Assembly (NCBI GenBank): GCA_002707495.1
Contig: PAMZ01000018.1
Coordinates: 186,001 to 250,000 of the forward strand
Source: Halobacteriovoraceae bacterium
GTDB lineage: Bacteria > Bdellovibrionota > Bacteriovoracia > Bacteriovoracales > Bacteriovoracaceae
Direction: 5' to 3'
DNA: 64,000 nucleotides
Both the position numbers and the translations under genes were made by a program. The notes under the pieces were generated by a model. It had not been told where the DNA came from, did no database searches, and was given only the letters and a program-made list of their open reading frames with translations. Position 1 is the first letter of the stretch. Each line of letters starts with the position of its first letter. This document shows positions 1-64,000 of the stretch, in pieces.

Positions 1-674
1 AATTATTGGCCAGTGTGGAGGCTAAAGGACTGAAAGGTCTGGCATTTACCTATAGTGGAGGTGAGCAGGCAATAGTTAGTGTTAACAGACCCGTTAAGGC
101 TATCAATGACTTTAAAGACATACGATACAGAGGGTTTTCAGACTGGGATTGTCTAATGGCAAAGATAAATGAGGCATCATGTCAGATAGGAAGCCGTCTG
201 ATAGATGATCGAAGATTAACTTTGGAGCAACAAATTTCTGCCGACATGGTGGATGCTGGAGATGCTACCGTCAGGGATGCTGTCGAAGCTTTTTACAATT
301 CTCACCAGAGAAAGGCTAAGTATTTGACTTTGACCGGCCATAAATTTCTAATGACCGCCCTTGTCTTTAATAAAGAAAAATTTAATTCTTTTCCCAAGGA
401 TATCCAGCAGATCATCCTAACTTCTGCTAGAGAAGTAGCAAGATTTGAGCGAAAATCCATAATCGATGATGAGAGAAAGTTTAAAAGAAAAATTGAGAGA
501 GATAACAAGTTCCAAGTAATCGAAATGACCTACCAAGAACGATCGAAGCTAAAAGACTCTTTAATCGAGGTTGAGAAAAAAGTTTTATCTCAGATCAAAG
601 ACTCCAAGAGAGCTGCATACCTCGTGGACGCAATTAAGAATCTTGCGAAAGAAGAGGATATCGCTACGAATTAA
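1..674 (+). CDS. TRAP transporter solute-binding protein, DctP family (3' part)
   Basis: This is the C-terminal part of a periplasmic substrate-binding protein of a TRAP (DctP-type) transporter; the reading frame is open to the left edge of the window, so the signal peptide and N-terminal lobe lie outside. The visible 222 residues show the hallmark of the family: the segment around residues 28-41 that reads VKAINDFKDIRYRG, typical of the conserved 'sl.DlkGlkiR' stretch, followed by the long helical C-terminal half rich in Lys and Glu. The substrate cannot be told from this fragment. The permease genes (DctQ/DctM) are not in the window. The gene ends 11 bases inside the convergent arginase-like gene. 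Confidence 0.75.
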   Translation, partial: LLASVEAKGLKGLAFTYSGGEQAIVSVNRPVKAINDFKDIRYRGFSDWDCLMAKINEASCQIGSRLIDDRRLTLEQQISADMVDAGDATVRDAVEAFYNSHQRKAKYLTLTGHKFLMTALVFNKEKFNSFPKDIQQIILTSAREVARFERKSIIDDERKFKRKIERDNKFQVIEMTYQERSKLKDSLIEVEKKVLSQIKDSKRAAYLVDAIKNLAKEEDIATN

Positions 675-1533
675 GTTTTTTACCCTCAAGGTTTGTACCA
701 ATCAAGAGTGTAAGATCTCTTAGAATAAAACTGGCCAATGAGACGCTAACTTCTGAAGTATCCAAACTAGGTGCTAACTCCACAAGGTCAGCTCCTACAA
801 TGTTCTTTTCGATTAATATTTCCACAATAGACTTGAAGTCATTGTAGCTTGCTCCTCCAGGGCAAGGTGCTCCCGTACCAGGAAGACACGAGGGATCAAA
901 AAAGTCACAGTCAACTGTTAAGTAGACAGGCCTGTCGCCTGGAATTGTTCTCAGCTTTTCCAATAGCTCCTCTAAGGTTTCAGACAAAGAGCCTAAATGA
1001 TTCATCTTCTGGTGCTCTGAAGGCTTAACTTGCCGAACACCGTACTGAATAAGTTCATGTTTTTCGCCGAACATATTAAGTATGTTTTGCATAATAGACC
1101 CATGGGAGTTTGTATCTCCGAGAAAATCTGCAATCATATCTGCATGAGCGTCTAGTTGAATAACAACTAGATCTTCATAGCTTTTCAAGTACTTCTCAAC
1201 AGAATATCTAATCACGGAGTGGTCACCTCCAATAGTTATCAAAGACTGTTTGTTCAAGTCTAATTTGTCTATTTGAGTACCTGCTGAGTTTACGATTTCT
1301 ATATGGCTTTTAAAAAAGCCTTTCTCTAACTCTAAACTAAATAAATTAAAATCGCTTACAGACCTTAGCCTCAGGTGATCATATGGACTTATCTTTTCAG
1401 AATACTGGGAAATGGCTTGGGGGGCACCGCTAGCTCCCTTTCCTATAGAAGTCGCACCATCGAATGGTAAACTCAAGAAATAAACTCCCGACTCTTGAGG
1501 CCACTTAACAATTTTTGAATTGAAATACTTCAC
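664..1533 (-). CDS. Arginase/agmatinase-family ureohydrolase with intact metal site
   Basis: A 289-residue ureohydrolase-fold enzyme expected to hydrolyse a guanidino group to an amine plus urea using two Mn ions. All ligands of the family are visible: H105 in GGDHS, D128, H130 and D132 in DAHAD, D208 and D210 in VDCDFFDP, and E252 in the VELAP motif near the end, so it should be active. The start is a GTG; no Shine-Dalgarno sequence precedes it, and a plausible extended -10 lies 7 bases upstream, suggesting a leaderless message. It is divergent from the SGNH/radical SAM/oxygenase operon, only 49 bases away. The substrate could be free arginine, agmatine or guanidinobutyrate; given the neighbours, a peptide arginine (as in OspR-type peptide arginases that make ornithine in RiPPs) is an attractive but unproven alternative. 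Confidence 0.85.
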   Translation of the reverse strand: MKYFNSKIVKWPQESGVYFLSLPFDGATSIGKGASGAPQAISQYSEKISPYDHLRLRSVSDFNLFSLELEKGFFKSHIEIVNSAGTQIDKLDLNKQSLITIGGDHSVIRYSVEKYLKSYEDLVVIQLDAHADMIADFLGDTNSHGSIMQNILNMFGEKHELIQYGVRQVKPSEHQKMNHLGSLSETLEELLEKLRTIPGDRPVYLTVDCDFFDPSCLPGTGAPCPGGASYNDFKSIVEILIEKNIVGADLVELAPSLDTSEVSVSLASFILRDLTLLIGTNLEGKKLNS

Positions 1534-1540
1534 ACTTAGT

Positions 1541-1573
1541 AGTTTAGCATCAATAAAGATAGTCTGATAAGAT
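1541..1573. promoter_or_regulatory. Overlapping divergent promoters of the arginase-like and SGNH/radical SAM genes
   Basis: On the plus strand, an extended -10 (TGA-TAAGAT, 1565-1573) ends 9 bases before the ATG at 1583. On the minus strand, TGC-TAAACT (1549-1541) ends 7 bases before the GTG at 1533, with TTATCA (1570-1565) at 18-base spacing as a possible -35. The minus-strand -35 overlaps the plus-strand -10, so the two promoters should compete. No Shine-Dalgarno sequence fits between either -10 and its start codon. Read by eye; not tested. Confidence 0.4.
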
Positions 1574-1582
1574 ATTAGAAAT

Positions 1583-2704
1583 ATGAAACCAAAACAATTT
1601 TATAATTTATTCCGTCAAAGCTGGAAGTCAAAACTATTTAGACTCACTTCTTACCTTTGCTTATCAATAATATGCTTGAGTTTATCTGTCTCGATCTATT
1701 CCATATATGTAAAATCAAAAAAATCTTTAATTTACCATGATGAGGTTATTTATAACAGAGAGTCCTCGAAGATCAAAAAGCGTAGAGAGAAGATCAATGC
1801 TGCGATGGGATGGGGATTTAATTTCTCACAAAGCTGGATTCAAGAAGCGACTAAAGCTGGAGATGTTATCTTTAGAGCTAAAATTACCATTGACGAATTT
1901 GGTAGAAGAATAGTGCCAAACAATACATTGAATCTGAATCAGAGAAAAAAACATCTCATCATTACCGGTGGCTCTTATGTTCTATCTCAAAATGTTGATG
2001 ACCAAGACACATTTACAAATTTGATCGCCGAAGTCTTAGACGATCATCACATATATGTTTATGGTGGTTGGTGGTACTCTCCTGCACATTTTTTAAGACG
2101 CTTTGAAGTAGCACCAATTACACAAGAAATAAAACAAGACTCTGGACTTACACTGGTAGTCTTTAACAAAGCACACTTACTGGGGATTTTAGGTGATTCC
2201 TGTTATCTAGTTCATGAGAATAACTTCCATTCACCAAGCTTTGAAATGAAGAGCAATAAATTGGTTTATGCTGGAAAATGGTCTGAAATATTTGAGAAAA
2301 GATATAGAGTCATGAGAAATTTACCCAATCTCCTTCAAAATATCTACACCGAGTATTGCTGGAACTTTCTTGAATCAAAATATCACAACTTGGATGAAAT
2401 CTTGGGAGAATACACAAGGGAGCAAATGAATCTCATATTTAATGTGTTTAAAGCGTATAAGAATATTTTAGAAAAGCAGCTCCCAAAAACAAAAGTCATT
2501 TTCCTCAATATGAATTGGGGAAAAAAGCCTCCTTCAAAGTTCATTAACGCTGCTAAAGAATATCAGCTTCAAGTTAAATCCATTGAGATGGACAATCTGA
2601 ACACTGACCTAAATCCGGATACTTGGCATTTGAATTCTGAAGGGGAAAAGGGACTAGCCAAACTTATTTTACCAGTTATTTATGATAGTATGGATGCTGA
2701 ATGA
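1583..2704 (+). CDS. SGNH/GDSL-like hydrolase with N-terminal membrane anchor
   Basis: A 373-residue protein with a basic N-terminus and one hydrophobic segment (about residues 21-42), so probably anchored in the inner membrane with the rest outside the cytoplasm. The SGNH signature is seen as ITGGSYVLSQNVDDQDTF (nucleophile candidate S131, in the GGS variant of the GDS block) and a C-terminal D-T-W-H (D346, H349) followed by NSEGEKGLA, the usual catalytic dyad region. Such proteins act as esterases or acyl-/acetyltransferases in glycan and natural-product pathways; the actual substrate is unknown. It heads the operon that continues with the radical SAM gene, overlapping it by 4 bases (ATGA). 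A GDSL-type protein also accompanies the carbamoyltransferase in saxitoxin clusters, which is a loose parallel only. Confidence 0.65.
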   Translation: MKPKQFYNLFRQSWKSKLFRLTSYLCLSIICLSLSVSIYSIYVKSKKSLIYHDEVIYNRESSKIKKRREKINAAMGWGFNFSQSWIQEATKAGDVIFRAKITIDEFGRRIVPNNTLNLNQRKKHLIITGGSYVLSQNVDDQDTFTNLIAEVLDDHHIYVYGGWWYSPAHFLRRFEVAPITQEIKQDSGLTLVVFNKAHLLGILGDSCYLVHENNFHSPSFEMKSNKLVYAGKWSEIFEKRYRVMRNLPNLLQNIYTEYCWNFLESKYHNLDEILGEYTREQMNLIFNVFKAYKNILEKQLPKTKVIFLNMNWGKKPPSKFINAAKEYQLQVKSIEMDNLNTDLNPDTWHLNSEGEKGLAKLILPVIYDSMDAE

Positions 2705-4185
2705 AGGTGGTATTTTTCTCTGATATTCCTGCTGATATTGGTGTATCTCGTTACGCAGGTGCCCATCGCCTGGCTTCAGAATTAAGGGCAAATGACATAG
2801 ATTGCAAAGTCATTGACGGCTTCTGCCTTTTTGAAGAACACGAACTAGAGAAAATAGTCGATAGATTTATATCAAGTGAAACTGTTGCCCTAGCAATAAG
2901 TTCAACTTTTTTGACTCCCCAAGCAGAAGAGGTTGTTTATTCAGATGCAAAATCAATTTCGAAAAGAAAAAATTTTCATCTCGCTTCAATACTAGAGGAT
3001 TTAATATCAAAATGCCGAGAAAGAAGCCCATCAATCAAGGTTGTAGTGGGAGGAGCTAATGGACTACGACTGAGCGATCATATCCCTTACGACTACTGCA
3101 TTCAAGGTCAAGGGGAAGTATCATTTGTAAAACTGGTCAAGCATTTGCTAAGCAATCCGTCTAAAACATTTAATGGTTCATTCGAACGAAAAAAAATTAG
3201 GCTTATAGAAAGTAATAAGAATTTTCCCTTTAATGGCTTTAATAACTCTAAAATTAATTGGCAAAAAACAGACTTTATACAATCCCAAGAATGGCTTCCG
3301 ATAGAAGTTGCAAGAGGATGTGTCTACAGATGTTCGTTTTGCGACTTTCAACTCAATGGAAAATCGATATATGACTATTTAAAAGATCCTGAAGTCTTAA
3401 AAGAAGAGCTAATTTATAATTATGAAACATTCGGTGTAACCAATTACTCTATATCAGATGATCTATATAACGACTCACTTCATAAAGTAGAACGATATCA
3501 TAAAGTATTTACATCACTCCCATTTAATATTTCTTGGATTTCATTTGGAAGATTAGACCTCTTTCATCGGTATCCCCAGATGGCTGACCTTCTAAAAGAA
3601 TCAGGCCTAAAACATATGTTTTTCGGTATTGAAACATTGGATGCAAAAGCGGGACGTAAAGTAGGAAAAGGATTAGGTGAGAAACGAATTAAAGAGACAC
3701 TTGAAAAGCTAAAATTGAAATGGGGTAATAGTGTTCACTCCCAAGGAAGTTTTATCATTGGTCTACCAGGAGAGAGTAAAAAATCGATGGTCAACACCTT
3801 CAACTGGCTAATGAGCGGAAATTCCGGTTTAGATGCTTTTTACTTCGAGCCACTTTGGATAGAATACGACAAAAAAGATGAATCGCCTTCAAACATGAGC
3901 CAAAGTCCCGAGAAGTATGGCTACGAAATTGATGACTCGACCGGAAATTGGAACAATGGAATTATGGACTTTCAAGAGGCCAAGAAATTATCAAATTATT
4001 TTATTCAAGCATCTAGGTCAGTATCGAAAGTAGGATCCTTTGAAATGCCCCCTCTCTGCTCTATAGGTTACGACAAAGAAACTGTGATGAGTTCAACAAC
4101 TAAGAGTATTGTTGGTAGGACTGACTATCTTGAAAAAAAGAAAAAGTGGAAAGATCGATACCTAGAGGAATTGTTGAAAGCATGA
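2701..4185 (+). CDS. B12-binding-domain radical SAM protein
   Basis: A 494-residue enzyme with an N-terminal cobalamin-binding-like Rossmann domain (about residues 1-150, including the VVVGGANGLRL stretch and the YCIQGQGE motif that closes such domains) followed by a radical SAM core. The [4Fe-4S] cysteines are C207, C211 and C214 in ARGCVYRCSFCDF; later landmarks are the SDDLYND strand, the FFGIETLD strand and FIIGLPGE near residue 355. Members of this broad class do C-methylations, thioether or ring chemistry, often on RiPP precursors, but many are uncharacterised, and the class alone does not prove peptide substrates. It is translationally coupled (ATGA overlaps) to the SGNH gene before it and to the first oxygenase gene after it. 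Confidence 0.85.
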   Translation: MKVVFFSDIPADIGVSRYAGAHRLASELRANDIDCKVIDGFCLFEEHELEKIVDRFISSETVALAISSTFLTPQAEEVVYSDAKSISKRKNFHLASILEDLISKCRERSPSIKVVVGGANGLRLSDHIPYDYCIQGQGEVSFVKLVKHLLSNPSKTFNGSFERKKIRLIESNKNFPFNGFNNSKINWQKTDFIQSQEWLPIEVARGCVYRCSFCDFQLNGKSIYDYLKDPEVLKEELIYNYETFGVTNYSISDDLYNDSLHKVERYHKVFTSLPFNISWISFGRLDLFHRYPQMADLLKESGLKHMFFGIETLDAKAGRKVGKGLGEKRIKETLEKLKLKWGNSVHSQGSFIIGLPGESKKSMVNTFNWLMSGNSGLDAFYFEPLWIEYDKKDESPSNMSQSPEKYGYEIDDSTGNWNNGIMDFQEAKKLSNYFIQASRSVSKVGSFEMPPLCSIGYDKETVMSSTTKSIVGRTDYLEKKKKWKDRYLEELLKA

Positions 4186-4943
4186 ACATTAAAAAACTTC
4201 CCTCCAGCAGAAGAGGCTTTCCCAAAAAAATTAATTCAGGCGCAAAGCATTTCCCCGCTACGAAAAAGTGGAATTGTTCATACTTCCTCGAGAGCATGAA
4301 ATCCGAAAAAGTTCGGGCCCTCCCTTTTTCAAAAATTGAAAATAGGACACCCTTATTTAATCAAATTCATATTTTGAAAAATCAATCTCAAATAGAAATA
4401 GAGTCTATATTACTGCACCGGTATGGGGAATATGTCATACGTGAAGAAGTTCAAATCCTGAAGAACAACCAAACGCTTTTGGAAGATATAAACTACACAA
4501 GACCTTATGGCTCCCTAGAGAATTTAGACTTTTTTCACTCTTTTTTCTTTGCGCCCCCGGGATATACTGTAGAACCTCATACTGATGACTTAAGTCTCTA
4601 CCTATTCCAAATAAAAGGTAAAAAAGTTGTTAGAGTTGTAGCGCCAGAGTTTAATAACTCAGTTTACCGGCTATCGCCTCAGACGACACTGGAAATTAGT
4701 ATGAAGGAAGGTCTAACCTTAGATCAAGCTCTCCTTTTGAGCAAACAATCCAAAAACTGGTCTATTTCAGAGGCAAATTTCTTTAATATAGACCTTAGTA
4801 GATTTGATAAAATGAAAAATGTAGATATATACGAAACTGAATTGAACGGAGGTGACATTCTTGAAATTCCCCAGGGTTGGTGGCACTCAACTTTTACAGA
4901 TGAAGAATCCTTTGCATTCAATGTTGCAAAAAACAAGTTGTGA
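4182..4943 (+). CDS. JmjC/cupin-8-like Fe(II)/2-oxoglutarate oxygenase, copy 1
   Basis: A 253-residue protein of the JmjC-type cupin fold. The iron triad H-x-D...H is visible as H133 and D135 in EPHTDD and H235 in IPQGWWHST; LFQIKGKKVVRVV is the strand that usually carries a Lys for 2-oxoglutarate. Enzymes of this type hydroxylate side chains of peptides or proteins. The start chosen is the ATG at 4182, whose ATGA overlaps the radical SAM stop; a longer frame upstream would run into that gene. It is followed 3 bases later by a paralogue with the same layout, so the pair may act on different residues of one substrate or as a heterodimer. Confidence 0.75.
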   Translation: MNIKKLPSSRRGFPKKINSGAKHFPATKKWNCSYFLESMKSEKVRALPFSKIENRTPLFNQIHILKNQSQIEIESILLHRYGEYVIREEVQILKNNQTLLEDINYTRPYGSLENLDFFHSFFFAPPGYTVEPHTDDLSLYLFQIKGKKVVRVVAPEFNNSVYRLSPQTTLEISMKEGLTLDQALLLSKQSKNWSISEANFFNIDLSRFDKMKNVDIYETELNGGDILEIPQGWWHSTFTDEESFAFNVAKNKL

Positions 4944-4946
4944 GTT

Positions 4947-5753
4947 ATGAACGCTTTTAGCCCAGTAACGATCCTTTCCAAGCAATCTGATTTTGTCATT
5001 GGCACTCCTGTTTTATTAGAAGGGATTAAAAAAGATTGCGCAGCAGTGCAGAAATGGAATGAAGATTACTTTATATCTCACTATGGGGAAACAGTGATTC
5101 GAGCAGATAGATACTCAAGTGATCAGAATATACCTTATTTCTTACAGTCCTATATCAATTCTAACAAGGTAGCCTTTAAAGAAGTCTTTAACAGAGATTT
5201 GAGTTTGTCTCTCATGGAAAATATCGACTTTTTAAAGGCTAACCCTGAACTATTAAATGATATCGATTTTTTCAAACCTTTAGGAAAAAAAGAGAACCTC
5301 GATGCATTTTGCTCATTTTGGTATGCTCCGTCAGGAAAAATCGTAGACCTTCATACGGATGATGCAGATTTATTTTTACTGCAAGTTAGTGGTGAAAAGG
5401 TCGTGAGACTTATACCTCCAAGCCAAACCGACTTCATTTACCAACAAGACAAAACTGTTTTACTGAAACTATGCTTTGGCTTAGGGCTAAATCAAGAAGA
5501 GCTTGAAGAGGCTGCAAATGAACTTACCAATTCACAATTTTCACATGTTTCGTGTTTTAACCCAGACTTTAAAAAATATCCTCTCTACCAACATGTTTCA
5601 GGTTTGGAAGCAAATTTAAGCCCAGGAGATGTATTGTATATTCCTAAAGGTTGGTGGCATGCGACTAAGGCTAAAGAAAGCTCTTTTGGTTTAAATACTG
5701 TTGTGATAACTCCTAACATTAGCTGGAAGGATATTTTCACTCATCATGGTTGA
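4947..5753 (+). CDS. JmjC/cupin-8-like Fe(II)/2-oxoglutarate oxygenase, copy 2
   Basis: A 268-residue paralogue of the preceding gene. H136 and D138 in DLHTDDAD and H238 in IPKGWWHAT form the iron site; LLQVSGEKVVRLI is the matching 2-oxoglutarate strand. Like copy 1 it has a region between the two halves of the iron site (about 165-215) that is predicted to be helical. Outside the motifs the two copies differ strongly, pointing to an old duplication rather than a recent one. The 3' end overlaps the start of the glycosyltransferase gene by 8 bases. Confidence 0.75.
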   Translation: MNAFSPVTILSKQSDFVIGTPVLLEGIKKDCAAVQKWNEDYFISHYGETVIRADRYSSDQNIPYFLQSYINSNKVAFKEVFNRDLSLSLMENIDFLKANPELLNDIDFFKPLGKKENLDAFCSFWYAPSGKIVDLHTDDADLFLLQVSGEKVVRLIPPSQTDFIYQQDKTVLLKLCFGLGLNQEELEEAANELTNSQFSHVSCFNPDFKKYPLYQHVSGLEANLSPGDVLYIPKGWWHATKAKESSFGLNTVVITPNISWKDIFTHHG

Positions 5754-6834
5754 TCAAATTTACAAGATACCCACTAAGTTACAAGAGTGGAGAAGTTTAA
5801 ATACAATAATTGAAAACCTCTCTTCTACCTATCAAGAAGAGTATCAAATGTCTGAATCGGTTAACGATGCAGGCATTTTACTTAGCATATGCAATACCCC
5901 TGAAGAAATTAAAGCTTACTTAAAGCAATTTAAAGATGAGCGAGTCATAATCCATCTGCATGGGGACTTTATCGAGAACTTAGTAGAATGGAACTCTCTT
6001 TTTTTGAAATTTCCTGAGAAGAAGTTTCAACTTTTAGCCTCTTCCCACTCTCAGGCTAAGATTATAGAAAAAATACTAAAAACTAAATGCAGAGTCTGTA
6101 CCCCTATTCCCTATACATTATCCTCTAAAGAACTTAGTAGCAGAACAAAACAGAAATTTGTTTATTATGGACGCTTAAGTGAAAACAAAAATATTGATTG
6201 GCTTATTAAGTTATTTAAAAAGTTTCAATCGATCACAAATAGACAAGATCGACTCGATATTTACGGCATACCAGATAATATAAGCTGTTTTGTAAAAAAT
6301 ATGTCTCGACTGCAAAGACCGCTAATTGAAGAAATTATAGACTTAGCGAAAAATGAGCCCAATATCAATATCTATCCCACCAATCACTCTTCTAGAGTAC
6401 TTGAAAACTATGATCATTTTATAAGTTTAAGTACCTACCATGATGATGACTTTGGAGTTGGAATCATAGAAGCTATTAACACAGGGCTAAACCCAATACT
6501 AAGCAACTGGGGGGGGTTACGAGATATAAACCGGAACTTAAACAAAGACGGAATCGACCTCAAACTTGTCGGAGATCTCGTCACCCCCATTACAAGTAGC
6601 TTTTATAAGAATTTATTAAAAAACTTAGATTTAAATATCAAAAACAGCATTATGGTAGAAAGTAAAATACCCAACTTAGCATTTGAAAGTTTTTTAGAAG
6701 TTACTTCAATCGAAACCAGGTACTTAAACTTCTCGCGAGCTTTATCCGAAGGCAAGCCGATCAACTACAGCGTAAACCACCATGAGACCTATAAGGATAT
6801 ATATAATGGGCCATATATCAGTCCAGAAGATTAA
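5746..6834 (+). CDS. GT4-like glycosyltransferase
   Basis: A 362-residue cytoplasmic glycosyltransferase of GT-B fold. The C-terminal nucleotide-sugar-binding half is recognisable: FVYYGRLSENKNIDWLI (about residues 139-155) and the EX7E-like donor motif in DFGVGIIEAINTGLNPI (about 243-259), followed by WGGLRD. The donor sugar and acceptor are unknown. It is the last gene of the plus-strand block that starts at 1583 and converges with the second arginase-like gene, their ends overlapping by 17 bases. Its presence means the cluster's product, or an envelope glycan it decorates, probably carries a sugar. Confidence 0.75.
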   Translation: MVDQIYKIPTKLQEWRSLNTIIENLSSTYQEEYQMSESVNDAGILLSICNTPEEIKAYLKQFKDERVIIHLHGDFIENLVEWNSLFLKFPEKKFQLLASSHSQAKIIEKILKTKCRVCTPIPYTLSSKELSSRTKQKFVYYGRLSENKNIDWLIKLFKKFQSITNRQDRLDIYGIPDNISCFVKNMSRLQRPLIEEIIDLAKNEPNINIYPTNHSSRVLENYDHFISLSTYHDDDFGVGIIEAINTGLNPILSNWGGLRDINRNLNKDGIDLKLVGDLVTPITSSFYKNLLKNLDLNIKNSIMVESKIPNLAFESFLEVTSIETRYLNFSRALSEGKPINYSVNHHETYKDIYNGPYISPED

Positions 6835-7666
6835 AGATTAATTCTCTTAGGGCTCCAGACGTTGTTGCAACGGACAAGCTATTTCTATCTTTATTAGGGT
6901 TTAAGCCTACGATATCAGCAGCGACAACATTGGATAATTTGAAAAATTCCAATATTTTTTTAAGCTCTGTAAACTTAAATCCATCCGGGATCGGATCTGA
7001 GACAGCTGGCGCAATACTGGGATCAAAAACATCTATGTTTAAGGAAAGATAAATCGGAAGGCTTTTGTTTTGTACGAGGTAATCTCTCAACTCACTCACA
7101 CTCATCAATCTTTTTGATTTTATTATTCGCTTATGGCCAGCTCTAGAGAAAGATCTTAACCCTACCTGCCATACAGATATTCCCATCGATAGCTCACGCA
7201 AAGCTGAGTCATTCGCATCCTGAGATTCAACACTTTCACCCTCAAAACTGTGGGCACTGAGATGAATAACCTCTAAGTCAGGTACAGAGCTAGCGATAAA
7301 CCTAGCAGTAAACTTGGTAACAAGTTGATTCCCCCCTAAGAAAACAATTTTCTGAGACTGCCAATTATAATTGGTGAAAGTTGATCTTAAACTAAAATCT
7401 ATTGATTCCCCGACATCTTCAAGGGAGCCAGCTGAAGAAAAATTTAGGTTCCCTAAATCATATATACTTTCAATATCATCTAAAATTTCACGATAATGCA
7501 TGGAGTAGGTTTCGTTAATTCTTGAGTATAATCTAAGAGCCGCTGGTGCGAACATTTCGCCCTTATCACCGCCCTTAGAGCCATGATCAAGTGGAACACC
7601 TAAAATATAAATCCCCTCACTTGTTGTTGACCGAGCGGGACTGGTAAAAGATAGACATCTACTCAT
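6818..7666 (-). CDS. Arginase-fold protein with degenerate metal site (probable pseudo-enzyme)
   Basis: A 282-residue protein clearly of the ureohydrolase fold: VPLDHGSKGGDKGEMFAPAALR at the start, YLSLNIDVFDPSIAP in the middle and AADIVGLNP near the end all align with family landmarks. Compared with the intact copy at 664-1533, the Mn ligands are mostly gone: GGDHS has become GGNQL (Q114), DAHAD has become SAHSF (only H139 kept), the first Asp of DxD has become N210 (D212 kept) and the Glu of VEL has become G254. It is therefore unlikely to be an arginase and may be a partner or regulatory subunit, or bind the substrate without hydrolysis. It is transcribed alone, divergent from the Hint gene, with a probably leaderless ATG. 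Confidence 0.75.
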   Translation of the reverse strand: MSRCLSFTSPARSTTSEGIYILGVPLDHGSKGGDKGEMFAPAALRLYSRINETYSMHYREILDDIESIYDLGNLNFSSAGSLEDVGESIDFSLRSTFTNYNWQSQKIVFLGGNQLVTKFTARFIASSVPDLEVIHLSAHSFEGESVESQDANDSALRELSMGISVWQVGLRSFSRAGHKRIIKSKRLMSVSELRDYLVQNKSLPIYLSLNIDVFDPSIAPAVSDPIPDGFKFTELKKILEFFKLSNVVAADIVGLNPNKDRNSLSVATTSGALRELIFNLLD

Positions 7667-7672
7667 TTTGAA

Positions 7673-7751
7673 TTAATACCATGATTTTAAACACATTTAC
7701 ATTAGTTAGTAATTCAGTTAAGTTGATCCAAACGGGACCTAATGTTATATT
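7673..7751. promoter_or_regulatory. Divergent promoters between the pseudo-arginase and Hint genes
   Basis: Plus strand: TTGATC (7723-7728), 17-base spacer, then TATATT (7746-7751) preceded by an extended -10 TG at 7743-7744. The predicted start of transcription falls on or next to the ATG at 7757. Minus strand: TGG-TATTAA (7681-7673), 6 bases before the ATG at 7666, with a weak TGTAAA 17 bases further up. Neither start codon has a Shine-Dalgarno sequence, so both messages look leaderless. Confidence 0.45.
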
Positions 7752-7756
7752 AAAGT

Positions 7757-8275
7757 ATGGAAATTGAAGATTCAGACAAAGAAGTAATAGCCGAGTACGG
7801 CTCTTTTGGAAGCATAGAAAGAGTGAATCTTGATAAGATTTTCAATGAATCAGTACTACTTGCAGCGGCTTGCTTTCATCCCTCAACAGAAATCGTAATG
7901 TCTGATGGTACTCTAAGAAAAATTCAACACATTCGTAGCGGAGATCGAGTTAAAGGTGGAGGAATGGTCGTCATGACTCTAGAATCAATTTCCAATGACT
8001 TATACCTCTATGACAATACGGTCGTTTCTGGTAACCACGCTGTACTAGAAGGGGAGCGCTTCACTTTTGTAAAGAGCTCCATTAAGGGTAAATCTCTTCC
8101 AGGAGTTTCACATGTAGTGAGCATTGGAACTGAGAATCATACGCTTGAAACTTCAGACGGGACTGTGTTTTCTGATTACTATATGAGTGATAAATTCCCA
8201 ACTCTCATGAACACTGAGCTACTTAAGTTGCTAAATACTGAAAAATCAAAATTACATTCAAAGACCAAAGGTTGA
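7757..8275 (+). CDS. Small Hint-domain protein (intein/Hedgehog-type autoprocessing) with 38-residue N-terminal peptide
   Basis: A 172-residue protein. From C39 on it reads as a Hint domain: block A ACFHPSTEIVMSDGTLRKI with a leading Cys, GDRVKGGG, block B NTVVSGNHAVLEGE with H94, and the late motif GTENHTLETSDGTVFSDYY (H128, D140, Y141) typical of bacterial Hint domains. There is no homing endonuclease and no C-terminal His-Asn/Cys junction, so splicing is not expected; an N-S acyl shift and cleavage before C39, as in Hedgehog, is possible. Residues 1-38 are acidic at first, then MEIEDSDKEV...NESVLLAAA, resembling a leader or cargo peptide. ATG 7757 sits where transcription should begin; an in-frame GTG at 7823 with GGAAG 10 bases upstream is an alternative start that would leave a 16-residue N-peptide. 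Confidence 0.7.
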   Translation: MEIEDSDKEVIAEYGSFGSIERVNLDKIFNESVLLAAACFHPSTEIVMSDGTLRKIQHIRSGDRVKGGGMVVMTLESISNDLYLYDNTVVSGNHAVLEGERFTFVKSSIKGKSLPGVSHVVSIGTENHTLETSDGTVFSDYYMSDKFPTLMNTELLKLLNTEKSKLHSKTKG

Positions 8276-8277
8276 AA

Positions 8278-8544
8278 ATGAGGCTAAGTAGCGACTGCCT
8301 TTTGCATATGTCTGATGGGATCGCCGTTATCTATGACCTAAATGATGATCAGTTTATCTATCGCCTGCAAGGAGTTGCTGGGAAAATCATCGAAAAGCTA
8401 TCTAAAGACTCGATTGAGCGAGAACAACTTATTGAGCTTGCCATAGAACTCAACCCAGAAAATGTAGAAAGAAGCCAGGCGTCGGAATTTATCGACAGCT
8501 TTATCAAAGATCTAAAACAGATTAAACTTCTAGAAGAAGCTTAA
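8278..8544 (+). CDS. PqqD-like peptide chaperone (RiPP recognition element)
   Basis: An 88-residue protein of the PqqD fold: early strands that include IAVIYDLNDDQFIYRL (the usual 'd...g.~~l~~~~g~~~~L' pattern), the helix following GVAGKIIEKL, and a helical C-terminal part with an FIKDLKQIKLLEEA tail. PqqD proteins bind leader peptides of ribosomal precursors and present them to modifying enzymes; similar domains also occur in other clusters, where the partner is not a peptide. The ATG at 8278 is preferred because AAAGG lies 6 bases upstream; a TTG two codons earlier overlaps the Hint stop. Adjacent to the Hint gene, so the Hint N-peptide is the first candidate ligand. Confidence 0.7.
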   Translation: MRLSSDCLLHMSDGIAVIYDLNDDQFIYRLQGVAGKIIEKLSKDSIEREQLIELAIELNPENVERSQASEFIDSFIKDLKQIKLLEEA

Positions 8545-8563
8545 CTCGAATCGGAGGCTTTTG

Positions 8564-9265
8564 ATGATCAGCCAATTCTCTGAAAGGATACTTGCCTTTT
8601 TTGCAGTCCGATTGCTTTGGAAAAGTAATTCAAAAAAGGGTGAAGCCATACAATCATTTCAAGCAACCGAGGCAGATGGAGTATGGCATCTATTCAGGGG
8701 AATAAAGAAAGAACAAGATCCAAGAACCCTCTCTCATTTGTTTTCTCACATAATCGAAGAACAAGCACATGCAGACATGTTCGCTAAAACATTCAGACAG
8801 GAAATTGATCAACCCTTTCAACACAAGACAGTAGAAAGGGCAGATATTTACGACAATAATGAGCCTTCTTGGAAACATTTAGTCTATGTACATATTGGAG
8901 AAATTGAAGCTGTTTCACGATTCAGTAAACTCATAGACTACCTACCTAACTCCCCCCTAAAATCTACATTAACAGACATTTTAAAAGACGAAGAAGGACA
9001 CGTAAATTTAACTATGGATAGTGTGATTGGTTTGAACGTACCGGCTAAAAAAGTAAAAAAAGAACTTAGAAAGGTCAAAATTAGGCGATTGAAGGAAGCT
9101 TGGCTGCGGACTGGAGCTCGAGGAGTTGATCAAATTGCCAATTTAATTCTATCTATTATTTACTATTTAGTTTTAGGCCCATGTTTATTTATTTTCGCTC
9201 GCAAAAAAATTAAGGCTGAAAGAATCACCTACGACAACAATCATATGAAGGCTGCTGACATATGA
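8564..9265 (+). CDS. Ferritin-like diiron protein
   Basis: A 233-residue four-helix-bundle protein of the ferritin-like/COQ7-type superfamily. Two E-x-x-H pairs are visible (E66-H69 in IIEEQAHADMF and E143-H146 in KDEEGHVNL), with further acidic ligands at about E36 and E113/E115 in HIGEIEAV, enough for a complete carboxylate-bridged diiron site. A hydrophobic stretch at about residues 198-216 would tie it to the membrane, as in COQ7-like hydroxylases. Likely role: an oxygenase or desaturase acting on the pathway product; the substrate is unknown. Start chosen at ATG 8564 with GGAGG (8553-8557) 6 bases upstream. The stop overlaps the carbamoyltransferase start (ATGA). Confidence 0.7.
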   Translation: MISQFSERILAFFAVRLLWKSNSKKGEAIQSFQATEADGVWHLFRGIKKEQDPRTLSHLFSHIIEEQAHADMFAKTFRQEIDQPFQHKTVERADIYDNNEPSWKHLVYVHIGEIEAVSRFSKLIDYLPNSPLKSTLTDILKDEEGHVNLTMDSVIGLNVPAKKVKKELRKVKIRRLKEAWLRTGARGVDQIANLILSIIYYLVLGPCLFIFARKKIKAERITYDNNHMKAADI

Positions 9266-11076
9266 TCGTGCTAGGATTGTCTTTTGGCTATCATGACTCT
9301 ACTGTCTCACTAATAATCGATGGCCAACTTAAAAGCGTCATATCTGAAGAAAGACTCTCTCTTCAAAAGCATGATTACAACTTTCCTAAATTTGCCTTAG
9401 AAGAATGTTTAGAATCTCAAGGAATCAAAACCTCTGATATTGACCATATAGTCTACCACGAAGATCCCCACAATAAATTTTCAAGAGTTCTAACTAGCTC
9501 GCTTTATCATTTTCCTTTTTCGAGAAGAGAGTTTGTGAATACAGTAAAGGCATGGCTAGGGAAAAAACTATGGTCTGTTGGAAAAATTTCTCAAGAGCTT
9601 GATATAGATATTAATAAAATTTCTTATTTAAATCACCATTACAGTCATGCCTTTCAAGCGTTTTTAGGCTCAGGCTACTCCTCCTCAAGTATACTAATTG
9701 TTGACGCTGTTGGTGACTGGACAAGTACCGCTATTTATCAAGGCAGCTGGGTCAATGGGAAGCCGAAGGTCCAACTTGTTAAAGAAATCTCATTTCCTAA
9801 TTCAATTGGCTTAACCTACTCCGCCGTTACTGCTTATCTAGGCTTCATACCTAATGATAGTGAATGCAGTACCATGGCATTAGCAGCGTTTGGCGAACCA
9901 AAGTATACTCAATCCGCACTCAAAGTAATTAGCAATGACAGAGACTCAATATACAAAGTCGATCAAAGCTACTTTCATTTTTTGGATTTCTACAAGGGCG
10001 CTATTACTCGTAAATTTGAGGAGTTATTTGGCAATAAGAAAGAGTCTAGTGAAAGCTATTTATTTGACTCACTAGAAACTAAAAGTAATATTCCGCCTGA
10101 GCAGCAACGATTTGCTGATATAGCTAGTAGTTTCCAAACTGTCATACAAGATCATTTAATTGGTCTGGCAAGACAAACGAAAAAATTGACTGATGAAAAT
10201 AATCTTTGTTACGCAGGTGGTGTTGCCTTAAACTGTGTCGCAAACCAGGCCCTCTATGACGCAAAAATTTTCGACAATATCTTCATCCCTCCTGATCCGG
10301 GAGATGGAGGAACAGCAGTCGGTATTGGATTATACAAAGGATCCATGCTTGAGGAAGCTCCCATTTCTCCTAGTGCCTTAAAGTATAATCCCTACCAGGG
10401 TAGTTCCTACCAGGAAGACAAGCTCCTGACGATGATAGAAGAACTAAAATATAAAAACTTTAAAGACTATCAAAAAAATGACTCTAGGGTCTGTCGTGAT
10501 TGGGAGATAAAAAAATTTAAAGATGATGAAGAGCTCGTTGATATAATCTCAAATGAACTTATGCATGATCAAGTAGTTGGCTTCTACCAAGGAAGATTTG
10601 AATTAGGACCTAGAGCTCTTGGCAATAGATCTATTCTATTTAAGCCAGGAGATATCAGCTTGGCCAGAAGGGTTAGCAGGAGTGTAAAAGAGAGAGCCAG
10701 TTTTAGACCGTATGCTCTATCAATGACCCCAGAGACTGCAAAGAGAGTTTTAAAAACAGATCATCCATTAGAGATTTATAGATGGATGCAAGTGTCCTGT
10801 AGAGTAAACCAGAGTTACCTTGATAAAGTTCGAGGTGGTATCCACATAGATGAAACGACCAGGCCTCAAGTGTGTTTCGAATATGACAATCCACTATTTT
10901 TTGAGCTACTCAAATGTTTCGGATCAAAATATGGAGTCGCAGCCTTAGTAAACACAAGCTTTAATCCAAAAGGTCTTCCCATCGTCACTAATCCTTTCGA
11001 GGCGTTAGCAATGTTTAGTCGAACAGATATGAATTCTTTGGTTATTAACAAAACCCTCATTAAGAAGGTCTATTAA
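9262..11076 (+). CDS. O-carbamoyltransferase (NodU/CmcH/TobZ family)
   Basis: A 604-residue enzyme that transfers a carbamoyl group from carbamoyl phosphate, through carbamoyl-adenylate, to a hydroxyl. The N-terminal Kae1-like domain begins VLGLSFGYHDSTVSLI and contains ISEERLSLQKHDYNFP, NHHYSHAFQAF (metal-binding histidines) and ILIVDAVGDWTSTAIY. The C-terminal YrdC-like domain has GRFELGPRALGNRSI (about residues 444-458), RASFRPYALSM and LVNTSFNPKGLPI. Length and motifs match the family, so it should be active. It is embedded between the diiron gene and the DUF5989-like gene, both coupled by overlapping codons, the same company such enzymes keep in natural-product clusters. Confidence 0.93.
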   Translation: MIVLGLSFGYHDSTVSLIIDGQLKSVISEERLSLQKHDYNFPKFALEECLESQGIKTSDIDHIVYHEDPHNKFSRVLTSSLYHFPFSRREFVNTVKAWLGKKLWSVGKISQELDIDINKISYLNHHYSHAFQAFLGSGYSSSSILIVDAVGDWTSTAIYQGSWVNGKPKVQLVKEISFPNSIGLTYSAVTAYLGFIPNDSECSTMALAAFGEPKYTQSALKVISNDRDSIYKVDQSYFHFLDFYKGAITRKFEELFGNKKESSESYLFDSLETKSNIPPEQQRFADIASSFQTVIQDHLIGLARQTKKLTDENNLCYAGGVALNCVANQALYDAKIFDNIFIPPDPGDGGTAVGIGLYKGSMLEEAPISPSALKYNPYQGSSYQEDKLLTMIEELKYKNFKDYQKNDSRVCRDWEIKKFKDDEELVDIISNELMHDQVVGFYQGRFELGPRALGNRSILFKPGDISLARRVSRSVKERASFRPYALSMTPETAKRVLKTDHPLEIYRWMQVSCRVNQSYLDKVRGGIHIDETTRPQVCFEYDNPLFFELLKCFGSKYGVAALVNTSFNPKGLPIVTNPFEALAMFSRTDMNSLVINKTLIKKVY

Positions 11077-11258
11077 TGAAATTTCTTAGGCAACTGAAGT
11101 ATATACTTTTTACTATTAGTAGAACAACAGCCTCGTTTAAAGAAAATAAACTCACTGTTTTTATTCCCTTTCTATATATTTTATTTGCCACTGCTGGAAT
11201 ACTCGTTTTAATTAATTTTTTAACACCGGTTATCCCTTTCGTTTACTCACTTATTTAA
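11076..11258 (+). CDS. DUF5989-like small membrane protein associated with carbamoyltransferases
   Basis: A 60-residue protein with a basic N-terminal half and one transmembrane segment (about residues 30-50), ending LTPVIPFVYSLI. The ending 'aPFiYtLf' and the position directly after a carbamoyltransferase are characteristic of the DUF5989 family, which is related in kind to the small SxtK-type protein of saxitoxin clusters. Function is not known; it may hold the carbamoyltransferase at the membrane. Its ATG overlaps the carbamoyltransferase stop by one base, and its stop overlaps the next start by one base. Confidence 0.65.
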   Translation: MKFLRQLKYILFTISRTTASFKENKLTVFIPFLYILFATAGILVLINFLTPVIPFVYSLI

Positions 11259-12184
11259 TGAAGACCTATACTGCAGCTTTAAAGGAATGGACCACGGCAA
11301 GATCTGACTGGAGTTTTGAGTTAATTCTAAATCCAGATAGATTGGAAGAATGCTTAAGCCCTGCTTTCAGAAGCCATCTTAAAGCTGTCCCTTTTCATGT
11401 GGAATATTTTTTGCCAGAAATCTACTTAACTCAAAATAGACCATATATAGTTCTCACTCATCTAGAATCTAGAACAAAGATCTTATTCTATCGCTTCAAA
11501 AATAAGCTATACGGTATTGTTTATATCTCAGACTATAAATTGAGTATGGATGTTTGTCTAAATTTGATTAAAGATTTCCCGAGAAAAATAGAAAAGGAAA
11601 TCTCACTAGTCACCTCTATACCAATAGAAGAGAATTTTTCAAATATCGATTATACTTGCGATAAAAGATATGATTACTGGGTTCAGAACAATATCGATTT
11701 AGATTTTTCTGATACATTAAAAAATGCCTATCAATATGCAACTTCAAAAGGCTTTAAAACAGAAAAAATATCTCCGCAATCAACTTTCATTCTCCAAGCA
11801 ATAGAAAGTTTTTCTGCATCAAAAGGATTTTCTTCTTTTATAGAACCAAAACTTCTTTCTCATTATAAAACGAACGAAAGCTATCGCTTTGAAGCCTTTG
11901 CAACATCTCATCGTGATCGCCCAGAAAGAGCAATATCCATTTATTTAGCGACCCCTCAAAACATGATACAATTATGGGCTGTTGATAATAGACATCAATA
12001 TCAATTCGGTAAACTAAGCCTTTTGCGTCACAATCTTCAATACATTTTACAAAATGAAGTCCCCGAGAGAAATCTAAAAATTTTCAGTTTGGGACATGAA
12101 AAAAGAGTTGATGGAACGATCATAGTTGAAAAACAAGAGATCAAGGGCGCCTATCAATCTTATTATGTCTATAAATTTTTCTAA
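11258..12184 (+). CDS. Protein of unknown family, last gene of the Hint/carbamoyltransferase operon
   Basis: A 308-residue protein that I do not recognise. No signal peptide or transmembrane segment is evident, so it is probably cytoplasmic. It shows alternating strand and helix character, with aromatic-rich stretches such as FHVEYFLPEIYLTQ (about 46-59) and SYYVYKFF at the very end; the middle and C-terminal half (AISIYLATPQNMIQLWAVDN, LGHEKRVDGTI) would be compatible with a GNAT-like acyltransferase fold, but no acetyl-CoA loop is clear. It is coupled to the DUF5989-like gene and ends 9 bases before a convergent membrane-protein gene, so it is the end of the transcription unit and most likely acts in the same pathway. 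Confidence 0.5.
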   Translation: MKTYTAALKEWTTARSDWSFELILNPDRLEECLSPAFRSHLKAVPFHVEYFLPEIYLTQNRPYIVLTHLESRTKILFYRFKNKLYGIVYISDYKLSMDVCLNLIKDFPRKIEKEISLVTSIPIEENFSNIDYTCDKRYDYWVQNNIDLDFSDTLKNAYQYATSKGFKTEKISPQSTFILQAIESFSASKGFSSFIEPKLLSHYKTNESYRFEAFATSHRDRPERAISIYLATPQNMIQLWAVDNRHQYQFGKLSLLRHNLQYILQNEVPERNLKIFSLGHEKRVDGTIIVEKQEIKGAYQSYYVYKFF

Positions 12185-12193
12185 AAAGATCAA

Positions 12194-13237
12194 TTACTCG
12201 AAAAGCCTCTTAGAAAGTCCAGTGGATTTTCTCCATAAAAAGCCATCAATTATACAATGGACGATATTCGGGCAACTTATGGCTGAAGCAAGTAGAGCCT
12301 TCCAAAAAAGAGGTAGTTCGTAAAACTTTTGGATCGAAGCAAAAGGTGCATAGAAAATAAAGAAAAACAAAATTAGTAGACCATAAAGGTAGGCTGAGCG
12401 ACTTAATCGAAAGTATTTTCCTTGGATAAGACTTGAGTCTCCAAGTCTCTCGGTTTTAAAAACGATGAAGAAATAAGGCACTCCGTGAGCGAACGTTAAA
12501 AGCCACGATGACAAAAGAAAATATTGGGGATCTGTAATAAAATAGAGAGCAATATACCAGCCAAAAAATCCATTAAAAAACACTAGAATTTTAGTCAAAT
12601 TTACTTGTCTATATTTCCACCAATGAAATGAGTTAATAATCCAAAACAGGATGATGACAATTAAAGAAAAAGACATCGCAAATCTTGCCAGTATGTCTGG
12701 AACTAGAAATGAATCTCCAGGTCGAATCCAATATCCGTTTTCAGAATGTCTAAGTAACCATAAAGTTGGAGAGATTGTGATGCTATATATTGTCAAGAGA
12801 TCTAGCCTCTCTAACCATTTCGAATGGTAACTATCTAACCTAGTCGCGATCTTCATCCAGCCATATTCTTGCCTAATAACATGGAAGATAGCTGTTTGAG
12901 CAATCAGAATAAAAAACCAATTTTCTTTTCCCCCTATGATAAACGCAAAAGATGCCAGGAAAATCAATATTGGGGTCATTATTAATATACGTTTTAATTT
13001 TTTAAAAACCTCTTGATCTGCATATGAAATGAGAAAAGTCGCGTATACATGAGTAATCTCTTGTAGTGATTTAATTATGATAATTAAAATCCATGGAAGC
13101 TGTTTTTGATTATGAAAACGATAGTCAGTTAAATGGCTGAAAAGAAAGAAGAAGATCCCAACAAAAAACCAGCTTGAAAACGCAAACAAATCTTTTTTAC
13201 GACTAAATATATGTCTGCTTAAAATTAACGAACTCAC
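12194..13237 (-). CDS. Polytopic membrane protein of unknown function
   Basis: A 347-residue integral membrane protein with about eight to ten hydrophobic helices spread along its whole length. Histidines and acidic residues inside or at the ends of helices (for example LQEITHVYATFLI near residue 58, QTAIFHVIRQEYGW near 130, TFAHGVPYFF near 262) could make a metal or catalytic site within the membrane, but the family is not recognised. It lies 3' to 3' with the unknown 308-residue gene, with only 9 bases between the stops. It precedes no other gene of its strand closely, so its link to the neighbouring cluster is by position only. Confidence 0.55.
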   Translation of the reverse strand: MSSLILSRHIFSRKKDLFAFSSWFFVGIFFFLFSHLTDYRFHNQKQLPWILIIIIKSLQEITHVYATFLISYADQEVFKKLKRILIMTPILIFLASFAFIIGGKENWFFILIAQTAIFHVIRQEYGWMKIATRLDSYHSKWLERLDLLTIYSITISPTLWLLRHSENGYWIRPGDSFLVPDILARFAMSFSLIVIILFWIINSFHWWKYRQVNLTKILVFFNGFFGWYIALYFITDPQYFLLSSWLLTFAHGVPYFFIVFKTERLGDSSLIQGKYFRLSRSAYLYGLLILFFFIFYAPFASIQKFYELPLFWKALLASAISCPNIVHCIIDGFLWRKSTGLSKRLFE

Positions 13238-13293
13238 ATTAATATTATAGCAAGAATTTAGAGAAAAAACTTAAAGACTGGCCTAAAATTAAA

Positions 13294-14826
13294 CTATTCA
13301 TCCGCATCCAATGAACTGTACTGAAGAACTTTATATGAACTCAAATCTAACTTTATGATTTTTGCCAATTCTTTGTCCTTTGGAACAAGACAAATAGATG
13401 GGTAATGAAAAGGCCCAAAGGAGTAAAACTTTTTCCCATTTTCTACAAACTTATGTTGTACGCGTTGCTTATCCCAGTAATTTCTATATTCTGATACTAA
13501 GTCTGTGAACTGTGTATAATAAGAGCCTTGTGCAGTGAAAATACTGACTCTCCCGTAAGGAGTTGATGAAAATTTGTCATTATCTATGCCTACCATAAGA
13601 TCGGGTCTTATATAAGAAATCAAACCTGGTAGATAATCATGGAAAGCAAAATTTGAGATTTCAGTAATTTCTAATTTTACAAATTCACCTGATTTATACG
13701 GTCTTAATTTTTCAGTTACAAAAGCTTTTAATTTATAGCTTGGATCTCTCCCAAAATCCAAGGGAATTTTAAAGAAACAAATTATAAGAATAACGGGTAA
13801 TACAAAGTTATATAGATTTTTTAATCTACTCATTCGACTAAATTCTAACATGTGACCTAATAAAAGAGGGGCCAAAATTACAGTCCAAAGAACTCTATCC
13901 TCATACTGGTGATTGAAAATGACCGAAAACGGAAACATGATAGCGAACCAAAAGAGTATTCCCATCACTATCTTTTTAGTTTTTTGTTGGGGGCTATTAA
14001 AAAGCCAAAACATGACAAGACAAAGAAAAAACAAAATTGAAATAACTTTGTTGCTAAAAAAATAATTTGCGATAAGACTTTTAGCAAAAAAATAATAATT
14101 TTCAGGAAGCTGCTCAGGTGCAATCTTCATAAAATTATATTTACTAAAACCAGCAATGAACACTCGGTAATATGTGTAGAATAAAGCTGGCACAAGATAA
14201 AGAACATCCTTCCTATATATTTTAAAATTTAGAATATATTTTAAAAGAAATATTACTGGCCCAAAAGTGACACTTCCTTCGTGACATCCGATTGCAAAAG
14301 CTAAGCTAAATACTTCTAATGCTGTATATTTCTTACTTGAATTTTTACTCAATAGGTTTCCTAAAAGCCATAGGAGTATGGCAAAGGGGATAAAATATTT
14401 TACTTGGTGGCTTGGATCGCTTAGCAAACGAAAGGATTCATGGGATGAGAATAGTATTAGACAAAGACTGGCTACGCTATATGAAAACTTCATCTTAAGG
14501 AATAAACGAAACATCTGCATTAGACAGACGAAAAATAGTCCGCCTCCCCAAATTGCAAAAATCATATAGGAGTAGTCAAAAAAATATTTCGTTAATAACG
14601 GATAGAGAAAAATGGAGATAGGTCTATACTGGGTAAATCCATGTATTGGTTGAGTAAAGACATGCTTCCAATAAGACAATTCTGAAATTGCAAAATGATT
14701 GCCTGCTGTTAACATTTTCAAACTGTCTCCTCCAAAATGAATACCCTGGATATGAAGAGTATAAATAAAGAGAAGAGATGCTAATAATGAGATTATTGAT
14801 AAAACAGACAATAGACTTTTATTCAT
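13294..14826 (-). CDS. Large polytopic membrane protein, GT39/PMT-like topology
   Basis: A 510-residue protein with around ten transmembrane helices and a C-terminal hydrophilic domain (about residues 385-510). The N-terminus (signal-anchor helix, then a hydrophilic loop with a GGDSLK sequence) and the overall layout resemble lipid-linked-sugar glycosyltransferases of the GT-C class, but I see no certain DxD/ExD motif, so this is a topology-based guess. The ATG at 14826 is preferred over an upstream frame start because it overlaps the VanZ-like stop codon, indicating translational coupling. May flip or decorate a polymer or glycolipid. Confidence 0.5.
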   Translation of the reverse strand: MNKSLLSVLSIISLLASLLFIYTLHIQGIHFGGDSLKMLTAGNHFAISELSYWKHVFTQPIHGFTQYRPISIFLYPLLTKYFFDYSYMIFAIWGGGLFFVCLMQMFRLFLKMKFSYSVASLCLILFSSHESFRLLSDPSHQVKYFIPFAILLWLLGNLLSKNSSKKYTALEVFSLAFAIGCHEGSVTFGPVIFLLKYILNFKIYRKDVLYLVPALFYTYYRVFIAGFSKYNFMKIAPEQLPENYYFFAKSLIANYFFSNKVISILFFLCLVMFWLFNSPQQKTKKIVMGILFWFAIMFPFSVIFNHQYEDRVLWTVILAPLLLGHMLEFSRMSRLKNLYNFVLPVILIICFFKIPLDFGRDPSYKLKAFVTEKLRPYKSGEFVKLEITEISNFAFHDYLPGLISYIRPDLMVGIDNDKFSSTPYGRVSIFTAQGSYYTQFTDLVSEYRNYWDKQRVQHKFVENGKKFYSFGPFHYPSICLVPKDKELAKIIKLDLSSYKVLQYSSLDADE

Positions 14827-15184
14827 TGGTACCTTTTGACACAGTAAAAGCATACAATGCAACCCCCAAAGTAGCTCCAATGAAATTCCAACCTACATCA
14901 TACAGGCTATCAATACGTGTGGGAGTGAAGTACTGAATGAGTTCAGTAATTGCTCCAATGGAAGTATAAAAAATTATCGATATAACTGATCTTCTGATTG
15001 TTCTTGGATAAAGGTCCTCTAATGCCTTTGCCAATATGAATGACTGAGGGGCATATTGAATAATATGCCTAAGCTTAAATGAAGTAGTCTGGGGCACATT
15101 CTTAACCCAACCTACTGTTTCCCTGATTTCACTCCAACTCATTATAGACAAATATAAGTCTAAAATTATAAATCCAATGGTCAA
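14819..15184 (-). CDS. VanZ-like small membrane protein
   Basis: A 121-residue protein with about three hydrophobic helices. The sequence TELIQYFTPTRIDSLYDVGWNFIGATLG (about residues 78-106, read in two parts: ELIQYFTPTRIDSLYDV and NFIGATLG) is the core signature of VanZ-like proteins ('E..Q.f.pgR..s..Dv..N..Ga.lG'). VanZ-like proteins are linked to teicoplanin resistance and to envelope or polysaccharide functions in many bacteria; here the role is unknown. The stop overlaps the start of the large membrane protein gene, so the two form a unit. Confidence 0.7.
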   Translation of the reverse strand: MTIGFIILDLYLSIMSWSEIRETVGWVKNVPQTTSFKLRHIIQYAPQSFILAKALEDLYPRTIRRSVISIIFYTSIGAITELIQYFTPTRIDSLYDVGWNFIGATLGVALYAFTVSKGTNE

Positions 15185-15257
15185 AATCCAGTATTTTTTA
15201 TTCCTTAACTTTGTAATTTTTAATTCTTCCTTTGTACTATCAATTCTAGCAGGTTTA

Positions 15258-15318
15258 AGTGATTTATCCAGATTCTAAGAAATAAGCTGGTCCAGAACAC
15301 GAACAGTGATTTATCCAG
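15258..15318. repeat. 14-base direct repeat next to the tRNA cluster
   Basis: AGTGATTTATCCAG occurs at 15258-15271 and again at 15305-15318, 47 bases apart, in the 204-base gap between the VanZ-like gene and tRNA-Gly. No gene is visible in this gap otherwise. The repeat marks the border between the accessory region and the tRNA/housekeeping block; it might be a regulatory site or a trace of rearrangement. Confidence 0.5.
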
Positions 15319-15388
15319 GTTATTTTCCTGTACCGCAGACTAAGTGAGACATTGCGGAGGACGACGAATTTTTAGGATTTCAAAAGAA

Positions 15389-15464
15389 TGGAGCGGGCGA
15401 AGGGGTTCGAACCCTCGACCCCCAGCTTGGAAGGCTGGTGCTCTACCAACTGAGCTACACCCGC
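15389..15464 (-). tRNA. tRNA-Gly (TCC)
   Basis: On the minus strand the 76 bases fold as a complete cloverleaf: acceptor GCGGGTG/CGCCCGC, D arm with AGCTCAGTTGGTAGAGC, anticodon loop CTTCCAA giving anticodon TCC, and T loop GTTCGAACC. The 3' CCA is encoded. It is the last of three tRNA genes in one transcript (Thr, Tyr, Gly). Confidence 0.96.
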
Positions 15465-15492
15465 TTAGGTTTTTGGTCATTCATCTTGGTGG

Positions 15493-15578
15493 TGGTGGCG
15501 CGGGAAGGATTCGAACCTTCGAAGGAATACTCCGGCAGATTTACAGTCTGCTCCCTTTGGCCGCTCGGGAACCACGCC
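15493..15578 (-). tRNA. tRNA-Tyr (GTA)
   Basis: An 86-base class II tRNA on the minus strand with acceptor GGCGTGG pairing near the 3' end, D arm CCGAGCGGCCAAAGGGAGC, anticodon loop CTGTAAA giving GTA, a long variable arm and a T loop GTTCGAATCC. The 3' CCA is encoded. Between tRNA-Thr and tRNA-Gly. Confidence 0.96.
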
Positions 15579-15579
15579 A

Positions 15580-15655
15580 TGGAGCTGCTCACAGGACTTG
15601 AACCTGCGACCGCCGGTTTACAAAACCGATGCTCTACCAACTGAGCTAGAGCAGC
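15580..15655 (-). tRNA. tRNA-Thr (TGT)
   Basis: A 76-base cloverleaf on the minus strand: acceptor GCTGCTC/GAGCAGC, D arm AGCTCAGTTGGTAGAGC, anticodon loop TTTGTAA giving TGT, T loop GTTCAAGTC, encoded CCA. It lies one base from tRNA-Tyr and is the first gene of the tRNA cluster; in many bacteria Thr-Tyr-Gly-Thr tRNAs precede tufB, but here no tuf gene follows. Confidence 0.95.
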
Positions 15656-15720
15656 ACGATTCACCATCCAAAGATGAGCTTATGTTTATAATCTTTTGGT
15701 GCTTTAAAGGCAAGAATTTT

Positions 15721-16485
15721 TTAGTATGGCGCAAAGCATTTTTGCATGGCCAATGCTGACGCAATAGAAACATTGAGAGACTTTATCTCACCCTGGCTCT
15801 CTAGGCTTAGCTTGTGCTGACACACTCGCATAACGGCATGACTTATACCCGTATCTTCTTTTCCTAGGACCAAAACAATAGCCTTACCTGAGTTTTTATC
15901 GATAGCTTGATCGAGATCATCACTTGCATGCTCACTAAGTGCAATTGTTAAACACTCCAGTTCATTAAGTTTTGAAATAGCTCGAGATAATTTTGAAATT
16001 TCCACGAGCTTAACGTACTCAGTAGCACCGGAAGCGATTCTGTAAAAAGAAGAAGTCAGGCCAAAAGAGTTTTTCGGCGGAACTAAAACGAAATCTATTT
16101 TAAAAAATGCAGCAGTCCTAAGAATGGCTCCCGCATTATGAACATCACTGATTTGGTCGAGAGCTAGTATTCTCGTTCCAGGCTTTACCTGTGAATAAAA
16201 CTCATTCGGGGAAAGAACATCAAGACTTGAGGTTTGTAAAAAACAATTTCCAGGAACGCGATGATACTCACGCCCCTGAGCTTTAAAAAGGACCTTAGCC
16301 TCTTCCTGGACTTTATGTGATGAGTATTGCTCGACCTTTATATCGCTTAAATCAGTCAGCTTTTTAAGCTCTGAAACAGAGTCTTCATCACCTACTAGTT
16401 TATAATGTCTGCGATTGGAATTTTTTAGAGCCGCAACAATACTGTGCATTCCAACAATGAGATCAAATTCTGTATCCGTGCCCAT
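15721..16485 (-). CDS. rlmB: SpoU/TrmH-type rRNA 2'-O-methyltransferase, RlmB-like
   Basis: A 254-residue SPOUT methyltransferase. The N-terminal part (GMHSIVAALKNSNRR, residues about 12-26) is the substrate-binding domain of RlmB-like proteins; the C-terminal knot has motif 1 LDQISDVHNAGAILRTAAFF, motif 2 IVLVLGKEDTGIS and motif 3 LNVSIASALAM. RlmB methylates G2251 of 23S rRNA using S-adenosylmethionine. A related TrmH-family target is possible, since subgroup assignment by eye is not certain. It follows proS by 3 bases on the minus strand and probably shares its transcript. Confidence 0.82.
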   Translation of the reverse strand: MGTDTEFDLIVGMHSIVAALKNSNRRHYKLVGDEDSVSELKKLTDLSDIKVEQYSSHKVQEEAKVLFKAQGREYHRVPGNCFLQTSSLDVLSPNEFYSQVKPGTRILALDQISDVHNAGAILRTAAFFKIDFVLVPPKNSFGLTSSFYRIASGATEYVKLVEISKLSRAISKLNELECLTIALSEHASDDLDQAIDKNSGKAIVLVLGKEDTGISHAVMRVCQHKLSLESQGEIKSLNVSIASALAMQKCFAPY

Positions 16486-16488
16486 ATT

Positions 16489-18219
16489 TTAGAATTTTTT
16501 CCCCAAAGAGCCGAGTGTGTTCTTCAGTTCGGAAATAAAATTCTCTTTCGTAACTTTACGAACTTCTCCAGAGTGTCGTACTTTTATTTCCAACTCTCCA
16601 CTTTTCTCATAGTCTCGCTCACCAAATAAAACTCTAACCGGCAATCCGAGTAAATCGGCGTCTTTTAACATCGCTCCAAAGCCAAGACCTCTATCGTCCA
16701 TAAGAACTTCGATTCCAAGTTCTGTCATCTCTTTATAAAGCTCGTCACAAATCTTCTGATTTTCAGGCGATTTTGCAAGGGTTGCAAAATAAACTTCATA
16801 AGGAGCTATAGGTAGTGGCCAGACAATTCCGTTCTCATCGTGATTTTGTTCTATAGCAGCTGCAAGCGTTCTAGAAACTCCAATTCCATAGCATCCCATC
16901 AAAGGAAAAACTTTTTTACCATTTTGATCCAACACTGAAGCGTTCATACTTTTTGAATATTTATCACCCAACTGAAAAATATGTCCGACTTCAATACCTT
17001 TTCTGAGTACCACAGGAGTTTTCCCATCAGGACCTAGATCTCCATCTTTGGCCAGTCTTAAATCTACTTGTCTAAAATTTTCTAAATCTCTTTTAGGGGT
17101 AAAGCCTTTGGTATGAAAATCAACTTTGTTTGCTCCAACAACATAACCTGATTCTAAATCTATCGCTTCATCAACTAGCACTGAAAAGCCTGATCGGCTA
17201 AGAGGGCTCATATAACCTACCGGTAGGTCTAACTCAGATAAGACTTCTGGTTTTGTTGGGTATATCTCTTTAGCTTTCAGAGTATTTTTTAATTTGATTT
17301 CATTTAATTCGTCGTCACCGAGAAGAAGAATTAAATAGTGAGAAAGCTTCTTTCCATAATCGGCGGTAAACATTATTGTTTTCAACGTTTGATGAACAGG
17401 TATTTTTAAAAACTTGGCGACTTCAGCACAGGTTGGAAGATTTTTTGTTTCTACTTCTTCAAGACTTGAACTCGGTGAGAACTCTAATGCACCTCGACTC
17501 GTTTTTGCAGTCTCAACATTAGCTGCATAATTTAAAGCCTTAACCTCTACGATATCATCTTCACCATTATCTGCGACAACCTGAAACTCATGAGTCTTGG
17601 CTCCGGCATCGGCCATTGCTCCACCATCAGCCTCCACGATAATAAATTCAAGATTCATCCGAGAAAAAATTGAAGCATAAGCTTGATAATAGCTCTCATA
17701 GATTTCATCCATTGAATCTTTATCAAGGTTAAACGTATATCCGTCTTTCATGATGAATTCGCGGCATCTTAGAAGACCGAAGCGAGGTCTCACTTCATCT
17801 CGATATTTAGTATTAATTTGATACAAGTTTACCGGCAGACTTTTATAAGACGTGATTGAGTTAGAAAAAATCTGAGTGATTGTTTCTTCATTAGTAGCAC
17901 TCAAACAAAAGTCAGACTCTTTACGATCTTTTAGACGAATCATTTCTGGACCCATCGTTTCCCAACGACCTGATGCTTTCCAAAGCTCAGCCGGAGTAAC
18001 AAAGCTCATAAGAACTTCTTGAGCTCCTATTTTATTGAGTTCCTCTCTAATAATAGTTTGAATTTTTTGAAGGGTCCTTACTGCAAAAGGAAGATAGGAA
18101 TAAATTCCACTGGTCGTTTTATTAATTAAGCCTGCGCGCATAAGAAGTCTGTGAGAAGCTATCTCAGCGTCTTTGGGTGTTTCCTTATAAGTTTGCCAAT
18201 AGGCTCTAGATAAACGCAT
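16489..18219 (-). CDS. proS: Prolyl-tRNA synthetase, bacterial type with editing domain
   Basis: A 576-residue class II aminoacyl-tRNA synthetase that charges tRNA-Pro. Motif 2 is seen in YRDEVRPRFGLLRCREFIMKD (around residues 138-158) and motif 3 in GCYGIGVSRTLAAAIEQ (around 440). The YbaK-like insertion that clears mischarged Ala lies between (TCAEVAKFLKIPVHQTLKTI, about 262-281), and the anticodon-binding domain ends the protein. Length fits the prokaryotic type. It starts 2 bases after the stop of the small exported protein gene upstream. Confidence 0.97.
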   Translation of the reverse strand: MRLSRAYWQTYKETPKDAEIASHRLLMRAGLINKTTSGIYSYLPFAVRTLQKIQTIIREELNKIGAQEVLMSFVTPAELWKASGRWETMGPEMIRLKDRKESDFCLSATNEETITQIFSNSITSYKSLPVNLYQINTKYRDEVRPRFGLLRCREFIMKDGYTFNLDKDSMDEIYESYYQAYASIFSRMNLEFIIVEADGGAMADAGAKTHEFQVVADNGEDDIVEVKALNYAANVETAKTSRGALEFSPSSSLEEVETKNLPTCAEVAKFLKIPVHQTLKTIMFTADYGKKLSHYLILLLGDDELNEIKLKNTLKAKEIYPTKPEVLSELDLPVGYMSPLSRSGFSVLVDEAIDLESGYVVGANKVDFHTKGFTPKRDLENFRQVDLRLAKDGDLGPDGKTPVVLRKGIEVGHIFQLGDKYSKSMNASVLDQNGKKVFPLMGCYGIGVSRTLAAAIEQNHDENGIVWPLPIAPYEVYFATLAKSPENQKICDELYKEMTELGIEVLMDDRGLGFGAMLKDADLLGLPVRVLFGERDYEKSGELEIKVRHSGEVRKVTKENFISELKNTLGSLGKKF

Positions 18220-18221
18220 GG

Positions 18222-18590
18222 CTACTCAACAAAACTTTTTGCCGAATAATCAGCACGCTCTATATAAACCTCTAAGACACAACCTCTAACCAAGTTGACA
18301 CCTACAGCTTTACCGGACACTTGAACCAATTCAAGATCTGTTTCTAAGTTTCGTGAAGGACAGTCTGTGACTTTATATTTGTGCAAATAAACTTTAAGCA
18401 TATTCAACGACTCTATCTCTATGAGTTTAAGTTCAGTTCCTCTATCAATTCTAAAGCTTCTGCTATCCAATGCAAGTGGGATCGTCATAGAGGTCGTATA
18501 ACTCGCAGAGAGAGTCTGATTCTCCCAAGATATGCTAGCAAATGCTTTAAATGAGCCCAAGAACAAGCTGAGCAAAACAATGTGCTTCAT
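18222..18590 (-). CDS. Small exported protein of unknown function
   Basis: A 122-residue protein with a clear signal peptide (MKHIVLLSLFLGSFKAFASI, cleavage after FAS about residue 18), so periplasmic or beyond. The mature part is mostly beta-strand in character and holds two cysteines (in VTDCPSRN and VRGCVLEVY) that could form a disulfide. No family is recognised. It sits upstream of proS by 2 bases and a Shine-Dalgarno (AGGAGA, 18593-18598 on the minus strand) precedes its ATG. Confidence 0.6.
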   Translation of the reverse strand: MKHIVLLSLFLGSFKAFASISWENQTLSASYTTSMTIPLALDSRSFRIDRGTELKLIEIESLNMLKVYLHKYKVTDCPSRNLETDLELVQVSGKAVGVNLVRGCVLEVYIERADYSAKSFVE

Positions 18591-18661
18591 AAGGTCTCCT
18601 TAATCGTGGAGGTTTATTACCTTATTTACGCACCTTTGAAAAGTCGCATTATAAATGAAAT

Positions 18662-19579
18662 TTAATTGGTAACAGATATAAACTGAGGCAGCCTATGTGC
18701 TTCTCTTACTTCTTGAGTTAAAGAAGAGGCTGAGACAATTTCAAAACAGCTTGGTGTGTCAAGAACCTTACGGCAAAGGACGTTATGAAGGTAATGACCA
18801 GACTTGTAAGTCGTGATTTTCCCGGCAAGCTCATAACCAAGGAGACTAACATCACCAATAGTATCCAGAATTTTATGTCTTACGAATTCATCTCTAAAAC
18901 GTAATCCGTCTTGGTTAATAACTTTATAGTCGTCCAGTACAATGGCATTATCTAGAGACCCACCCTTTGCCAGCCCCATTCTTTTAAGCATATCCACATC
19001 TCGAAGCATTCCAAATGTTCTTGCTCTAGATATCTCCTGAATATAATTCTCACAAGAGAACTCGAAAATTTCTTTTTGCGTATTAATAGTTGGGTGAGCA
19101 AAGACAATCGTTGAATCAATAATGAGATTTTTGGATGGCTCAATTCTAGCGAAAGTCCCGTTGTGTTCAACTTCAACTGGCTCAGTGATCACCATAAACT
19201 TTTTAGTTTTATTTAGGTTTTCTACTCCCGTCTCTTTTAGAACGAAAACAAAAGATGCACTTGATCCGTCCATGATAGGAACTTCTGGCCCATCCATCTC
19301 ACAATAGACATTATCAATCCCAAGACCGTAGAGAGCTGAAAGTAAATGCTCTACGGTGTGTATTGCATCTGCACCCTCACCTAATGTGGTGTTATTTCTC
19401 GTAGGTCCTACGTTTCTTGCATCTGCCTTAATAGCTTGAGCCGAAGGTATATCTGTTCGCTTAAACACAACTCCAGTGTCTGCATCTGATGGATACATTT
19501 TAAGCGTAACTTTCTTTCCAGAATGAATACCAATTCCGGTGATACTTACTTCTTTTGCAATGGTTCGCTGATAGATCAT
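18662..19579 (-). CDS. lpxC: UDP-3-O-acyl-N-acetylglucosamine deacetylase
   Basis: A 305-residue zinc enzyme that performs the committed step of lipid A synthesis in the cytoplasm. Key residues are visible: HTVEHLLSALYG (Glu/His of the active site, about residues 74-85), RHKILDTIGDVSLLG (Zn His and Asp, about 233-247) and GHYLHNVLC near the end. Length and motifs are standard, so the organism makes lipid A. It stands alone, with a 192-base gap up to ruvB. Confidence 0.97.
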   Translation of the reverse strand: MIYQRTIAKEVSITGIGIHSGKKVTLKMYPSDADTGVVFKRTDIPSAQAIKADARNVGPTRNNTTLGEGADAIHTVEHLLSALYGLGIDNVYCEMDGPEVPIMDGSSASFVFVLKETGVENLNKTKKFMVITEPVEVEHNGTFARIEPSKNLIIDSTIVFAHPTINTQKEIFEFSCENYIQEISRARTFGMLRDVDMLKRMGLAKGGSLDNAIVLDDYKVINQDGLRFRDEFVRHKILDTIGDVSLLGYELAGKITTYKSGHYLHNVLCRKVLDTPSCFEIVSASSLTQEVREAHRLPQFISVTN

Positions 19580-19771
19580 CTCAATCCACTTTATTAAGGG
19601 TTTAACTTTCCCTTTTGATCAACATTTTGCACTACGTCCTAGTATAAACTATTTTTTTTTAAAAGCACGAGTGAAAAATGTGCTTATATGGCATTATACG
19701 TCATATTGGCAACAAAATGCCTAACTATCTGTAATTACTTCACGGTCTAAAATCAAAAATTATTATTTTGG

Positions 19772-20755
19772 CTATTTTATGTGGGAAATGGCCTTATCTG
19801 ACAACACTCTCCCCCTCGGAGTTCTCAATAGAAGGCCCTCTTTGAGCAAATATGGCTCATAAACCTCCTCAATGGTCTGCTTGTCCTCTCCTAAAGTGGC
19901 TGAAAGTGCTTCAATACCAACAGGTCCATTTGAGTAATAATCGCTGATAACCTTTAAAATTTTCCTATCCATGGAATCAAGCCCCAGATTATCGATGTCC
20001 ATAAGCTTAAGAGCTTCTTGAACATCACCCTCTTGAACAGATTCATGATCATGAATCAGTGCGAAGTCTCGAACTCTTCTCAGTATTCTATTGGCAATTC
20101 TTGGAGTCCCTCTACTTCGACCAGCTACCTCCAAAAGGGCAGGTTCATCCATAGAGATTTTCATTTTTTTTGCATTGGTTTTCAAAATACTCGCAATATC
20201 TTCTGGTGAGTAAAAATCAAAATGAAGATGCGCCATAAACCTGTCTCGAAGTGGATTCGAGAGAAGACCTGACCTCGTGGTTGCTCCAATTAATGTAAAA
20301 GGAACCAGATCAATTTGCATGGTCCTAGCACTCGCTCCCTGCCCGATGAGGATATCTAGTCGAAAATCTTCCATCGCACTATAAAGAATTTCTTCAACCG
20401 AAATATGCATACGATGAATTTCATCAATAAAAAGCACATCCTTGGGATTTAAATTTGTAAGGACTGCAGCTAAGTCTCCTTTTTTCTCGATGGCTGGACC
20501 AGAAACCACATGAAGCTCACTTCCAAGCTCTTTTGCAATAATCATGGCAAGAGATGTCTTCCCAAGACCTGGAGGACCAGATAAAAGCACATGGTCCATC
20601 GCTGTCTTTCTTTTATTCGCCGACATAACCATGAGGTTAATATTATCTACGACTTTCTTTTGCCCCACATACTCTTCAAAGTTTTGTGGTCTTAGACGTT
20701 GCTCATGCTCGATTTCTTGTCCTGCAATTTCTTCGCTTAAAAATCTAGTTTCCAT
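19772..20755 (-). CDS. ruvB: Holliday junction branch-migration ATPase RuvB
   Basis: A 327-residue AAA+ motor: Walker A GPPGLGKTSLA (about residues 60-70), Walker B LFIDEIHRM, sensor 1 region IGATTRSGLLS and the arginine-finger segment NPLRDRFMAH, then the winged-helix DNA-binding domain at the C-terminus (GPVGIEALSATLGED). It forms hexamers that move Holliday junctions with RuvA. The gene follows ruvA directly on the minus strand, the order being ruvC, ruvA, ruvB. Confidence 0.97.
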   Translation of the reverse strand: METRFLSEEIAGQEIEHEQRLRPQNFEEYVGQKKVVDNINLMVMSANKRKTAMDHVLLSGPPGLGKTSLAMIIAKELGSELHVVSGPAIEKKGDLAAVLTNLNPKDVLFIDEIHRMHISVEEILYSAMEDFRLDILIGQGASARTMQIDLVPFTLIGATTRSGLLSNPLRDRFMAHLHFDFYSPEDIASILKTNAKKMKISMDEPALLEVAGRSRGTPRIANRILRRVRDFALIHDHESVQEGDVQEALKLMDIDNLGLDSMDRKILKVISDYYSNGPVGIEALSATLGEDKQTIEEVYEPYLLKEGLLLRTPRGRVLSDKAISHIK

Positions 20756-21349
20756 TTACATCTCTCTTAAAACGGATTTAATGACTTCTTGACTAGACTT
20801 CGCTCCAGCTTGAAGACTTTTTCTTATAAGTCCTGCCACTTGAGAATCTTTATAACCTAAAGAGTCTAAGGCCATGGCAGCCTCTTCAAAAAGGCTGGCA
20901 TCGACACTAGAGTCAGCTTGAGACTCCTGACCTTTAAACTCAAAACCTTGACCAAGATCTTTAATTTTATCTCTCAAAGAAAGAATGATTTGTTCTGCCA
21001 TCTTTTTCCCAATTCCTGGAGCTTTAGATAACATATTTGGACTATTCGTTGTGATGGCCATCGTTATTTCATCAAGACCTAATGTAGATAATAAAGCGTA
21101 AGCCTTCGAGGCTCCTACCTTGTTTACAGACTTTAGCATTTCAAAATACTCTCTTTGCGCAAGAGTTCGAAACCCCCATAAATTTTGATCACTGTCTGTT
21201 ATATTATGAAAAATATAAAGCTCGATTTCTGATCCTGGATTTACCATCTCATAGAAATTAACTTCATAACCTAGACCTAAACCAGTAGGCTGAACTAAAA
21301 CTTTTTTAACAGTGCTTCCCAGCACTTTACCCTTTAAATATCCAATCAT
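20756..21349 (-). CDS. ruvA: Holliday junction DNA helicase subunit RuvA
   Basis: A 197-residue protein with an N-terminal OB fold starting MIGYLKGKVL, the middle helix-hairpin-helix region (VNKVGASKAYALLSTLG and KAPGIGKKMAEQIILSL) and a C-terminal domain (AAMALDSLGYKDSQ) that contacts RuvB. It recognises four-way junctions as a tetramer. Located between ruvC and ruvB with 2-base and 0-base gaps, so one transcript. Confidence 0.96.
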   Translation of the reverse strand: MIGYLKGKVLGSTVKKVLVQPTGLGLGYEVNFYEMVNPGSEIELYIFHNITDSDQNLWGFRTLAQREYFEMLKSVNKVGASKAYALLSTLGLDEITMAITTNSPNMLSKAPGIGKKMAEQIILSLRDKIKDLGQGFEFKGQESQADSSVDASLFEEAAMALDSLGYKDSQVAGLIRKSLQAGAKSSQEVIKSVLREM

Positions 21350-21351
21350 AT

Positions 21352-21882
21352 TTATGAAACCTTATGAGCAAGCGAAGCTTTTAAACTTCCCGCTTTTCCC
21401 GACTTAGAAGGAAGACTTCCCCCAGCCAGCGCATGACACATTGCTATTGCAAGGGCATCACTTTCATCATCTGTTTTAAATTCTTTCACCCCTAAAGTCA
21501 TTGAGAGAAATTTTTGAACACCTTCTTTACTTGCATGGCCGTGCCCCACGGTTTGGGATTTTACAAGGTTAGGAGAATATTCAAAAATTTTATTTTCATA
21601 TTTTTGAAATAACTCTCCCAAAATGACGCCCCTGGTTTGGGCAAGTTTAATCAGAGCCGTAGGACTTTTTACATAAATGAGAGATTCCATGGAAACTTCA
21701 TCAGGTTGAGTTTCTTTAAGAAGTTTTTTAATTTCAGATTTAACCGTTGAAAGACGCTGCATGAAATCATCACCCTTAAAGACGATCACACCCGACCCAA
21801 TATAATGAATTTTTCTACCTTGTTTTTTTACGAGACCCCAACCAGTCTTTCTTGAACCAGGGTCAATACCCAATATAAGCAC
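21352..21882 (-). CDS. ruvC: Crossover junction endodeoxyribonuclease RuvC
   Basis: A 176-residue RNase H-fold nuclease that resolves Holliday junctions. The acidic active site is visible: D7 in LGIDPGSRKTGWG, E in SMESLIYVKS (about 66), and the DESDALAIAMCHA segment (about 138-150). First gene of ruvCAB. A short basic C-terminal extension (about residues 155-176) is somewhat longer than usual. Confidence 0.96.
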   Translation of the reverse strand: MLILGIDPGSRKTGWGLVKKQGRKIHYIGSGVIVFKGDDFMQRLSTVKSEIKKLLKETQPDEVSMESLIYVKSPTALIKLAQTRGVILGELFQKYENKIFEYSPNLVKSQTVGHGHASKEGVQKFLSMTLGVKEFKTDDESDALAIAMCHALAGGSLPSKSGKAGSLKASLAHKVS

Positions 21883-21934
21883 AGAACATTCCTTTACTCT
21901 ATTCTAACGGGGCTTACAAAGAAGGTCTAGGAGC

Positions 21935-22204
21935 TTAATAGATATCGCTGAGATTGCTTTTTACTGTTTTTTCAAGGATTTCCAAGAACTTAGTTTCATC
22001 AGAAGAGATAAGATCAACTAAAATCTTATAATGATTTACCATAAATTTCTTCTGGCCTGATTTAAATAGTTCTACCGAATGCGGGCGGCAGAGAATAATT
22101 GGTACTGCAGTTCCGACTTCGTCAAAGATAGTCGCCCTCTCCAATTCATTTTCATCGGGAGATTTTTTTCCATAATGTTTGCAAATGGTACACTCTCTTG
22201 CCAT
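21935..22204 (-). CDS. Small cysteine-containing protein of unknown function
   Basis: An 89-residue protein starting MARECTICKHYG with a CxxC near the N-terminus and CRPHS at about residue 40, together a possible metal site. The rest is helical. A longer frame upstream exists but would run antisense through the start of folD; the ATG at 22204 gives the sensible N-terminus. Function unknown. It precedes ruvC on the minus strand by 52 bases and is divergent from folD. Confidence 0.55.
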   Translation of the reverse strand: MARECTICKHYGKKSPDENELERATIFDEVGTAVPIILCRPHSVELFKSGQKKFMVNHYKILVDLISSDETKFLEILEKTVKSNLSDIY

Positions 22205-22292
22205 AGCCGGTATTATAGTCGCAAGGCAGGTTCTGGGGCAATATTTATTGAAATTTCCTGTCAAATTAAAAGAAATTAAGTTAGTTTTAAGC

Positions 22293-23150
22293 ATGCCTAA
22301 ACTATTGAAAGCAAAAGATATTATCGACGCGGAACTCCCTCGACTCACACAAAAATGCCATGAACTTGAGCAAAGAGGTTTAAAACCAAATCTTAATGTG
22401 GTTTTGGTAGGTGACAACCCAGCTAGTCACTCTTACGTCAAAAATAAAAAAAGAATGTGTGAAAAGATTGGAGCCCAATTTGTACTACATCATCTCGCCT
22501 CAGATATACCAGAAACAGAGTTTCTCAATCTTCTGGGTAAAATTAATAATGATAAAGCTGTAACTGGATGTTTTGTTCAGTTACCTATTCCTAAACATTT
22601 GCAGCATCTCGATGTCACACAGATGATCAATCCTACAAAAGATGTGGACGGTTTTCATTTAAACACTGTCTGTGACCTCTATCTTGGAAACCTAGATAAA
22701 GTCATTCCTTGTACACCCAAGGGTATTATTACCATGTTAAGGAAAAATAATATTCAAATCGAGGGTGCCGATATCGTAATCATCGGTAGATCCCACATCG
22801 TTGGTAAGCCCTTATCCCTTATCCTAGAAGGGCTTAACGCTACTGTTACCCTATGCCATTCAAGAACTAAAGATTTAAAAAAGCACACAAGAAGTGCTGA
22901 TATCGTTATTTCTGCGGTAGGAAGAGCAGAATTCTTAAATGCAGATTATTTAAAAGATGGCTCTACTGTCATAGATGTTGGTATCAACAAAACTGATAAA
23001 GGCTTAGTTGGAGATGTGGACTTCGCTTCAGCAACTGAAAAAGCAATTGCTATAACTCCAGTACCAGGTGGTGTCGGGCCTATGACGGTATTCTCTTTAA
23101 TGGAAAATTTATTAATGACCACAGAAACTATATTAAAGGAAAGATCATGA
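22293..23150 (+). CDS. folD: Bifunctional methylenetetrahydrofolate dehydrogenase/cyclohydrolase
   Basis: A 285-residue enzyme that interconverts 5,10-methylene-THF and 10-formyl-THF with NADP. Signature sequences are visible: SHSYVKNKKRMCEKIG (catalytic Lys and Tyr), GCFVQLPIPKHL, DVDGFHLNTV, PCTPKGI, VIIGRSHIVGKPLSLIL (nucleotide site) and TPVPGGVGPMTV. The ATG at 22293 is used because residues upstream of it match nothing in the family. Its stop overlaps the gcvT start (ATGA), so C1 units from glycine cleavage are made next to their user. Confidence 0.97.
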   Translation: MPKLLKAKDIIDAELPRLTQKCHELEQRGLKPNLNVVLVGDNPASHSYVKNKKRMCEKIGAQFVLHHLASDIPETEFLNLLGKINNDKAVTGCFVQLPIPKHLQHLDVTQMINPTKDVDGFHLNTVCDLYLGNLDKVIPCTPKGIITMLRKNNIQIEGADIVIIGRSHIVGKPLSLILEGLNATVTLCHSRTKDLKKHTRSADIVISAVGRAEFLNADYLKDGSTVIDVGINKTDKGLVGDVDFASATEKAIAITPVPGGVGPMTVFSLMENLLMTTETILKERS

Positions 23151-24229
23151 GCGAATTAAAACAAACCTCGCTTTATCAAAAACATTTAGAACTCAATGCA
23201 AAGATGGTCGATTTTGGTGGTTGGGAAATGCCTATTCAATATCAGAACCTCAAAGAGGAGGTCATTTCAGTCCGAGAGAGAGTTGGTGTTTTTGATGTTT
23301 CTCATATGGGTGAATTCTATGTCACTGGTCCACAAGCTTTAGATTTTGTTGATTATATTGTCACCAACGATATTCGTACTGCCGCCCCAGGTAAAGCGAT
23401 CTATTCGCCCATGCTTAATGAGCAAGGCGGGATCGTGGACGATCTTATCGTTTACAAGGTTTCTGACACCGAGCTATTTATTTGTGTAAACGCTGCAAAT
23501 ATTGAAAAGGATTTCTCTGCGATGTCGCAGTTCTCTTCGAGATTTGACTGTAAGTTCGAAAACTTAAGTCAAAACTATTCTCTTTTAGCACTGCAGGGGC
23601 CGCAAAGCTACCAAGTTCTAAAAGAGCTGCTACCTGAGATAAAAGATATTGGGTACTATTCGATTCAGATTCTTGAAAGCGAAAAGGAAGTTAAAAGCTT
23701 CATCGCGAGAACTGGCTATACTGGCGAAGACGGTTTTGAAATTTTTGGCTCACATAATTTTATAGAAAGATTGTGGTCATTGATGATGAATAAGAGTGTG
23801 CAACCATGTGGACTAGGATCACGTGATGTTCTAAGACTGGAAGCCTGCTTTTCACTATATGGAAATGAACTCAACGACGAGCTCACTCCACTCGAAACTG
23901 GCCTGAAATGGACAGTAAAGATGGCAAAAGGGGATTTCGTAGGAAAAGACGCTCTCGCCGAGAGTATACCTCGTTATCGACTCGTAAAGCTAAGTCTCGA
24001 AAAAGGTATACCAAGAGCAGGATATCCAGTAGAGGATGATAGAGGACAGCAAATTGGAGTTATTACCTCTGGGAGCATGAGCGTGTGCTTAGGAAAAGGG
24101 ATAGCGCTTGCTCGTCTAGATAAAAATCTGTATCAAGATTCTGAAAAATTAAATATAAATATAAGAAATAAGATTTATCCAGCGGTGGTAAACAAAAAAC
24201 CTTTTATTTCGGGGAGAACGAAATCATGA
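23147..24229 (+). CDS. gcvT: Aminomethyltransferase, T protein of the glycine cleavage system
   Basis: A 360-residue folate-dependent enzyme that takes the aminomethyl group from GcvH and releases ammonia and methylene-THF. Recognisable stretches: MVDFGGWEMPIQY, VGVFDVSHMGEF, YSPMLNEQGGIVDDLIVY, ARTGYTGEDGFEIF, LEACFSLYGNEL and GVITSGSMSVCLGKGIALA. The usual length and all blocks are present. It overlaps gcvH by 4 bases. No gcvP is present nearby, so the decarboxylase must be encoded elsewhere. Confidence 0.97.
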   Translation: MSELKQTSLYQKHLELNAKMVDFGGWEMPIQYQNLKEEVISVRERVGVFDVSHMGEFYVTGPQALDFVDYIVTNDIRTAAPGKAIYSPMLNEQGGIVDDLIVYKVSDTELFICVNAANIEKDFSAMSQFSSRFDCKFENLSQNYSLLALQGPQSYQVLKELLPEIKDIGYYSIQILESEKEVKSFIARTGYTGEDGFEIFGSHNFIERLWSLMMNKSVQPCGLGSRDVLRLEACFSLYGNELNDELTPLETGLKWTVKMAKGDFVGKDALAESIPRYRLVKLSLEKGIPRAGYPVEDDRGQQIGVITSGSMSVCLGKGIALARLDKNLYQDSEKLNINIRNKIYPAVVNKKPFISGRTKS

Positions 24230-24609
24230 GTAAAATTATTGACGGGTATTTGTATACTGAAGAGCACGAGTGGATTCACGTTGAGGGGGAAACAGCAACG
24301 ATAGGTATCACAGACTTTGCTCAGTCTTCTTTAGGTGACATTGTCTTTGTAGAACTTCCAGAAGAAGGAGAAGAGCTAGAAGCTGGTAATAGTTTCGGCG
24401 TCGTTGAGTCAATAAAATCTGTGAGCGACCTCTACACTCCTTTAACGGGAAAGGTAGTAGAAAAGAACTCAACAGTAGAAGAAACTCCTGAGAACTTGAA
24501 TGAAGATCCTTATGGTGGGTGGCTTATCAAAATGTCTGTTAATGATTCAAATCAGCTTGACAGTTTGATGGATTCGAACGCCTACAAAGAGTTTTGCGAA
24601 AGCCTTTAA
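24226..24609 (+). CDS. gcvH: Glycine cleavage system H protein
   Basis: A 127-residue lipoyl carrier. The lipoylation lysine is in VVESIKSVSDLYTP (about residue 64), inside the expected barrel; HEWIHVEGETATIGITDFAQ and the C-terminal YGGWLIKM also match. It needs LipB and LipA, both encoded near the right end of this window. Last gene of folD-gcvT-gcvH. Confidence 0.97.
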   Translation: MSKIIDGYLYTEEHEWIHVEGETATIGITDFAQSSLGDIVFVELPEEGEELEAGNSFGVVESIKSVSDLYTPLTGKVVEKNSTVEETPENLNEDPYGGWLIKMSVNDSNQLDSLMDSNAYKEFCESL

Positions 24610-24615
24610 GCCCTA

Positions 24616-24655
24616 GGCCAGCTCTTTTAGGGGGTTGGCCAAGTCAATATTTTTT
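24616..24655 (+). terminator. Possible terminator after gcvH
   Basis: GGCCA (24616-24620) can pair with TGGCC (24636-24640) over a 15-base loop, and a T run follows (about 24650-24657). The stem is short and the distance to the T run is long, so this is a weak candidate. Confidence 0.3.
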
Positions 24656-24780
24656 TTCCTAAATTTTCTTCTGAAAAATTATAAATTTTTCTCTTCTTTC
24701 AAAAAAGTTCTTTACTGAAAGCTAGGTTTACTTCATACTGCCTCTACTTCGAAACACACGATTGAAATTCAAAATTTAAA

Positions 24781-24858
24781 GTGAAAATAAAAAAGCATTT
24801 GAAGGCTTTAGTTGCAGCGTTAAAGGTATTGTTGAAATGGAATCTATTCAGTTATTAA
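24781..24858 (+). CDS. Possible 25-residue cationic amphipathic peptide
   Basis: A short frame starting at GTG 24781 encodes MKIKKHLKALVAALKVLLKW plus NLFSY: lysines and hydrophobic residues alternate as in an amphipathic helix. It overlaps the first 22 bases of the next gene in another frame. No Shine-Dalgarno sequence precedes it. Could be a chance frame in AT-rich DNA, an upstream leader, or a real small membrane-active peptide. Confidence 0.25.
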   Translation: MKIKKHLKALVAALKVLLKWNLFSY

Positions 24859-25124
24859 ATACAGCCATCATTAAAAGCAAAGAAAAAATAATTAATAGTT
24901 CATACGAAGAGCGTTTAACTAAAATTAATAAATCCCCTGCTATTGATGCTATTAATAAAAGTATTTCTATCCTTGCTGAGTCTCAAAAAATTTCAAGAGA
25001 TCAAGCAGCCTTACAAGTCATTGAAGCTATTAGAGAGTTAGATTCTGTTTGGTCTGATTATGTAACGATGGAAGGAATAGATCGCCTTAAAAATATGCTT
25101 AAGGGTGACAATACTTCTCACTAG
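24837..25124 (+). CDS. Small helical protein of unknown function
   Basis: A 95-residue, mostly helical protein with no signal peptide or membrane segment, beginning MESIQLLNTAIIKSKEKI. Nothing in it identifies a family. AAAGG lies about 11 bases before the ATG. It stands alone after a 227-base AT-rich gap; its stop is convergent with the TonB-like gene, overlapping it by 4 bases. Confidence 0.5.
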   Translation: MESIQLLNTAIIKSKEKIINSSYEERLTKINKSPAIDAINKSISILAESQKISRDQAALQVIEAIRELDSVWSDYVTMEGIDRLKNMLKGDNTSH

Positions 25125-26008
25125 GTATTAACCACGAATCCCCAATCAATTGTAGCCTTTCCATTTTGAAGCATGCCTTTTGGTGGATTAGGAAAAGGTC
25201 CTGCTTGATTAAATGATTCGACAGCAGCATCATCTAATTCTTTTACACCGCTAGTAGACTTTAAAACGATATCGACTATCTCACCGCGCTCATTCAGTCT
25301 GATGGTAAGCCCTGTAATAAGATTCGAATCTGAAGCGATTGATCTTCCTTGTTTAAAAATCTTATTGGCTTGCTCTTGAATATTTAAACCCCAAAATTGT
25401 TCTAATTTTTGTCTGATACGGTGATAAAATCCGTAATACTCATACTCTTGGGTATTAAGTTTTGTGAAATCACCTAGCGGGATATCGGCTAAAAAATCAT
25501 TGGTGCGTCCTAGGCCCGAACTCTTAACATCACCATTTTTTAAACCTTTACGAGTTTGCACGACTTTAGCTTGCTTTTTCTTTTTAAGAACTTTAGGGGC
25601 AGTCTTTTGGTTAATCCCAATATCTGAGAGTTTGATATTTTTAAACTTACGTTTAGTCTTTTGCTTTGAAACTTGGCGGGTTTTTTGGTTAAGGGCATTT
25701 CTCTGTCCCTTACCCGCGGCTTTAAACACACCCACGGTAGAAGCTTTGGTCTCTCTTGCGAAGGTATTATTTTTTTCACTTAAAAGTTTTGAATCGTTTT
25801 TAGTATTATCTAAGCTTTTTTGAGATTGAACAATCTGCTTAAGCTCTTTAGTTGGCATGAGTTTCATCCTAATGGGCTTGGGCTCATCTGCATTCGGGAG
25901 TAAGCTAAATTTTGTATCACTTAAACTCATCCAGCTTATCGCCATATGAATGATAAAAGAGGCTGCAATTAGGACATAAAGAATGTTTTTGTTTTTCGTT
26001 TGCTCCAT
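25121..26008 (-). CDS. TonB/TolA-like energy transducer
   Basis: A 295-residue protein with one N-terminal transmembrane helix (about residues 9-25), a long Lys/Gln/Asn-rich stalk (about 60-180) and a C-terminal TonB-type domain: the stretch GLTIRLNERGEIVDIVLKS followed by LDDAAVESFNQAGPFPNPP matches the end of the TonB family. It should couple inner-membrane proton-motive force (via ExbB/ExbD, not in this window) to outer-membrane or envelope processes. The stalk is basic rather than Pro-rich. It lies 41 bases after the PBP1A gene on the same strand. Confidence 0.75.
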   Translation of the reverse strand: MEQTKNKNILYVLIAASFIIHMAISWMSLSDTKFSLLPNADEPKPIRMKLMPTKELKQIVQSQKSLDNTKNDSKLLSEKNNTFARETKASTVGVFKAAGKGQRNALNQKTRQVSKQKTKRKFKNIKLSDIGINQKTAPKVLKKKKQAKVVQTRKGLKNGDVKSSGLGRTNDFLADIPLGDFTKLNTQEYEYYGFYHRIRQKLEQFWGLNIQEQANKIFKQGRSIASDSNLITGLTIRLNERGEIVDIVLKSTSGVKELDDAAVESFNQAGPFPNPPKGMLQNGKATIDWGFVVNT

Positions 26009-26049
26009 ACCTCTACGTTATCGGATGAAGCTTTAGAGATTAAAATCAA

Positions 26050-28845
26050 TTATTGGGCACTGTAATAATCTTCCCCATCTAAGATCGTAATACTTGAGTC
26101 TTCCTCGTTGGAATAGTCAGAATATTCGTCTGTATTGGATCCAGGCTCGGTCCCTTCCACAAAAGACTCTATAAATCGAGGTCCTGAATCTTGGTACAAT
26201 TTACCCGTTTCAGAGTTAATCGCTACATTTACGATACCTGGGGGAGCAGAAAAATCAAAATCTCCATACTTCCTCAAAAGGGTCTGCATATAGTCTCTCC
26301 AAACCGGCAAAGCAGCCTTTGCACCTGTCTCTCCCCAACCCATGGTTTGATTATTGTCAAAGCCAGTCCATACTCCAGTCACAGCTTTAGCCGAGAATCC
26401 TAAAAACCAAGCATCTACGTAGTTGTTAGTCGTTCCAGTTTTACCTCCAATGAAAGAGGATATATCTCTCGTTCGTCTTCCTGTACCTCGTTGGACAACG
26501 CCCTTAAGTAAGTTAGTCATTAAGTAGGCAAGTCTTTGGTCATAGACTTGATCTTCATTTAAATTGACCAAAAATGGGTTTTGCTTTTCAACCTTCTCCT
26601 CGTTAGCTTCGCCCTCTTTATTTTCGGCCACAGTTTCTGGGTTAACTTCAGAGCTCACCTCTTCAACTTCTTCTTCCACAATGAGTGGAACTTCACTCTC
26701 TCCTATTCCAAGCAGCTCTGGTTCTTTTTTCTCCACTTCATCTTTCATATAATGGACATTCCCATCTCTGTCTTTAATTGAAAGCACAGATTTTATCTTC
26801 GTTTTCATGCCTCCGTTGGGAAAAATACTGTACATCTTCACCATATTTAAAAGATTTACTCCAAATGAACCCAGAGAAATACTTAAGTCTCTTGGCAGAT
26901 CTGCTTGAATACCCAGTCTCTCCACAAAATTAATAATTTTATCGACTCCCACATCTTGGGTCAGTTTAATGGTAGGAATATTACGACTAGTCTCTAAAGC
27001 TCTTCTAAAAGTCATCGTCCCTTTAAATTTTCCGTCGTAATTTCTAGGCTTCCAACTTAATCCATCATCAACTCCACCGAGAGCTGCTGGTGAATCCAAT
27101 AAAACAGAAGCTGGTGTATGATAGTTTTCTAAACCGACAGCATAGATCACAGGCTTAAAAGCAGAACCTGGCTGACGATTAGATTGTACCGCTCTATTGA
27201 ATTGCGATTTCGAAAAATCACTTCCACCCACCATCGAAATAATCTCTCCGGTTTGAGGAGAAATAGAAACCAAAGCACCCTGAACCTCTGGCTCTTGATC
27301 AAGCTCGGCTAAAAAATACTTTTGGGAATCAATGGCTTCAAAAAGTTTCTTATTGGATTTATAAGCGGTTTTAAATTTTCCATATAAATGTGGAGTCACC
27401 TTTTCTGGCTTTTCTCTTATAATTCTAACGAGAACTAAATCACCTGGCTTTACAATTGACTCTGGGTCGCTGACATAAGACCAATAGTTCGCTTCTTCCT
27501 CTATCTTTCTTTCGTGAGCCCACTTGAAATAATCATAGGGAATCATGAGTTTTATTCCCGCATATGAAGCGTAGATCATTCTTTGCGAATTACTCACTTT
27601 AGTGACAATCGCCTGAACAGGTTTGTTAAATTCGACAAATTTTAAAAACTTTGACTCATCGACTAATACTCCCGGCTCAAGAAAAACCTTTCCCCTTGCA
27701 TCAACTTCATTGAGAAATTTCTCCTCAGCTTCAAATATCCTAGAGACTTCGTCCTCTTCAACTCTAAATTCCTTTTCTGTTGTCCCGTTAGAGTTGAATA
27801 TGAGATAGTTTGATCGAGAGTCATAAACCTCATCTCTTTGTTCTGACAAAAACTTCGCAATTGACTCTTGGTCTTCAAATGTTTTTATAGCACCTTTAAA
27901 TCCCTGACGCTTATCAATTGCTCGAACTCCCTCCATGACAAGTTTTTCAGCTTTTTCCTGAAGCTCCCAATCAAGTGTCGTCACAACTTCATAGCCATTA
28001 GTTAAGAAATCCTCTTTACCAAATTGTTCTATTAATCTTTGCCTTATCCAGTCTGTGAAATAACCGGCTTTTAAGGGAACCGGTCTTCTAATTTGAATCT
28101 TTACATCTTCTTTGAGGGCTTGCTCATACTCCTCTCTAGATATTTTTTCCGTTGCGTACATTCTCTTTAAAACATATCTCTGACGTTCTTTTGCCCGCTT
28201 AGGTTTTACGTATGGTGAGTACTTACTTGGGGCAACTAAAAGCCCAGCAACCAACGCCATCTCTGCAATGGTAGCCTCAGAAAGTTCCTTATCAAAATAC
28301 CCTCTGAAGGCGGACTTCACTCCGTAATATCCCCCCCCTAGATAAACTTGATTCAGATATAAGTATAAAATATCAGACTTACTAAACTTCTCTTCAATTT
28401 TTCGCGCCAATAGGAGGTCTTTAATTTTTCTTGTATAAGTTCGCTCGCTTGATAGTAATAAAGATTTCGCCACTTGCTGAGTTATTGTAGATGCACCTTG
28501 AACGATTCTTCCCGCTTTTAAGTTAGCCACCATGGCACGAGCAATTCCCATATAATCTACACCGGAGTGATTATAAAAATTGTCGTCCTCTGCAGAAAGA
28601 AAAGCATTTATTATCATCGGAGGTATTTCTTCAATTTCGGCGATCTCTCTTTTTTGAAGTGAGAGTTCCATTAATAACGTACCATCTTTAGAGTAAACGC
28701 GACTTGGAAGTGGAGGGCTATATTCTGTCAGTGAATTTATCTCTGGAAGATCGGTAGAGATGTACATCACAATACCTAGAACAGCTGCTCCTCCAAGAAA
28801 TGCTAGAGTAAATAGAAGTACCAATAATTTGAAAAAAACTCTCAA
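26050..28845 (-). CDS. Bifunctional penicillin-binding protein 1A (glycosyltransferase/transpeptidase)
   Basis: A 931-residue class A PBP. After an N-terminal membrane anchor come the GT51 domain (EDDNFYNHSGVDYMGI with the catalytic Glu about residue 87, GASTITQQVAKSLLL, RKIKDLLLARKIE) and the transpeptidase domain (RQPGSAFKP with the active Ser, TSRN, and GGKTGTTNNYVDAWF near residue 800). It polymerises and crosslinks peptidoglycan in the periplasm. Between about residues 690 and 745 an insert very rich in Glu and Val lies in the transpeptidase domain, and a long insert (about 315-510) holds an OB-like region, so the protein is longer than the usual 800-850. Confidence 0.95.
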   Translation of the reverse strand: MRVFFKLLVLLFTLAFLGGAAVLGIVMYISTDLPEINSLTEYSPPLPSRVYSKDGTLLMELSLQKREIAEIEEIPPMIINAFLSAEDDNFYNHSGVDYMGIARAMVANLKAGRIVQGASTITQQVAKSLLLSSERTYTRKIKDLLLARKIEEKFSKSDILYLYLNQVYLGGGYYGVKSAFRGYFDKELSEATIAEMALVAGLLVAPSKYSPYVKPKRAKERQRYVLKRMYATEKISREEYEQALKEDVKIQIRRPVPLKAGYFTDWIRQRLIEQFGKEDFLTNGYEVVTTLDWELQEKAEKLVMEGVRAIDKRQGFKGAIKTFEDQESIAKFLSEQRDEVYDSRSNYLIFNSNGTTEKEFRVEEDEVSRIFEAEEKFLNEVDARGKVFLEPGVLVDESKFLKFVEFNKPVQAIVTKVSNSQRMIYASYAGIKLMIPYDYFKWAHERKIEEEANYWSYVSDPESIVKPGDLVLVRIIREKPEKVTPHLYGKFKTAYKSNKKLFEAIDSQKYFLAELDQEPEVQGALVSISPQTGEIISMVGGSDFSKSQFNRAVQSNRQPGSAFKPVIYAVGLENYHTPASVLLDSPAALGGVDDGLSWKPRNYDGKFKGTMTFRRALETSRNIPTIKLTQDVGVDKIINFVERLGIQADLPRDLSISLGSFGVNLLNMVKMYSIFPNGGMKTKIKSVLSIKDRDGNVHYMKDEVEKKEPELLGIGESEVPLIVEEEVEEVSSEVNPETVAENKEGEANEEKVEKQNPFLVNLNEDQVYDQRLAYLMTNLLKGVVQRGTGRRTRDISSFIGGKTGTTNNYVDAWFLGFSAKAVTGVWTGFDNNQTMGWGETGAKAALPVWRDYMQTLLRKYGDFDFSAPPGIVNVAINSETGKLYQDSGPRFIESFVEGTEPGSNTDEYSDYSNEEDSSITILDGEDYYSAQ

Positions 28846-28894
28846 TGAAACCCTCTTTATTTTGACCTTAATTATACTTTAGTTACATATAGAT

Positions 28895-29818
28895 TTAAAG
28901 GTTGATCGATTCTTCTTTCCACTTCTCAATTTTGGTTTTTAATTTTTGAGTTCTTTCATCAATTAAGGCTTCATAAAGATTCTCTAACTCTGAAATTAGA
29001 CTGATCTCATCAATCTCTTGTTTTACAGGTGCCTTCAGAAGGCCAAACTGTTCAGGCTGAGCGAGAAGTCTTCCTAGGTAACTTGTATATACTCCATACT
29101 GAAAAGAGTTCAACTTCGTTATGGTGGGGGTGACCGGCAAGTATGCAGTCTTATAAATAAAATCTAATGAAAAATCTCTTTCTAATTTTAAGTCAAAATT
29201 TTGAGGTGACCTAAAAAAGCTGTTTTCGCTTTGCATTTGAAGAGAATCTATTAAAACAGAAGCGACCCTGGCTTGCTGCTCATATACCACCTCTCCAAGG
29301 CTAAGAGTGGGTACAATCAATTGAATAGCAAGCTGATTCATCTTTAGATCTTTAAATTCTTCTTTTAAAAATACGGTAAGCTCTTGAGTCCATTCTTCAG
29401 AATATATTTTATAAGAGCTCAGTTTTTTGGTGAGAGAGAATAGTTTCCACTCTACATAGCTCACACTTCTTTCTTTTGCATATAGAGCAGCAATTACCCC
29501 TCCAAATCCATAGGCACTGATGACAGAGACCTTAATATTTTCGGATTCTATCTTTTTTAATTCTGAAACGAGGCCCAAGGAGTGATAGAGCGTAGAGAAG
29601 TTAACAACTGCAATGATAGGCTCTCTGACTTTTTTTGACGTCTTACTCTCTTCGTCTATTTCTATTGTAGGTCCATAACCGGAGGAGCTTTTCTCATTTA
29701 TCTCTAAGCCATTATTGGTGCCTGACGAAACATCTACTGTATCCAAATCTGAACGAGTGGACTGGGTTGCACATGAAATAAAACTGAGTAATAAACTCGC
29801 AATAAAAATGTTCTTCAT
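28895..29818 (-). CDS. Patatin-like lipoprotein lacking the catalytic serine
   Basis: A 307-residue predicted lipoprotein (signal peptide MKNIFIASLLLSFISC, lipid-carrying C16). After a low-complexity linker it has a patatin/RssA-like core: IIAVVNFSTLYHSLGLVSELK and ISAYGFGGVIAALYA. In the family the latter reads G-x-S-x-G at the nucleophile elbow; here the serine position is G104 and the flanking order is A-Y-G-F-G, so phospholipase activity is unlikely. No catalytic Asp dyad is evident. It may bind lipids or act structurally in the envelope. The 3' neighbour is PBP1A; the 5' neighbour xseB overlaps it by 4 bases. Confidence 0.6.
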   Translation of the reverse strand: MKNIFIASLLLSFISCATQSTRSDLDTVDVSSGTNNGLEINEKSSSGYGPTIEIDEESKTSKKVREPIIAVVNFSTLYHSLGLVSELKKIESENIKVSVISAYGFGGVIAALYAKERSVSYVEWKLFSLTKKLSSYKIYSEEWTQELTVFLKEEFKDLKMNQLAIQLIVPTLSLGEVVYEQQARVASVLIDSLQMQSENSFFRSPQNFDLKLERDFSLDFIYKTAYLPVTPTITKLNSFQYGVYTSYLGRLLAQPEQFGLLKAPVKQEIDEISLISELENLYEALIDERTQKLKTKIEKWKEESINL

Positions 29819-30027
29819 AGCTCAGGGAAATCTTCTTCTTTTAAACTATCCGTGAGAATTTTAACCTTTTTCTCTGACTCAGAGAGTAGGTCCTTACAAG
29901 ATTTATATAGTTTTATTCCTTCTTCAAACTTTTTAATACTGTCATCTAAGCTCAAATCTCCTGATTCAAGTTGTTCAACTAAGTCCTCAAGCTTTTCTAT
30001 AGAGTCTTCAAAATTTTTTTTGGCCAT
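29815..30027 (-). CDS. xseB: Exodeoxyribonuclease VII small subunit
   Basis: A 70-residue helical protein matching XseB: FEDSIEKLEDLVEQLESGDL (residues 5-24) and LDDSIKKFEEGIKLYKSCKD are the family core. It partners XseA, which is not in this window, in degrading single-stranded DNA. The gene is divergent from flgF across a 238-base gap. Confidence 0.9.
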   Translation of the reverse strand: MAKKNFEDSIEKLEDLVEQLESGDLSLDDSIKKFEEGIKLYKSCKDLLSESEKKVKILTDSLKEEDFPEL

Positions 30028-30105
30028 AATTTCCTCAATTTTTTCTTATATTAGAATAAAGTACAGGTAAGTGGAAGAAAACACCCGTCTAAGACAAATT
30101 CCCTC

Positions 30106-30121
30106 TGTCATTGTTATGACA
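30106..30121. promoter_or_regulatory. Operator-like 16-base inverted repeat upstream of the flagellar operon
   Basis: TGTCAT-TGTT-ATGACA is a perfect inverted repeat with a 4-base centre, in the gap between xseB and flgF and 145 bases before flgF. The symmetrical form suggests a dimeric transcription factor site; which factor is not known. The rest of the gap contains no clear sigma-28 or sigma-54 promoter by eye. Confidence 0.4.
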
Positions 30122-30265
30122 CCAATAGCAATTTAGCTTCGTATTTTTAGATATATACACATAGGGTCGATTTTTCCCATGATATAAATTTGTCACTATG
30201 ATTGCTAAAATCAAATAGGTATAGGGAAAACAGGAAGTTTTTTCCCGAAAAAGTCAGGAGGACTA

Positions 30266-31087
30266 TTGAAAAATATTTGGGTCCCAGTCTCAGGCCAAAT
30301 CGCCCAACAGCGAAAGGTGGAGACAATTGCCAACAATATAGCCAATGCAAACACTGCTGGTTTTAAGCGAGATGAAATCACGTTCAAAGAGCACCTCACA
30401 GCTTACTCTCAAACTCCTGATAATATCGACTTGCCCAGAAAAGAATGGAATCCAGATGACTTCTACAGAACACAGGGAGCGGAAAATGCCTTTGTAAAAG
30501 TTGATGGAACCTATACGGACTTTCAACAAGGTGCCCTCAGTCCGACGGGAAATAAACTAGATATAGCTCTTTTTGGTAAAGGGCTTTTTGAAGTTCTTAC
30601 ACCCAACGGAGTTCGCTACACAAGAAAAGGCACTTTTGGGCTTAATAAGGAAGGCGAAATCGTAAATGAAAATGGATACAAACTTCTCTCTAAACTTCAG
30701 CCTGGACAAAATCTAGAGGCCGGAACGATAAATAGTCGAGTTATTAAAATTCCAAATCAAGGTCAGATTTCTATCTCCAAAGAAGGACGAGTTTTTTCTC
30801 CAGAGGGGGAGCTCGCAACAATCAGTGTTGTAGAATTTAAAGATCATCACGCTCTAAGAAAAGAAGGCAGCTCACTTTTCATCAATAATGCTGACGATAA
30901 TACAAAGAGAGAAAATATAGCAACTACAGTTAACCAAGGATATGTGGAAGGTTCAAATGTCAATGCCATCCGTGAGATGTCAGAGCTCATTAAAGCTCAT
31001 AGACAGTTTGAAGCGATCCAAAAAGCAGTAAAAACTTATGATTCAATATCTGGGAAAATTGCCAATGATATTGCGAATCTTAAATAA
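30266..31087 (+). CDS. flgF: Flagellar basal-body rod protein FlgF
   Basis: A 273-residue rod protein with the N-terminal motif of the rod/hook family, VETIANNIANANTAGFKRDE (about residues 19-38), and the C-terminal coiled part EGSNVNAIREMSELIKAHRQFEA. FlgF builds the proximal rod together with FlgB, FlgC and FlgG. The start is TTG at 30266, with AGGAGG (30256-30261) 4 bases upstream. The N-terminus starts directly with KNIWVPVSGQ, slightly different from FlgG. First gene of the flagellar operon. Confidence 0.9.
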   Translation: MKNIWVPVSGQIAQQRKVETIANNIANANTAGFKRDEITFKEHLTAYSQTPDNIDLPRKEWNPDDFYRTQGAENAFVKVDGTYTDFQQGALSPTGNKLDIALFGKGLFEVLTPNGVRYTRKGTFGLNKEGEIVNENGYKLLSKLQPGQNLEAGTINSRVIKIPNQGQISISKEGRVFSPEGELATISVVEFKDHHALRKEGSSLFINNADDNTKRENIATTVNQGYVEGSNVNAIREMSELIKAHRQFEAIQKAVKTYDSISGKIANDIANLK

Positions 31088-31103
31088 CTGATGGGAGAAT
31101 CTT

Positions 31104-31886
31104 ATGATCAGAGCGCTTAATACTGCAGCAACCGGCATGGCGGCTCAAGAGCAACAGGTCAATACAATTTCTAATAATATTGCCAACTCCAATACCACTG
31201 GATTTAAAGCCAAACGTACTGAGTTTGAAGATTTAATGTATGAAACTGTTAACGAGGCTGGTGCAAGATCTTCTAATGACTCTGAATACACGGTAGGTCA
31301 TCAAGTTGGTTCAGGGGTTAAAGTTTCCGCAACAAGACGACAGCATACTATGGGTAGTCCTCAGCTGACGGGAAACACTTATGACATGATGATTATGGGT
31401 GAGGGATTTTTTGGCATACAAGTAGGAAATGAAACTCTCTACACAAGGGATGGTTCATTTGATGTTGATGCTCAAGGAATACTTAAAACGAGAAGTGGTC
31501 ACCCCTTAATCCCTGGAATTACTGTTCCACCAAATACCGTAAATATTGCGGTGGCAGAAAATGGAATCGTCCAAGCCTTTGTTAAAGGGCAATCTGATCC
31601 CATTGAACTAGGTCAAATACCTGTGTTTACTTTTGTTAATCCAACCGGATTAGCTGATAAGGGAAAAAATCTCTTATCTGGAACTAATGCCTCTGGGGAT
31701 GCGATCCAAAGAATTCCCGGCGATGAAAATGCCGGATATATCAGCCAAGGAACACTTGAGTCTTCGAACGTAAATGTCATGAACTCAATGACCAACCTCA
31801 TAAAAGCACAAAGAGCCTATGAATCAAACTCAAAGGTTTTAAAAATTGCGGATGAAATGTTGGGGACTATTAACCAAATAAGATGA
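31104..31886 (+). CDS. flgG: Flagellar basal-body distal rod protein FlgG
   Basis: A 260-residue protein: MIRALNTAATGMAAQEQQVN and TISNNIANSNTTGFKAKRTEF at the N-terminus, LTGNTYDMMIMGEGFFGIQV, and GTLESSNVNVMNSMTNLIKA near the end are classic FlgG. It forms the distal rod, exported by the flagellar type III system. Its stop overlaps the flgA start (ATGA). Confidence 0.96.
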   Translation: MIRALNTAATGMAAQEQQVNTISNNIANSNTTGFKAKRTEFEDLMYETVNEAGARSSNDSEYTVGHQVGSGVKVSATRRQHTMGSPQLTGNTYDMMIMGEGFFGIQVGNETLYTRDGSFDVDAQGILKTRSGHPLIPGITVPPNTVNIAVAENGIVQAFVKGQSDPIELGQIPVFTFVNPTGLADKGKNLLSGTNASGDAIQRIPGDENAGYISQGTLESSNVNVMNSMTNLIKAQRAYESNSKVLKIADEMLGTINQIR

Positions 31887-32746
31887 TAAAATTAACTATA
31901 ATTCTATTTACTCTTACTTTCGCTAACCTTGCATTAAGCTGTGAGATCAAGACTTATGATCAAATCTATAAAATAAACAAGATCTTGGACGAAACAGTCA
32001 TTCGTTCTACGAATTGCTCCAACGACATTAAGGACGCATTTCTAGATTTAGTTGCCAGTGGAAGTGGTGATATTAGAGGAAGTCATCTTTCAAAGGTTTT
32101 GGCCACAAAAGAACATCCAACGATATCAATTAAGCCAGATCAGATTCATCTCGACACTTTATCAGAAGCATTAAAAGATCATTTCAAAAGTAAAAATTTA
32201 GATTTTTCGGATGTTTCTGCTCTCTACCCACATAGCGCTTTATTAATTGAACGAGGCGAAGGATTAAAGTTTGATTGCTCAAATTGTGATACAAGTGGTA
32301 GAAAAAATATTAAGGTTTTATATTCAGATCAAACAGTTTGGCTTACTGCAACTATAAGACACAAAATAAATGCTCTAAAAATTAAGAAGAATTTACCCTA
32401 TCACACCCCTATTTTAACAAAAGATGATTTTGAAATTGTTGAAAGTCTTGCGAAGGACCCAAGCCAACTATTTACAGATATAGAGAATATTAAGTTTTAT
32501 AAGTTAAATCGAAACCTGGTTGAGGGCGGAATACTAAAAGTACATGATCTAAGGCCAAAAAATCTCATTTCATCCGGACAGAAGGTAAAGATTCACGTTT
32601 CGAAAAATACCGTAAGGCTTGAAACAACAGGTATTGCTAAGAAAAATGGTAAATTTGGTGACTATATAGAGATTCAAAATCCTAAGACAAAAAAAATTAT
32701 TATGGGTCGAGTGACTGGTCACAATAAAGCGGTAGTTGAATTATGA
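31883..32746 (+). CDS. flgA: Flagella basal body P-ring formation protein FlgA
   Basis: A 287-residue periplasmic chaperone with a signal peptide (about residues 1-19, cleavage after ALS). The C-terminal SAF-type domain is clear: LPYHTPILTKDDFEIVE, RNLVEGGILKVHDLRP, LISSGQKVKIHV and GDYIEIQNPKTKKIIMGRV. FlgA helps FlgI assemble into the P ring. It overlaps flgG and flgH by 4 bases each. Confidence 0.9.
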   Translation: MIKLTIILFTLTFANLALSCEIKTYDQIYKINKILDETVIRSTNCSNDIKDAFLDLVASGSGDIRGSHLSKVLATKEHPTISIKPDQIHLDTLSEALKDHFKSKNLDFSDVSALYPHSALLIERGEGLKFDCSNCDTSGRKNIKVLYSDQTVWLTATIRHKINALKIKKNLPYHTPILTKDDFEIVESLAKDPSQLFTDIENIKFYKLNRNLVEGGILKVHDLRPKNLISSGQKVKIHVSKNTVRLETTGIAKKNGKFGDYIEIQNPKTKKIIMGRVTGHNKAVVEL

Positions 32747-33474
32747 ATGTTTTGTGCAAATTTTTATTAACTTTATCTTTAATCATCCAGGTGGGATGTA
32801 GTTCTTATGTACAAAGTATGCATCGTTCATTTGATAGGGCTGAAAGAGCTAAAAGAGCACGAGCTGCCTCAAATTACCAACAGGGGTCTCCCAATGACAG
32901 GCGACCGATTCAAAATCCAGTGACATTGGGTAGCCAACAAAACTATGCCCCAAGTAACCAAAGACAGTACCAAAGAAGAGGCAATCGTAGGGCTAAGGCA
33001 GAGGACTTCAAAGACGAGTCAAATGATGGAAGTTTGTGGTCTGGAAAAAATTCAGAGAGCTTTCTTTTTGTGACAAATAACCTGAAACGCAAAGGTGACA
33101 TAGTTATTGTCGAAGTTTTCCAAGAACTTAAAGATAAGATCCAGGAAGAACTGAAGCGGAACTTTCCCGATCCTCCTCCAAGAAAAAAGAAAACGAAGGG
33201 TAAAGCTGATGAAACACCGGAAGAGCCCGAACCGACACCGGCAACAGTTGCTCCCGATGATCCGAATAAAGTTTATGATAAGATTTCTACGACGGTGGTG
33301 GAGCAGATGAATCAGGATTACCTCCTAGTACGTGGACGCAAAGAAGTGCTTTTCAAAAAATTCAAAAGATATTTTGAAATACAGGCCATCGTAAATCAAA
33401 AAGATATAACGTCACAGGATACCGTGAGATCAAAAAAATTATTAGAACCCAAAATTAATGTGTTGAGGTACTAG
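32743..33474 (+). CDS. flgH: Flagellar L-ring lipoprotein FlgH
   Basis: A 243-residue lipoprotein (signal peptide ending VGC, lipid Cys about residue 19) that forms the outer-membrane L ring. The FlgH core is recognisable in DGSLWSGKNSESFLF, RKGDIVIVEV and the end VNQKDITSQDTVRSKKLLEP. The protein has an N-terminal Gln/Arg/Asn-rich linker (about 25-85) and a Lys/Pro-rich insert (about 145-170), both unusual for the family and likely disordered. The lipobox is degenerate at -3 (Gln). Confidence 0.87.
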   Translation: MNVLCKFLLTLSLIIQVGCSSYVQSMHRSFDRAERAKRARAASNYQQGSPNDRRPIQNPVTLGSQQNYAPSNQRQYQRRGNRRAKAEDFKDESNDGSLWSGKNSESFLFVTNNLKRKGDIVIVEVFQELKDKIQEELKRNFPDPPPRKKKTKGKADETPEEPEPTPATVAPDDPNKVYDKISTTVVEQMNQDYLLVRGRKEVLFKKFKRYFEIQAIVNQKDITSQDTVRSKKLLEPKINVLRY

Positions 33475-33476
33475 CC

Positions 33477-34475
33477 ATGAGAGCTTTTGTTTTAGTTTTA
33501 TTTACATTCTTAATTGCGAACAGTTTCGCAGCAAATCGAATCAAAGATATAGCCGATATTAAAGGTGTTCGAGACAATCCTTTGGTTGGCTATGGTCTCG
33601 TCATTGGTCTCAATGGAACAGGCGATGGCGGTGGAGAAATAACTAATAACTCACTTAAAAAGATGTTTCAAACACTAGGTCTAGACCCCGTTCAAGAAGT
33701 AAGTTCGGCCAATGTTGCTGCTGTTATTGTGACAGCTAAACTTCCTCCTTTTGGAAGAATTGGTCAAAAACTTGATGTCACAATTTCATCTATCGGTGAC
33801 GCCTCATCTCTAGCGGGCGGAACTCTACTAGTGACACCACTTAAAGGTGGGGATGGAAAAGTTTATGCTGTAGCTTCCGGAGCTCTCTCGATTGGTGGGC
33901 TTACTCAAGGAGCAAAATTCGCTACCACTGGGACTATTCCTCAAGGTGGGACAATAGAGCGTGAAGTTGACATGAACTTCAATGAAAAGAAGTCTATTCG
34001 CTTGTCACTTAAGAGCCCTGATTTTACAACTGCGGCGAGAGTTGTAAAAACAGTAAATGAAAACCTCGGTGGTAAATTTGCTAGTGCATCTGACTCGGCT
34101 ACAGTTGATTTGATTGTTCCACCTCATTACGAAAAGAACTTAGTTAACTTGGTGGCCATCGTTGAAAATTATCGAATCAATCAAGACAATAAGGCACGAA
34201 TTGTTATCAATGAAAAAACAGGAACCATAGTAGCTGGCGGCGAAATTACCCTCAACGAAGTGGCCATTAGTCATGGTGACCTCGTTTTACAAGTTGGCAA
34301 ACAAGCGGATAAGGCTGCGCAAGCCGGTTCACTTTTCCTAGTTGAGCGCAAGACTACATTAAAAGACTTAGTAAATGCCTTAAATACAATAGGTACCTCT
34401 CCGGAGGATTTAATCAGCATATTTCAGACACTTAAGAGGAATGGGGCATTAATTGCCGAGTTAGAGTTTATATGA
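33477..34475 (+). CDS. flgI: Flagellar P-ring protein FlgI
   Basis: A 332-residue periplasmic protein with a signal peptide (about 1-18). Family landmarks: RIKDIADIKGVRDNPLVGYG, LVIGLNGTGDGG, SSANVAAVIVTAKLPPF, LDVTISSIGDASSLAGGTL, LTPLKG and KTTLKDLVNALNTIGTSPED at the end. It forms the P ring around the rod in the peptidoglycan. Slightly shorter than the 365-residue enteric version. Confidence 0.96.
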   Translation: MRAFVLVLFTFLIANSFAANRIKDIADIKGVRDNPLVGYGLVIGLNGTGDGGGEITNNSLKKMFQTLGLDPVQEVSSANVAAVIVTAKLPPFGRIGQKLDVTISSIGDASSLAGGTLLVTPLKGGDGKVYAVASGALSIGGLTQGAKFATTGTIPQGGTIEREVDMNFNEKKSIRLSLKSPDFTTAARVVKTVNENLGGKFASASDSATVDLIVPPHYEKNLVNLVAIVENYRINQDNKARIVINEKTGTIVAGGEITLNEVAISHGDLVLQVGKQADKAAQAGSLFLVERKTTLKDLVNALNTIGTSPEDLISIFQTLKRNGALIAELEFI

Positions 34476-34530
34476 TGTGGAAATTATGACATTAAACTTT
34501 ATTTTTTGATGGTTTTGCACCGCAGTTTAA

Positions 34531-34539
34531 TGTTATAAT
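34531..34539 (+). promoter_or_regulatory. Internal extended -10 promoter before flgJ
   Basis: TGT-TATAAT at 34531-34539 is a perfect extended -10. No good -35 is present at 16-18 bases (TTGCAC at 34515-34520 is only 13 bases away), but an extended -10 can work without it. It would start a transcript about 35 bases before the flgJ ATG, in the 105-base gap, and could drive flgJ-flgM-flgN-flgK-flgL separately from flgF-flgI. Confidence 0.45.
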
Positions 34540-34580
34540 TATGTGTGAGTCCTCTAGGAAGGAGGATAGAAAAAACTAGG

Positions 34581-34949
34581 ATGGTGATGAAGGTCAATAC
34601 AAACCCTACATTCAATAATTCCAAAACTAAAAAGCCATACGATAAGTACGCCAATGTACCAAAGGAACTCATGCATGTTGCGGAAGGTATGGAAGCTCAG
34701 TTCAATCAAATGATGCTCAATCAAATGAAGAAAACTGTAGATCGCGCAGATCCTCACTCCCCTGCGGCTAGAATCTATGATCAAATGCTAGATGAGAGAT
34801 ATGCAGAAATAATGGCTCAAAAAGATGGAGTTGGAATTAAAGATATTGTTATTGAACAGTTTATGCCTGGGTTTAACAAAACCCCAAAGCGAGCAGCTTT
34901 AAATAATTATCAAAACCAAATAAAAGGAAATGGTCATGAATCCCATTAA
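34581..34949 (+). CDS. flgJ: Rod-binding protein FlgJ, single-domain
   Basis: A 122-residue protein with only the N-terminal rod-capping domain of FlgJ (KELMHVAEGMEAQFNQMMLN, then YDQMLDERYAEIMAQKDGVG and IVIEQFMP). The muramidase domain found in enteric FlgJ is missing, so another enzyme must open the peptidoglycan. The ATG at 34581 is preferred; a GTG at 34545 would sit on the predicted transcription start. A strong AAGGAGG at 34559-34565 is 15 bases from this ATG, further than usual. Confidence 0.82.
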   Translation: MVMKVNTNPTFNNSKTKKPYDKYANVPKELMHVAEGMEAQFNQMMLNQMKKTVDRADPHSPAARIYDQMLDERYAEIMAQKDGVGIKDIVIEQFMPGFNKTPKRAALNNYQNQIKGNGHESH

Positions 34950-35256
34950 CACGAGAACCCCCTTTTTCCCTCACTCAAAAAGTGCTCAGGAGGCTCAAGC
35001 CAGTAAGTCTTCTGCGATTATGCGAAGAAATAGCTATGATCGTGTTCAAGACTTAAACGATAAAACCTCTAGGGATGTGAATGTTGCGATACCAGAAAGT
35101 ATCAGAGACTACTCACGAATTAAGAGAGTTGTTGATGCAGCACCAGAGGTTGATAACTCTGCCAAAATTGCGGCACTCAAAGCGCAAATCAATGCTGGCA
35201 CATATGAGCCAAATTATGATGCCATTGCAGACAAAATGTTAAGCACAGAATTTTAA
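34936..35256 (+). CDS. flgM: Anti-sigma-28 factor FlgM
   Basis: A 106-residue protein, mostly unfolded, with the FlgM C-terminal sigma-binding helices: VDNSAKIAALKAQINAGTYE (about residues 73-92) and PNYDAIADKMLSTEF. FlgM holds FliA inactive until the hook is complete. The ATG at 34936 follows AAAGGAA by 7 bases. It overlaps flgJ by 14 bases and is followed by flgN, the usual partner. Confidence 0.85.
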   Translation: MNPINTRTPFFPHSKSAQEAQASKSSAIMRRNSYDRVQDLNDKTSRDVNVAIPESIRDYSRIKRVVDAAPEVDNSAKIAALKAQINAGTYEPNYDAIADKMLSTEF

Positions 35257-35264
35257 GGATTAGC

Positions 35265-35765
35265 ATGAATGTTGAAGTAGTAAAATTTAAATGTGAAAGA
35301 TTAAGAGGTCTCTGGCAAGACTTCTGCTCTAAACATTCGGAGCTCTACGAGCTTACATGCGATGAATATATGCATCTTCTTGCGAGCGAAATTGAGGAGC
35401 TTGAACAGACTATCGAGAATAAAAAAGCGCTCATTAGTTTTATAAACGGATTGGATGATCTAAGGGATGAATTGATTTCTGATTTATGTGAGTCTTTAGG
35501 TATTCCTCCGCAAGCAAGATTGTTAGAGTTAACCGAGTGCTTACGAATTGCTGAGTTTAATTCAGAGGCCGATCAGATTGAAAAACTAAACTTATTACTT
35601 TTAGATATTGTAGAAAAAATTCAAACTCAGAATAAGAAAAACCAAATTTTTCTTAACAAGGCCCTGCATTCACTAGGTGAATTAAAAGCTAGTTTTACTG
35701 GCAATAAAGTTTATAACACTTATTCTTCTAGCGGTGGGATTAACCGCTCAAGTAAGGGGTATTAA
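35265..35765 (+). CDS. flgN: FlgN-type flagellar export chaperone
   Basis: A 166-residue helical protein (CDEYMHLLASEIEELEQTIE, about 25-44; ENKKALISFINGLDDL) with the pattern of FlgN, the cytoplasmic chaperone of hook-associated proteins FlgK and FlgL. Its place between flgM and flgK supports this. The end is a Ser/Gly-rich tail. Sequence similarity of FlgN is low in general, so the call rests partly on context. Confidence 0.78.
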   Translation: MNVEVVKFKCERLRGLWQDFCSKHSELYELTCDEYMHLLASEIEELEQTIENKKALISFINGLDDLRDELISDLCESLGIPPQARLLELTECLRIAEFNSEADQIEKLNLLLLDIVEKIQTQNKKNQIFLNKALHSLGELKASFTGNKVYNTYSSSGGINRSSKGY

Positions 35766-35775
35766 AGGATAACTT

Positions 35776-37254
35776 TTGGGATCAGATTTATTTAGTATAG
35801 GACGTACTTCATTAAATGCTTCTAAAAAGTCGCTCTCGACTACGTCGCATAATATCGCCAATGCTAATACTGAGGGTTATTCGCGCCAAAGGGTCAACCT
35901 CGAATCTGCTACTCCCATTGGAGAAGGTAATATTGTCATCGGCTCTGGTGTCAGTATTAAAAGCGTAAAAAGAGTTCATGATCAATTGGTGGAAGAAAAT
36001 CTTAATGATGCTCTTACTAAGCATCAATTTAACGAAACTAGAACCAGTCATTTAAGCTCTATGGAGCAGATATTCAATGAAATCAATTCAGACGGTCTCA
36101 ATAAGGTTATGAATAGATTTTTTAACTCATTTAGAGAGCTCTCTAATCAGCCAGAGAATGAGGTTGTAAGAACCTTAGTACGTGATAATGCCCAACTAGT
36201 TGTAGAAGATTTTCACAGGATTAGTGAAGAGATCACTCAAGTTAAATCACGTATGGACAAAGAGATTAGAGCTTCTGTTGAAGAAATTAATCAGCTTGGC
36301 ACAACCATAACTCGACTTAATAAAGAGATCGTCCGACTTGAAAATGTCGGCGGCGAAACAGGAGATCTTAGAGATCAAAGAGATATGGCAGTTAGGGCCC
36401 TCTCTGAATTTACTGAAGTAAAGGGTTACGAAGCCGGCAGAGGTGAATATGTTGTTAATCTGGTTGGATGGGGATCACTTGTAGCAGGCGGAAGTCTAAA
36501 TCCATTGGTAGCTAGAGATGTAACAGGTAATAAGCAAAGTGGAAGTTATTCTAATGAAGGCAGACTAGAAATTGCTTTTGAAAAATCCGGGAAAGCTGCA
36601 TCAAACTTAACCGAAAAGAAAGGTTCTGGGTCCTTAGGTGCCATAGTTAAAACGAGAAATGAGGAACTTGAATTCCTAAGAGACCAATTGGATGAAATGG
36701 CACATAGTCTGGTTCACATAACAAATGCCATCCATCGTAAAGGATTTGTAAATAAGAAGATTCCAACGGATCAACAAGGCAATCTTATTGTTAGACCTGG
36801 TGATCCTAAGATTACGGGAATCAATTTTTTCAAGGAGCCACTTGGTAAAGAGAGAGCTTCTGGAAATATAGCCATCAGTGACGAAGTTATGGACGACCTA
36901 ACAAATATCGCCACTGGACTTGAGCCTAATTCTCCTGGAGATAACCGTATAGCGCTTGCGATCTCAAAAGTTCAACACGAAAAGCTTCTAGGTGACGGAA
37001 CAAAAACAATTGAGGAAATGTATCTTGAAACTTCCTCCTCGATTGGTCTGGCATCTTCAAAAGCCCAGATCAATGCAGAACAATCTGGTGGAATTGTCGC
37101 ACAGGCAAGAAGTATAAAAGAGAGAATATCTGGAGTTAACTTAGATGAAGAGGCCACCAATATGGTGAAATATCAACAAGCCTATCAGGCTTCAGCTAAA
37201 ATGATTCGAACAGCTGACGAGATGTTTGATTCTGTTTTGGAGATGATTAGGTAA
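35776..37254 (+). CDS. flgK: Flagellar hook-associated protein 1, FlgK
   Basis: A 492-residue protein with the N-terminal rod/hook motif SLSTTSHNIANANTEGYSRQ (residues about 18-37) and the FlgK C-terminus VNLDEEATNMVKYQQAYQAS and AKMIRTADEMFDSVLEMI. It links hook to filament. A TTG start at 35776 is used, with AAGGATAA just upstream. It is shorter than the enteric form because the variable middle is reduced. Confidence 0.95.
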   Translation: MGSDLFSIGRTSLNASKKSLSTTSHNIANANTEGYSRQRVNLESATPIGEGNIVIGSGVSIKSVKRVHDQLVEENLNDALTKHQFNETRTSHLSSMEQIFNEINSDGLNKVMNRFFNSFRELSNQPENEVVRTLVRDNAQLVVEDFHRISEEITQVKSRMDKEIRASVEEINQLGTTITRLNKEIVRLENVGGETGDLRDQRDMAVRALSEFTEVKGYEAGRGEYVVNLVGWGSLVAGGSLNPLVARDVTGNKQSGSYSNEGRLEIAFEKSGKAASNLTEKKGSGSLGAIVKTRNEELEFLRDQLDEMAHSLVHITNAIHRKGFVNKKIPTDQQGNLIVRPGDPKITGINFFKEPLGKERASGNIAISDEVMDDLTNIATGLEPNSPGDNRIALAISKVQHEKLLGDGTKTIEEMYLETSSSIGLASSKAQINAEQSGGIVAQARSIKERISGVNLDEEATNMVKYQQAYQASAKMIRTADEMFDSVLEMIR

Positions 37255-38306
37255 TGTCACGGGTATCAGAAGCAAGTACAGTAAATGCCATAAAATACTC
37301 CACCAATAGGAGCAGACGTAAACTTGAAGATCTTCAGTTAAAAGGGTCTAACTTAAAGCGCGTGCAAAAGCCCTCGGATGATCCGGTGGGAAATATGGAC
37401 ATTCTTTCAATTAGATCTCGAAATATTGATGGCAAGCAGTACCTTCGAAATGCTTCTGTAGCAAAAGCACAGCTAACCTTCACGGAAAGCGCCATTGAGG
37501 AACTTACAGAGCTTGTTACGAAGGCAAAAGAACTCGCCATAGGACAGGCTTCAAATATCTTTGACCCCTCAGTAAGAAAAGGGATCGCCCAAGAAGTAAG
37601 ACAACTACGTAATCAAGCTTTAAGTATTGCAAACAGAAGGCTTGGTAATAAATATATATTTGGTGGTTATAAGACTTTAGAGAAGCCTTTCGATGCTGAC
37701 GGTAAATACCATGGGGATAATAACCAAACTAAAATTGAAGTTGGTAAGGATATTTATGTTCCTATCACTTTTTCAGGAGAAAATGTCTTTTACAGCGAGC
37801 CTAACCCCACTATCGAAAGCAATATGCCTGAGCTTGGAGAAAGAGCTCGCGTTGATATTCAAAACCAAGTTCAACAATCGGCTCTGCCAGAAGAGCAACA
37901 AGAACAAGAACCTATCATCAATCGAGATCCAGCAGCTAGCAATCCCTTTCAAACAGAACCTGAAGAGATTAAGGGAAGTCTCTTTAAAGATTTAGAAACA
38001 CTTGAGAATGGTCTTTTAACAGACAATCATTTCATGATTCAGTCTCTTCTGCCTAAACTCGACGAAACTTTAGATAGGTTAATTCAAACACGGACTTCGA
38101 TAGGGTCAACTATCAACAAAGTTGAGATCACAGAAGACAATATAGACAAGAACAGAGTTGAGAATGAAACTTATAGAAGTAAGATTGAAGACGCTGATGT
38201 GGCTGAACTCTTTACTGACTTAACTCGCCAAGAAAACGTCATGAATGCCTCATACAAAGCTAGTGCTCAGCTATTAAATAACAATCTAATGAAATACATT
38301 GGCTAG
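37254..38306 (+). CDS. flgL: Flagellar hook-associated protein 3, FlgL
   Basis: A 350-residue flagellin-like junction protein: RKLEDLQLKGSNLKRVQKPS and DDPVGNMDILSIRSRNID at the N-terminus, ANRRLGNKYIFGGYKT, and the C-terminal DADVAELFTDLTRQENVMNA. The middle carries a Gln/Glu-rich linker (about 195-245). Its ATG overlaps the flgK stop by one base. Followed by 250 non-coding bases before csrA. Confidence 0.92.
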   Translation: MSRVSEASTVNAIKYSTNRSRRKLEDLQLKGSNLKRVQKPSDDPVGNMDILSIRSRNIDGKQYLRNASVAKAQLTFTESAIEELTELVTKAKELAIGQASNIFDPSVRKGIAQEVRQLRNQALSIANRRLGNKYIFGGYKTLEKPFDADGKYHGDNNQTKIEVGKDIYVPITFSGENVFYSEPNPTIESNMPELGERARVDIQNQVQQSALPEEQQEQEPIINRDPAASNPFQTEPEEIKGSLFKDLETLENGLLTDNHFMIQSLLPKLDETLDRLIQTRTSIGSTINKVEITEDNIDKNRVENETYRSKIEDADVAELFTDLTRQENVMNASYKASAQLLNNNLMKYIG

Positions 38307-38460
38307 TTATAGAAATATTTAGACCCAAAGCGCCAAGTAACTCGAAAGTCTGATAATTTAAAATATTTTATCCTAAATTTAGCCTGAGCTTAAGAATCCA
38401 TTAATTTATCATATAAATAAGAAATAATTACAGAGATGTAAGACAATATTAATAATTCAC

Positions 38461-38506
38461 TTGCATTTTGAATCTGCCAGTACTATATGAACATCTCAGT
38501 TGAGAT
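38461..38506 (+). promoter_or_regulatory. Candidate csrA promoter with palindrome at the start site
   Basis: TTGCAT (38461-38466), 17-base spacer, TATATG (38484-38489). A perfect inverted repeat ATCTCA-GT-TGAGAT (38493-38506) covers the expected transcription start, as an operator would. The gene's ATG is at 38557, leaving a leader of about 60 bases with the sequence GAGGTTAACACAC before it. Confidence 0.4.
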
Positions 38507-38556
38507 TTAAAATCAGCTAACAGTTATTAAGACGGAGTTTAAAGAGGTTAACACAC

Positions 38557-38787
38557 ATGCTAGTTCTAACAAGGAAGCTGGGAGAGAGCATTGCCATTGA
38601 CGATCATATCAAAATAGTAGTGGTTCAAATAAAAGGTAAACAAGTCAGATTGGGTATTAAGGCTCCAAAGGAGACCAAAATACACAGAGAAGAGGTTTAT
38701 CAGGCTATTCAAGATCAAAATACCGAGGCGAGTCAATCCACCCCTGCTGACCTAGCAAGGCTTAATGAGGACTTCGGCAAGAAATAA
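38557..38787 (+). CDS. csrA: Carbon storage regulator CsrA
   Basis: A 76-residue RNA-binding regulator. It matches CsrA along its whole core: MLVLTRKLGESIAIDDHIKI, KGKQVRLGIKAPKETKIHRE, EVYQAIQ. The dimer binds GGA motifs in mRNA leaders, typically flagellin and metabolic genes. It is longer than E. coli CsrA by a Ser/Thr/Ala-containing tail. FliW, its protein antagonist, is the next gene, 86 bases downstream. Confidence 0.96.
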   Translation: MLVLTRKLGESIAIDDHIKIVVVQIKGKQVRLGIKAPKETKIHREEVYQAIQDQNTEASQSTPADLARLNEDFGKK

Positions 38788-38811
38788 ATTCCTCCTTGCA
38801 GATCAATATAA

Positions 38812-38857
38812 TTGACTGATATCATCATTCAAGGTAGAAATTTGAGACTACCTCAAA
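38812..38857 (+). promoter_or_regulatory. Candidate fliW promoter and leader hairpin
   Basis: TTGACT (38812-38817), 17 bases, TAGAAA (38835-38840) is a fair promoter. Directly after it, TTTGAG (38841-38846) and CTCAAA (38852-38857) can form a 6-base-pair stem with a 5-base loop just before the Shine-Dalgarno GGAGG. Could regulate fliW translation. Low confidence. Confidence 0.3.
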
Positions 38858-38873
38858 ATTTTCGGAGGATGAT

Positions 38874-39437
38874 GTGAAAGTCAACACTACAAGGTTCGGA
38901 GAACTTCAAGTAAACAAAGAAGATATCATCTCTTTCTCAGAAGGATTACTGGGATTTGAGAGTTTAAGTCAATTTTTCATCGTTGACCCAGGTGATGCGA
39001 CCTTGATCTTATGGCTTCAGTCTATTGAAAATCCAGAAACAGCGTTTCCAATTATTGAACCCAAAATTTTCAAGCCTGATTACGTTGCTAAATTACTTCC
39101 AGCTGACATGAATAGTGTTTCATTGGATAGTATTTCTGACGCAAAGATTTACTCAATTCTTACGATTCCTTCAGATATCACTAAAATGAGTGCAAATCTT
39201 AAAGCTCCTATCGTGATTAACAATGCAAAAAAGATCGCAAGACAAATTGTTCTTCAGGACAATAAACTCTCAGTGAAATTCGAAATGTATAAGGAACTAA
39301 AAAGTTATATAGTTTCTTATGCCTCTGACGATCGCAAAAGAACAAATGTTACTGAGCCAACCGCGACAGCAACAACTGATACAGAAGCCACTGCAACTCC
39401 TTCGCAAAGAGCTTCAGAAAAAATCAACGAAGCTTAA
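38874..39437 (+). CDS. fliW: Flagellar assembly factor FliW, CsrA antagonist
   Basis: A 187-residue beta-barrel protein. FliW landmarks: TRFGELQVNKEDIISFSEGL (residues 6-25), LGFESLSQFFIVD, LWLQSIENPETAFPIIEP. It binds CsrA allosterically and is displaced by flagellin, coupling filament export to flagellin translation. A Thr/Ala-rich tail (about 158-187) is extra to the family. Preferred start GTG (38874) has GGAGGATGAT just before it. Confidence 0.93.
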   Translation: MKVNTTRFGELQVNKEDIISFSEGLLGFESLSQFFIVDPGDATLILWLQSIENPETAFPIIEPKIFKPDYVAKLLPADMNSVSLDSISDAKIYSILTIPSDITKMSANLKAPIVINNAKKIARQIVLQDNKLSVKFEMYKELKSYIVSYASDDRKRTNVTEPTATATTDTEATATPSQRASEKINEA

Positions 39438-39458
39438 TCAAAAGAAAATTTTAATAAT

Positions 39459-39491
39459 AAAAAAAGCCCTCTTTAAAAGAGGGCTTTTTTT
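39459..39491. terminator. Bidirectional terminator between fliW and the TPR gene
   Basis: GCCCTCTTT (39466-39474) pairs with AAAGAGGGC (39476-39484), flanked by an A run on the left and a T run on the right, so it works for both strands. It ends the flagellar operon and the minus-strand TPR/BamD block, which are convergent here. Confidence 0.9.
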
Positions 39492-39510
39492 ATGTCTTGT
39501 TTATTCATTT

Positions 39511-40239
39511 TTAAATACTGAGTACTGTTTCAGAGGCATCTTTAGATAGTGATAAATACATCTTCAACTCTTGGTTTTCAGGCTCTTTCATAAGAGCTTG
39601 TTGCCATTCATTATGAGCCTCGACGACATTTCCTTGGCCATAAAAAAGAAGACCAAGAGCGACTCTTGCCGGGATATAGGTGGGTGATTCTGATTTTAGT
39701 GCTCTCAACTCCTCAATCGCTTTCGCCAAGTATCCTTTCTTAGAGTAGACTTTAGCAATCTTTATTCTCGCTTCAAAATTACTGGCATCTAGAGAAGTCA
39801 CTTTATTATACTCAAAGAGCGCTTCTTCATATCTATTATAACTAAAATAGAGTTCCGCAAGCTCGAAATGCTTCTGAGAAAACTTCCTGTTAATATGTGG
39901 ATCTTTAATTCCATCGGGCTCATTTTTAACTTGTTCATTGGCCTTATCGAAAATCTGCTTAGCATCTTCATATCGACCGATGTCGTTAAGAATCACAGAC
40001 AAAGAAATTGAAGCGTCAGTATTATTAGGATCCAGTTCAAGTACCTTGTTAAAAGCTTTTACCGCTTTTCCTAAATTACCTTGAATATGAAAAATATTCC
40101 CAATGAGAAAGTAAGCTTCAGAGTTGTTTGGATTCAAATTGATGACTTCCTCGAGCATCAGCATTGATCTTTTGAATTTCTGATCTTGATAAAACTTACG
40201 TGCAGAATCCATCAAGCTCATTTCGTTTAAACTACTCAA
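39511..40239 (-). CDS. TPR-repeat protein
   Basis: A 242-residue protein made of tetratricopeptide repeats: clear units are AYFLIGNIFHIQGNLGKAVK, AFNKVLELDPNNTDASISLS and LAELYFSYNRYEEALFEYNK. No signal peptide is seen, so cytoplasmic; a scaffold for protein contacts. It follows the BamD gene by 10 bases on the same strand, which may mean a role in envelope assembly, though nothing in the sequence shows it. Confidence 0.75.
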   Translation of the reverse strand: MSSLNEMSLMDSARKFYQDQKFKRSMLMLEEVINLNPNNSEAYFLIGNIFHIQGNLGKAVKAFNKVLELDPNNTDASISLSVILNDIGRYEDAKQIFDKANEQVKNEPDGIKDPHINRKFSQKHFELAELYFSYNRYEEALFEYNKVTSLDASNFEARIKIAKVYSKKGYLAKAIEELRALKSESPTYIPARVALGLLFYGQGNVVEAHNEWQQALMKEPENQELKMYLSLSKDASETVLSI

Positions 40240-40249
40240 ATCAAACCTC

Positions 40250-40996
40250 TTATAATTTGTTCTTACAATATGCTAAGACCTGCTTAGCCTCTGACTGATC
40301 TTTTTTATTTATATCATCCATGAATTCATTTCCATAGGCTAAGCAATCTTTATACTTTTTTAAATGATAACTTGTTTGAATTATTCGACTCATAGAATGA
40401 CTTCTAATATCTTTATCATCCTTTATATTTCTCAAAATATCCTGATAGCGCCATAAAGCGGCATCATAGGACTCTGTTTTAAAGTAGAAGTCAGCTACGT
40501 ATTGTTCTTTATTATTAAGGCGTTGTTTACACTCGTTAATTTTTTTCTTTGCTTTTTTTACTTCTGGAGAATCCGGATATTTTGTAATTATTTCACGATA
40601 AAACTTAATGGCCTCAAAGGCTGGTTCTAAATCTCTATCGTCCGTATCTGGGAGCTGTAAATAAAAAGACTCGGCAATTTGAAATATCACATAAGGTATT
40701 TTTTCATGACGTGGATGAAAATCTCTAAATAATAAATAAGCAGCTGCAGCCTCTACATAATTTTCTTGCTTATATAAAATATCTGCTAACATTAACTCTG
40801 CTGGAGTTGCATAGTAAGAATAGGGGTATTGATTTTTTAGCTGGTTAATCTTTTCTGTCGCGAGGATATAGCGCTCCTCATCCATCAGCTCTTTAGCTTC
40901 TTTATATAAAATTTCAGCCTCAGTTTTACCTGTTGGCTTGTCTGACGCACAACTAAAAACTACTAACAAAGTCAGAAAGGAAGTAATGAGATTCAT
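40250..40996 (-). CDS. bamD: Outer-membrane assembly lipoprotein BamD
   Basis: A 248-residue lipoprotein (lipobox with Cys at residue 16) with TPR-like helices characteristic of BamD: EAEILYKEAKELMDEERYIL (about 24-43), INQLKNQYPYSYYATPAELM, AAYLLFRDFHPRHEKIPYVI and EIITKYPDSPEVKKAKKKI. BamD is the essential partner of BamA in inserting beta-barrel proteins. Other YfiO-like lipoproteins share this pattern, but length and motifs fit BamD well. Confidence 0.85.
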   Translation of the reverse strand: MNLITSFLTLLVVFSCASDKPTGKTEAEILYKEAKELMDEERYILATEKINQLKNQYPYSYYATPAELMLADILYKQENYVEAAAAYLLFRDFHPRHEKIPYVIFQIAESFYLQLPDTDDRDLEPAFEAIKFYREIITKYPDSPEVKKAKKKINECKQRLNNKEQYVADFYFKTESYDAALWRYQDILRNIKDDKDIRSHSMSRIIQTSYHLKKYKDCLAYGNEFMDDINKKDQSEAKQVLAYCKNKL

Positions 40997-41032
40997 ACCT
41001 CAAATTTACCTCTTCAAACCAAGGTCGTAAAG

Positions 41033-42076
41033 TCATGTACGTCCGTAAAGTTCTAAATAAAATTCCTGGAAAAGTAGCTTTAAGAAGGCTGCCAGAGGAA
41101 TAGATACTATCATCCCAATAACCCCGCCAAATTGCGATCCGATAATGACGCTTACGACAACTATTAAGGGGTGAAGATTTACAATTTTGGATACTAAAAC
41201 AGGAAAGACCAAGGCAAGATCGATCACATTGGCAATGACGTATAAAAGTATCATTGCCCCAATTGTCGTGTTCGGGTTTTGATCAACTAGACCTACGACA
41301 AGGGCCGGAATAAGGCCTAAAAATGGACCGATATAGGGAAGAATATTTGTTACAGCAGCTACAATACCCAACAAAAAGGCAAAGGGGTAACCCAATAATA
41401 ACAAACCAGCCGTAATCACAACCCCAACGATCGTTGCTTCAATGAACTTGGCAAATATATAGTCACCAAACTTAGTATTAAACGAGTGATATAGGTAGTA
41501 GGTCTTTTCGACTATACTATTCGGAACTATTTTCATCATAAGAAACCTCACCCTTCTTTCATCTTTCAGAATAAAGAAAAGAAAAAGAGGGATCATAAAA
41601 CTCCATTCCAATGCCGAAGTAACAATCTGAGGTAGATAAACAAGCACAGACTTTGTCGTCTCTTGTCCCAGCTCAATTAGGCTATCTACAGGGTTGAACG
41701 TTATTTCATAATTAACCTTTTCAAACACAAATTGCTTAAGCTCTCCGTACTTGATTCTTAAATAAGATTCTAACCTTGGAAGGTAGTATTCAATTTTATG
41801 AGCTTCCTCTGAAATGGTTTTCACACCTTTTACGATGGGATAGGTCAGTAAAAATAAAGAAGTGACAAGGATAATAATAGACATTGTTTTTCTTCCAATA
41901 TCCGCCGAATAAAAAGATCTAAGCGCAGGCTTCAACATTAAAGAAAGAATATAAGCAATACCCAAAGGAATCATAATTCGAGACAAGCTAAACATAACTG
42001 CAGCTATGACAATCATAACAACGATAAAGAAGACGAATTTATATTGGTCTGTTTTAATTGTCTTCTTGATCAGCAA
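41033..42076 (-). CDS. AI-2E family transporter (PerM-like permease)
   Basis: A 347-residue polytopic protein with about eight helices and the AI-2E family hallmarks: the long amphipathic region after the first helices, EWSFMIPLFLFFILKDERRV, and the end GGVIGMIVSIPLAAFLKLLF. The family exports or permits passage of diverse small solutes (quorum signals, ions), so the substrate is uncertain. The start overlaps the 3' end of the cyclic-nucleotide-binding gene by 23 bases. Confidence 0.85.
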   Translation of the reverse strand: MLIKKTIKTDQYKFVFFIVVMIVIAAVMFSLSRIMIPLGIAYILSLMLKPALRSFYSADIGRKTMSIIILVTSLFLLTYPIVKGVKTISEEAHKIEYYLPRLESYLRIKYGELKQFVFEKVNYEITFNPVDSLIELGQETTKSVLVYLPQIVTSALEWSFMIPLFLFFILKDERRVRFLMMKIVPNSIVEKTYYLYHSFNTKFGDYIFAKFIEATIVGVVITAGLLLLGYPFAFLLGIVAAVTNILPYIGPFLGLIPALVVGLVDQNPNTTIGAMILLYVIANVIDLALVFPVLVSKIVNLHPLIVVVSVIIGSQFGGVIGMIVSIPLAAFLKLLFQEFYLELYGRT

Positions 42077-42701
42077 GTTTTTTCTCCAATATTGAAATCA
42101 TATCTTTTAAAGTTTTAATTTCTTCAGTGACTGAGTTAAATCTCATGGCGACGATAATCGAAATCGCTTGGAGAAACTTAGCTCCCACCACAGGGTATCT
42201 TTCAATCATTTCTTCAAGGTCTGGCTTATAAATAGCAAGTAATCTTGACTCTCCCTTTGAAATAGCTGTGGCATTTCTCTTATTGCGTTTTTCAAGCAAT
42301 GATAGCTCTCCAAAATATTCTTGTTTCGAAAGCCTAGCAATTAACTGAGTTCTTCTTTCAGTATTTGCTCCATCGTGAAAGTTAATTTGTGATAAAATTT
42401 CAATCGTTCCACTAAAAATGAGATAGAACCCATAGCCACTCTCACCCTCTTTTATTATGACCTCTTCTCCGGCAAAGATTCTTTCATGTAAAAATTCTGA
42501 AAATATTTTCAATTCATAGTCAGTAAACTGCTCAAAGACTTTAATCGATCGTAAGAATTTTGGAATACTCTTTCTCTTATTCGTCGCCAAAGGACTCGTC
42601 TGCCAAAAATACTTAAGAGTTGGAATGCTAACTCGCTCGTCTACAAAAGTAGCTTTGGAGGTTTCAAATTTTTTTTGAGTGCTTTGCTCGTCTGAATTCA
42701 T
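42054..42701 (-). CDS. Cyclic nucleotide-binding-domain protein
   Basis: A 215-residue cytoplasmic protein. The cNMP-binding fold spans about residues 50-165: EQFTDYELKIFSEFLHERIF, AGEEVIIKEGESGYGFYLIF, and a phosphate-binding-cassette-like QEYFGELSLLEKRNKRNATA. A C-terminal coiled segment (EEIKTLKDMISILEKKLADQ) suggests dimerisation. There is no DNA-binding domain, so it is not a CRP-type regulator; it may sense cAMP or c-di-GMP and act on a partner, perhaps the coupled permease gene. Confidence 0.8.
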   Translation of the reverse strand: MNSDEQSTQKKFETSKATFVDERVSIPTLKYFWQTSPLATNKRKSIPKFLRSIKVFEQFTDYELKIFSEFLHERIFAGEEVIIKEGESGYGFYLIFSGTIEILSQINFHDGANTERRTQLIARLSKQEYFGELSLLEKRNKRNATAISKGESRLLAIYKPDLEEMIERYPVVGAKFLQAISIIVAMRFNSVTEEIKTLKDMISILEKKLADQEDN

Positions 42702-43348
42702 TTTAAATCGTTCCTTTCAGTATTTATCCAACCTCGAAAAACCTCGGGATATTCAATATAGCGCCAATTATTTCTCTGCTTGCTATAAAAAATCTTTCCA
42801 CCGGCGGGTAAAACACCAATTTCTTCAAAAATGACAGAGGGACCTCTTTGAATGAGTTTATCACTTTCGTTATACGCAAAATCGTATTGCTCAACCTCAT
42901 ATCTATAATATCCAAAAACAATAATACTACATACACCTAACAAGGTTAAAACATGCCACTTTTTAACGAGGCCAATAAAAAAAACAGTTAAGAAAAAGCC
43001 AAGTCCTAAATAGAAATGAGGTTCAGGAAGCGTCTTGTAAGTAAACAAAAAATTCTCATAGGAAGTATATTGATCTTCGAAACTTGTTATCGAAAGTTCT
43101 TCGTTAATTTTTTCTAAAGACTTAGTCACCTCACTACCCAACATACCGTGAAGCTTGGCAAGTTCATAATATTTTTTTGCTTGAACTAAGTTTCCTTTGG
43201 AGTAATTTAGGTATCCCAGGTTAAAAAGTTTTATATTCTTAGGAATATCCCCATTCTTTTCAAGCATCTCTCTAGCAGATTCAAACTGCTTATTCTTAAT
43301 GAACTGATTGAATTTATTGTGAAAAGACTCTTGAACGTAGGATGACAT
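42698..43348 (-). CDS. TPR plus membrane plus SH3-like protein (BatE-like layout)
   Basis: A 216-residue protein with an N-terminal helical TPR-like part (about 1-85, including NLGYLNYSKGNLVQAKKYYE), two transmembrane helices (about 108-145), and a C-terminal small beta domain (about 165-216) ending YIEYPEVFRGWINTERNDLK, like an SH3-type domain. The layout resembles BatE proteins, but no Bat operon is visible. It overlaps the next gene by 4 bases. Confidence 0.5.
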   Translation of the reverse strand: MSSYVQESFHNKFNQFIKNKQFESAREMLEKNGDIPKNIKLFNLGYLNYSKGNLVQAKKYYELAKLHGMLGSEVTKSLEKINEELSITSFEDQYTSYENFLFTYKTLPEPHFYLGLGFFLTVFFIGLVKKWHVLTLLGVCSIIVFGYYRYEVEQYDFAYNESDKLIQRGPSVIFEEIGVLPAGGKIFYSKQRNNWRYIEYPEVFRGWINTERNDLK

Positions 43349-43394
43349 AAAGTATATTATCTAGCATGAGGAAACAAAATCAAGCCGCATCTCT

Positions 43395-44225
43395 ATGACT
43401 AATTTTTGCAAAGTATCATTAAATGAAGTTTGGGAAAAAAGAAAACTCAACCGTTTTTCTAAGACTCATGCTGACTTAACTCCCACCCAAACAGGAAATG
43501 GCATCTTTGTTAAGACCCAAAGGGGCGATTTAGTCTTTGATCTTCGCTCTGTGGCCGAAAGAGGTTTTCTTGGCCATTGTCACCCTATTTTACATAAGAT
43601 TGCCTCCAGCGACTCTCCAGCTACAATTAAGGGGACAATAAAACCTATTGGCTGGCTTGATAAGCATGACTACCTCGAGCTTGAAGAGGAAAAAGTCCTA
43701 TTATCTGAATCCAAATGCGAAACCGAGATTCTACAATCTAAGAAAAAATATATAGTAGAAAGAAACTTAAGCCTTCTTGTCACTCAAGACTTATTTCATT
43801 TTCCCAAGTATCCCAACAAAACCAGAGTTTGGCGCTCAGATTATTATGGATTCTGTTTTATTGAAGGAGAAGAATCGACTCTAGATGATATTCGAGCACG
43901 GCTTATCCTAGAAACGACATCCTATTTGAAAACATTTATTGAGCCGAAACTCCTAGGTAAAAATTCGAAAGATATTGAATTTATCGATAAAAAAATAGAA
44001 GAGCTTAAAATTGATAATCTCACTCGAAATGGAAGATACTTGATAACTAAACCTCATTTAGACATAACTCATATTGCTTCTGTGAGCCATAAGCTAGAAC
44101 TAGCTGGTATTTTACATTCCAAATCTGATACTATGATATCCATGTCATTTCCGCTTGCATGCCTACATTCAGAAATTGAAGAGGTTTTAATTCTTATCAA
44201 TAAGGTTTTGAAGGAAGTACCGTAG
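43395..44225 (+). CDS. Class III aminotransferase-like protein lacking the PLP-binding domain
   Basis: A 276-residue protein that keeps the N-terminal and C-terminal (small domain) segments of acetylornithine/succinylornithine-type aminotransferases: GIFVKTQRGDLVFDLRSVAE and RGFLGHCHPIL (about 35-66) match 'G..v.d.dG..ylD......lGHnhP', and the end ISMSFPLACLHSEIEEVLI matches the family's 'l.l.ppL..t.eeid..l'. The central large domain with the pyridoxal-phosphate lysine is absent, so catalysis is not expected. It overlaps the AstA gene by one base, pointing to a joint role, perhaps as a subunit or a regulator in arginine breakdown. Confidence 0.55.
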   Translation: MTNFCKVSLNEVWEKRKLNRFSKTHADLTPTQTGNGIFVKTQRGDLVFDLRSVAERGFLGHCHPILHKIASSDSPATIKGTIKPIGWLDKHDYLELEEEKVLLSESKCETEILQSKKKYIVERNLSLLVTQDLFHFPKYPNKTRVWRSDYYGFCFIEGEESTLDDIRARLILETTSYLKTFIEPKLLGKNSKDIEFIDKKIEELKIDNLTRNGRYLITKPHLDITHIASVSHKLELAGILHSKSDTMISMSFPLACLHSEIEEVLILINKVLKEVP

Positions 44226-45241
44226 TGTTTATTTTAAGAAGTGCTTGCCTGGATGATCTTAACGACCTTCTTGAACTAGCAAGCAAAGTAAAATTTATAA
44301 ATCTTCCTCATGACGAAAGTCTTATTCGAAAGAAATTACTTAATTCAAAAAAGTCATTTGAAAGACCTAGTTCCGAGTTGGAAGATAATTATTATTTTTT
44401 TGTCTTAGAAGATCTTAATGCACAAAAAGTTATAGGGGTCTCAATGATCCATGCTCAACATGGAACTGAGCGAGAGCCACATTTCTTTTTAAAGGTTTCC
44501 TCCGAGCACAAGTTTTCTCAAACGATAAATACAGGTTTTGTACACGGTACTTTGAAACTAGGACTCAATACTGATGGCCCCACTGAAATTGGAGGATTGG
44601 TCCTGAGCCCAGACTATAGAGGAAACCCTAAAAAACTCGGCAAGCAAATTTCCTTTGTACGGTTCCTTTACATGTCCATGTATCCTGAAAGGTTTAGAGA
44701 GGAAATCCATTCCGAATTAATGCCTCCACTCGACAAGGATGGAAATTCACACTTATGGGAAGCGATTGGCCGAAGATTCATGAATATGGATTATCAAGAA
44801 GCCGATAAATTAAGCCGATCTAACAAAGAATTTATTTTATCTCTCTACCCCTCTGAGAATATTTATATGACTCTTCTGCCTTATGAGGCTAGGGACGCCA
44901 TAGGAAAAGTCGGGAGGGACACAGAGCCTGTTAGATCAATGCTTGAATCAATTGGTTTTCAGTTTATCAACGAGGTAGATCCTTTTGATGGGGGACCACA
45001 TTATCGATGCAAGCTAGTTGATATAAAACCAATTAAAAAACACTTCAAAGCAGAAGTAGCCAAAGGAGCCTCAGACTCAAGCAGTGAAAATTATTTGCTT
45101 AGTATCAAACACGAAGAGCATCCATTTTATGCCTTTCTTTGTGAAGCGACTCTTCAGGATGGTAAGGTCCTACTGGACTCTGAATATCTCTCTAGACTGG
45201 GTATTGAAGTTGGAAGCGAAGTTGTGGGAATTCCTTTTTAA
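44225..45241 (+). CDS. astA: Arginine N-succinyltransferase family protein
   Basis: A 338-residue protein similar to AstA over its whole length: FILRSACLDDLNDLLELASK, GTLKLGLNTDGPTEIGGLVL (about 108-127), PDYRGNPKKLGKQISFVRFL, and GRDTEPVRSMLESIGFQFIN with DPFDGGPHYRC further on. AstA transfers succinyl from succinyl-CoA to arginine, first step of the ammonia-producing AST pathway. The other AST genes (astB, D, E) are not in the window, and the apparent partner is the PLP-less aminotransferase-like gene. Starts GTG at 44225. The fold is GNAT-related, so a different acyl donor is possible. Confidence 0.85.
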   Translation: MFILRSACLDDLNDLLELASKVKFINLPHDESLIRKKLLNSKKSFERPSSELEDNYYFFVLEDLNAQKVIGVSMIHAQHGTEREPHFFLKVSSEHKFSQTINTGFVHGTLKLGLNTDGPTEIGGLVLSPDYRGNPKKLGKQISFVRFLYMSMYPERFREEIHSELMPPLDKDGNSHLWEAIGRRFMNMDYQEADKLSRSNKEFILSLYPSENIYMTLLPYEARDAIGKVGRDTEPVRSMLESIGFQFINEVDPFDGGPHYRCKLVDIKPIKKHFKAEVAKGASDSSSENYLLSIKHEEHPFYAFLCEATLQDGKVLLDSEYLSRLGIEVGSEVVGIPF

Positions 45242-45861
45242 TATTGTTTCTTATTAACTAGTATTCCTCGCATATCACTATTTGAGATTGGCTCACCGTC
45301 TTCATCGAAACTATCTTCAATATTTAAATCAACAGCAGCATTATGTTGATAAACTTTAATCGCAGATTGCTCAGTCATTCTTTTCTTAGACTTTCTCATT
45401 TTCTCCCGCTCTTTAAGTAGAAAAACCGTCACGGAGTCTTCCTGACTTTTCTCACTCTCAAGCCTTGCCTTCTCTTGAGCTTTAATTTGAGAGGCTGAAA
45501 GTATTCCTAAAGAGGATAGGCTCGAATCTTTCTCTCTAGATTTTGGAGATCTGCGATCTAAGTCTCTATTCTGCTGCACTCTTTCTGAGTCCGAGGAGTC
45601 CTGATAAGCATGTAAGGGGATAATCTTTGCAGGCTTATTAACATCTATATCTTCATCTTCTGGAGCATCAATTTCGCCTCCAGATTCGTTCCTACTGAAA
45701 AACTGCTTACTTGAATCATGAGGCAGTTCCTCTCCTGTAGCAGTTCTGGTTCCTTCTATCCTAACGACAGAATTGTCCTCTTCAGTAATATAAGCATCGA
45801 TTTCATGGGGACTCAGCAACCTAAAGACTGCCATGACCTCCGATCCAATTGGTCCTAACAT
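45238..45861 (-). CDS. Charged, low-complexity protein of unknown function
   Basis: A 207-residue hydrophilic protein with acidic and Ser/Arg/Lys-rich stretches (EDEDIDVNKPAKII, KSREKDSSLSSLG, KEREKMRKSKKRMTEQ), likely largely unstructured with a helical segment at about 125-170. No family is recognised and no membrane segment is seen. The ATG at 45861 has TGGAGA about 6 bases upstream; the alternative ATG nine codons in has GGAGG only 2 bases away. It converges with the AstA gene, overlapping by 4 bases. Confidence 0.55.
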   Translation of the reverse strand: MLGPIGSEVMAVFRLLSPHEIDAYITEEDNSVVRIEGTRTATGEELPHDSSKQFFSRNESGGEIDAPEDEDIDVNKPAKIIPLHAYQDSSDSERVQQNRDLDRRSPKSREKDSSLSSLGILSASQIKAQEKARLESEKSQEDSVTVFLLKEREKMRKSKKRMTEQSAIKVYQHNAAVDLNIEDSFDEDGEPISNSDMRGILVNKKQY

Positions 45862-45963
45862 AAATTCTCCAGTACCCGTATCGGATACCCAAGCGTTTTA
45901 CTTGAGTATTATATCACAAGTATATAATTTCGGGACATTACACGCCAAATCATTGAAAAACTG

Positions 45964-45992
45964 TTGCCAGTAGAAGATTTTGGTTCTATAAC
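45964..45992 (+). promoter_or_regulatory. Promoter of tRNA-Asn
   Basis: TTGCCA (45964-45969), exactly 17 bases, TATAAC (45987-45992). The predicted start is about 10 bases before the tRNA, as is typical of tRNA promoters. Confidence 0.65.
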
Positions 45993-46009
45993 ATCTGGTA
46001 CTTGATCAC

Positions 46010-46086
46010 TGGAACGTGGCGCAGTTGGTTAGCGCAGTAGACTGTTAATCTATTGGTCGTGGGTTCGAGTCCCACCGTTCCAGCCA
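46010..46086 (+). tRNA. tRNA-Asn (GTT)
   Basis: A 77-base cloverleaf: acceptor TGGAACG pairing with CGTTCCA, D arm GCGCAGTTGGTTAGCGC, anticodon loop CTGTTAA giving anticodon GTT, T loop GTTCGAGTC, G discriminator and encoded CCA. The T at position 1 is normal for tRNA-Asn. Single gene with its own promoter and terminator. Confidence 0.96.
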
Positions 46087-46091
46087 TTTTT

Positions 46092-46142
46092 AAAAACCCT
46101 TTAGGGATAGGAGCGAAAGCAAATATTTCTAAAGGGTTTTTT
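46092..46142 (+). terminator. Terminator of tRNA-Asn
   Basis: AAAAACCCTTTAG (46092-46104) and CTAAAGGGTTTTTT (46129-46142) form a 12-base-pair stem with a 24-base loop, followed by a T run. Directly downstream of the tRNA. Confidence 0.85.
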
Positions 46143-46281
46143 AATGATATGACTCAGAATTGACAATCACCTGACACATGAATCTCTCCCTCAAGGCATA
46201 CTCAGATTAAGCCATAGTGGTGATTAAATTTTTTCATGTTTTCCTTTACCCTTCTTAAGTGCCAATTTGTGTTTGTTTGAC

Positions 46282-46311
46282 CCTCGCTTGAGTTTAAAAG
46301 CTCAAGCGAGG
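46282..46311 (-). terminator. Hairpin after the YgfZ-TPR gene
   Basis: CCTCGCTTGAG (46282-46292) and CTCAAGCGAGG (46301-46311) are perfect 11-base inverted repeats around an 8-base loop, beginning 2 bases after the stop of the minus-strand gene. No T run follows on that strand, so it is either a factor-dependent end or an RNA-stabilising hairpin. Confidence 0.55.
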
Positions 46312-46313
46312 AA

Positions 46314-47810
46314 TCAGCTGAGGTACTGAGATCTTAGTGACTGCATCTCATTGGCAGGCATAAGGTCGCCATTCTTACCAGCAACTTCAATTCCCCTAGA
46401 TAAAGTTTCTTCCAATTCTTTCAGCTTATTCAATTTTATAAAACACTTTGCTAGACCTAGATAAGCGACAGAATATTTTTTATCTGAATCAATTGCCGCT
46501 TTAAAATGTTTACTAGCTAGCTCTGGCTGATTCTTTTCTAAAAGGATCTCCCCCATTCCATTATTGGCCATAGCATCCTCTGAATCCATCTCAAGAACTT
46601 GAAGGAACATTCCTTCTCTTCTGTCTCTATCGATTTGTTTTTGCTTTTGAAGCTCGTCTTGTTTACGTTTTTTCTCAGCCTCATCCCCTAAAATCTCAAA
46701 ATTTAAAAGTGTAGCCTGAGATTTATAGTCTTCAGCTGTTTTAATATTTCCAAGCTTCATGTGATAGAGAGATAGGTTTGTATAAGCCATCATTGATTTT
46801 GAATTTATTGATTTCAATTGCTCCATAAGTTCTATGGCTTTTTCAAAGTTTTCCATTCTTCCATACAAAACTCCTAAACTCTCATAAGCGTCCTCAAAAC
46901 CTGGATCTAGCTCTAATGCTCTTTCAAAATATTCTTTTGCCTTTTCATCATAGTTGGCCTGAAAGAGTTCTACTGCTCTATCATAAAGCTCACTTGCCAA
47001 GGATTTTCTGTCCGTTGCGATATATGGATAATAAAAAATTTGCATATCTCCAAGATTCGACCCGTCTATACGATAGTTTCGAAGCATACTTACATAATGA
47101 TAAAACTTTCCCCCATCCTCAAAAGAGTTCAAAACTTTACCTATTTTCTTGCCCTCCCATTCTAAATTCCCTTCATAGGAATTCGTAGAAATCATTAATA
47201 CAGGCTTATAAGCGGCACCTCTTCTTGTTTGTATTTTCGAAACTGTCTCCTGACCTGGAAAACATCCCTTTTTATAATCTACACTGAGTTCATCGAAATA
47301 GGTGTTATTGACGAGATCTCCAGTTTTAGCTTCCTCACCAAGAAGAGGGACTCCCGTCAAAACTCTAAGCTTTAAAAAATCTTCAGCCCCTGCTAGTAGG
47401 GCTTTGGGTTTTTCACCAATGGAGTCTCCTTCAAAAAAATACTTTCCCTTTAACTCATGCTCACTACTATTAGTATTTAAGAAAATAGGCTTTGAAATCT
47501 TCTCAACTTCAAAGTCCTCGGATATATGATACCTCTCTATTCTCTCTAAAATAGATTCGTAAAATTGATTTTGAAAATAAATTTCAAAATGATCTTCTGA
47601 AATTCGCGCCAAGACAAAACTTCCAATAATCTTTCCGGTAAGATCAAGGATAGAATTAAAATGAAACTCTTTGGGCTTAAGCTTCGAGACGGAGTTAGTA
47701 CATTGAGAATCTAGATAGGCTCCAGCGTCTGGGCCTTTAAAAAGTATTCCACAATCAGCTACCATAAAGCTTAGCGGATTTGTTCTTATATCTTCAAAAA
47801 TAATTGTCAT
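46314..47810 (-). CDS. YgfZ/GcvT-like folate-binding protein fused to TPR repeats
   Basis: A 498-residue fusion. Residues 1 to about 250 follow the YgfZ/GcvT fold, with the diagnostic motif K-G-C-x-x-G-Q-E as KKGCFPGQETVSK (C183). Residues about 265-498 are TPR units such as YDRAVELFQANYDEKAKEYF, ALELDPGFEDAYESLGVLYG and AYLGLAKCFIKLNKLKELEE. YgfZ (IBA57 in eukaryotes) uses folate to help mature certain Fe-S proteins. The TPR half would recruit clients or partners. It lies 3 bases after the IscA-type gene, in keeping with a Fe-S assembly role. Confidence 0.85.
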   Translation of the reverse strand: MTIIFEDIRTNPLSFMVADCGILFKGPDAGAYLDSQCTNSVSKLKPKEFHFNSILDLTGKIIGSFVLARISEDHFEIYFQNQFYESILERIERYHISEDFEVEKISKPIFLNTNSSEHELKGKYFFEGDSIGEKPKALLAGAEDFLKLRVLTGVPLLGEEAKTGDLVNNTYFDELSVDYKKGCFPGQETVSKIQTRRGAAYKPVLMISTNSYEGNLEWEGKKIGKVLNSFEDGGKFYHYVSMLRNYRIDGSNLGDMQIFYYPYIATDRKSLASELYDRAVELFQANYDEKAKEYFERALELDPGFEDAYESLGVLYGRMENFEKAIELMEQLKSINSKSMMAYTNLSLYHMKLGNIKTAEDYKSQATLLNFEILGDEAEKKRKQDELQKQKQIDRDRREGMFLQVLEMDSEDAMANNGMGEILLEKNQPELASKHFKAAIDSDKKYSVAYLGLAKCFIKLNKLKELEETLSRGIEVAGKNGDLMPANEMQSLRSQYLS

Positions 47811-47813
47811 GAG

Positions 47814-48146
47814 TTAGACTGAAAAAGACTCTCCACAACCGCAAGTATTAGAGGCATTTGGATTTTCAAAAACAAATCCTTTGCCATTAAGACCATCTTT
47901 AAAATCAAGAACCACGCCCTTGAGATATATTGAGGATTTTGGATCAATAATAATCCTAATTCCTTCGCGATCAATAATATTGTCTTTTTCCTTTAATTCA
48001 GAGAATTCAATTTTGTATTGCAATCCTGAACAGCCGCCTCCAACAACAGCAAGCCTAAGCCCTTTATCCATGCCAGGATTTTCTTGATTGTATATCGTCT
48101 TTATTTGTTCAAATGCTTTATCTGTGACATCTACGATGTTTGTCAT
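47814..48146 (-). CDS. HesB/IscA-family iron-sulfur assembly protein (ErpA-like)
   Basis: A 110-residue A-type carrier with the three conserved cysteines C39, C102 and C104 in VGGGCSGLQYKIEF and ASNTCGCGESFSV. It receives or delivers Fe-S clusters. The ATG at 48146 has GGAGG 8 bases upstream; the longer frame lacks this. Adjacent to the YgfZ-TPR fusion, matching the eukaryotic partnership of ISCA and IBA57. Whether it is IscA, ErpA or SufA type cannot be told by eye. Confidence 0.92.
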   Translation of the reverse strand: MTNIVDVTDKAFEQIKTIYNQENPGMDKGLRLAVVGGGCSGLQYKIEFSELKEKDNIIDREGIRIIIDPKSSIYLKGVVLDFKDGLNGKGFVFENPNASNTCGCGESFSV

Positions 48147-48257
48147 AAAGTCCGCCTCCATTAGAATGATCATACCATAAATTATGTCATTGTTTCAGGT
48201 TATCTAACCTAATTTCAATATCTTATCAATAAAGTTTTACTTGAATTGATTTACATC

Positions 48258-48263
48258 TATAAT
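48258..48263 (+). promoter_or_regulatory. -10 element before grxB
   Basis: A perfect TATAAT 7 bases before the ATG at 48271, with no Shine-Dalgarno sequence in between, again consistent with a leaderless start. Confidence 0.4.
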
Positions 48264-48270
48264 AAATACA

Positions 48271-48924
48271 ATGAGTTATAATATGAATTCTTCTATCAGC
48301 CTCCTTCATTACGTACACTGCCCCTTCTGCATAAGGGTTAGGATGGCTTTCGACTTTGCCCAAATTCCCTATCAGTCGATAGTTGTTCCTTACAATGATG
48401 AAAAAACTCCTCTTGATTTATGCGGCGTAAAAATGCTCCCCATTGTAAAAACTGAAAAAGACGCTATGAATGAGAGTTTAGATATTATCCAACACTATTG
48501 TAATAACAAGATAGATCAGCCATCAGCTGAGAGACTTGCTGAAGTCACCGCCCTCACAGATAAGCTAGGAAAGAGTATTCACAACTTAGCCATGCCCTAT
48601 TTTATATGGACACCTGAGTTTGATGATGATTCCCGAAAGTATTTTCAAGATAAAAAGGAAAAAAAGCGAGGGCCTTTTAAAGAGCTCATGAAAAAGAAAG
48701 ATGAATTCGTTTTAGAACTCACCCCACAACTTGAAATACTAGAAAAAGACTTAACTCCTTTTTATAAATCTAGCAATCTCGCTCTTGAGGATATTATGAT
48801 CGCAGCACATCTTTGGGCCTTATTCATAGTTCCCGAATTTCAATTTTCTCCTAAGATTTATCAATATCTCATGGATGTTAAAAAAATAACTGGCTTCGAG
48901 TACCACAAAGACTATATGGAGTAA
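48271..48924 (+). CDS. grxB: Glutaredoxin 2 (GrxB type)
   Basis: A 217-residue two-domain glutaredoxin: thioredoxin-fold N-terminus with redox motif CPFC (about 18-21, in HYVHCPFCIRVRMAF) and cis-Pro segment MLPIVKTEKDAMNES, then a GST-like helical C-terminus (TPQLEILEKDLTPF). It reduces disulfides with glutathione. The two ATGs at the start (48271 and 48283) both lack a Shine-Dalgarno site. A one-base gap separates it from the FHA gene. Confidence 0.85.
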   Translation: MSYNMNSSISLLHYVHCPFCIRVRMAFDFAQIPYQSIVVPYNDEKTPLDLCGVKMLPIVKTEKDAMNESLDIIQHYCNNKIDQPSAERLAEVTALTDKLGKSIHNLAMPYFIWTPEFDDDSRKYFQDKKEKKRGPFKELMKKKDEFVLELTPQLEILEKDLTPFYKSSNLALEDIMIAAHLWALFIVPEFQFSPKIYQYLMDVKKITGFEYHKDYME

Positions 48925-48925
48925 T

Positions 48926-49669
48926 ATGGAAGTTCACTTTGTCGTGGCTCAAGAAGATGGTCGGTCTAAAAAATTTCGACTCGCCAACGAAGAATATGTT
49001 GTTATTGGCAGATCTAAAACTCTTTGCCAGGTCTACCTTGAAGATACCCTTTGTAGCTCAACACATACAAAAATTTCTGTTCAAAACAATGCCATCTTTA
49101 TAGAGGATATGAACTCAAAGAATGGAGTTTTCCTCAATGGAGTACGTATTCTCAAACAAAGAATTTATATTGACGATAAAGTTCGATTTGGAGGTAGCAT
49201 ACTTTTTATCAATCACTCTAGGATGGATGAAAAAAGTGTCAAGGCTTCAACCTATCACGGCAAAGGTTCAAGAAGAAATAATTTAACCCTCGAACTTGAT
49301 AGCAAATCCTCCTCACATACTTTTGGCTCCTTCAAAAAGGTATTAATTGGAGGAGAATCTAATCGTGGTCAAAAGCGCTCTCCCAAAAAGGAAGATCGAA
49401 CTCTCGTCTCTCAAATGCAAATTAAAAACGCTTATTTAATTGATCTTTCGATCGCTCTCATTGTTTTCATTTTAGCCAATGTAATTTTTTACCAAGTTTT
49501 TCCAGATCACTATAAAGTAGCCGAAGAGTTGAGTATCTTCGTGAGAATGTTTAAAGGTACTGCGATTAAGTATACTCTTGCTTCCTTCATTATTTCTATT
49601 GCAGTCCACTTTATCAATATTCGAATTGAGTCGGGTTCTATTGGGAAAAGAATTTTAGGAATTAATTAG
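48926..49669 (+). CDS. FHA domain fused to an RDD-type membrane domain
   Basis: A 247-residue protein. The N-terminal FHA domain, which binds phosphothreonine, spans about residues 10-95: VVIGRSKTLCQVYLEDTLCS, STHTKISVQNNAIFIEDMNS, KNGVFLNGVRI. A flexible basic linker follows, then two transmembrane helices (about 170-190 and 210-230) with the RDD pattern AYLIDLSIAL and GSIGKRILGIN at the end. Likely anchors a phospho-signalling complex at the inner membrane. Confidence 0.75.
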   Translation: MEVHFVVAQEDGRSKKFRLANEEYVVIGRSKTLCQVYLEDTLCSSTHTKISVQNNAIFIEDMNSKNGVFLNGVRILKQRIYIDDKVRFGGSILFINHSRMDEKSVKASTYHGKGSRRNNLTLELDSKSSSHTFGSFKKVLIGGESNRGQKRSPKKEDRTLVSQMQIKNAYLIDLSIALIVFILANVIFYQVFPDHYKVAEELSIFVRMFKGTAIKYTLASFIISIAVHFINIRIESGSIGKRILGIN

Positions 49670-50234
49670 GCTTCCAAATTCTCTCTTCTTGATTCGCTAC
49701 ATAATTACAATAACGTGCATAAACAAACAGGAAATCAGAAAGTCTATTTAAAAAAATTATAGAATTCTCTGGGATACTTTGAGTATTGTCTCCAAAATCT
49801 ATCAATTTCCTCTCTACCTTTCGACAAGCTGTTCTTACAACATGTGTATAACTTGCAGCCTGCGTCCCTCCCGGCAGTATAAAATTTTTCAGTTTTGGTA
49901 ACAGACCATCTAACTCATCAATTACAGACTCCATTGAAAGAATCATTTCAGCTTTTATGTCCGGGAGCTTATACTTCTCCCAAAGATTACTTTCACAAGC
50001 AAGCTTAGAACCTAAATCAAAGAGACTAGATTGAATGGAATCAAATAGTTCATTGTGTTTCGAAAAACTTTCCTCTTTAGGATAAAGAGAGCGCATAAAA
50101 CCAATATGGGAGTTTAACTCATCAACCTCACCATATAAAGAAATTCTCATATTAGCCTTGGAAATGCGAGTACCGCTGACTAAAGAAGTTTCACCTTTAT
50201 CACCAGTTCTCGTATATACGTTTGATTTACTCAT
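49662..50234 (-). CDS. PduO-type ATP:cob(I)alamin adenosyltransferase
   Basis: A 190-residue enzyme that makes adenosylcobalamin. The PduO signature is visible: VYTRTGDKGETSLVSGTRIS, GEVDELNSHIGFMRS, FILPGGTQAASYTHVVRTAC (about 125-144) and NRLSDFLFVYARYC near the end. It directly follows icmF, whose mutase needs its product. The stop codon overlaps the convergent FHA-RDD gene by 8 bases. Confidence 0.95.
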   Translation of the reverse strand: MSKSNVYTRTGDKGETSLVSGTRISKANMRISLYGEVDELNSHIGFMRSLYPKEESFSKHNELFDSIQSSLFDLGSKLACESNLWEKYKLPDIKAEMILSMESVIDELDGLLPKLKNFILPGGTQAASYTHVVRTACRKVERKLIDFGDNTQSIPENSIIFLNRLSDFLFVYARYCNYVANQEERIWKPN

Positions 50235-53200
50235 CTACATATTCCTTCTGTATCTTCCACCGATTTCAAACATAACCTCAGTGACCTGCCCTAAAGAGCA
50301 ATAACGTACACATTCAAGAAGCTGCTCAAATATATTTCCGTCCTTAAGTGCAACATCTCGTAGTTTTTGAAGTTGTTTTTCCGATTCGTCACTGTGAGTA
50401 TCTTTAAAAGCATTGAGACGATTGATCTGATCATCTTTCTCTGCGTTTGAAGAGCGGGTTAACTCAATTTCTCTATTTAATTGATCCTCGATATCATCAG
50501 AGATATAAGTATTCACACCAATGATGGGTAACTCACCGCTATCTTTTTGAGTTTCATAGTAGAGACTCTCTTCTTGAATCTTTGAGCGTTGGTACATACT
50601 CTCCATCGCTCCCATGACTCCACCTTTTTGAGAAATTCTTTCAAATTCTTGAAGCACGGCCTCCTCAACCAGTTCGGTCAGCTCATCAACAATATAGGCT
50701 CCCTGAAGTGGATTATCGGTTTTATTCATTCCAAACTCACGATTGATAATCATTTGAATGGCCATAGCTCGCCTTACAGATTCTTTCGTCGGAGTTGTGA
50801 TAGCTTCATCATAAGCATTAGTGTGAAGAGAGTTACAGTTGTCACTCAAAGCTAGGAAAGCCTGAAGAGTCGTTCTTATATCATTAAAGTCTATTTCTTG
50901 AGCATGAAGTGAGCGCCCTGAGGTTTGAATATGATATTTAAGTTTCTGTGATTTCTCATTTGCTCCATAGCGATCCCTCATAGCCGTTGACCAAATTTTT
51001 CGCGCGACTCTTCCAATTACTGTATATTCAGGGTCAAGACCATTACTAAAGAAGAAAGATAGGTTTCCAGCAAACTCATCAATCTTCATTCCTCGACTCA
51101 AATAATATTCAACAAATGTAAAACCGTTTGAGAGTGTAAATGCCAATTGAGAAATGGGGTTAGCTCCCGCTTCAGCAATATGATACCCTGAGATTGAAAC
51201 AGCATAGTAATTTTGAATCGCATTTCGACAAAAATATTCCTGTATATCGCCCATTAGTTTTAGTGAGAACTCAAGTGAAAAAATACAAGTATTTTGAGCT
51301 TGATCTTCTTTCAATATATCGGCCTGAACAGTACCTCTTACTTGCCTCATTACCTCTAATCGTTTTTCAGGGTTATTTCTATCATCTCCTTCTAGCGCCT
51401 GGTTAATCGCTGTATTCATAAACATAGCTAGAATAATAGGTGCCGGTCCATTAATAGTCATAGAGACGGAAGTCTTTGGACTTGTTAGCTCAAATCCCTT
51501 GTAAAGGTCTTCCATGTCTTTGAGAGTGGCAATAGAAACCCCTGCCTCTCCAATTTTTCCATAAATATCGGGTCTTTTGTCTGGGTCTTGACCGTACAAG
51601 GTCACAGAGTCAAAAGCTGTGGAAAGTCTTTTGGCATCATCATCCGCAGATAGATAATGAAAACGCTCATTAGTTCTTATGGGTCCACCTTCACCTGCAA
51701 ACATTCTTTTTGGATCCTCATCTTTTCGCTTAAAAGGAAAGATTCCCGCAGTATAAGGAAAAAAACCAGGGAGATTCTCCGAACGAACAAAGCGAAGCTT
51801 ATCGGCTTTACTATAAAGCTTTGGAATACCGATTCGCGAAATCTCTTGGTGAGATAAAGATGTATATTTTGTAGGAACCTTAAATTCTCGCCCCCGAACA
51901 GAATAAGAATACTCTCCCGCGGCATATTGACTTGCGACTTCTTCAAATGTCTTAAGATCTTTTAAGCTTGTCTCTCCAAGGTTCTTTTTAGCTTCTTCTA
52001 GTAAATTTTTAATTTCTTCTTTCGCAGAGTCAGACTTGACCATATCAAATGCCATCTCATAAGCATCCAATTCCTTAGCGAATTGGCAAAGCTCATGAGT
52101 CTTTCTATTGTAACTTCTCATAGTATCAGCAATTTCACTCAAATACTGAACCTGTTTGGCGGGTATAATAGCTGGCTTTTCTTGAGGTTCTTTTTCAGCA
52201 GGCAATGAAGTTAATTCTTCTGTGGCTTTAAATGAAAACTCTAACGCTAGATCTTTAAAAAGGGCATTCACACCCTTGTCATTAAACTTCGAGGCCATCG
52301 TTCCATAAATGGGAAGCTCATAATCTTCAGGCGATCCCGGGTGATTTGCAAAAAGCTTATGATTTCTCCTAAACTGTTTTCTCACATCCCTCAGTGAATC
52401 CTCAGAGCGAGGCTTTTCAAACTTATTGATAACCACAAAGTCTGCCACTTCTAACATTTCAATTTTCTCTAATTGTGTTTGAGCACCATATTCAGGAGTC
52501 ATCACATAAATACACTTATCGGCAACTGTTGTTATCTCATCACTTGCCTGCCCAATCCCCGATGTCTCAACAATAATCAAATCAAAGCTCTGAGTTTTCA
52601 TGAAATCAACAACATTTTTAATTTGCGGGGATAACTCGGTTTTACTATTTCGAGTCGCAAGTGATCTCACATAAATATTGTCATAAACGGCTGATCCAAG
52701 TCGAATCCTGTCTCCAAGCAGAGCACCTTGAGTTTTTTTCTTGGTAGGGTCTACACTTATCAATGCAATTCTCTGATTTGGATAATACCGATAAAATCTC
52801 AATAGGAGTTCATCGATCAAGGAGGATTTTCCTGCTCCCCCTGTGCCAGTAATTCCCAAGACTGGCGTTTGCTTTGAATCTACTTTAAAAGGCAGCTCTC
52901 CCTTATCCTCAATATAGGTAATGACCTTTGAAACTTCTAAATCATTTAGTTTTTTACCGCTTAAATCTTTAAAGTCCACTTCAGCCAAAGTTGGATGAGT
53001 TGCCTTTTGAATCATATCATCAATAATACCCTCAAGGCCTAACTTCATTCCGTCTTGTGGATGGTAGATTTTAGTGATGCCATGCTTTTCTAGTTCTTTT
53101 ATTTCTGGAGGTGTTATAACTCCACCGCCCCCTCCAAAAATGCGAATATTTTTTGCTCCAGCTTCATCTAAAAGGTCGCGAATATATTTAAAATACTCCA

Positions 53201-53405
53201 TATGACCACCCTGATAGGAACTTAAGGCAACAGCATGTGCATCTTCATTTAAGGCAGCATCAACAACTTCTTTTGCGGAACGATTATGTCCTAGGTGGAT
53301 GACTTCAACTCCCTTCGATTGAAGTAGTCGACGCATAATATTTATAGAAACATCATGTCCGTCAAAAAGAGATGCAGCTGTAACAAACCGAATTTTATGA
53401 TCCAT
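50235..53405 (-). CDS. icmF: Fused isobutyryl-CoA mutase IcmF
   Basis: A 1056-residue adenosylcobalamin enzyme that interconverts isobutyryl- and n-butyryl-CoA, with its own chaperone GTPase. Domains in order: B12-binding (about 1-140; FDGHDVSINIMRRLL contains the DxH of the base-off motif, then LSSYQGGHMEYF), MeaB-like G domain (about 180-410; GITGTGGAGKSSLIDELLL, VDPTKKKTQGALLGDRIR), linker, and mutase TIM barrel (about 500-1056; TAGIFPFKRKDEDPKRMFAG, SISGYHIAEAGANPISQLAF). The start used is ATG 53405 with AGGGGAA upstream. An in-frame TTG 19 codons earlier is less likely. Its partner adenosyltransferase follows at once. Confidence 0.95.
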   Translation of the reverse strand: MDHKIRFVTAASLFDGHDVSINIMRRLLQSKGVEVIHLGHNRSAKEVVDAALNEDAHAVALSSYQGGHMEYFKYIRDLLDEAGAKNIRIFGGGGGVITPPEIKELEKHGITKIYHPQDGMKLGLEGIIDDMIQKATHPTLAEVDFKDLSGKKLNDLEVSKVITYIEDKGELPFKVDSKQTPVLGITGTGGAGKSSLIDELLLRFYRYYPNQRIALISVDPTKKKTQGALLGDRIRLGSAVYDNIYVRSLATRNSKTELSPQIKNVVDFMKTQSFDLIIVETSGIGQASDEITTVADKCIYVMTPEYGAQTQLEKIEMLEVADFVVINKFEKPRSEDSLRDVRKQFRRNHKLFANHPGSPEDYELPIYGTMASKFNDKGVNALFKDLALEFSFKATEELTSLPAEKEPQEKPAIIPAKQVQYLSEIADTMRSYNRKTHELCQFAKELDAYEMAFDMVKSDSAKEEIKNLLEEAKKNLGETSLKDLKTFEEVASQYAAGEYSYSVRGREFKVPTKYTSLSHQEISRIGIPKLYSKADKLRFVRSENLPGFFPYTAGIFPFKRKDEDPKRMFAGEGGPIRTNERFHYLSADDDAKRLSTAFDSVTLYGQDPDKRPDIYGKIGEAGVSIATLKDMEDLYKGFELTSPKTSVSMTINGPAPIILAMFMNTAINQALEGDDRNNPEKRLEVMRQVRGTVQADILKEDQAQNTCIFSLEFSLKLMGDIQEYFCRNAIQNYYAVSISGYHIAEAGANPISQLAFTLSNGFTFVEYYLSRGMKIDEFAGNLSFFFSNGLDPEYTVIGRVARKIWSTAMRDRYGANEKSQKLKYHIQTSGRSLHAQEIDFNDIRTTLQAFLALSDNCNSLHTNAYDEAITTPTKESVRRAMAIQMIINREFGMNKTDNPLQGAYIVDELTELVEEAVLQEFERISQKGGVMGAMESMYQRSKIQEESLYYETQKDSGELPIIGVNTYISDDIEDQLNREIELTRSSNAEKDDQINRLNAFKDTHSDESEKQLQKLRDVALKDGNIFEQLLECVRYCSLGQVTEVMFEIGGRYRRNM

Positions 53406-53487
53406 AGTAGATTCCCCTGAGAAAAACCTAGGATTAATACCACAATTGAAATTTTTGATCAAAAAATCAAACTAAGTTATAGAAGAA

Positions 53488-54195
53488 TCAAGCTCGCTTA
53501 CGCAGCGCAAACCACCCTAAAAGACAAAGAAAGCCTGCCATTGAAATAAATTGGGAGGTTGAAAGCCCCATCCAAAAAACTCCTCTAATCTTATCTCCTC
53601 TGAAGAACTCTAGAACAAACCGTAATAAAAAATAGCTCCCTAGGTAGATCGGGAGAATTGATTGACCTTTACGCCACCTAGACCTTAAAACTCCAAACAA
53701 AACAAACAAGCTAAATGCCTCATATAATTGAACCGGATGTCTGTTTTCACCATGCAAATGAATAGACCAAAGCAGATCGCAAGAAGTTCCATAGCAACAT
53801 CCTGCCAGAAAACATCCTATTCTTCCTAAGCCATGACCTAGCGTTAAAGGCAGAATTAAAAATTCGTATTCGACAATATTCTGTTTAAAGTAGATTTTAT
53901 GTAACGCTACTATGGCAAGGCCTCCTATAAGTCCTCCAAGGAAAACAAATCCTCCTCCAAGCCAGAAGTTTGAGTTGAACGAGATCCTCTCCACCGTTTG
54001 ATTATCTAGAGTAAGTAAAAAAAGAAACTTGGCTCCAACCCATGCAGCAATAAATAAGATTAAAAAGAGTAAATTAAAATGCCTTAAGTTTTTATTGAGG
54101 GCTTTGGAGTATTCAAAGCCTACGGCCCAAATGACTCCCAGAACTAGAGGGTAAGAATAAAAAACCTCTCCAAATAATTCGAATTTAGGAAACAT
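53488..54195 (-). CDS. lgt: Prolipoprotein diacylglyceryl transferase (Lgt family)
   Basis: A 235-residue polytopic membrane enzyme with about seven helices. The Lgt signature region reads GHGLGRIGCFLAGCCYGTSC (about residues 121-140), a variant of 'GRigNFiNgE', seen in more distant Lgt homologues; HPVQLYEAFSLF and FRGDK near the end also fit. It attaches diacylglycerol to the lipobox cysteine. It is next to lspA, which cuts the modified prolipoprotein. It is shorter than usual Lgt, so a different but related acyl- or glyceryl-transfer role cannot be ruled out. Confidence 0.75.
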   Translation of the reverse strand: MFPKFELFGEVFYSYPLVLGVIWAVGFEYSKALNKNLRHFNLLFLILFIAAWVGAKFLFLLTLDNQTVERISFNSNFWLGGGFVFLGGLIGGLAIVALHKIYFKQNIVEYEFLILPLTLGHGLGRIGCFLAGCCYGTSCDLLWSIHLHGENRHPVQLYEAFSLFVLFGVLRSRWRKGQSILPIYLGSYFLLRFVLEFFRGDKIRGVFWMGLSTSQFISMAGFLCLLGWFALRKRA

Positions 54196-54206
54196 AAATG
54201 GTGAAC

Positions 54207-54737
54207 CTAGCCCGAGATACTATTTTCGCTAGATTTAAATCTTTGCTTAAGCTTGGGAATGATAGTCTCGTAGGCAATCAAAAAGGCTCCAATTGATACT
54301 GCTGAGTCCGCTATATTGAAAATAGCGAAATCCCATGAAGGAAATACCCAGATGCCTCGACTATAAACAGAGATAAAATCTACTACGTAGTCTAATCTAA
54401 ATCGATCAATGATATTTCCGATGGCTCCTCCCAGGATCAGTGAAAACGCGATAGCCAGGACTCGGTTCTTACCAGCTTCGCGATAAATCTCCCAAAGTAC
54501 CCAAAAACAAATTCCAATAGGAAGTATTTTAAAAAGTAGTTTTCTTGTCTCAACTGGTAGACCCGCTCCAATACTGAAAGCTACTCCTGTATTTCTAGTA
54601 TGATAAAAATCCAATAGCCCTGGAATAATCTGTATTCGCTCATAGAGATTTAGAAATTCAACTGTTAAATATTTAGAGAGTTGATCAAAAAGAACGACTC
54701 CTAAGACGAGAAAGAAATAAGGCAGGTATTTTTTCAT
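54207..54737 (-). CDS. lspA: Lipoprotein signal peptidase (signal peptidase II)
   Basis: A 176-residue aspartic protease of the inner membrane. The two catalytic Asp motifs are visible: GGAIGNIIDRFRLDYVVDFI (about 110-129) and FAIFNIADSAVSIG (about 141-154). NTGVAFSIGAGLP in the first half is the conserved LspA segment. It sits between the response regulator and lgt, giving a lipoprotein maturation pair. A Lys/Arg-rich tail of about ten residues is extra. Confidence 0.96.
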   Translation of the reverse strand: MKKYLPYFFLVLGVVLFDQLSKYLTVEFLNLYERIQIIPGLLDFYHTRNTGVAFSIGAGLPVETRKLLFKILPIGICFWVLWEIYREAGKNRVLAIAFSLILGGAIGNIIDRFRLDYVVDFISVYSRGIWVFPSWDFAIFNIADSAVSIGAFLIAYETIIPKLKQRFKSSENSISG

Positions 54738-56222
54738 TTAGTAAAAGTCTTTCGGGTTAATCTCGTATTTCTCAATTTTTCTCAAAAGAGTTTTCTTTGG
54801 AATATTAGCATTTAAAGCCGTTTGATTAATCTTCCCACTATTTAGTTTTAAGGCTTGAACAATAAACTCTTCTTCAAATTGGTCTTTAGCTCTTTGAAAA
54901 TCTAGCTTTATTTGGTCACCTTCTTTGGTGGCAAAGCTAAATTGATACTCATCACCAGGAGTTTCTGATTTATCTCGATCAAGAACTGAATCTTTGATTC
55001 CCTTGAAGTCAATTATTGTATCTTGAGTATCTGTGGTCTCGACATGCTCTTGATTGGTAATTTTTGGAGGTAGAGAGCCCAAAGTGATCTGGTCACTAGA
55101 CTCCATGATAAAGGAGTGTTCAACAGTGTTTCGCAACTCTCGGATATTTCCAGGCCAGGCGTAGTTTTGCATAGCTTGAAGCGCATCTGGCGCGGCTCCT
55201 TTAACCTCTAGGCCGTGAATATTATTAAAATAATTTACATAGTAATTAATCAAATGGGGAATATCTGTTTTTCGATCTCTTAGTGGTGGAAGATAAACAG
55301 GAAGAACATTGAGTCTGTAAAATAAATCTTCTCTAAACCTTCCATCCTTAATCATATCCTCAAAAGGTTGGTGAGAGGCTGCAATAATTCTTACGTCAGT
55401 AGTAATTTCACGGTTAGAACCAACAGGTGTAAATTTTCTCTCCTGGAGAACACGAAGTAGCTTTACTTGCATCTGAGGAGAAATATCTCCGATCTCATCT
55501 AAAAAAAGTGTTCCACCATCTGCGTATTGAAATTTTCCGATTTTTCTGGCGTCAGCCCCCGTAAAAGCCCCTTTCTCATGTCCAAAAAGTTCAGATTCAA
55601 TAAGGTTTTCAGAAATAGCCCCACAATTAACCGCCACAAATTTATTGTCTTTTCTAGGTCCATTATAATGAATAGCCTTTGCAACTAACTCTTTACCAGT
55701 CCCAGACTCTCCTCGAATCAAAACGGGAGTGTTTACTTTTGCTAGTTTTGAAATAACATCGAATACTTTTTGCATCGAATTTGATTCACCAACAAATTTA
55801 TCATCTCCGTCACTTCCTAAAGACAAAGTCGGTGCACTGAAAGCGGTTGTCTCAACCATGGACCTTGCTTTAAGTGCTCGTTTGATAAGTGCGACTAAAT
55901 TTTCCGTGGTAATTGGTTTTTCAAGATAATTGAAGGCACCTTCTTTAACTGCTCTAACCGCATCTGAAACATTTGAGTAGGCAGTCAAAATAAGTACGAT
56001 GATTGAGGAATCATGCTTTTTGATTTCAGTCAGAGCTTCAAGTCCATCCATCTCGGGCATGTTAACATCCATAACCACCAGATCATATTTTTCGCGATAA
56101 ACTGCGCCCACTGCTTCTTTACCATTGTCAGCAACATCAACTTTAAAATGATGATATTCAAGGGCCTGCTTTACCGATTGCTGGAGAACTTTATCATCAT
56201 CAACAACTAAGACCTTGTGCAT
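54738..56222 (-). CDS. Sigma-54-dependent response regulator (NtrC/ZraR type)
   Basis: A 494-residue transcription activator: receiver domain (phosphoacceptor D52 in VVMDVNMPEMDG), AAA+ domain with Walker A GESGTGKELVAKAIHYNGPR, the sigma-54 contact motif GAFTGADARKIG and GTLFLDEIGDISPQMQVKLL, then a Fis-type helix-turn-helix at the end (NQTALNANIPKKTLLRKI). It is encoded just after the CHASE2 kinase, its likely partner, with 30 bases between. Target genes are not known; lspA/lgt downstream are candidates only by position. Confidence 0.95.
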   Translation of the reverse strand: MHKVLVVDDDKVLQQSVKQALEYHHFKVDVADNGKEAVGAVYREKYDLVVMDVNMPEMDGLEALTEIKKHDSSIIVLILTAYSNVSDAVRAVKEGAFNYLEKPITTENLVALIKRALKARSMVETTAFSAPTLSLGSDGDDKFVGESNSMQKVFDVISKLAKVNTPVLIRGESGTGKELVAKAIHYNGPRKDNKFVAVNCGAISENLIESELFGHEKGAFTGADARKIGKFQYADGGTLFLDEIGDISPQMQVKLLRVLQERKFTPVGSNREITTDVRIIAASHQPFEDMIKDGRFREDLFYRLNVLPVYLPPLRDRKTDIPHLINYYVNYFNNIHGLEVKGAAPDALQAMQNYAWPGNIRELRNTVEHSFIMESSDQITLGSLPPKITNQEHVETTDTQDTIIDFKGIKDSVLDRDKSETPGDEYQFSFATKEGDQIKLDFQRAKDQFEEEFIVQALKLNSGKINQTALNANIPKKTLLRKIEKYEINPKDFY

Positions 56223-56252
56223 ACTTACCTCTTAAATTTTTCTTCGTTTAAT

Positions 56253-58148
56253 TTATTCATTTTTTAATTGGATCAAAAAGGTGGTTCCTTCACCCAACAC
56301 CGAACTCACAGATATCTTTCCCCTGTGAAGTTCGATAAAGTATTTTACCAAATAAAGCCCTAGACCTGAACCTTTAATCTTATGACTCTCATCGTCTTTT
56401 ACCCGATAAAATTTCTCGAAAATATTTTCTAGATCTTCTTTTCCGATACCTTTTCCATTATCTTTGATTTCGATGTAAACCCACTCCTCATCATCCCAAG
56501 AATTGACCCAGACATTTGAGCCTTTGCCAGCATATTTAATGGCGTTACCCACAATATTGGCAAAAACTCTGTTGATAAGCACTGTGTCGACTTGGATGGG
56601 ATATAGAGGTGCAAGATCAGACTCAATGCGCATATCCTGATGACTCGCTTCAAACTTTAGCTTGTCTATGGTTGCCTCTAAAAGTTGATTGATATCTTTA
56701 TTTTCCAAACGTAGAGAAAGTTCCTGACTCTCAATCTTAGTTAGGTCAAGTATCGAGGTAATAAAATTGTTAAGTTCTTGAGTTGAGTTAACGATATTTC
56801 CAAGTAACTCATCTTGCTTTGGCGTATTTTCATACTGAACTTTAAGTATGTCTGCTATTCCTGCAATTTTAGCCACCGGAGTCTTTAGATCATGACTCAT
56901 AAGAGAGATGAAGTTTGCTTTTAGTTTATCAACCTTTTTAAGCATTTTAGATTCTTCTTGAATGGCATATCTTGTTTGATATTCTCCAATCGCCCGAAAG
57001 GGAACCCAAATATAATAAACAACAAAAACAGATAAGGTTAGATGAGAAATTTTGACCCAAATTCCAAAAAGTAGAAAGCTTAAAAATGTAATCAAGAATA
57101 TGCTTACCATGATAATCATTGTGATCATTAAGCCTTTAGCAGGCTGCACTTTTGAAATAATAAATGACAAGAATATTGCAATAATAACTGCAAATATATC
57201 TGTTACCCAATCAGGTACTTGATAAACAGTTTTTTTATTCATCAATGAGTCTATGATTTGGGCATGTACATTGAGCTTGGGGGCTTTTTTATCTTCTTTA
57301 CCAAATGGTGTAAAAAGAAAGTCTGCCGAGTTTGATAAATAGCTAGATCCAATCAAGACAATTTTATCTTTAAAAAATCCTCTTGGATAATTCCCAACAA
57401 CGACCTTATGAAATGGTATTGTTTCAAGGGGTCTTACGACAGTGGGATCCTTTGAATATCTAAACATACTAAACGTAGCATCAGACTCCCTGTCGTAGTA
57501 TGCGCCTGGAAAACTTTTCGAGTCAAAACCTATCTTCCCTTTTTTCTCTAAGTATTTATTGGCAAGCCATAAGTGAAAAGAGTCCTCACCTGAAATATTT
57601 AATATGGCCCGTCGAGTAACGTAATCTTGTGCGAAGACAGTTCCGTCTTTATTGAGGATGGCTAGTGAGTACCCGAGGTCTCTTAAGCCGGATGGCGGTA
57701 TTTGCTCACCCCAGGCATCCTTATCGGTACCAATCCGAAATATTCCCCCATTATTTTTATATTCTATTATTTTCTTTCGTAGTTTTTTTAAATAAGTATC
57801 ATCAGCTTCATTTTCAGGTTCTAAGAATGGAACAAGAAAACCAATAGCTAAGGGTTGGTCATCAAGAAGTTTATCTAAAAAGCGATTATGTGTTGCATAG
57901 GTATAAGGATAGACCTCACCCAAAAATTGGTCTGATTGTTCATCCATGACAATCGAGACCACCTTATTATCTGAGGTATTGAAAAAATCGCCTCTAACCC
58001 ATAGGTCATAAAAAATGGCATCCAATGAATGAAACGAATACTGAATGAGGATCATGATAAAAATTAGGGTAAAGAATAAGGGATAGAAATTATTATACTC
58101 TAATTTTTTAAACTTACTTAATAGGTTCTGAAAATCTTGCTTATTCAA
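56253..58148 (-). CDS. CHASE2-domain sensor histidine kinase
   Basis: A 631-residue inner-membrane kinase. After a transmembrane helix (about 24-41) a periplasmic CHASE2 domain follows (DAIFYDLWVRGDFFNTSDNK, LAIGFLVPFLEPENEADD, FFKDKIVLIGSSYLSNSADF), then three helices (about 320-390), and the kinase core: H box FISLMSHDLKTPVAKIAGI, N box NIVGNAIKYAG, G boxes DNGKGIGKEDLENIF and GSGLGLYLVKYF. The CHASE2 ligand is unknown. Its start overlaps the M48-like gene by 8 bases, so the two may form one sensory unit. Confidence 0.95.
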   Translation of the reverse strand: MNKQDFQNLLSKFKKLEYNNFYPLFFTLIFIMILIQYSFHSLDAIFYDLWVRGDFFNTSDNKVVSIVMDEQSDQFLGEVYPYTYATHNRFLDKLLDDQPLAIGFLVPFLEPENEADDTYLKKLRKKIIEYKNNGGIFRIGTDKDAWGEQIPPSGLRDLGYSLAILNKDGTVFAQDYVTRRAILNISGEDSFHLWLANKYLEKKGKIGFDSKSFPGAYYDRESDATFSMFRYSKDPTVVRPLETIPFHKVVVGNYPRGFFKDKIVLIGSSYLSNSADFLFTPFGKEDKKAPKLNVHAQIIDSLMNKKTVYQVPDWVTDIFAVIIAIFLSFIISKVQPAKGLMITMIIMVSIFLITFLSFLLFGIWVKISHLTLSVFVVYYIWVPFRAIGEYQTRYAIQEESKMLKKVDKLKANFISLMSHDLKTPVAKIAGIADILKVQYENTPKQDELLGNIVNSTQELNNFITSILDLTKIESQELSLRLENKDINQLLEATIDKLKFEASHQDMRIESDLAPLYPIQVDTVLINRVFANIVGNAIKYAGKGSNVWVNSWDDEEWVYIEIKDNGKGIGKEDLENIFEKFYRVKDDESHKIKGSGLGLYLVKYFIELHRGKISVSSVLGEGTTFLIQLKNE

Positions 58149-59052
58149 AACTACAATTCTCGAGGACAGGAAAACTCTCTAAATGCTCAACAATGATCTT
58201 TTGTATAGAAAAGTTCTCTTTTAAATGATCCACCATCAATTGATCAAAGTCATATCGAGGTTTTTCTAATCTATTAACTATAGGAAGTAGAGCTAGTTCT
58301 CCCTGAATCTTTTTCTCTCGTTTAGCGATCAAATCAAAAAAGGTAAACAAAGGCCTTGCGAGTCCCAAAAGAAATAAACTAAAGACCCTAAAAACTATGC
58401 TGCTGTTCTCAAGTCTAACTCCACCATTGAGCTTAACTAATACAGCCAATATAAACCCTACTACGGTCATTATCGCCATGACAGTATTAACCTGGACTCC
58501 ATTACCTAGTTCAATTAACTGTTGTACTACTACAGTCATATAGATCAAGATCATCAGGGCCAGAAAGTTTCTGATGAGTCCGCACACAAAAATAAAAGCA
58601 AAAGAGCTTAAACCCATTACCTTAGTTTGTACTAGCGGTGCAGCTTTTAATTTGTATTGAAATGTAAACTTCACTAGCGCTTCAAGTTGCTCACTAGTTA
58701 GATTTTTTAAAAGGCTCTTTTCAAAAACAATCGACCAAGTACCTCGTGATTCGGTTATAAAGCAGTTCTTGGAGTTACCATTGTAAGTATAAATTTTTGG
58801 GACCGGTAAATCAGTTTTATAAACTTCGTTTTTTACTCTTTGAAATAATTCTTGTTCGTCAGTATCAATTACTTCTCTAGCATTGAGATAAATGAGGACA
58901 AGCTTATCGTTATAAGTATAGAGCAATGTCCACATTGCAAAGCTTAGAATTAAACTAACCTTAAGTATTTGGCCCTCAAAAACAATGAAACAAATAATGC
59001 TTAGCAGCATGACTCCCAAAAAATATAGGAAAGAGGACAAGAAATACTTCAT
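58141..59052 (-). CDS. M48/HtpX-like membrane protein without the metalloprotease motif
   Basis: A 303-residue membrane protein with helices at about 4-45, and two more between 148 and 210. The region LPVPKIYTYNGNSKNCFITE and FEKSLLKNLTSEQLEALVKFTF corresponds to the HtpX/M48 pattern 'lP.P.vyv.....nAfa.g......v....l...L...El.aVlaHElgH'. In place of HExxH it has F129-T130-F-Q-Y133, so it cannot bind zinc in the usual manner. A sensor or scaffold role is likely. It is the first gene of the minus-strand run and is coupled to the CHASE2 kinase. Confidence 0.65.
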   Translation of the reverse strand: MKYFLSSFLYFLGVMLLSIICFIVFEGQILKVSLILSFAMWTLLYTYNDKLVLIYLNAREVIDTDEQELFQRVKNEVYKTDLPVPKIYTYNGNSKNCFITESRGTWSIVFEKSLLKNLTSEQLEALVKFTFQYKLKAAPLVQTKVMGLSSFAFIFVCGLIRNFLALMILIYMTVVVQQLIELGNGVQVNTVMAIMTVVGFILAVLVKLNGGVRLENSSIVFRVFSLFLLGLARPLFTFFDLIAKREKKIQGELALLPIVNRLEKPRYDFDQLMVDHLKENFSIQKIIVEHLESFPVLENCSFE

Positions 59053-59194
59053 ATTTCACTATCTTAAGCTATTTTCTATGGTTCTCCTACTCTAGGTAAT
59101 TCTGTCATATTTACAATGGTACTGCATATGCCTCGACATTCACGAAGATTTGCGTTAAAAGTTTCAAACTTTATGCTGCGCTATTGGTGAAACA

Positions 59195-59431
59195 TTGGAA
59201 AAAGATGAACTAGAACTTCTTTTTGAGGCTCGCGCAGAACTCGACCGGGGGGAAGAGTTAGATGCGAGCGAAGACCTAATATGTGAATGCGAATGCGTAA
59301 GTATAGAGGACATTAGGGAGTTTTCTGGGGGTCAAACTCTTAATTTACAGCAACTTATAGAGCATTTTAACCTGGGGGCAGGATGTTCAAGCTGTGTTAA
59401 GAATTTTGAAATGTGGAAAGCGAGAATTTAG
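59195..59431 (+). CDS. BFD-like [2Fe-2S]-binding protein
   Basis: A 78-residue protein whose C-terminal half (about 28-70) is a BFD-like domain: ICECECVSIEDIRE with two cysteines of the cluster and LGAGCSSCVKNFEMW with the other two. Such proteins pass electrons to ferritins or sit next to Fe-S enzymes. The start is TTG 59195, no strong Shine-Dalgarno site is seen, and an earlier start cannot be excluded. It lies 23 bases before the endonuclease IV-like gene. Confidence 0.8.
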   Translation: MEKDELELLFEARAELDRGEELDASEDLICECECVSIEDIREFSGGQTLNLQQLIEHFNLGAGCSSCVKNFEMWKARI

Positions 59432-59454
59432 GGAAAGTGATTTAAGGAGAATTT

Positions 59455-60291
59455 ATGTCATTTGATAGGCTACTTTTCGGTACGGCTGGTGTGCCCAACT
59501 GCACAGTTAAGAAAAACAATCCAGTTGAGGGTGTCCAAAAAATTAGTGAGCTTGGATTAGACTGTATGCAATTAGAGTTTGCCCATGGAGTCCGAATGAA
59601 AGAAGAGGTTTCTTCAGCCCTTCGAAAAGCTTCTTATGAGTTGGGTGTTCCACTTACTTCACACGGTCCATATTATATCAACCTAAATGCCAGAGAGCAG
59701 GATAAAATTGATTCATCCGTTGAAAGAATTATTCAGACAGCGAAGATTTCAGATCTATGTGGTGCTGAATCCATGACATTTCACGCGGCATTTTACATGA
59801 AAGACTCTCCTTATGATGTATTTGATCTTGTTGAAAAGTCTATGAATGTCATCGAAGAAAGACTATCAAGACTAGATATCGAAATTGAATTGAGACCAGA
59901 GCTTACAGGTAAAACGTCTCAGTTTGGATCTTTAGAAGAATTGATTAGTCTTACTAAAAGTGTAATGAGTGTTAAGCCTTGTATCGACTTTTCTCACCTT
60001 TACGCAAGAACTGGTGAATATAACTCTCATAAAGAAATGGTTGAGGTATTAAATAGACTTGAGGGCGAACTAGGATCTGACGCTTTAAGCAATATGCATA
60101 TCCATGTTTCAGGAATTAGCTCAAACTCTAAAGGTGATTTAAAGCACTTAAACCTTGAAAAGTCTGATTTCAATTGGAGGGCCATGCTTGATGCCCTTAA
60201 AGAAAAGAATTGTATGGGCTATGTCATCTCAAACTCACCTAATCTTGAAGGTGATGCAAAAATGTTAAAAGATTATTATATGGCACTATAA
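59455..60291 (+). CDS. Endonuclease IV-like TIM-barrel protein (AP endonuclease family 2)
   Basis: A 278-residue protein. The metal-binding residues of endonuclease IV are visible: SHGPYYINL (about 68-76), MTFHAAFYM (about 104-112), EIELRPELTGKTSQFG (Glu, about 142-157), CIDFSHLYA (Asp/His, about 175-183), MHIHVSG (about 218-224) and the final ISNSPNLEGD in place of the Glu block. Endonuclease IV nicks DNA at abasic sites, but this short archaeal-like form may be a sugar isomerase instead. The ATG follows AAGGAGAA. A bidirectional terminator ends it. Confidence 0.75.
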   Translation: MSFDRLLFGTAGVPNCTVKKNNPVEGVQKISELGLDCMQLEFAHGVRMKEEVSSALRKASYELGVPLTSHGPYYINLNAREQDKIDSSVERIIQTAKISDLCGAESMTFHAAFYMKDSPYDVFDLVEKSMNVIEERLSRLDIEIELRPELTGKTSQFGSLEELISLTKSVMSVKPCIDFSHLYARTGEYNSHKEMVEVLNRLEGELGSDALSNMHIHVSGISSNSKGDLKHLNLEKSDFNWRAMLDALKEKNCMGYVISNSPNLEGDAKMLKDYYMAL

Positions 60292-60320
60292 AAAAAAGCC
60301 CTCGAAAGAGGGCTTTTTTT
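60291..60320. terminator. Bidirectional terminator
   Basis: GCCCTC-GAAA-GAGGGC (60298-60313) with an A run before and T run after, at the junction of the convergent endonuclease IV-like and 93-residue genes. The same stem core GCCCTC/GAGGGC is used at the fliW terminator. Confidence 0.93.
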
Positions 60321-60341
60321 ATAACTAAATTTAGTAAAAAT

Positions 60342-60623
60342 CTATTTCTTATCATCGCTCTTTAACATATCTTCCAGCTTTCTTATCGCCGTAGCTTCGT
60401 CATTTTTTCCCTTTGAACTCTCACTACCTCTAACTCGATATCCTAATTCCTGTAATAAGTGGTCTGCGACGGCAACAGTATTGTAAATAAGACTTCCTCG
60501 TTTTCGAATATCAGTAATATAAGCTACATCAACCTTATCTAACATTATAGGAAGAATTTCTTTGGCTGCTTCAAACTTTTTATCAAGATACTCTTTCTCT
60601 TTTATTTCACAAAGTCGTGGCAT
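60342..60623 (-). CDS. Small conserved-looking protein of unknown function
   Basis: A 93-residue soluble protein with two helical segments (KEYLDKKFEAAKEILPIMLD, about 10-29, and NTVAVADHLLQELGYRV) and a Lys/Asp/Glu-rich tail. No family is recognised. RNA polymerase omega subunit was considered because of size but the motifs do not fit. It ends just after the bidirectional terminator, 58 bases downstream of asnB. Confidence 0.5.
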   Translation of the reverse strand: MPRLCEIKEKEYLDKKFEAAKEILPIMLDKVDVAYITDIRKRGSLIYNTVAVADHLLQELGYRVRGSESSKGKNDEATAIRKLEDMLKSDDKK

Positions 60624-60681
60624 ATTTACTCCATTAACACTTTAAGGCTAACAGAATCAAAACAATTCCTCTACTGAAAAT

Positions 60682-62253
60682 CTATGCCCCGCTAGCACCA
60701 TAATTTGGAAGTACCCGAGCAGAGGGGTCTAGAACATCGCAATTCTCCCACTCTTTATTTGGCATCCAAAAATCGTCTACCAAATAAGATTTTCCAGGGT
60801 AAAACTCTTCGAAAATCAATCTGAAAAGAAGTGACTCAGATGTAAAAGGTCTGGCGTGAGAATATCTTAAACTTATCTCCTTAACTTCTGAAGCAGGGTG
60901 AATTTGAGCCGCATATTCTTTAATATAATCCACCATGGAGTGGCCGACAGCATCGCTGAACGCCGCTTTTTCACGGTAAAGGATCGACTCTGGTAGGTAA
61001 TCACCTTCAAAAGCTTTTCTTAACAAGAATTTTCCATGACCTGAAAAGTTCATCTTAAGTTCTGGGTTCAACGCCATTACATATTGAACAAACTCAGTGT
61101 CACTAAAAGGAACTCTAGCCTCTAGAGAATTAGCTGCAATACATCGATCAGCTCTTAAGACGTCATACATATAAAGCTCTCTCACTCTTTTTTGAGCTTC
61201 TGTTTGAAAGGCTTCCGGTGAAGGCGCAAAATCAGTATATTTGTACCCAAAAATTTCATCACTTACTTCACCCGTCATTAAGACTTTGATATCTGTTTTC
61301 TCGTGAATATATTTACATACTAGGTACATTCCAAGGCTTGCCCTAATAGTCGTGATATCAAAAGTTTCTAAATGATAAATAACTTCCCTAATAGAACTTA
61401 GAACTTCGTCTTTGCTGATAATGACTTCTGTGTGATCAGATCCAATATAATCTGCTACTTCCTTAGCATATTTTAGATCAATAGCATCTCCGGTCATACC
61501 AATAGAAAAAGTCTTGATTGGTTTATCGCTATGGCGTTGGGCTATAGCACAGACTAATGAAGAATCTAAACCTCCAGAAAGAAGAAAGCCGATCGGTGCG
61601 TCTGAATTAAGCCGTTTTACGACAGCGTCAGTAAGGAGTTTGTTAATGTTTAGTGCAGCAAGCTCAAGACCGTGAGAAGAATACTCTTTCACTTCTGTTA
61701 CATCGATATAGGGGAGAATTTTTCCATCGTATAGATAGTGTCCTGGAGGAAATGCTTTTATATCTCTACAAAAAGATTGAAGAGCCTTAACTTCACTAGC
61801 TAAAGCTATCTTTCCTTCGGCTGTGGCTCCATAAAAAAGAGGTCTAATACCGATTGGATCTCTCGCAGCAAATACACTATTTGAAGTAGAGTCATATATG
61901 ACAAAAGCAAATTCACCATCTATTCTTTTTAAAAGATCTGGAATGCCTTCTTCTTCAAATAGGGGAATCAATACCTCGCAGTCACTTTCTGATTTATAAT
62001 TAAATTCAAGTTCTTCACGTAGCTTTGGATAATTATATATCTCTCCATTACATAAATAATACTTTCCATTATGTTCAAAAGGTTGATCACCAGCATGAGA
62101 AAGATCCATAATGGCCAATCTAGAAAAGCCTAATCTAGCGTTCTCTAAGGATACTTCCCTCACATCATCAGGGCCTCGGTGAAATATCGATTTCAATGAC
62201 TCCTCGAAAACACTCTCTTGGATTTTCTCATTTACAAAAACAAAGCCGCACAT
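60682..62253 (-). CDS. asnB: Glutamine-hydrolysing asparagine synthetase (AsnB)
   Basis: A 523-residue enzyme with an N-terminal class II glutamine amidotransferase (catalytic C2 in MCGFVFV, then FHRGPDD, RLAIMDLSHAGDQP, YLCNGEIYNY) and a C-terminal synthetase domain with the ATP PP-loop LLSGGLDSSLVCAIAQ (about 226-241) and TGEVSDEIFGYKY. It makes asparagine from aspartate and glutamine in the cytoplasm. It is divergent from the Lrp/AsnC-like regulator, which probably controls it. The start has GGAGGAG just upstream. Confidence 0.96.
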   Translation of the reverse strand: MCGFVFVNEKIQESVFEESLKSIFHRGPDDVREVSLENARLGFSRLAIMDLSHAGDQPFEHNGKYYLCNGEIYNYPKLREELEFNYKSESDCEVLIPLFEEEGIPDLLKRIDGEFAFVIYDSTSNSVFAARDPIGIRPLFYGATAEGKIALASEVKALQSFCRDIKAFPPGHYLYDGKILPYIDVTEVKEYSSHGLELAALNINKLLTDAVVKRLNSDAPIGFLLSGGLDSSLVCAIAQRHSDKPIKTFSIGMTGDAIDLKYAKEVADYIGSDHTEVIISKDEVLSSIREVIYHLETFDITTIRASLGMYLVCKYIHEKTDIKVLMTGEVSDEIFGYKYTDFAPSPEAFQTEAQKRVRELYMYDVLRADRCIAANSLEARVPFSDTEFVQYVMALNPELKMNFSGHGKFLLRKAFEGDYLPESILYREKAAFSDAVGHSMVDYIKEYAAQIHPASEVKEISLRYSHARPFTSESLLFRLIFEEFYPGKSYLVDDFWMPNKEWENCDVLDPSARVLPNYGASGA

Positions 62254-62335
62254 AATCTCCTCCTATGCCATCAGCTAGTATCAGATTATCGGCTCTAGAC
62301 CCTCTTGAATCAATATTTAATAGCTAAATATGGTA

Positions 62336-62378
62336 ATTTTTACGAATTAGGTCAAAAAATTTGTATTTTTATGATAAT
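62336..62378. promoter_or_regulatory. Repeated element in the asnB-Lrp intergenic region
   Basis: ATTTTTACGAATTA (62336-62349) and ATTTTTATGATAAT (62365-62378) are near-repeats 29 bases apart, close to three helical turns, in the 147-base divergent gap. Possible binding sites of the adjacent Lrp-type regulator. The region is AT-rich, so chance similarity cannot be excluded. Confidence 0.3.
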
Positions 62379-62400
62379 TTGTAGTTTTGAGGAGTAAAAA

Positions 62401-62862
62401 TTGGACGAAAAATATCAAATTGATAGTGTAGATAGGCAAATTTTGAACTTTCTCATGACTGATGCTCGAACGCCCTATCTCGAAATTGCCAGAAAACTTA
62501 TTGTTTCAGGTGGAACCATCCATCAAAGAGTCGAGAGGATGAAGACCGCGGGTATCATCACAGGAAGTTCTTTAAACTTAAGTTATAAAAATCTTGGTTA
62601 CGATGTCACAGTATTCTTAGGAATTCACCTCACTAGCTCTAAAGAATTAGGCTCAGTTATTAAGCAGCTTTCAAAATTACCAGAGGTCGTTGAGGCACAT
62701 TATACTACTGGTAACTATGCTCTCTTATTAAAAGTTCTTATGAGAAATATTTCTGACTTTCATTATTTTTTAGCAAACAAAATACAAGAAATAGAAGCAG
62801 TTCGGGCCACAGAATCGTTTATTAGCTTAGATCAACCTATTCAAAAAGATATTAGCTTTTAA
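62401..62862 (+). CDS. Lrp/AsnC-family transcriptional regulator
   Basis: A 153-residue regulator with an N-terminal winged HTH (DRQILNFLMTDARTPYLEIA, about 11-30, then GGTIHQRVERMKTAGII) and a C-terminal RAM domain (LGIHLTSSKELGSVIKQLSK and VEAHYTTGNYALLLKVLMRN), which binds an amino-acid effector. The TTG start has GAGGAG 6 bases upstream. Divergent from asnB, so asparagine or another amino acid is the likely signal. The stop overlaps the convergent lipB end by 11 bases. Confidence 0.92.
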   Translation: MDEKYQIDSVDRQILNFLMTDARTPYLEIARKLIVSGGTIHQRVERMKTAGIITGSSLNLSYKNLGYDVTVFLGIHLTSSKELGSVIKQLSKLPEVVEAHYTTGNYALLLKVLMRNISDFHYFLANKIQEIEAVRATESFISLDQPIQKDISF

Positions 62863-63553
62863 GTTTTGATAAAATTTGTGAGTGGAATTCTTCTAAATTA
62901 ACTTGGGGTAAATTTAAAACAGAATTCAAAAATGTATATATTTCTGAATTTAAACCACAAGGGTTTATCTTTTTTAGCTCTTCACTCATCTCAACATCTT
63001 CATTTAGATTAAAAGCAATCCCATGCTCTGTAATAAATTTATTTAATCCTACACCAATAGAAGCAATTTTTTTCTTCTCGAGCCAGACACCCATAATTTT
63101 TTGAGTCGCAATTGAGCTAAGCCCGTAAGTCTCGTTGATGTGATCTCTTACAAGTTTCAAGAGCCAACACATATGATCATGCAATGAATAATCAGGAGTC
63201 ACTCTTTGAATAGGATAGAAAATCCATTGACCAGGATAGTGATAAGTAATCCCTCCACCACGATGAATTTTATAAACTGGAAAATTCAATTGTTCTTGAA
63301 CCGCTTGGTCGAAAGCTACCAATTCGTCATTTCCTCTCTCATTTCCTCGACCAAGAGTGAAGCAATGAGGATGATTAGTAAAAATAAAAATCTTGGATCC
63401 TTTATTCTCTCTGACAAAATTTTGAAACTCACTTTGGTATTCTAGAAATTCAGGATAGTCCCAATTCCACTTAGAGACATACAAAATCTTGTCCGTTTCT
63501 TGAACCGTAGAACCTAAAGGTAACTGAAGCCTAGAAAAATTTATTTTTGCCAT
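62852..63553 (-). CDS. lipB: Lipoyl(octanoyl) transferase LipB
   Basis: A 233-residue enzyme that transfers octanoate from acyl carrier protein to lipoyl domains such as GcvH. Landmarks: TLGRGNERGNDELV, VYKIHRGGGITYHYPGQW (about 97-114), the catalytic Lys in KKKIASIGVGL (about 155) and catalytic Cys in INPCGLNSEI. It overlaps the start with the end of lipA by 13 bases, so they are one operon. Confidence 0.95.
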   Translation of the reverse strand: MAKINFSRLQLPLGSTVQETDKILYVSKWNWDYPEFLEYQSEFQNFVRENKGSKIFIFTNHPHCFTLGRGNERGNDELVAFDQAVQEQLNFPVYKIHRGGGITYHYPGQWIFYPIQRVTPDYSLHDHMCWLLKLVRDHINETYGLSSIATQKIMGVWLEKKKIASIGVGLNKFITEHGIAFNLNEDVEMSEELKKINPCGLNSEIYTFLNSVLNLPQVNLEEFHSQILSKLKS

Positions 63554-63999
63554 TGGATACTTTCTTCAAGTTGAGTATTCAAAAACTCTAAATACTCGGC
63601 GGCTTTATAAGAACTTCTCACCATGGGCCCCGAAGCTACGAACTCAAAACCCAAATCATAAGCAATTTTTTTAAGATGCTCGAACTCTGCCAGCTCATAG
63701 TATTTTTGAACTTCAAGATGGGCCAAGGTTGGTCTCAGATATTGGCCAAAGGTGATAATTTTGACTCCCACCGAACGTAAATCTTGCATACATTCAACGA
63801 GCTCCTCTTTTGTTTCACCTAGTCCCACCATCAATGATGTTTTAGTTGCGATATCAGAATAGTTTTTAGCGTAAAACTCTAAAGCTTTTAAGGTTTTATC
63901 ATATCCAGCCCTTCTATCTCTTACTTGATGTGTAAGCCGTCTGACTGTTTCCATATTTTGAGCGATAACAAAAGGTTTTGACTCAGCTAAAGTTCTCAT
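63541..63999 (-). CDS. lipA: Lipoyl synthase LipA (3' part)
   Basis: The C-terminal 152 residues of LipA; the gene continues past the right edge of the window, so its CxxxxxC and CxxxCxxC iron-sulfur motifs are not visible here. Seen: YAKNYSDIATKTSLMVGLGE, ITFGQYLRPTLAHLEVQKYY (about 80-99) and VASGPMVRSSYKAAEYL. It inserts two sulfurs into octanoyl groups to make lipoate, with LipB next in the operon. Confidence 0.95.
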   Translation of the reverse strand: MRTLAESKPFVIAQNMETVRRLTHQVRDRRAGYDKTLKALEFYAKNYSDIATKTSLMVGLGETKEELVECMQDLRSVGVKIITFGQYLRPTLAHLEVQKYYELAEFEHLKKIAYDLGFEFVASGPMVRSSYKAAEYLEFLNTQLEESIQWQK

Positions 64000-64000
64000 A

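Follow-up and report, generated by a model that had tools for sequence, protein, structure and literature searches.

A gene cluster largely shared by two related bacteria probably makes a heavily decorated small peptide

The first part of the window (the whole 64,000-nucleotide stretch of DNA that was analysed, from genome G000) holds 13 ORFs of a gene cluster, an SGNH-like gene and a 60-aa ORF included. The cluster continues upstream for about 6 kb beyond the window, comprises 19 genes in all, and has a counterpart in a second genus (genome G028). A sequence-only reading had described twelve contiguous genes at 664..12184, nearly all coupled by overlap. The families were found where it placed them and the genes are contiguous, while the count is 13 and overlapping junctions number 8 of 12 overall and 7 of 9 among same-strand ones. 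The features are as follows.

3..674, + strand: 3' part of a DctP-type TRAP solute-binding protein gene, the member entering from upstream (PF03480; 34% reciprocal best hit in the G028 cluster)
664..1533, - strand: argA, agmatinase-type ureohydrolase (PF00491, 3.4e-50; best PDB match the putative agmatinase 3lhl)
1583..2704, + strand: SGNH-like protein with an N-terminal hydrophobic segment, GGSY at residue 129 and DTWH at 346 (34% reciprocal best hit in the G028 cluster)
2701..4185, + strand: radical SAM enzyme, distant PhpK/B12-type relative (PF04055, 7.4e-16; TIGR04479, 88.8 bits, cut-off 600)
3319..3342, + strand: its CxxxCxxC motif, residues 207-214 (sequence motif)
4182..4943, + strand: jmj1, JmjC/Cupin_8 2OG oxygenase (PF13621, 1.4e-13), HTD...H triad intact in an alignment of the five cluster JmjCs; coordinates depend on the start codon chosen in this analysis
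4947..5753, + strand: jmj2, JmjC/Cupin_8 2OG oxygenase (PF13621, 3.8e-30), nearest solved relative JMJD5 (4.1e-24)
5746..6834, + strand: glycosyltransferase GT1 (PF00534, 9.9e-12; 35% reciprocal best hit in the G028 cluster)
6818..7666, - strand: argB, degenerate arginase-fold protein (PF00491), a predicted pseudoenzyme that has lost metal ligands
7757..8275, + strand: Hint-fused putative precursor with a leader-like stretch, a conserved block and a Hint domain (sequence comparison)
7790..7822, + strand: putative leader/RRE-binding stretch, residues 12-22, [D/E][YF]GxFGx[IL]E (pattern in five of five members)
7841..7870, + strand: putative core FN(E/D)SVLLAAA, residues 29-38 (9 of 10 residues invariant in five members)
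7871..7873, + strand: Hint block A Cys39, predicted cleavage nucleophile (invariant in 6/6)
8027..8038, + strand: Hint block B SGNH, residues 91-94 (invariant in 6/6)
8272..8544, + strand: stand-alone RiPP recognition element (RRE), PqqD-like and lasso-B1-type by predicted fold
8561..9265, + strand: ferritin-like protein, predicted diiron, ExxH at 67 and 144, C-terminal hydrophobic segment (59% in G028)
9262..11076, + strand: O-carbamoyltransferase, TobZ/GdmN/NodU family (PF02543 and PF16861; PDB 7xb6, 4e-55; 60% in G028)
11076..11258, + strand: 60-aa DUF5989-like membrane protein (PF19451, E 0.07, below cut-off; 63% in G028, same place)
11258..12184, + strand: 308-aa protein of no known family (27% reciprocal best hit, same place in G028)

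Comparison of the two clusters (ORFs of at least 55 aa, E <= 1e-6, 82 kb against 56 kb) revealed 16 reciprocal best hits, and outside these pairs only three matches were observed: argA, an antisense ORF within the deoxyhypusine synthase (DHS) homologue gene, and one weak pair located at 49 kb in the window. The G028 cluster sits in other surroundings, and the flanks compared share almost nothing. The cluster genes form a real unit, as the recurrence of the set in another genus with different neighbours shows. Both genera have in common the order Hint ORF, recognition protein, ferritin-like protein, carbamoyltransferase, DUF5989-like ORF and a 308-312-aa protein. The sequence-only reading was to be refuted if the genes never co-occurred elsewhere or if PqqD and Hint belonged to separate systems; the gene set does recur, with the PqqD-like gene adjoining Hint both times, in the two genomes from which the gene context is known. 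That all the cluster enzymes act jointly on one product we infer.

As a marker of related clusters the radical SAM protein was rejected. Relatives of the radical SAM protein at E 1e-40 occur in 12 of the 368 phylum genomes, the window's own counted; when the 13 window proteins and 16 proteins of locus L019 were used as queries, the radical SAM-marked loci of Bdellovibrionota (12 stretches of at most 20 kb from nine genomes, G209 and G243 being covered by short loci only) carried no other cluster gene at 1e-8 bar one distant ureohydrolase (G162). The radical SAM protein gave no match as a query in the first genome-collection scan. The jmj2 family (E <= 1e-15) is found in 2 of the 368 genomes as five copies, all within the two clusters. 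We considered and rejected a defence system: a PADLOC scan of nine of the 13 window proteins, leaving out jmj1, GT1, argB and the 60-aa ORF, matched only the radical SAM protein, at 43.4 bits with one model.

Pfam matches bear out the earlier assignment of two JmjC oxygenases, a glycosyltransferase and a carbamoyltransferase (PF13621, PF00534 and PF02543/PF16861). For the proposed B12-type radical SAM enzyme, the radical SAM part stands; no B12-binding domain was matched by Pfam at E 0.1 in the window protein, whose best NCBIfam relative is the PhpK family. One G028 protein has such a domain over the cut-off, and two more score below it. Identity between the radical SAM enzymes of the two clusters is only 25%. 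The protein at 1583..2704, which we take to be SGNH-like from its motif and from recall, has no Pfam match over cut-off, and its G028 counterpart keeps GGSY and is without the DxxH motif. The ferritin-like assignment lies below the Pfam cut-offs in the window protein; no convincing relative was found in a PDB sequence search, and relatives at E <= 1e-6 number three in 5.8 billion proteins, its own included. The 308-aa protein had no Pfam match and no convincing PDB match. The remaining cluster gene types include a second glycosyltransferase (GT2), a methyltransferase and an amidohydrolase. Among the 19 genes, neither a leader protease nor an exporter exceeded a Pfam cut-off (an upstream 188-aa protein matches Peptidase_M26_N at 18.3 of 27.7 bits), nor did a polymerase or flippase, and none of these genes showed a recognised NRPS or PKS domain.

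In the window proteins, the assignments to Hint, PqqD and diiron made by the earlier reading all stay under Pfam cut-offs. The window Hint ORF scores under every Pfam and NCBIfam cut-off (best, 18.7 of 32.1 bits) and its AF2 model reaches a pLDDT of only 41.6; P0002, a homologue at 75%, has a PF05203 Hint domain in its precomputed annotation. In an alignment to the VMA intein (E 0.04), Cys39 falls on that intein's first Cys. Since the position of the intein-terminal His-Asn reads Ser-Asp-Tyr in this family, protein splicing is not expected from the sequences. The ORF ends about 30 residues past the last Hint block, with little room for a sterol-recognition region. Close members number five in 5.8 billion proteins (7996 candidates scored), and Hint occurs in 2 of the 368 phylum genomes at 1e-5. 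Among the five members, residues 29-42 around Cys39 are the most conserved 14-residue stretch of the protein (13 of 14 invariant, a level matched by 0.0004 of shuffles), Ser32 of the putative core is invariant (5/5), and there is no invariant Arg. The more distant P0009 keeps blocks A and B and matches at only 3 of 10 flank residues; a viral source for it was rejected, as none of 10 pattern matches in viral contigs was a relative. Residues 1-38 had no sequence match in a PDB library that holds chains of 20 residues or more, and tblastn of PLSDB found no match for Hint on plasmids.

The PqqD-like call rests on structure prediction. The sequence of the recognition protein is below Pfam cut-offs as PqqD and had no convincing relative in the PDB by sequence, with only the fold comparison yielding one: the model (pLDDT 90.1) returned lasso B1 chains from leader complexes as the top six Foldseek hits. 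The predicted fold of a leader-binding RRE is thus supported by modelling, and a dedicated precursor-recognition element of the kind that marks RiPP pathways appears to be present. Its gene overlaps the Hint ORF in both genomes.

The sequence-only reading had taken the ureohydrolases as a pair of arginases, one of them intact and a candidate for ornithine formation on a peptide. Both genes are indeed PF00491 members, and argA keeps the metal ligand motifs GGDH, DAHAD and DCDFFDP, as does the intact agmatinase of the G028 cluster. In argB the ligands are lost, with GGDH changed to GGNQ, DAHxD to SAHS and the first Asp of DxDxxDP to Asn. It is argB, and not argA, that is the orthologue of the G028 cluster agmatinase; an eight-row tree places the two as sisters (98/98) with argB on a long branch, and the reciprocal best hit of argA in G028 lies 28 kb past the end of that cluster. 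Against the TIGR01230 agmatinase model, argA scores 151.2 of 174.3 bits.

The cluster also carries the DHS homologue (PF01916, 2.2e-40), which has a WGK with the catalytic Lys at 289. In G000 only DctP separates its gene from argA, and in G028 the genes for the agmatinase, the DHS homologue, GT2 and a JmjC protein mutually overlap. The DHS homologues of the two clusters keep this WGK motif and form a clade of their own; the pair is 63% identical, against 47% at most with any other of the matches listed. All equivalog models score under cut-off; the best is homospermidine biosynthesis (120.6 of 450), and plain deoxyhypusine synthase models also score. G000 has a second DHS gene outside the cluster, whereas G028 has one only and its DHS could therefore be housekeeping. 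In Thermus, a DHS homologue and a ureohydrolase make homospermidine from agmatine, according to an excerpt of PMC10981699. Judged from sequence, the presence of a DHS homologue among the cluster genes speaks for polyamine chemistry. The known peptide arginases are PF12640 proteins in the excerpted text of PMC12703449; the cluster ureohydrolases matched only PF00491. We therefore rejected a peptide-arginase role (Arg to Orn), given the other Pfam family, the agmatinase-like argA, a precursor lacking an invariant Arg, and the DHS partner gene. As a whole, the earlier interpretation finds support for a real unit with a predicted RRE fold and none for ornithine formation.

Several known systems resemble parts of the cluster. 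The caldomycin synthase CdmS with SpeB, and the homospermidine synthase SpeY, likewise place a DHS homologue with a catalytic Lys near an agmatinase-type ureohydrolase (excerpts of PMC10981699 and PMC9992855), whereas the cluster DHS homologue forms a separate clade and, in both genera, belongs to a peptide-type cluster. Landornamide-type peptide arginases (OspR, PF12640) also put a ureohydrolase in a putative RiPP cluster, but the cluster proteins are of the PF00491 agmatinase type and their putative precursor has no invariant Arg. Lasso systems with discrete B1 proteins (TbiB1, FusB1) differ in having a B2 protease and a lasso cyclase, neither of which was recognised in the 19 genes, and their precursors are not fused to Hint. 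The canonical lasso leader motif is [Y/W]xxP in the excerpted text of PMC13381572, and this motif is absent from all five Hint ORF members. With no asparagine-synthetase or transglutaminase-type Pfam match in the 19 proteins either, a lasso peptide was rejected. Hedgehog Hog/Hint, bacterial intein-like and Vint domains have in common with the cluster Hint the block A Cys, the block B S/TxxH and no terminal Asn at the intein position; they release an N-terminal piece, as the cluster Hint would, whereas here that piece is very short, the cluster bears an RRE, and little space is left for sterol recognition. Bleomycin is a non-ribosomal peptide with a hydroxylated residue, a carbamoylated sugar and a terminal polyamine. 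The product proposed below is alike in architecture, but the cluster has no recognised NRPS or PKS domain.

We conclude that a small, heavily decorated peptide is the likely product of the cluster. With a little less than an even chance in our estimate, the cluster makes a ribosomal peptide from a Hint-fused precursor whose leader is held by the RRE, whose core is decorated by the enzymes, and which Hint frees, possibly onto a polyamine. Residues about 12-22 would serve as leader, held by the recognition protein with its predicted lasso B1 fold, and residues 29-38 as core. The JmjC oxygenases and the diiron protein would hydroxylate the core, the radical SAM enzyme would C-methylate it, and the two glycosyltransferases would attach a sugar that the carbamoyltransferase then carbamoylates. 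This leader and core assignment, together with the tailoring, seems to us somewhat probable. The agmatinase and the DHS homologue would turn agmatine into a homospermidine-like polyamine. Finally, Cys39 would form a thioester at Ala38, resolved by a polyamine amine, by water or by an internal hydroxyl. Resolution by the polyamine is doubtful, and it is by inference that we connect the polyamine to the peptide at all. In its fullest form the proposal is a new class of RiPPs with a Hedgehog-like release domain built into the precursor, where, after hydroxylation, C-methylation, glycosylation and carbamoylation, a homospermidine-type polyamine attacks the Hint thioester, giving a ribosomal glycopeptide-polyamine conjugate, the ribosomal counterpart of the bleomycin architecture; we regard this form as rather improbable.

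The same precursor could have its thioester resolved within the peptide, for example by Ser32 or a new hydroxyl to give a macrolactone or macrolactam, or by water, with the polyamine genes serving another moiety. The invariance of Ser32, the hydroxyls that the JmjC enzymes would supply, and the fact that inteins permit cyclisation all fit such a route, which leaves unexplained why the agmatinase and DHS genes overlap with GT2 and JmjC genes in G028; on balance we hold it unlikely. Near-invariance of the core over five members is not what an antagonistic RiPP usually shows, and this counts against the favoured reading. An unvaried sequence suits a scaffold, and the product may instead be a glycosylated, carbamoylated polyamine or amino-sugar built on a carrier peptide by the Hint/RRE/diiron trio, a reading that fits the two glycosyltransferases, the carbamoyltransferase, the agmatinase, the DHS homologue, the methyltransferase and the amidohydrolase. 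However, JMJD5, the closest relative of jmj2, has peptides as its substrates in the best known cases, and attachment to the peptide is an assumption here, making this reading quite unlikely.

Carbamoyltransferases with DUF5989-like and SGNH neighbours occur in polysaccharide loci, and the SGNH-like, glycosyltransferase, carbamoyltransferase and DUF5989-like proteins might decorate an envelope polymer by surface glycan or lipid modification, with Hint and RRE as a side system. The open-licence PMC literature yielded no paper pairing DUF5989 with a carbamoyltransferase. Against an envelope role, both genomes keep the genes for Hint, RRE, diiron protein and carbamoyltransferase side by side, and the 19 genes have no polymerase or flippase over cut-off, and we give it little credence. 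That the genes are neighbours by chance or in decay, with no function in common, is a reading for which the degenerate argB might speak; it is contradicted by the reciprocal pairs in a second genus with dissimilar flanks and is scarcely credible.

Searches of open-licence PMC gave no paper linking a Hint domain with a precursor peptide and gene cluster, or with a RiPP. Judged by titles and abstract starts, those combining deoxyhypusine synthase and gene cluster gave no such pathway; those on Hint or Hedgehog and natural product were, as indexed, all on inteins or Hedgehog; and nothing relevant to JMJD5, RiPP and arginine hydroxylation appeared among the matches listed, at the level of such entries. 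A word search of the portion of PMC12710340 available contained no Hint, intein or arginase.

RiPP precursors are normally released by a protease or cyclase. If release from a Hint-fused precursor is true, the result would be a RiPP that releases itself, and chosen amines could catch its reactive C-terminal thioester. Hedgehog/intein chemistry would then be tied to natural-product biosynthesis, with a handle for C-terminally conjugated peptides, and peptide discovery would gain access to a little-explored bacterial group. One small protein is enough to test the claim directly.

Between positions 664 and 12184 of the window lie 13 ORFs, and adjacent ORFs overlap at 8 of 12 junctions overall (7 of 9 between same-strand ORFs) when jmj1, the first of two Cupin_8/JmjC genes, is taken to start at 4182. 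Together with six upstream genes they were counted as one 19-gene cluster, with bounds taken from the comparison of the window's genome (G000, in which the window is C22:186001-250000) with a second genome, G028.

Genes of the cluster
Window 664-12184, families by Pfam and NCBIfam:
two PF00491 ureohydrolases, minus strand (argA, 664..1533; argB, 6818..7666)
radical SAM protein
two Cupin_8/JmjC proteins (jmj1, jmj2)
glycosyltransferase
Hint-like ORF (7757..8275, plus strand) and PqqD-like ORF (RRE; 8272..8544, plus strand)
ferritin-like (diiron) protein (8561..9265, plus strand)
carbamoyltransferase
60-aa DUF5989-like ORF
Window 664-12184, other:
SGNH-like protein, named from its motif
308-aa orphan
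L022 (C22:168001-187000), upstream of the window:
methyltransferase, second glycosyltransferase and amidohydrolase
188-aa protein and deoxyhypusine synthase (DHS) homologue
DctP gene, whose 3' end opens the window

A Hint profile built from four homologues and used against the genome collection revealed one further locus, on an uncultured Oligoflexia MAG contig. Oligoflexia belong to Bdellovibrionota, and the contig is that of G028 in our phylum search, which shares its family with G000 and differs in genus. The order around Hint is alike: an opposite-strand ureohydrolase, Hint, RRE, diiron protein, carbamoyltransferase, DUF5989-like ORF and a 312-aa protein. In a comparison of 82 kb of G000 and 56 kb of G028, limited to ORFs of at least 55 aa and E <= 1e-6, 16 of the 19 cluster genes had reciprocal best hits, all inside 20.5 kb of G028, with identities of 27-63% for 15 pairs and 25% for the radical SAM protein. 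jmj1 had a non-reciprocal match in the G028 cluster, argA a reciprocal hit 28 kb beyond it, and the 188-aa protein no hit in this comparison. Beyond the clusters only one weak pair was observed, 49 kb into the window. Since the surroundings differ while 16 genes recur, the block stands as a unit, and the co-occurrence expected by the sequence-only reading was found, in two genomes. The G028 cluster additionally holds a metallo-beta-lactamase-fold protein, a third JmjC and two further radical SAM proteins.

The cluster is a real, rare and conserved unit. In a set of 5.8 billion proteins, Hint had 4 matches, or 5 close and 1 distant with a profile, and the diiron protein 3 at 1e-6, the window's own protein included in each count. 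Hint is present in 2 of 368 phylum genomes at 1e-5, as is the JmjC family at 1e-15, all five copies of which lie within the two clusters. The radical SAM family is broader (12 of 368), and in the 12 stretches examined it had no tie to the cluster. As far as our searches of the open-licence PMC literature go, the cluster is undescribed.

The Hint ORF is a candidate precursor. Its block A (Cys39-Phe-His-Pro, then DG) could be aligned with the VMA intein at E 0.04, all six aligned Hint sequences share block B (SGNH) unchanged, and P0002, a 75% homologue, carries a precomputed PF05203 assignment. Because the family has Ser-Asp-Tyr at the place of the intein-terminal His-Asn plus Cys/Ser/Thr, splicing is unlikely and Hedgehog-type N-terminal cleavage is expected. 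The five close members all agree at 60 of 172 positions, most densely in the 14-residue stretch 29-42 (13 of 14, a value reached in 0.0004 of shuffles), and [D/E][YF]GxFGx[IL]E is kept at residues 13-21. The N-flank of inteins is not normally constrained; its conservation here, with an RRE gene adjoining, therefore argues for a putative leader plus core. Counted against this reading are the absence of the lasso motif [Y/W]xxP and an unsuccessful AF2 model of the Hint ORF. The distant P0009 (JGI source, 270 aa) has CFHPST and VSGNH motifs as in the close members and a different N-terminal region; in the alignment the Hint blocks are common and only 3 of 10 flank residues agree. A search of viral contigs gave no relative of it.

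Among the tailoring enzymes, the HxD...H triad is kept in all five cluster JmjC proteins, and a search with jmj2 gave JMJD5 and FIH as similar proteins. The carbamoyltransferase is similar to TobZ and GdmN, which carbamoylate small-molecule hydroxyls. For two of the three G028 radical SAM proteins, which were scanned, the best model was the RiPP C-methyltransferase TIGR03975, below cut-off. Most likely, the cluster is a RiPP pathway with a Hint-fused putative precursor.

Ornithine formation in the peptide, proposed earlier for the arginases, would need a PF12640 peptide arginase; argA and argB are not PF12640, and this role was rejected. The nearest PDB proteins of argA are agmatinases, and argA has kept its own ligand motifs. 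argB has lost several ligand motifs; in an eight-row tree its sister is the enzyme of the G028 cluster (98/98, long branch), argA forming a separate line, and it is therefore a degenerate orthologue. It is a predicted arginase-fold pseudoenzyme whose G028 orthologue is intact. In some polyamine enzymes inactive paralogues serve as regulatory partners, and argB might be such a partner of argA.

Within the cluster, the agmatinase and DHS genes are best read as a polyamine module. The agmatinase gene of G028 overlaps the DHS homologue, the latter overlaps the GT2 glycosyltransferase gene, and this a JmjC gene; in G000 DctP alone lies between the DHS gene and argA. DHS occurs at E 1e-60 in 227 of 368 genomes; the cluster pair forms its own clade (100/100, nine-row tree), and among the matches listed G028 alone exceeds 47% identity to the cluster DHS. 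According to PMC10981699, a Thermus DHS homologue joins two agmatines into caldomycin, which a ureohydrolase converts to homospermidine; according to PMC9992855, SpeY homologues form homospermidine from putrescine. A link between module and peptide is conjecture, and polyamine-driven release, the boldest of the steps, has the least support. The single DHS gene of G028 might have a housekeeping role there.

After the cluster, window 12194-15184 holds three membrane-type genes, none of which was matched at E 0.01 in the G028 cluster stretches. In G073, some 7 kb away from its radical SAM gene, lies a 40% homologue of the VanZ-like gene; the gene at 12194-13237 has a weak match close to the radical SAM gene of G161. 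The relatives of the window's radical SAM protein in these two genomes lie in a different kind of locus, possibly a further undescribed cluster type. In L025 (G073:C34:148001-168000) Pfam places two TauD and two Asp/Asn-hydroxylase-type oxygenases, a fatty-acid desaturase and a SET/GNAT fusion near the radical SAM gene; L026 (G161:C15:376001-396000) resembles it by eye, and one of two L026 proteins scanned was without a hit. The second DHS homologue of G000 (L037, G000:C8:24001-44000, at 9609-11493) is directly followed by a gene that is nitrilase-like by eye, which fits an ordinary route to homospermidine.
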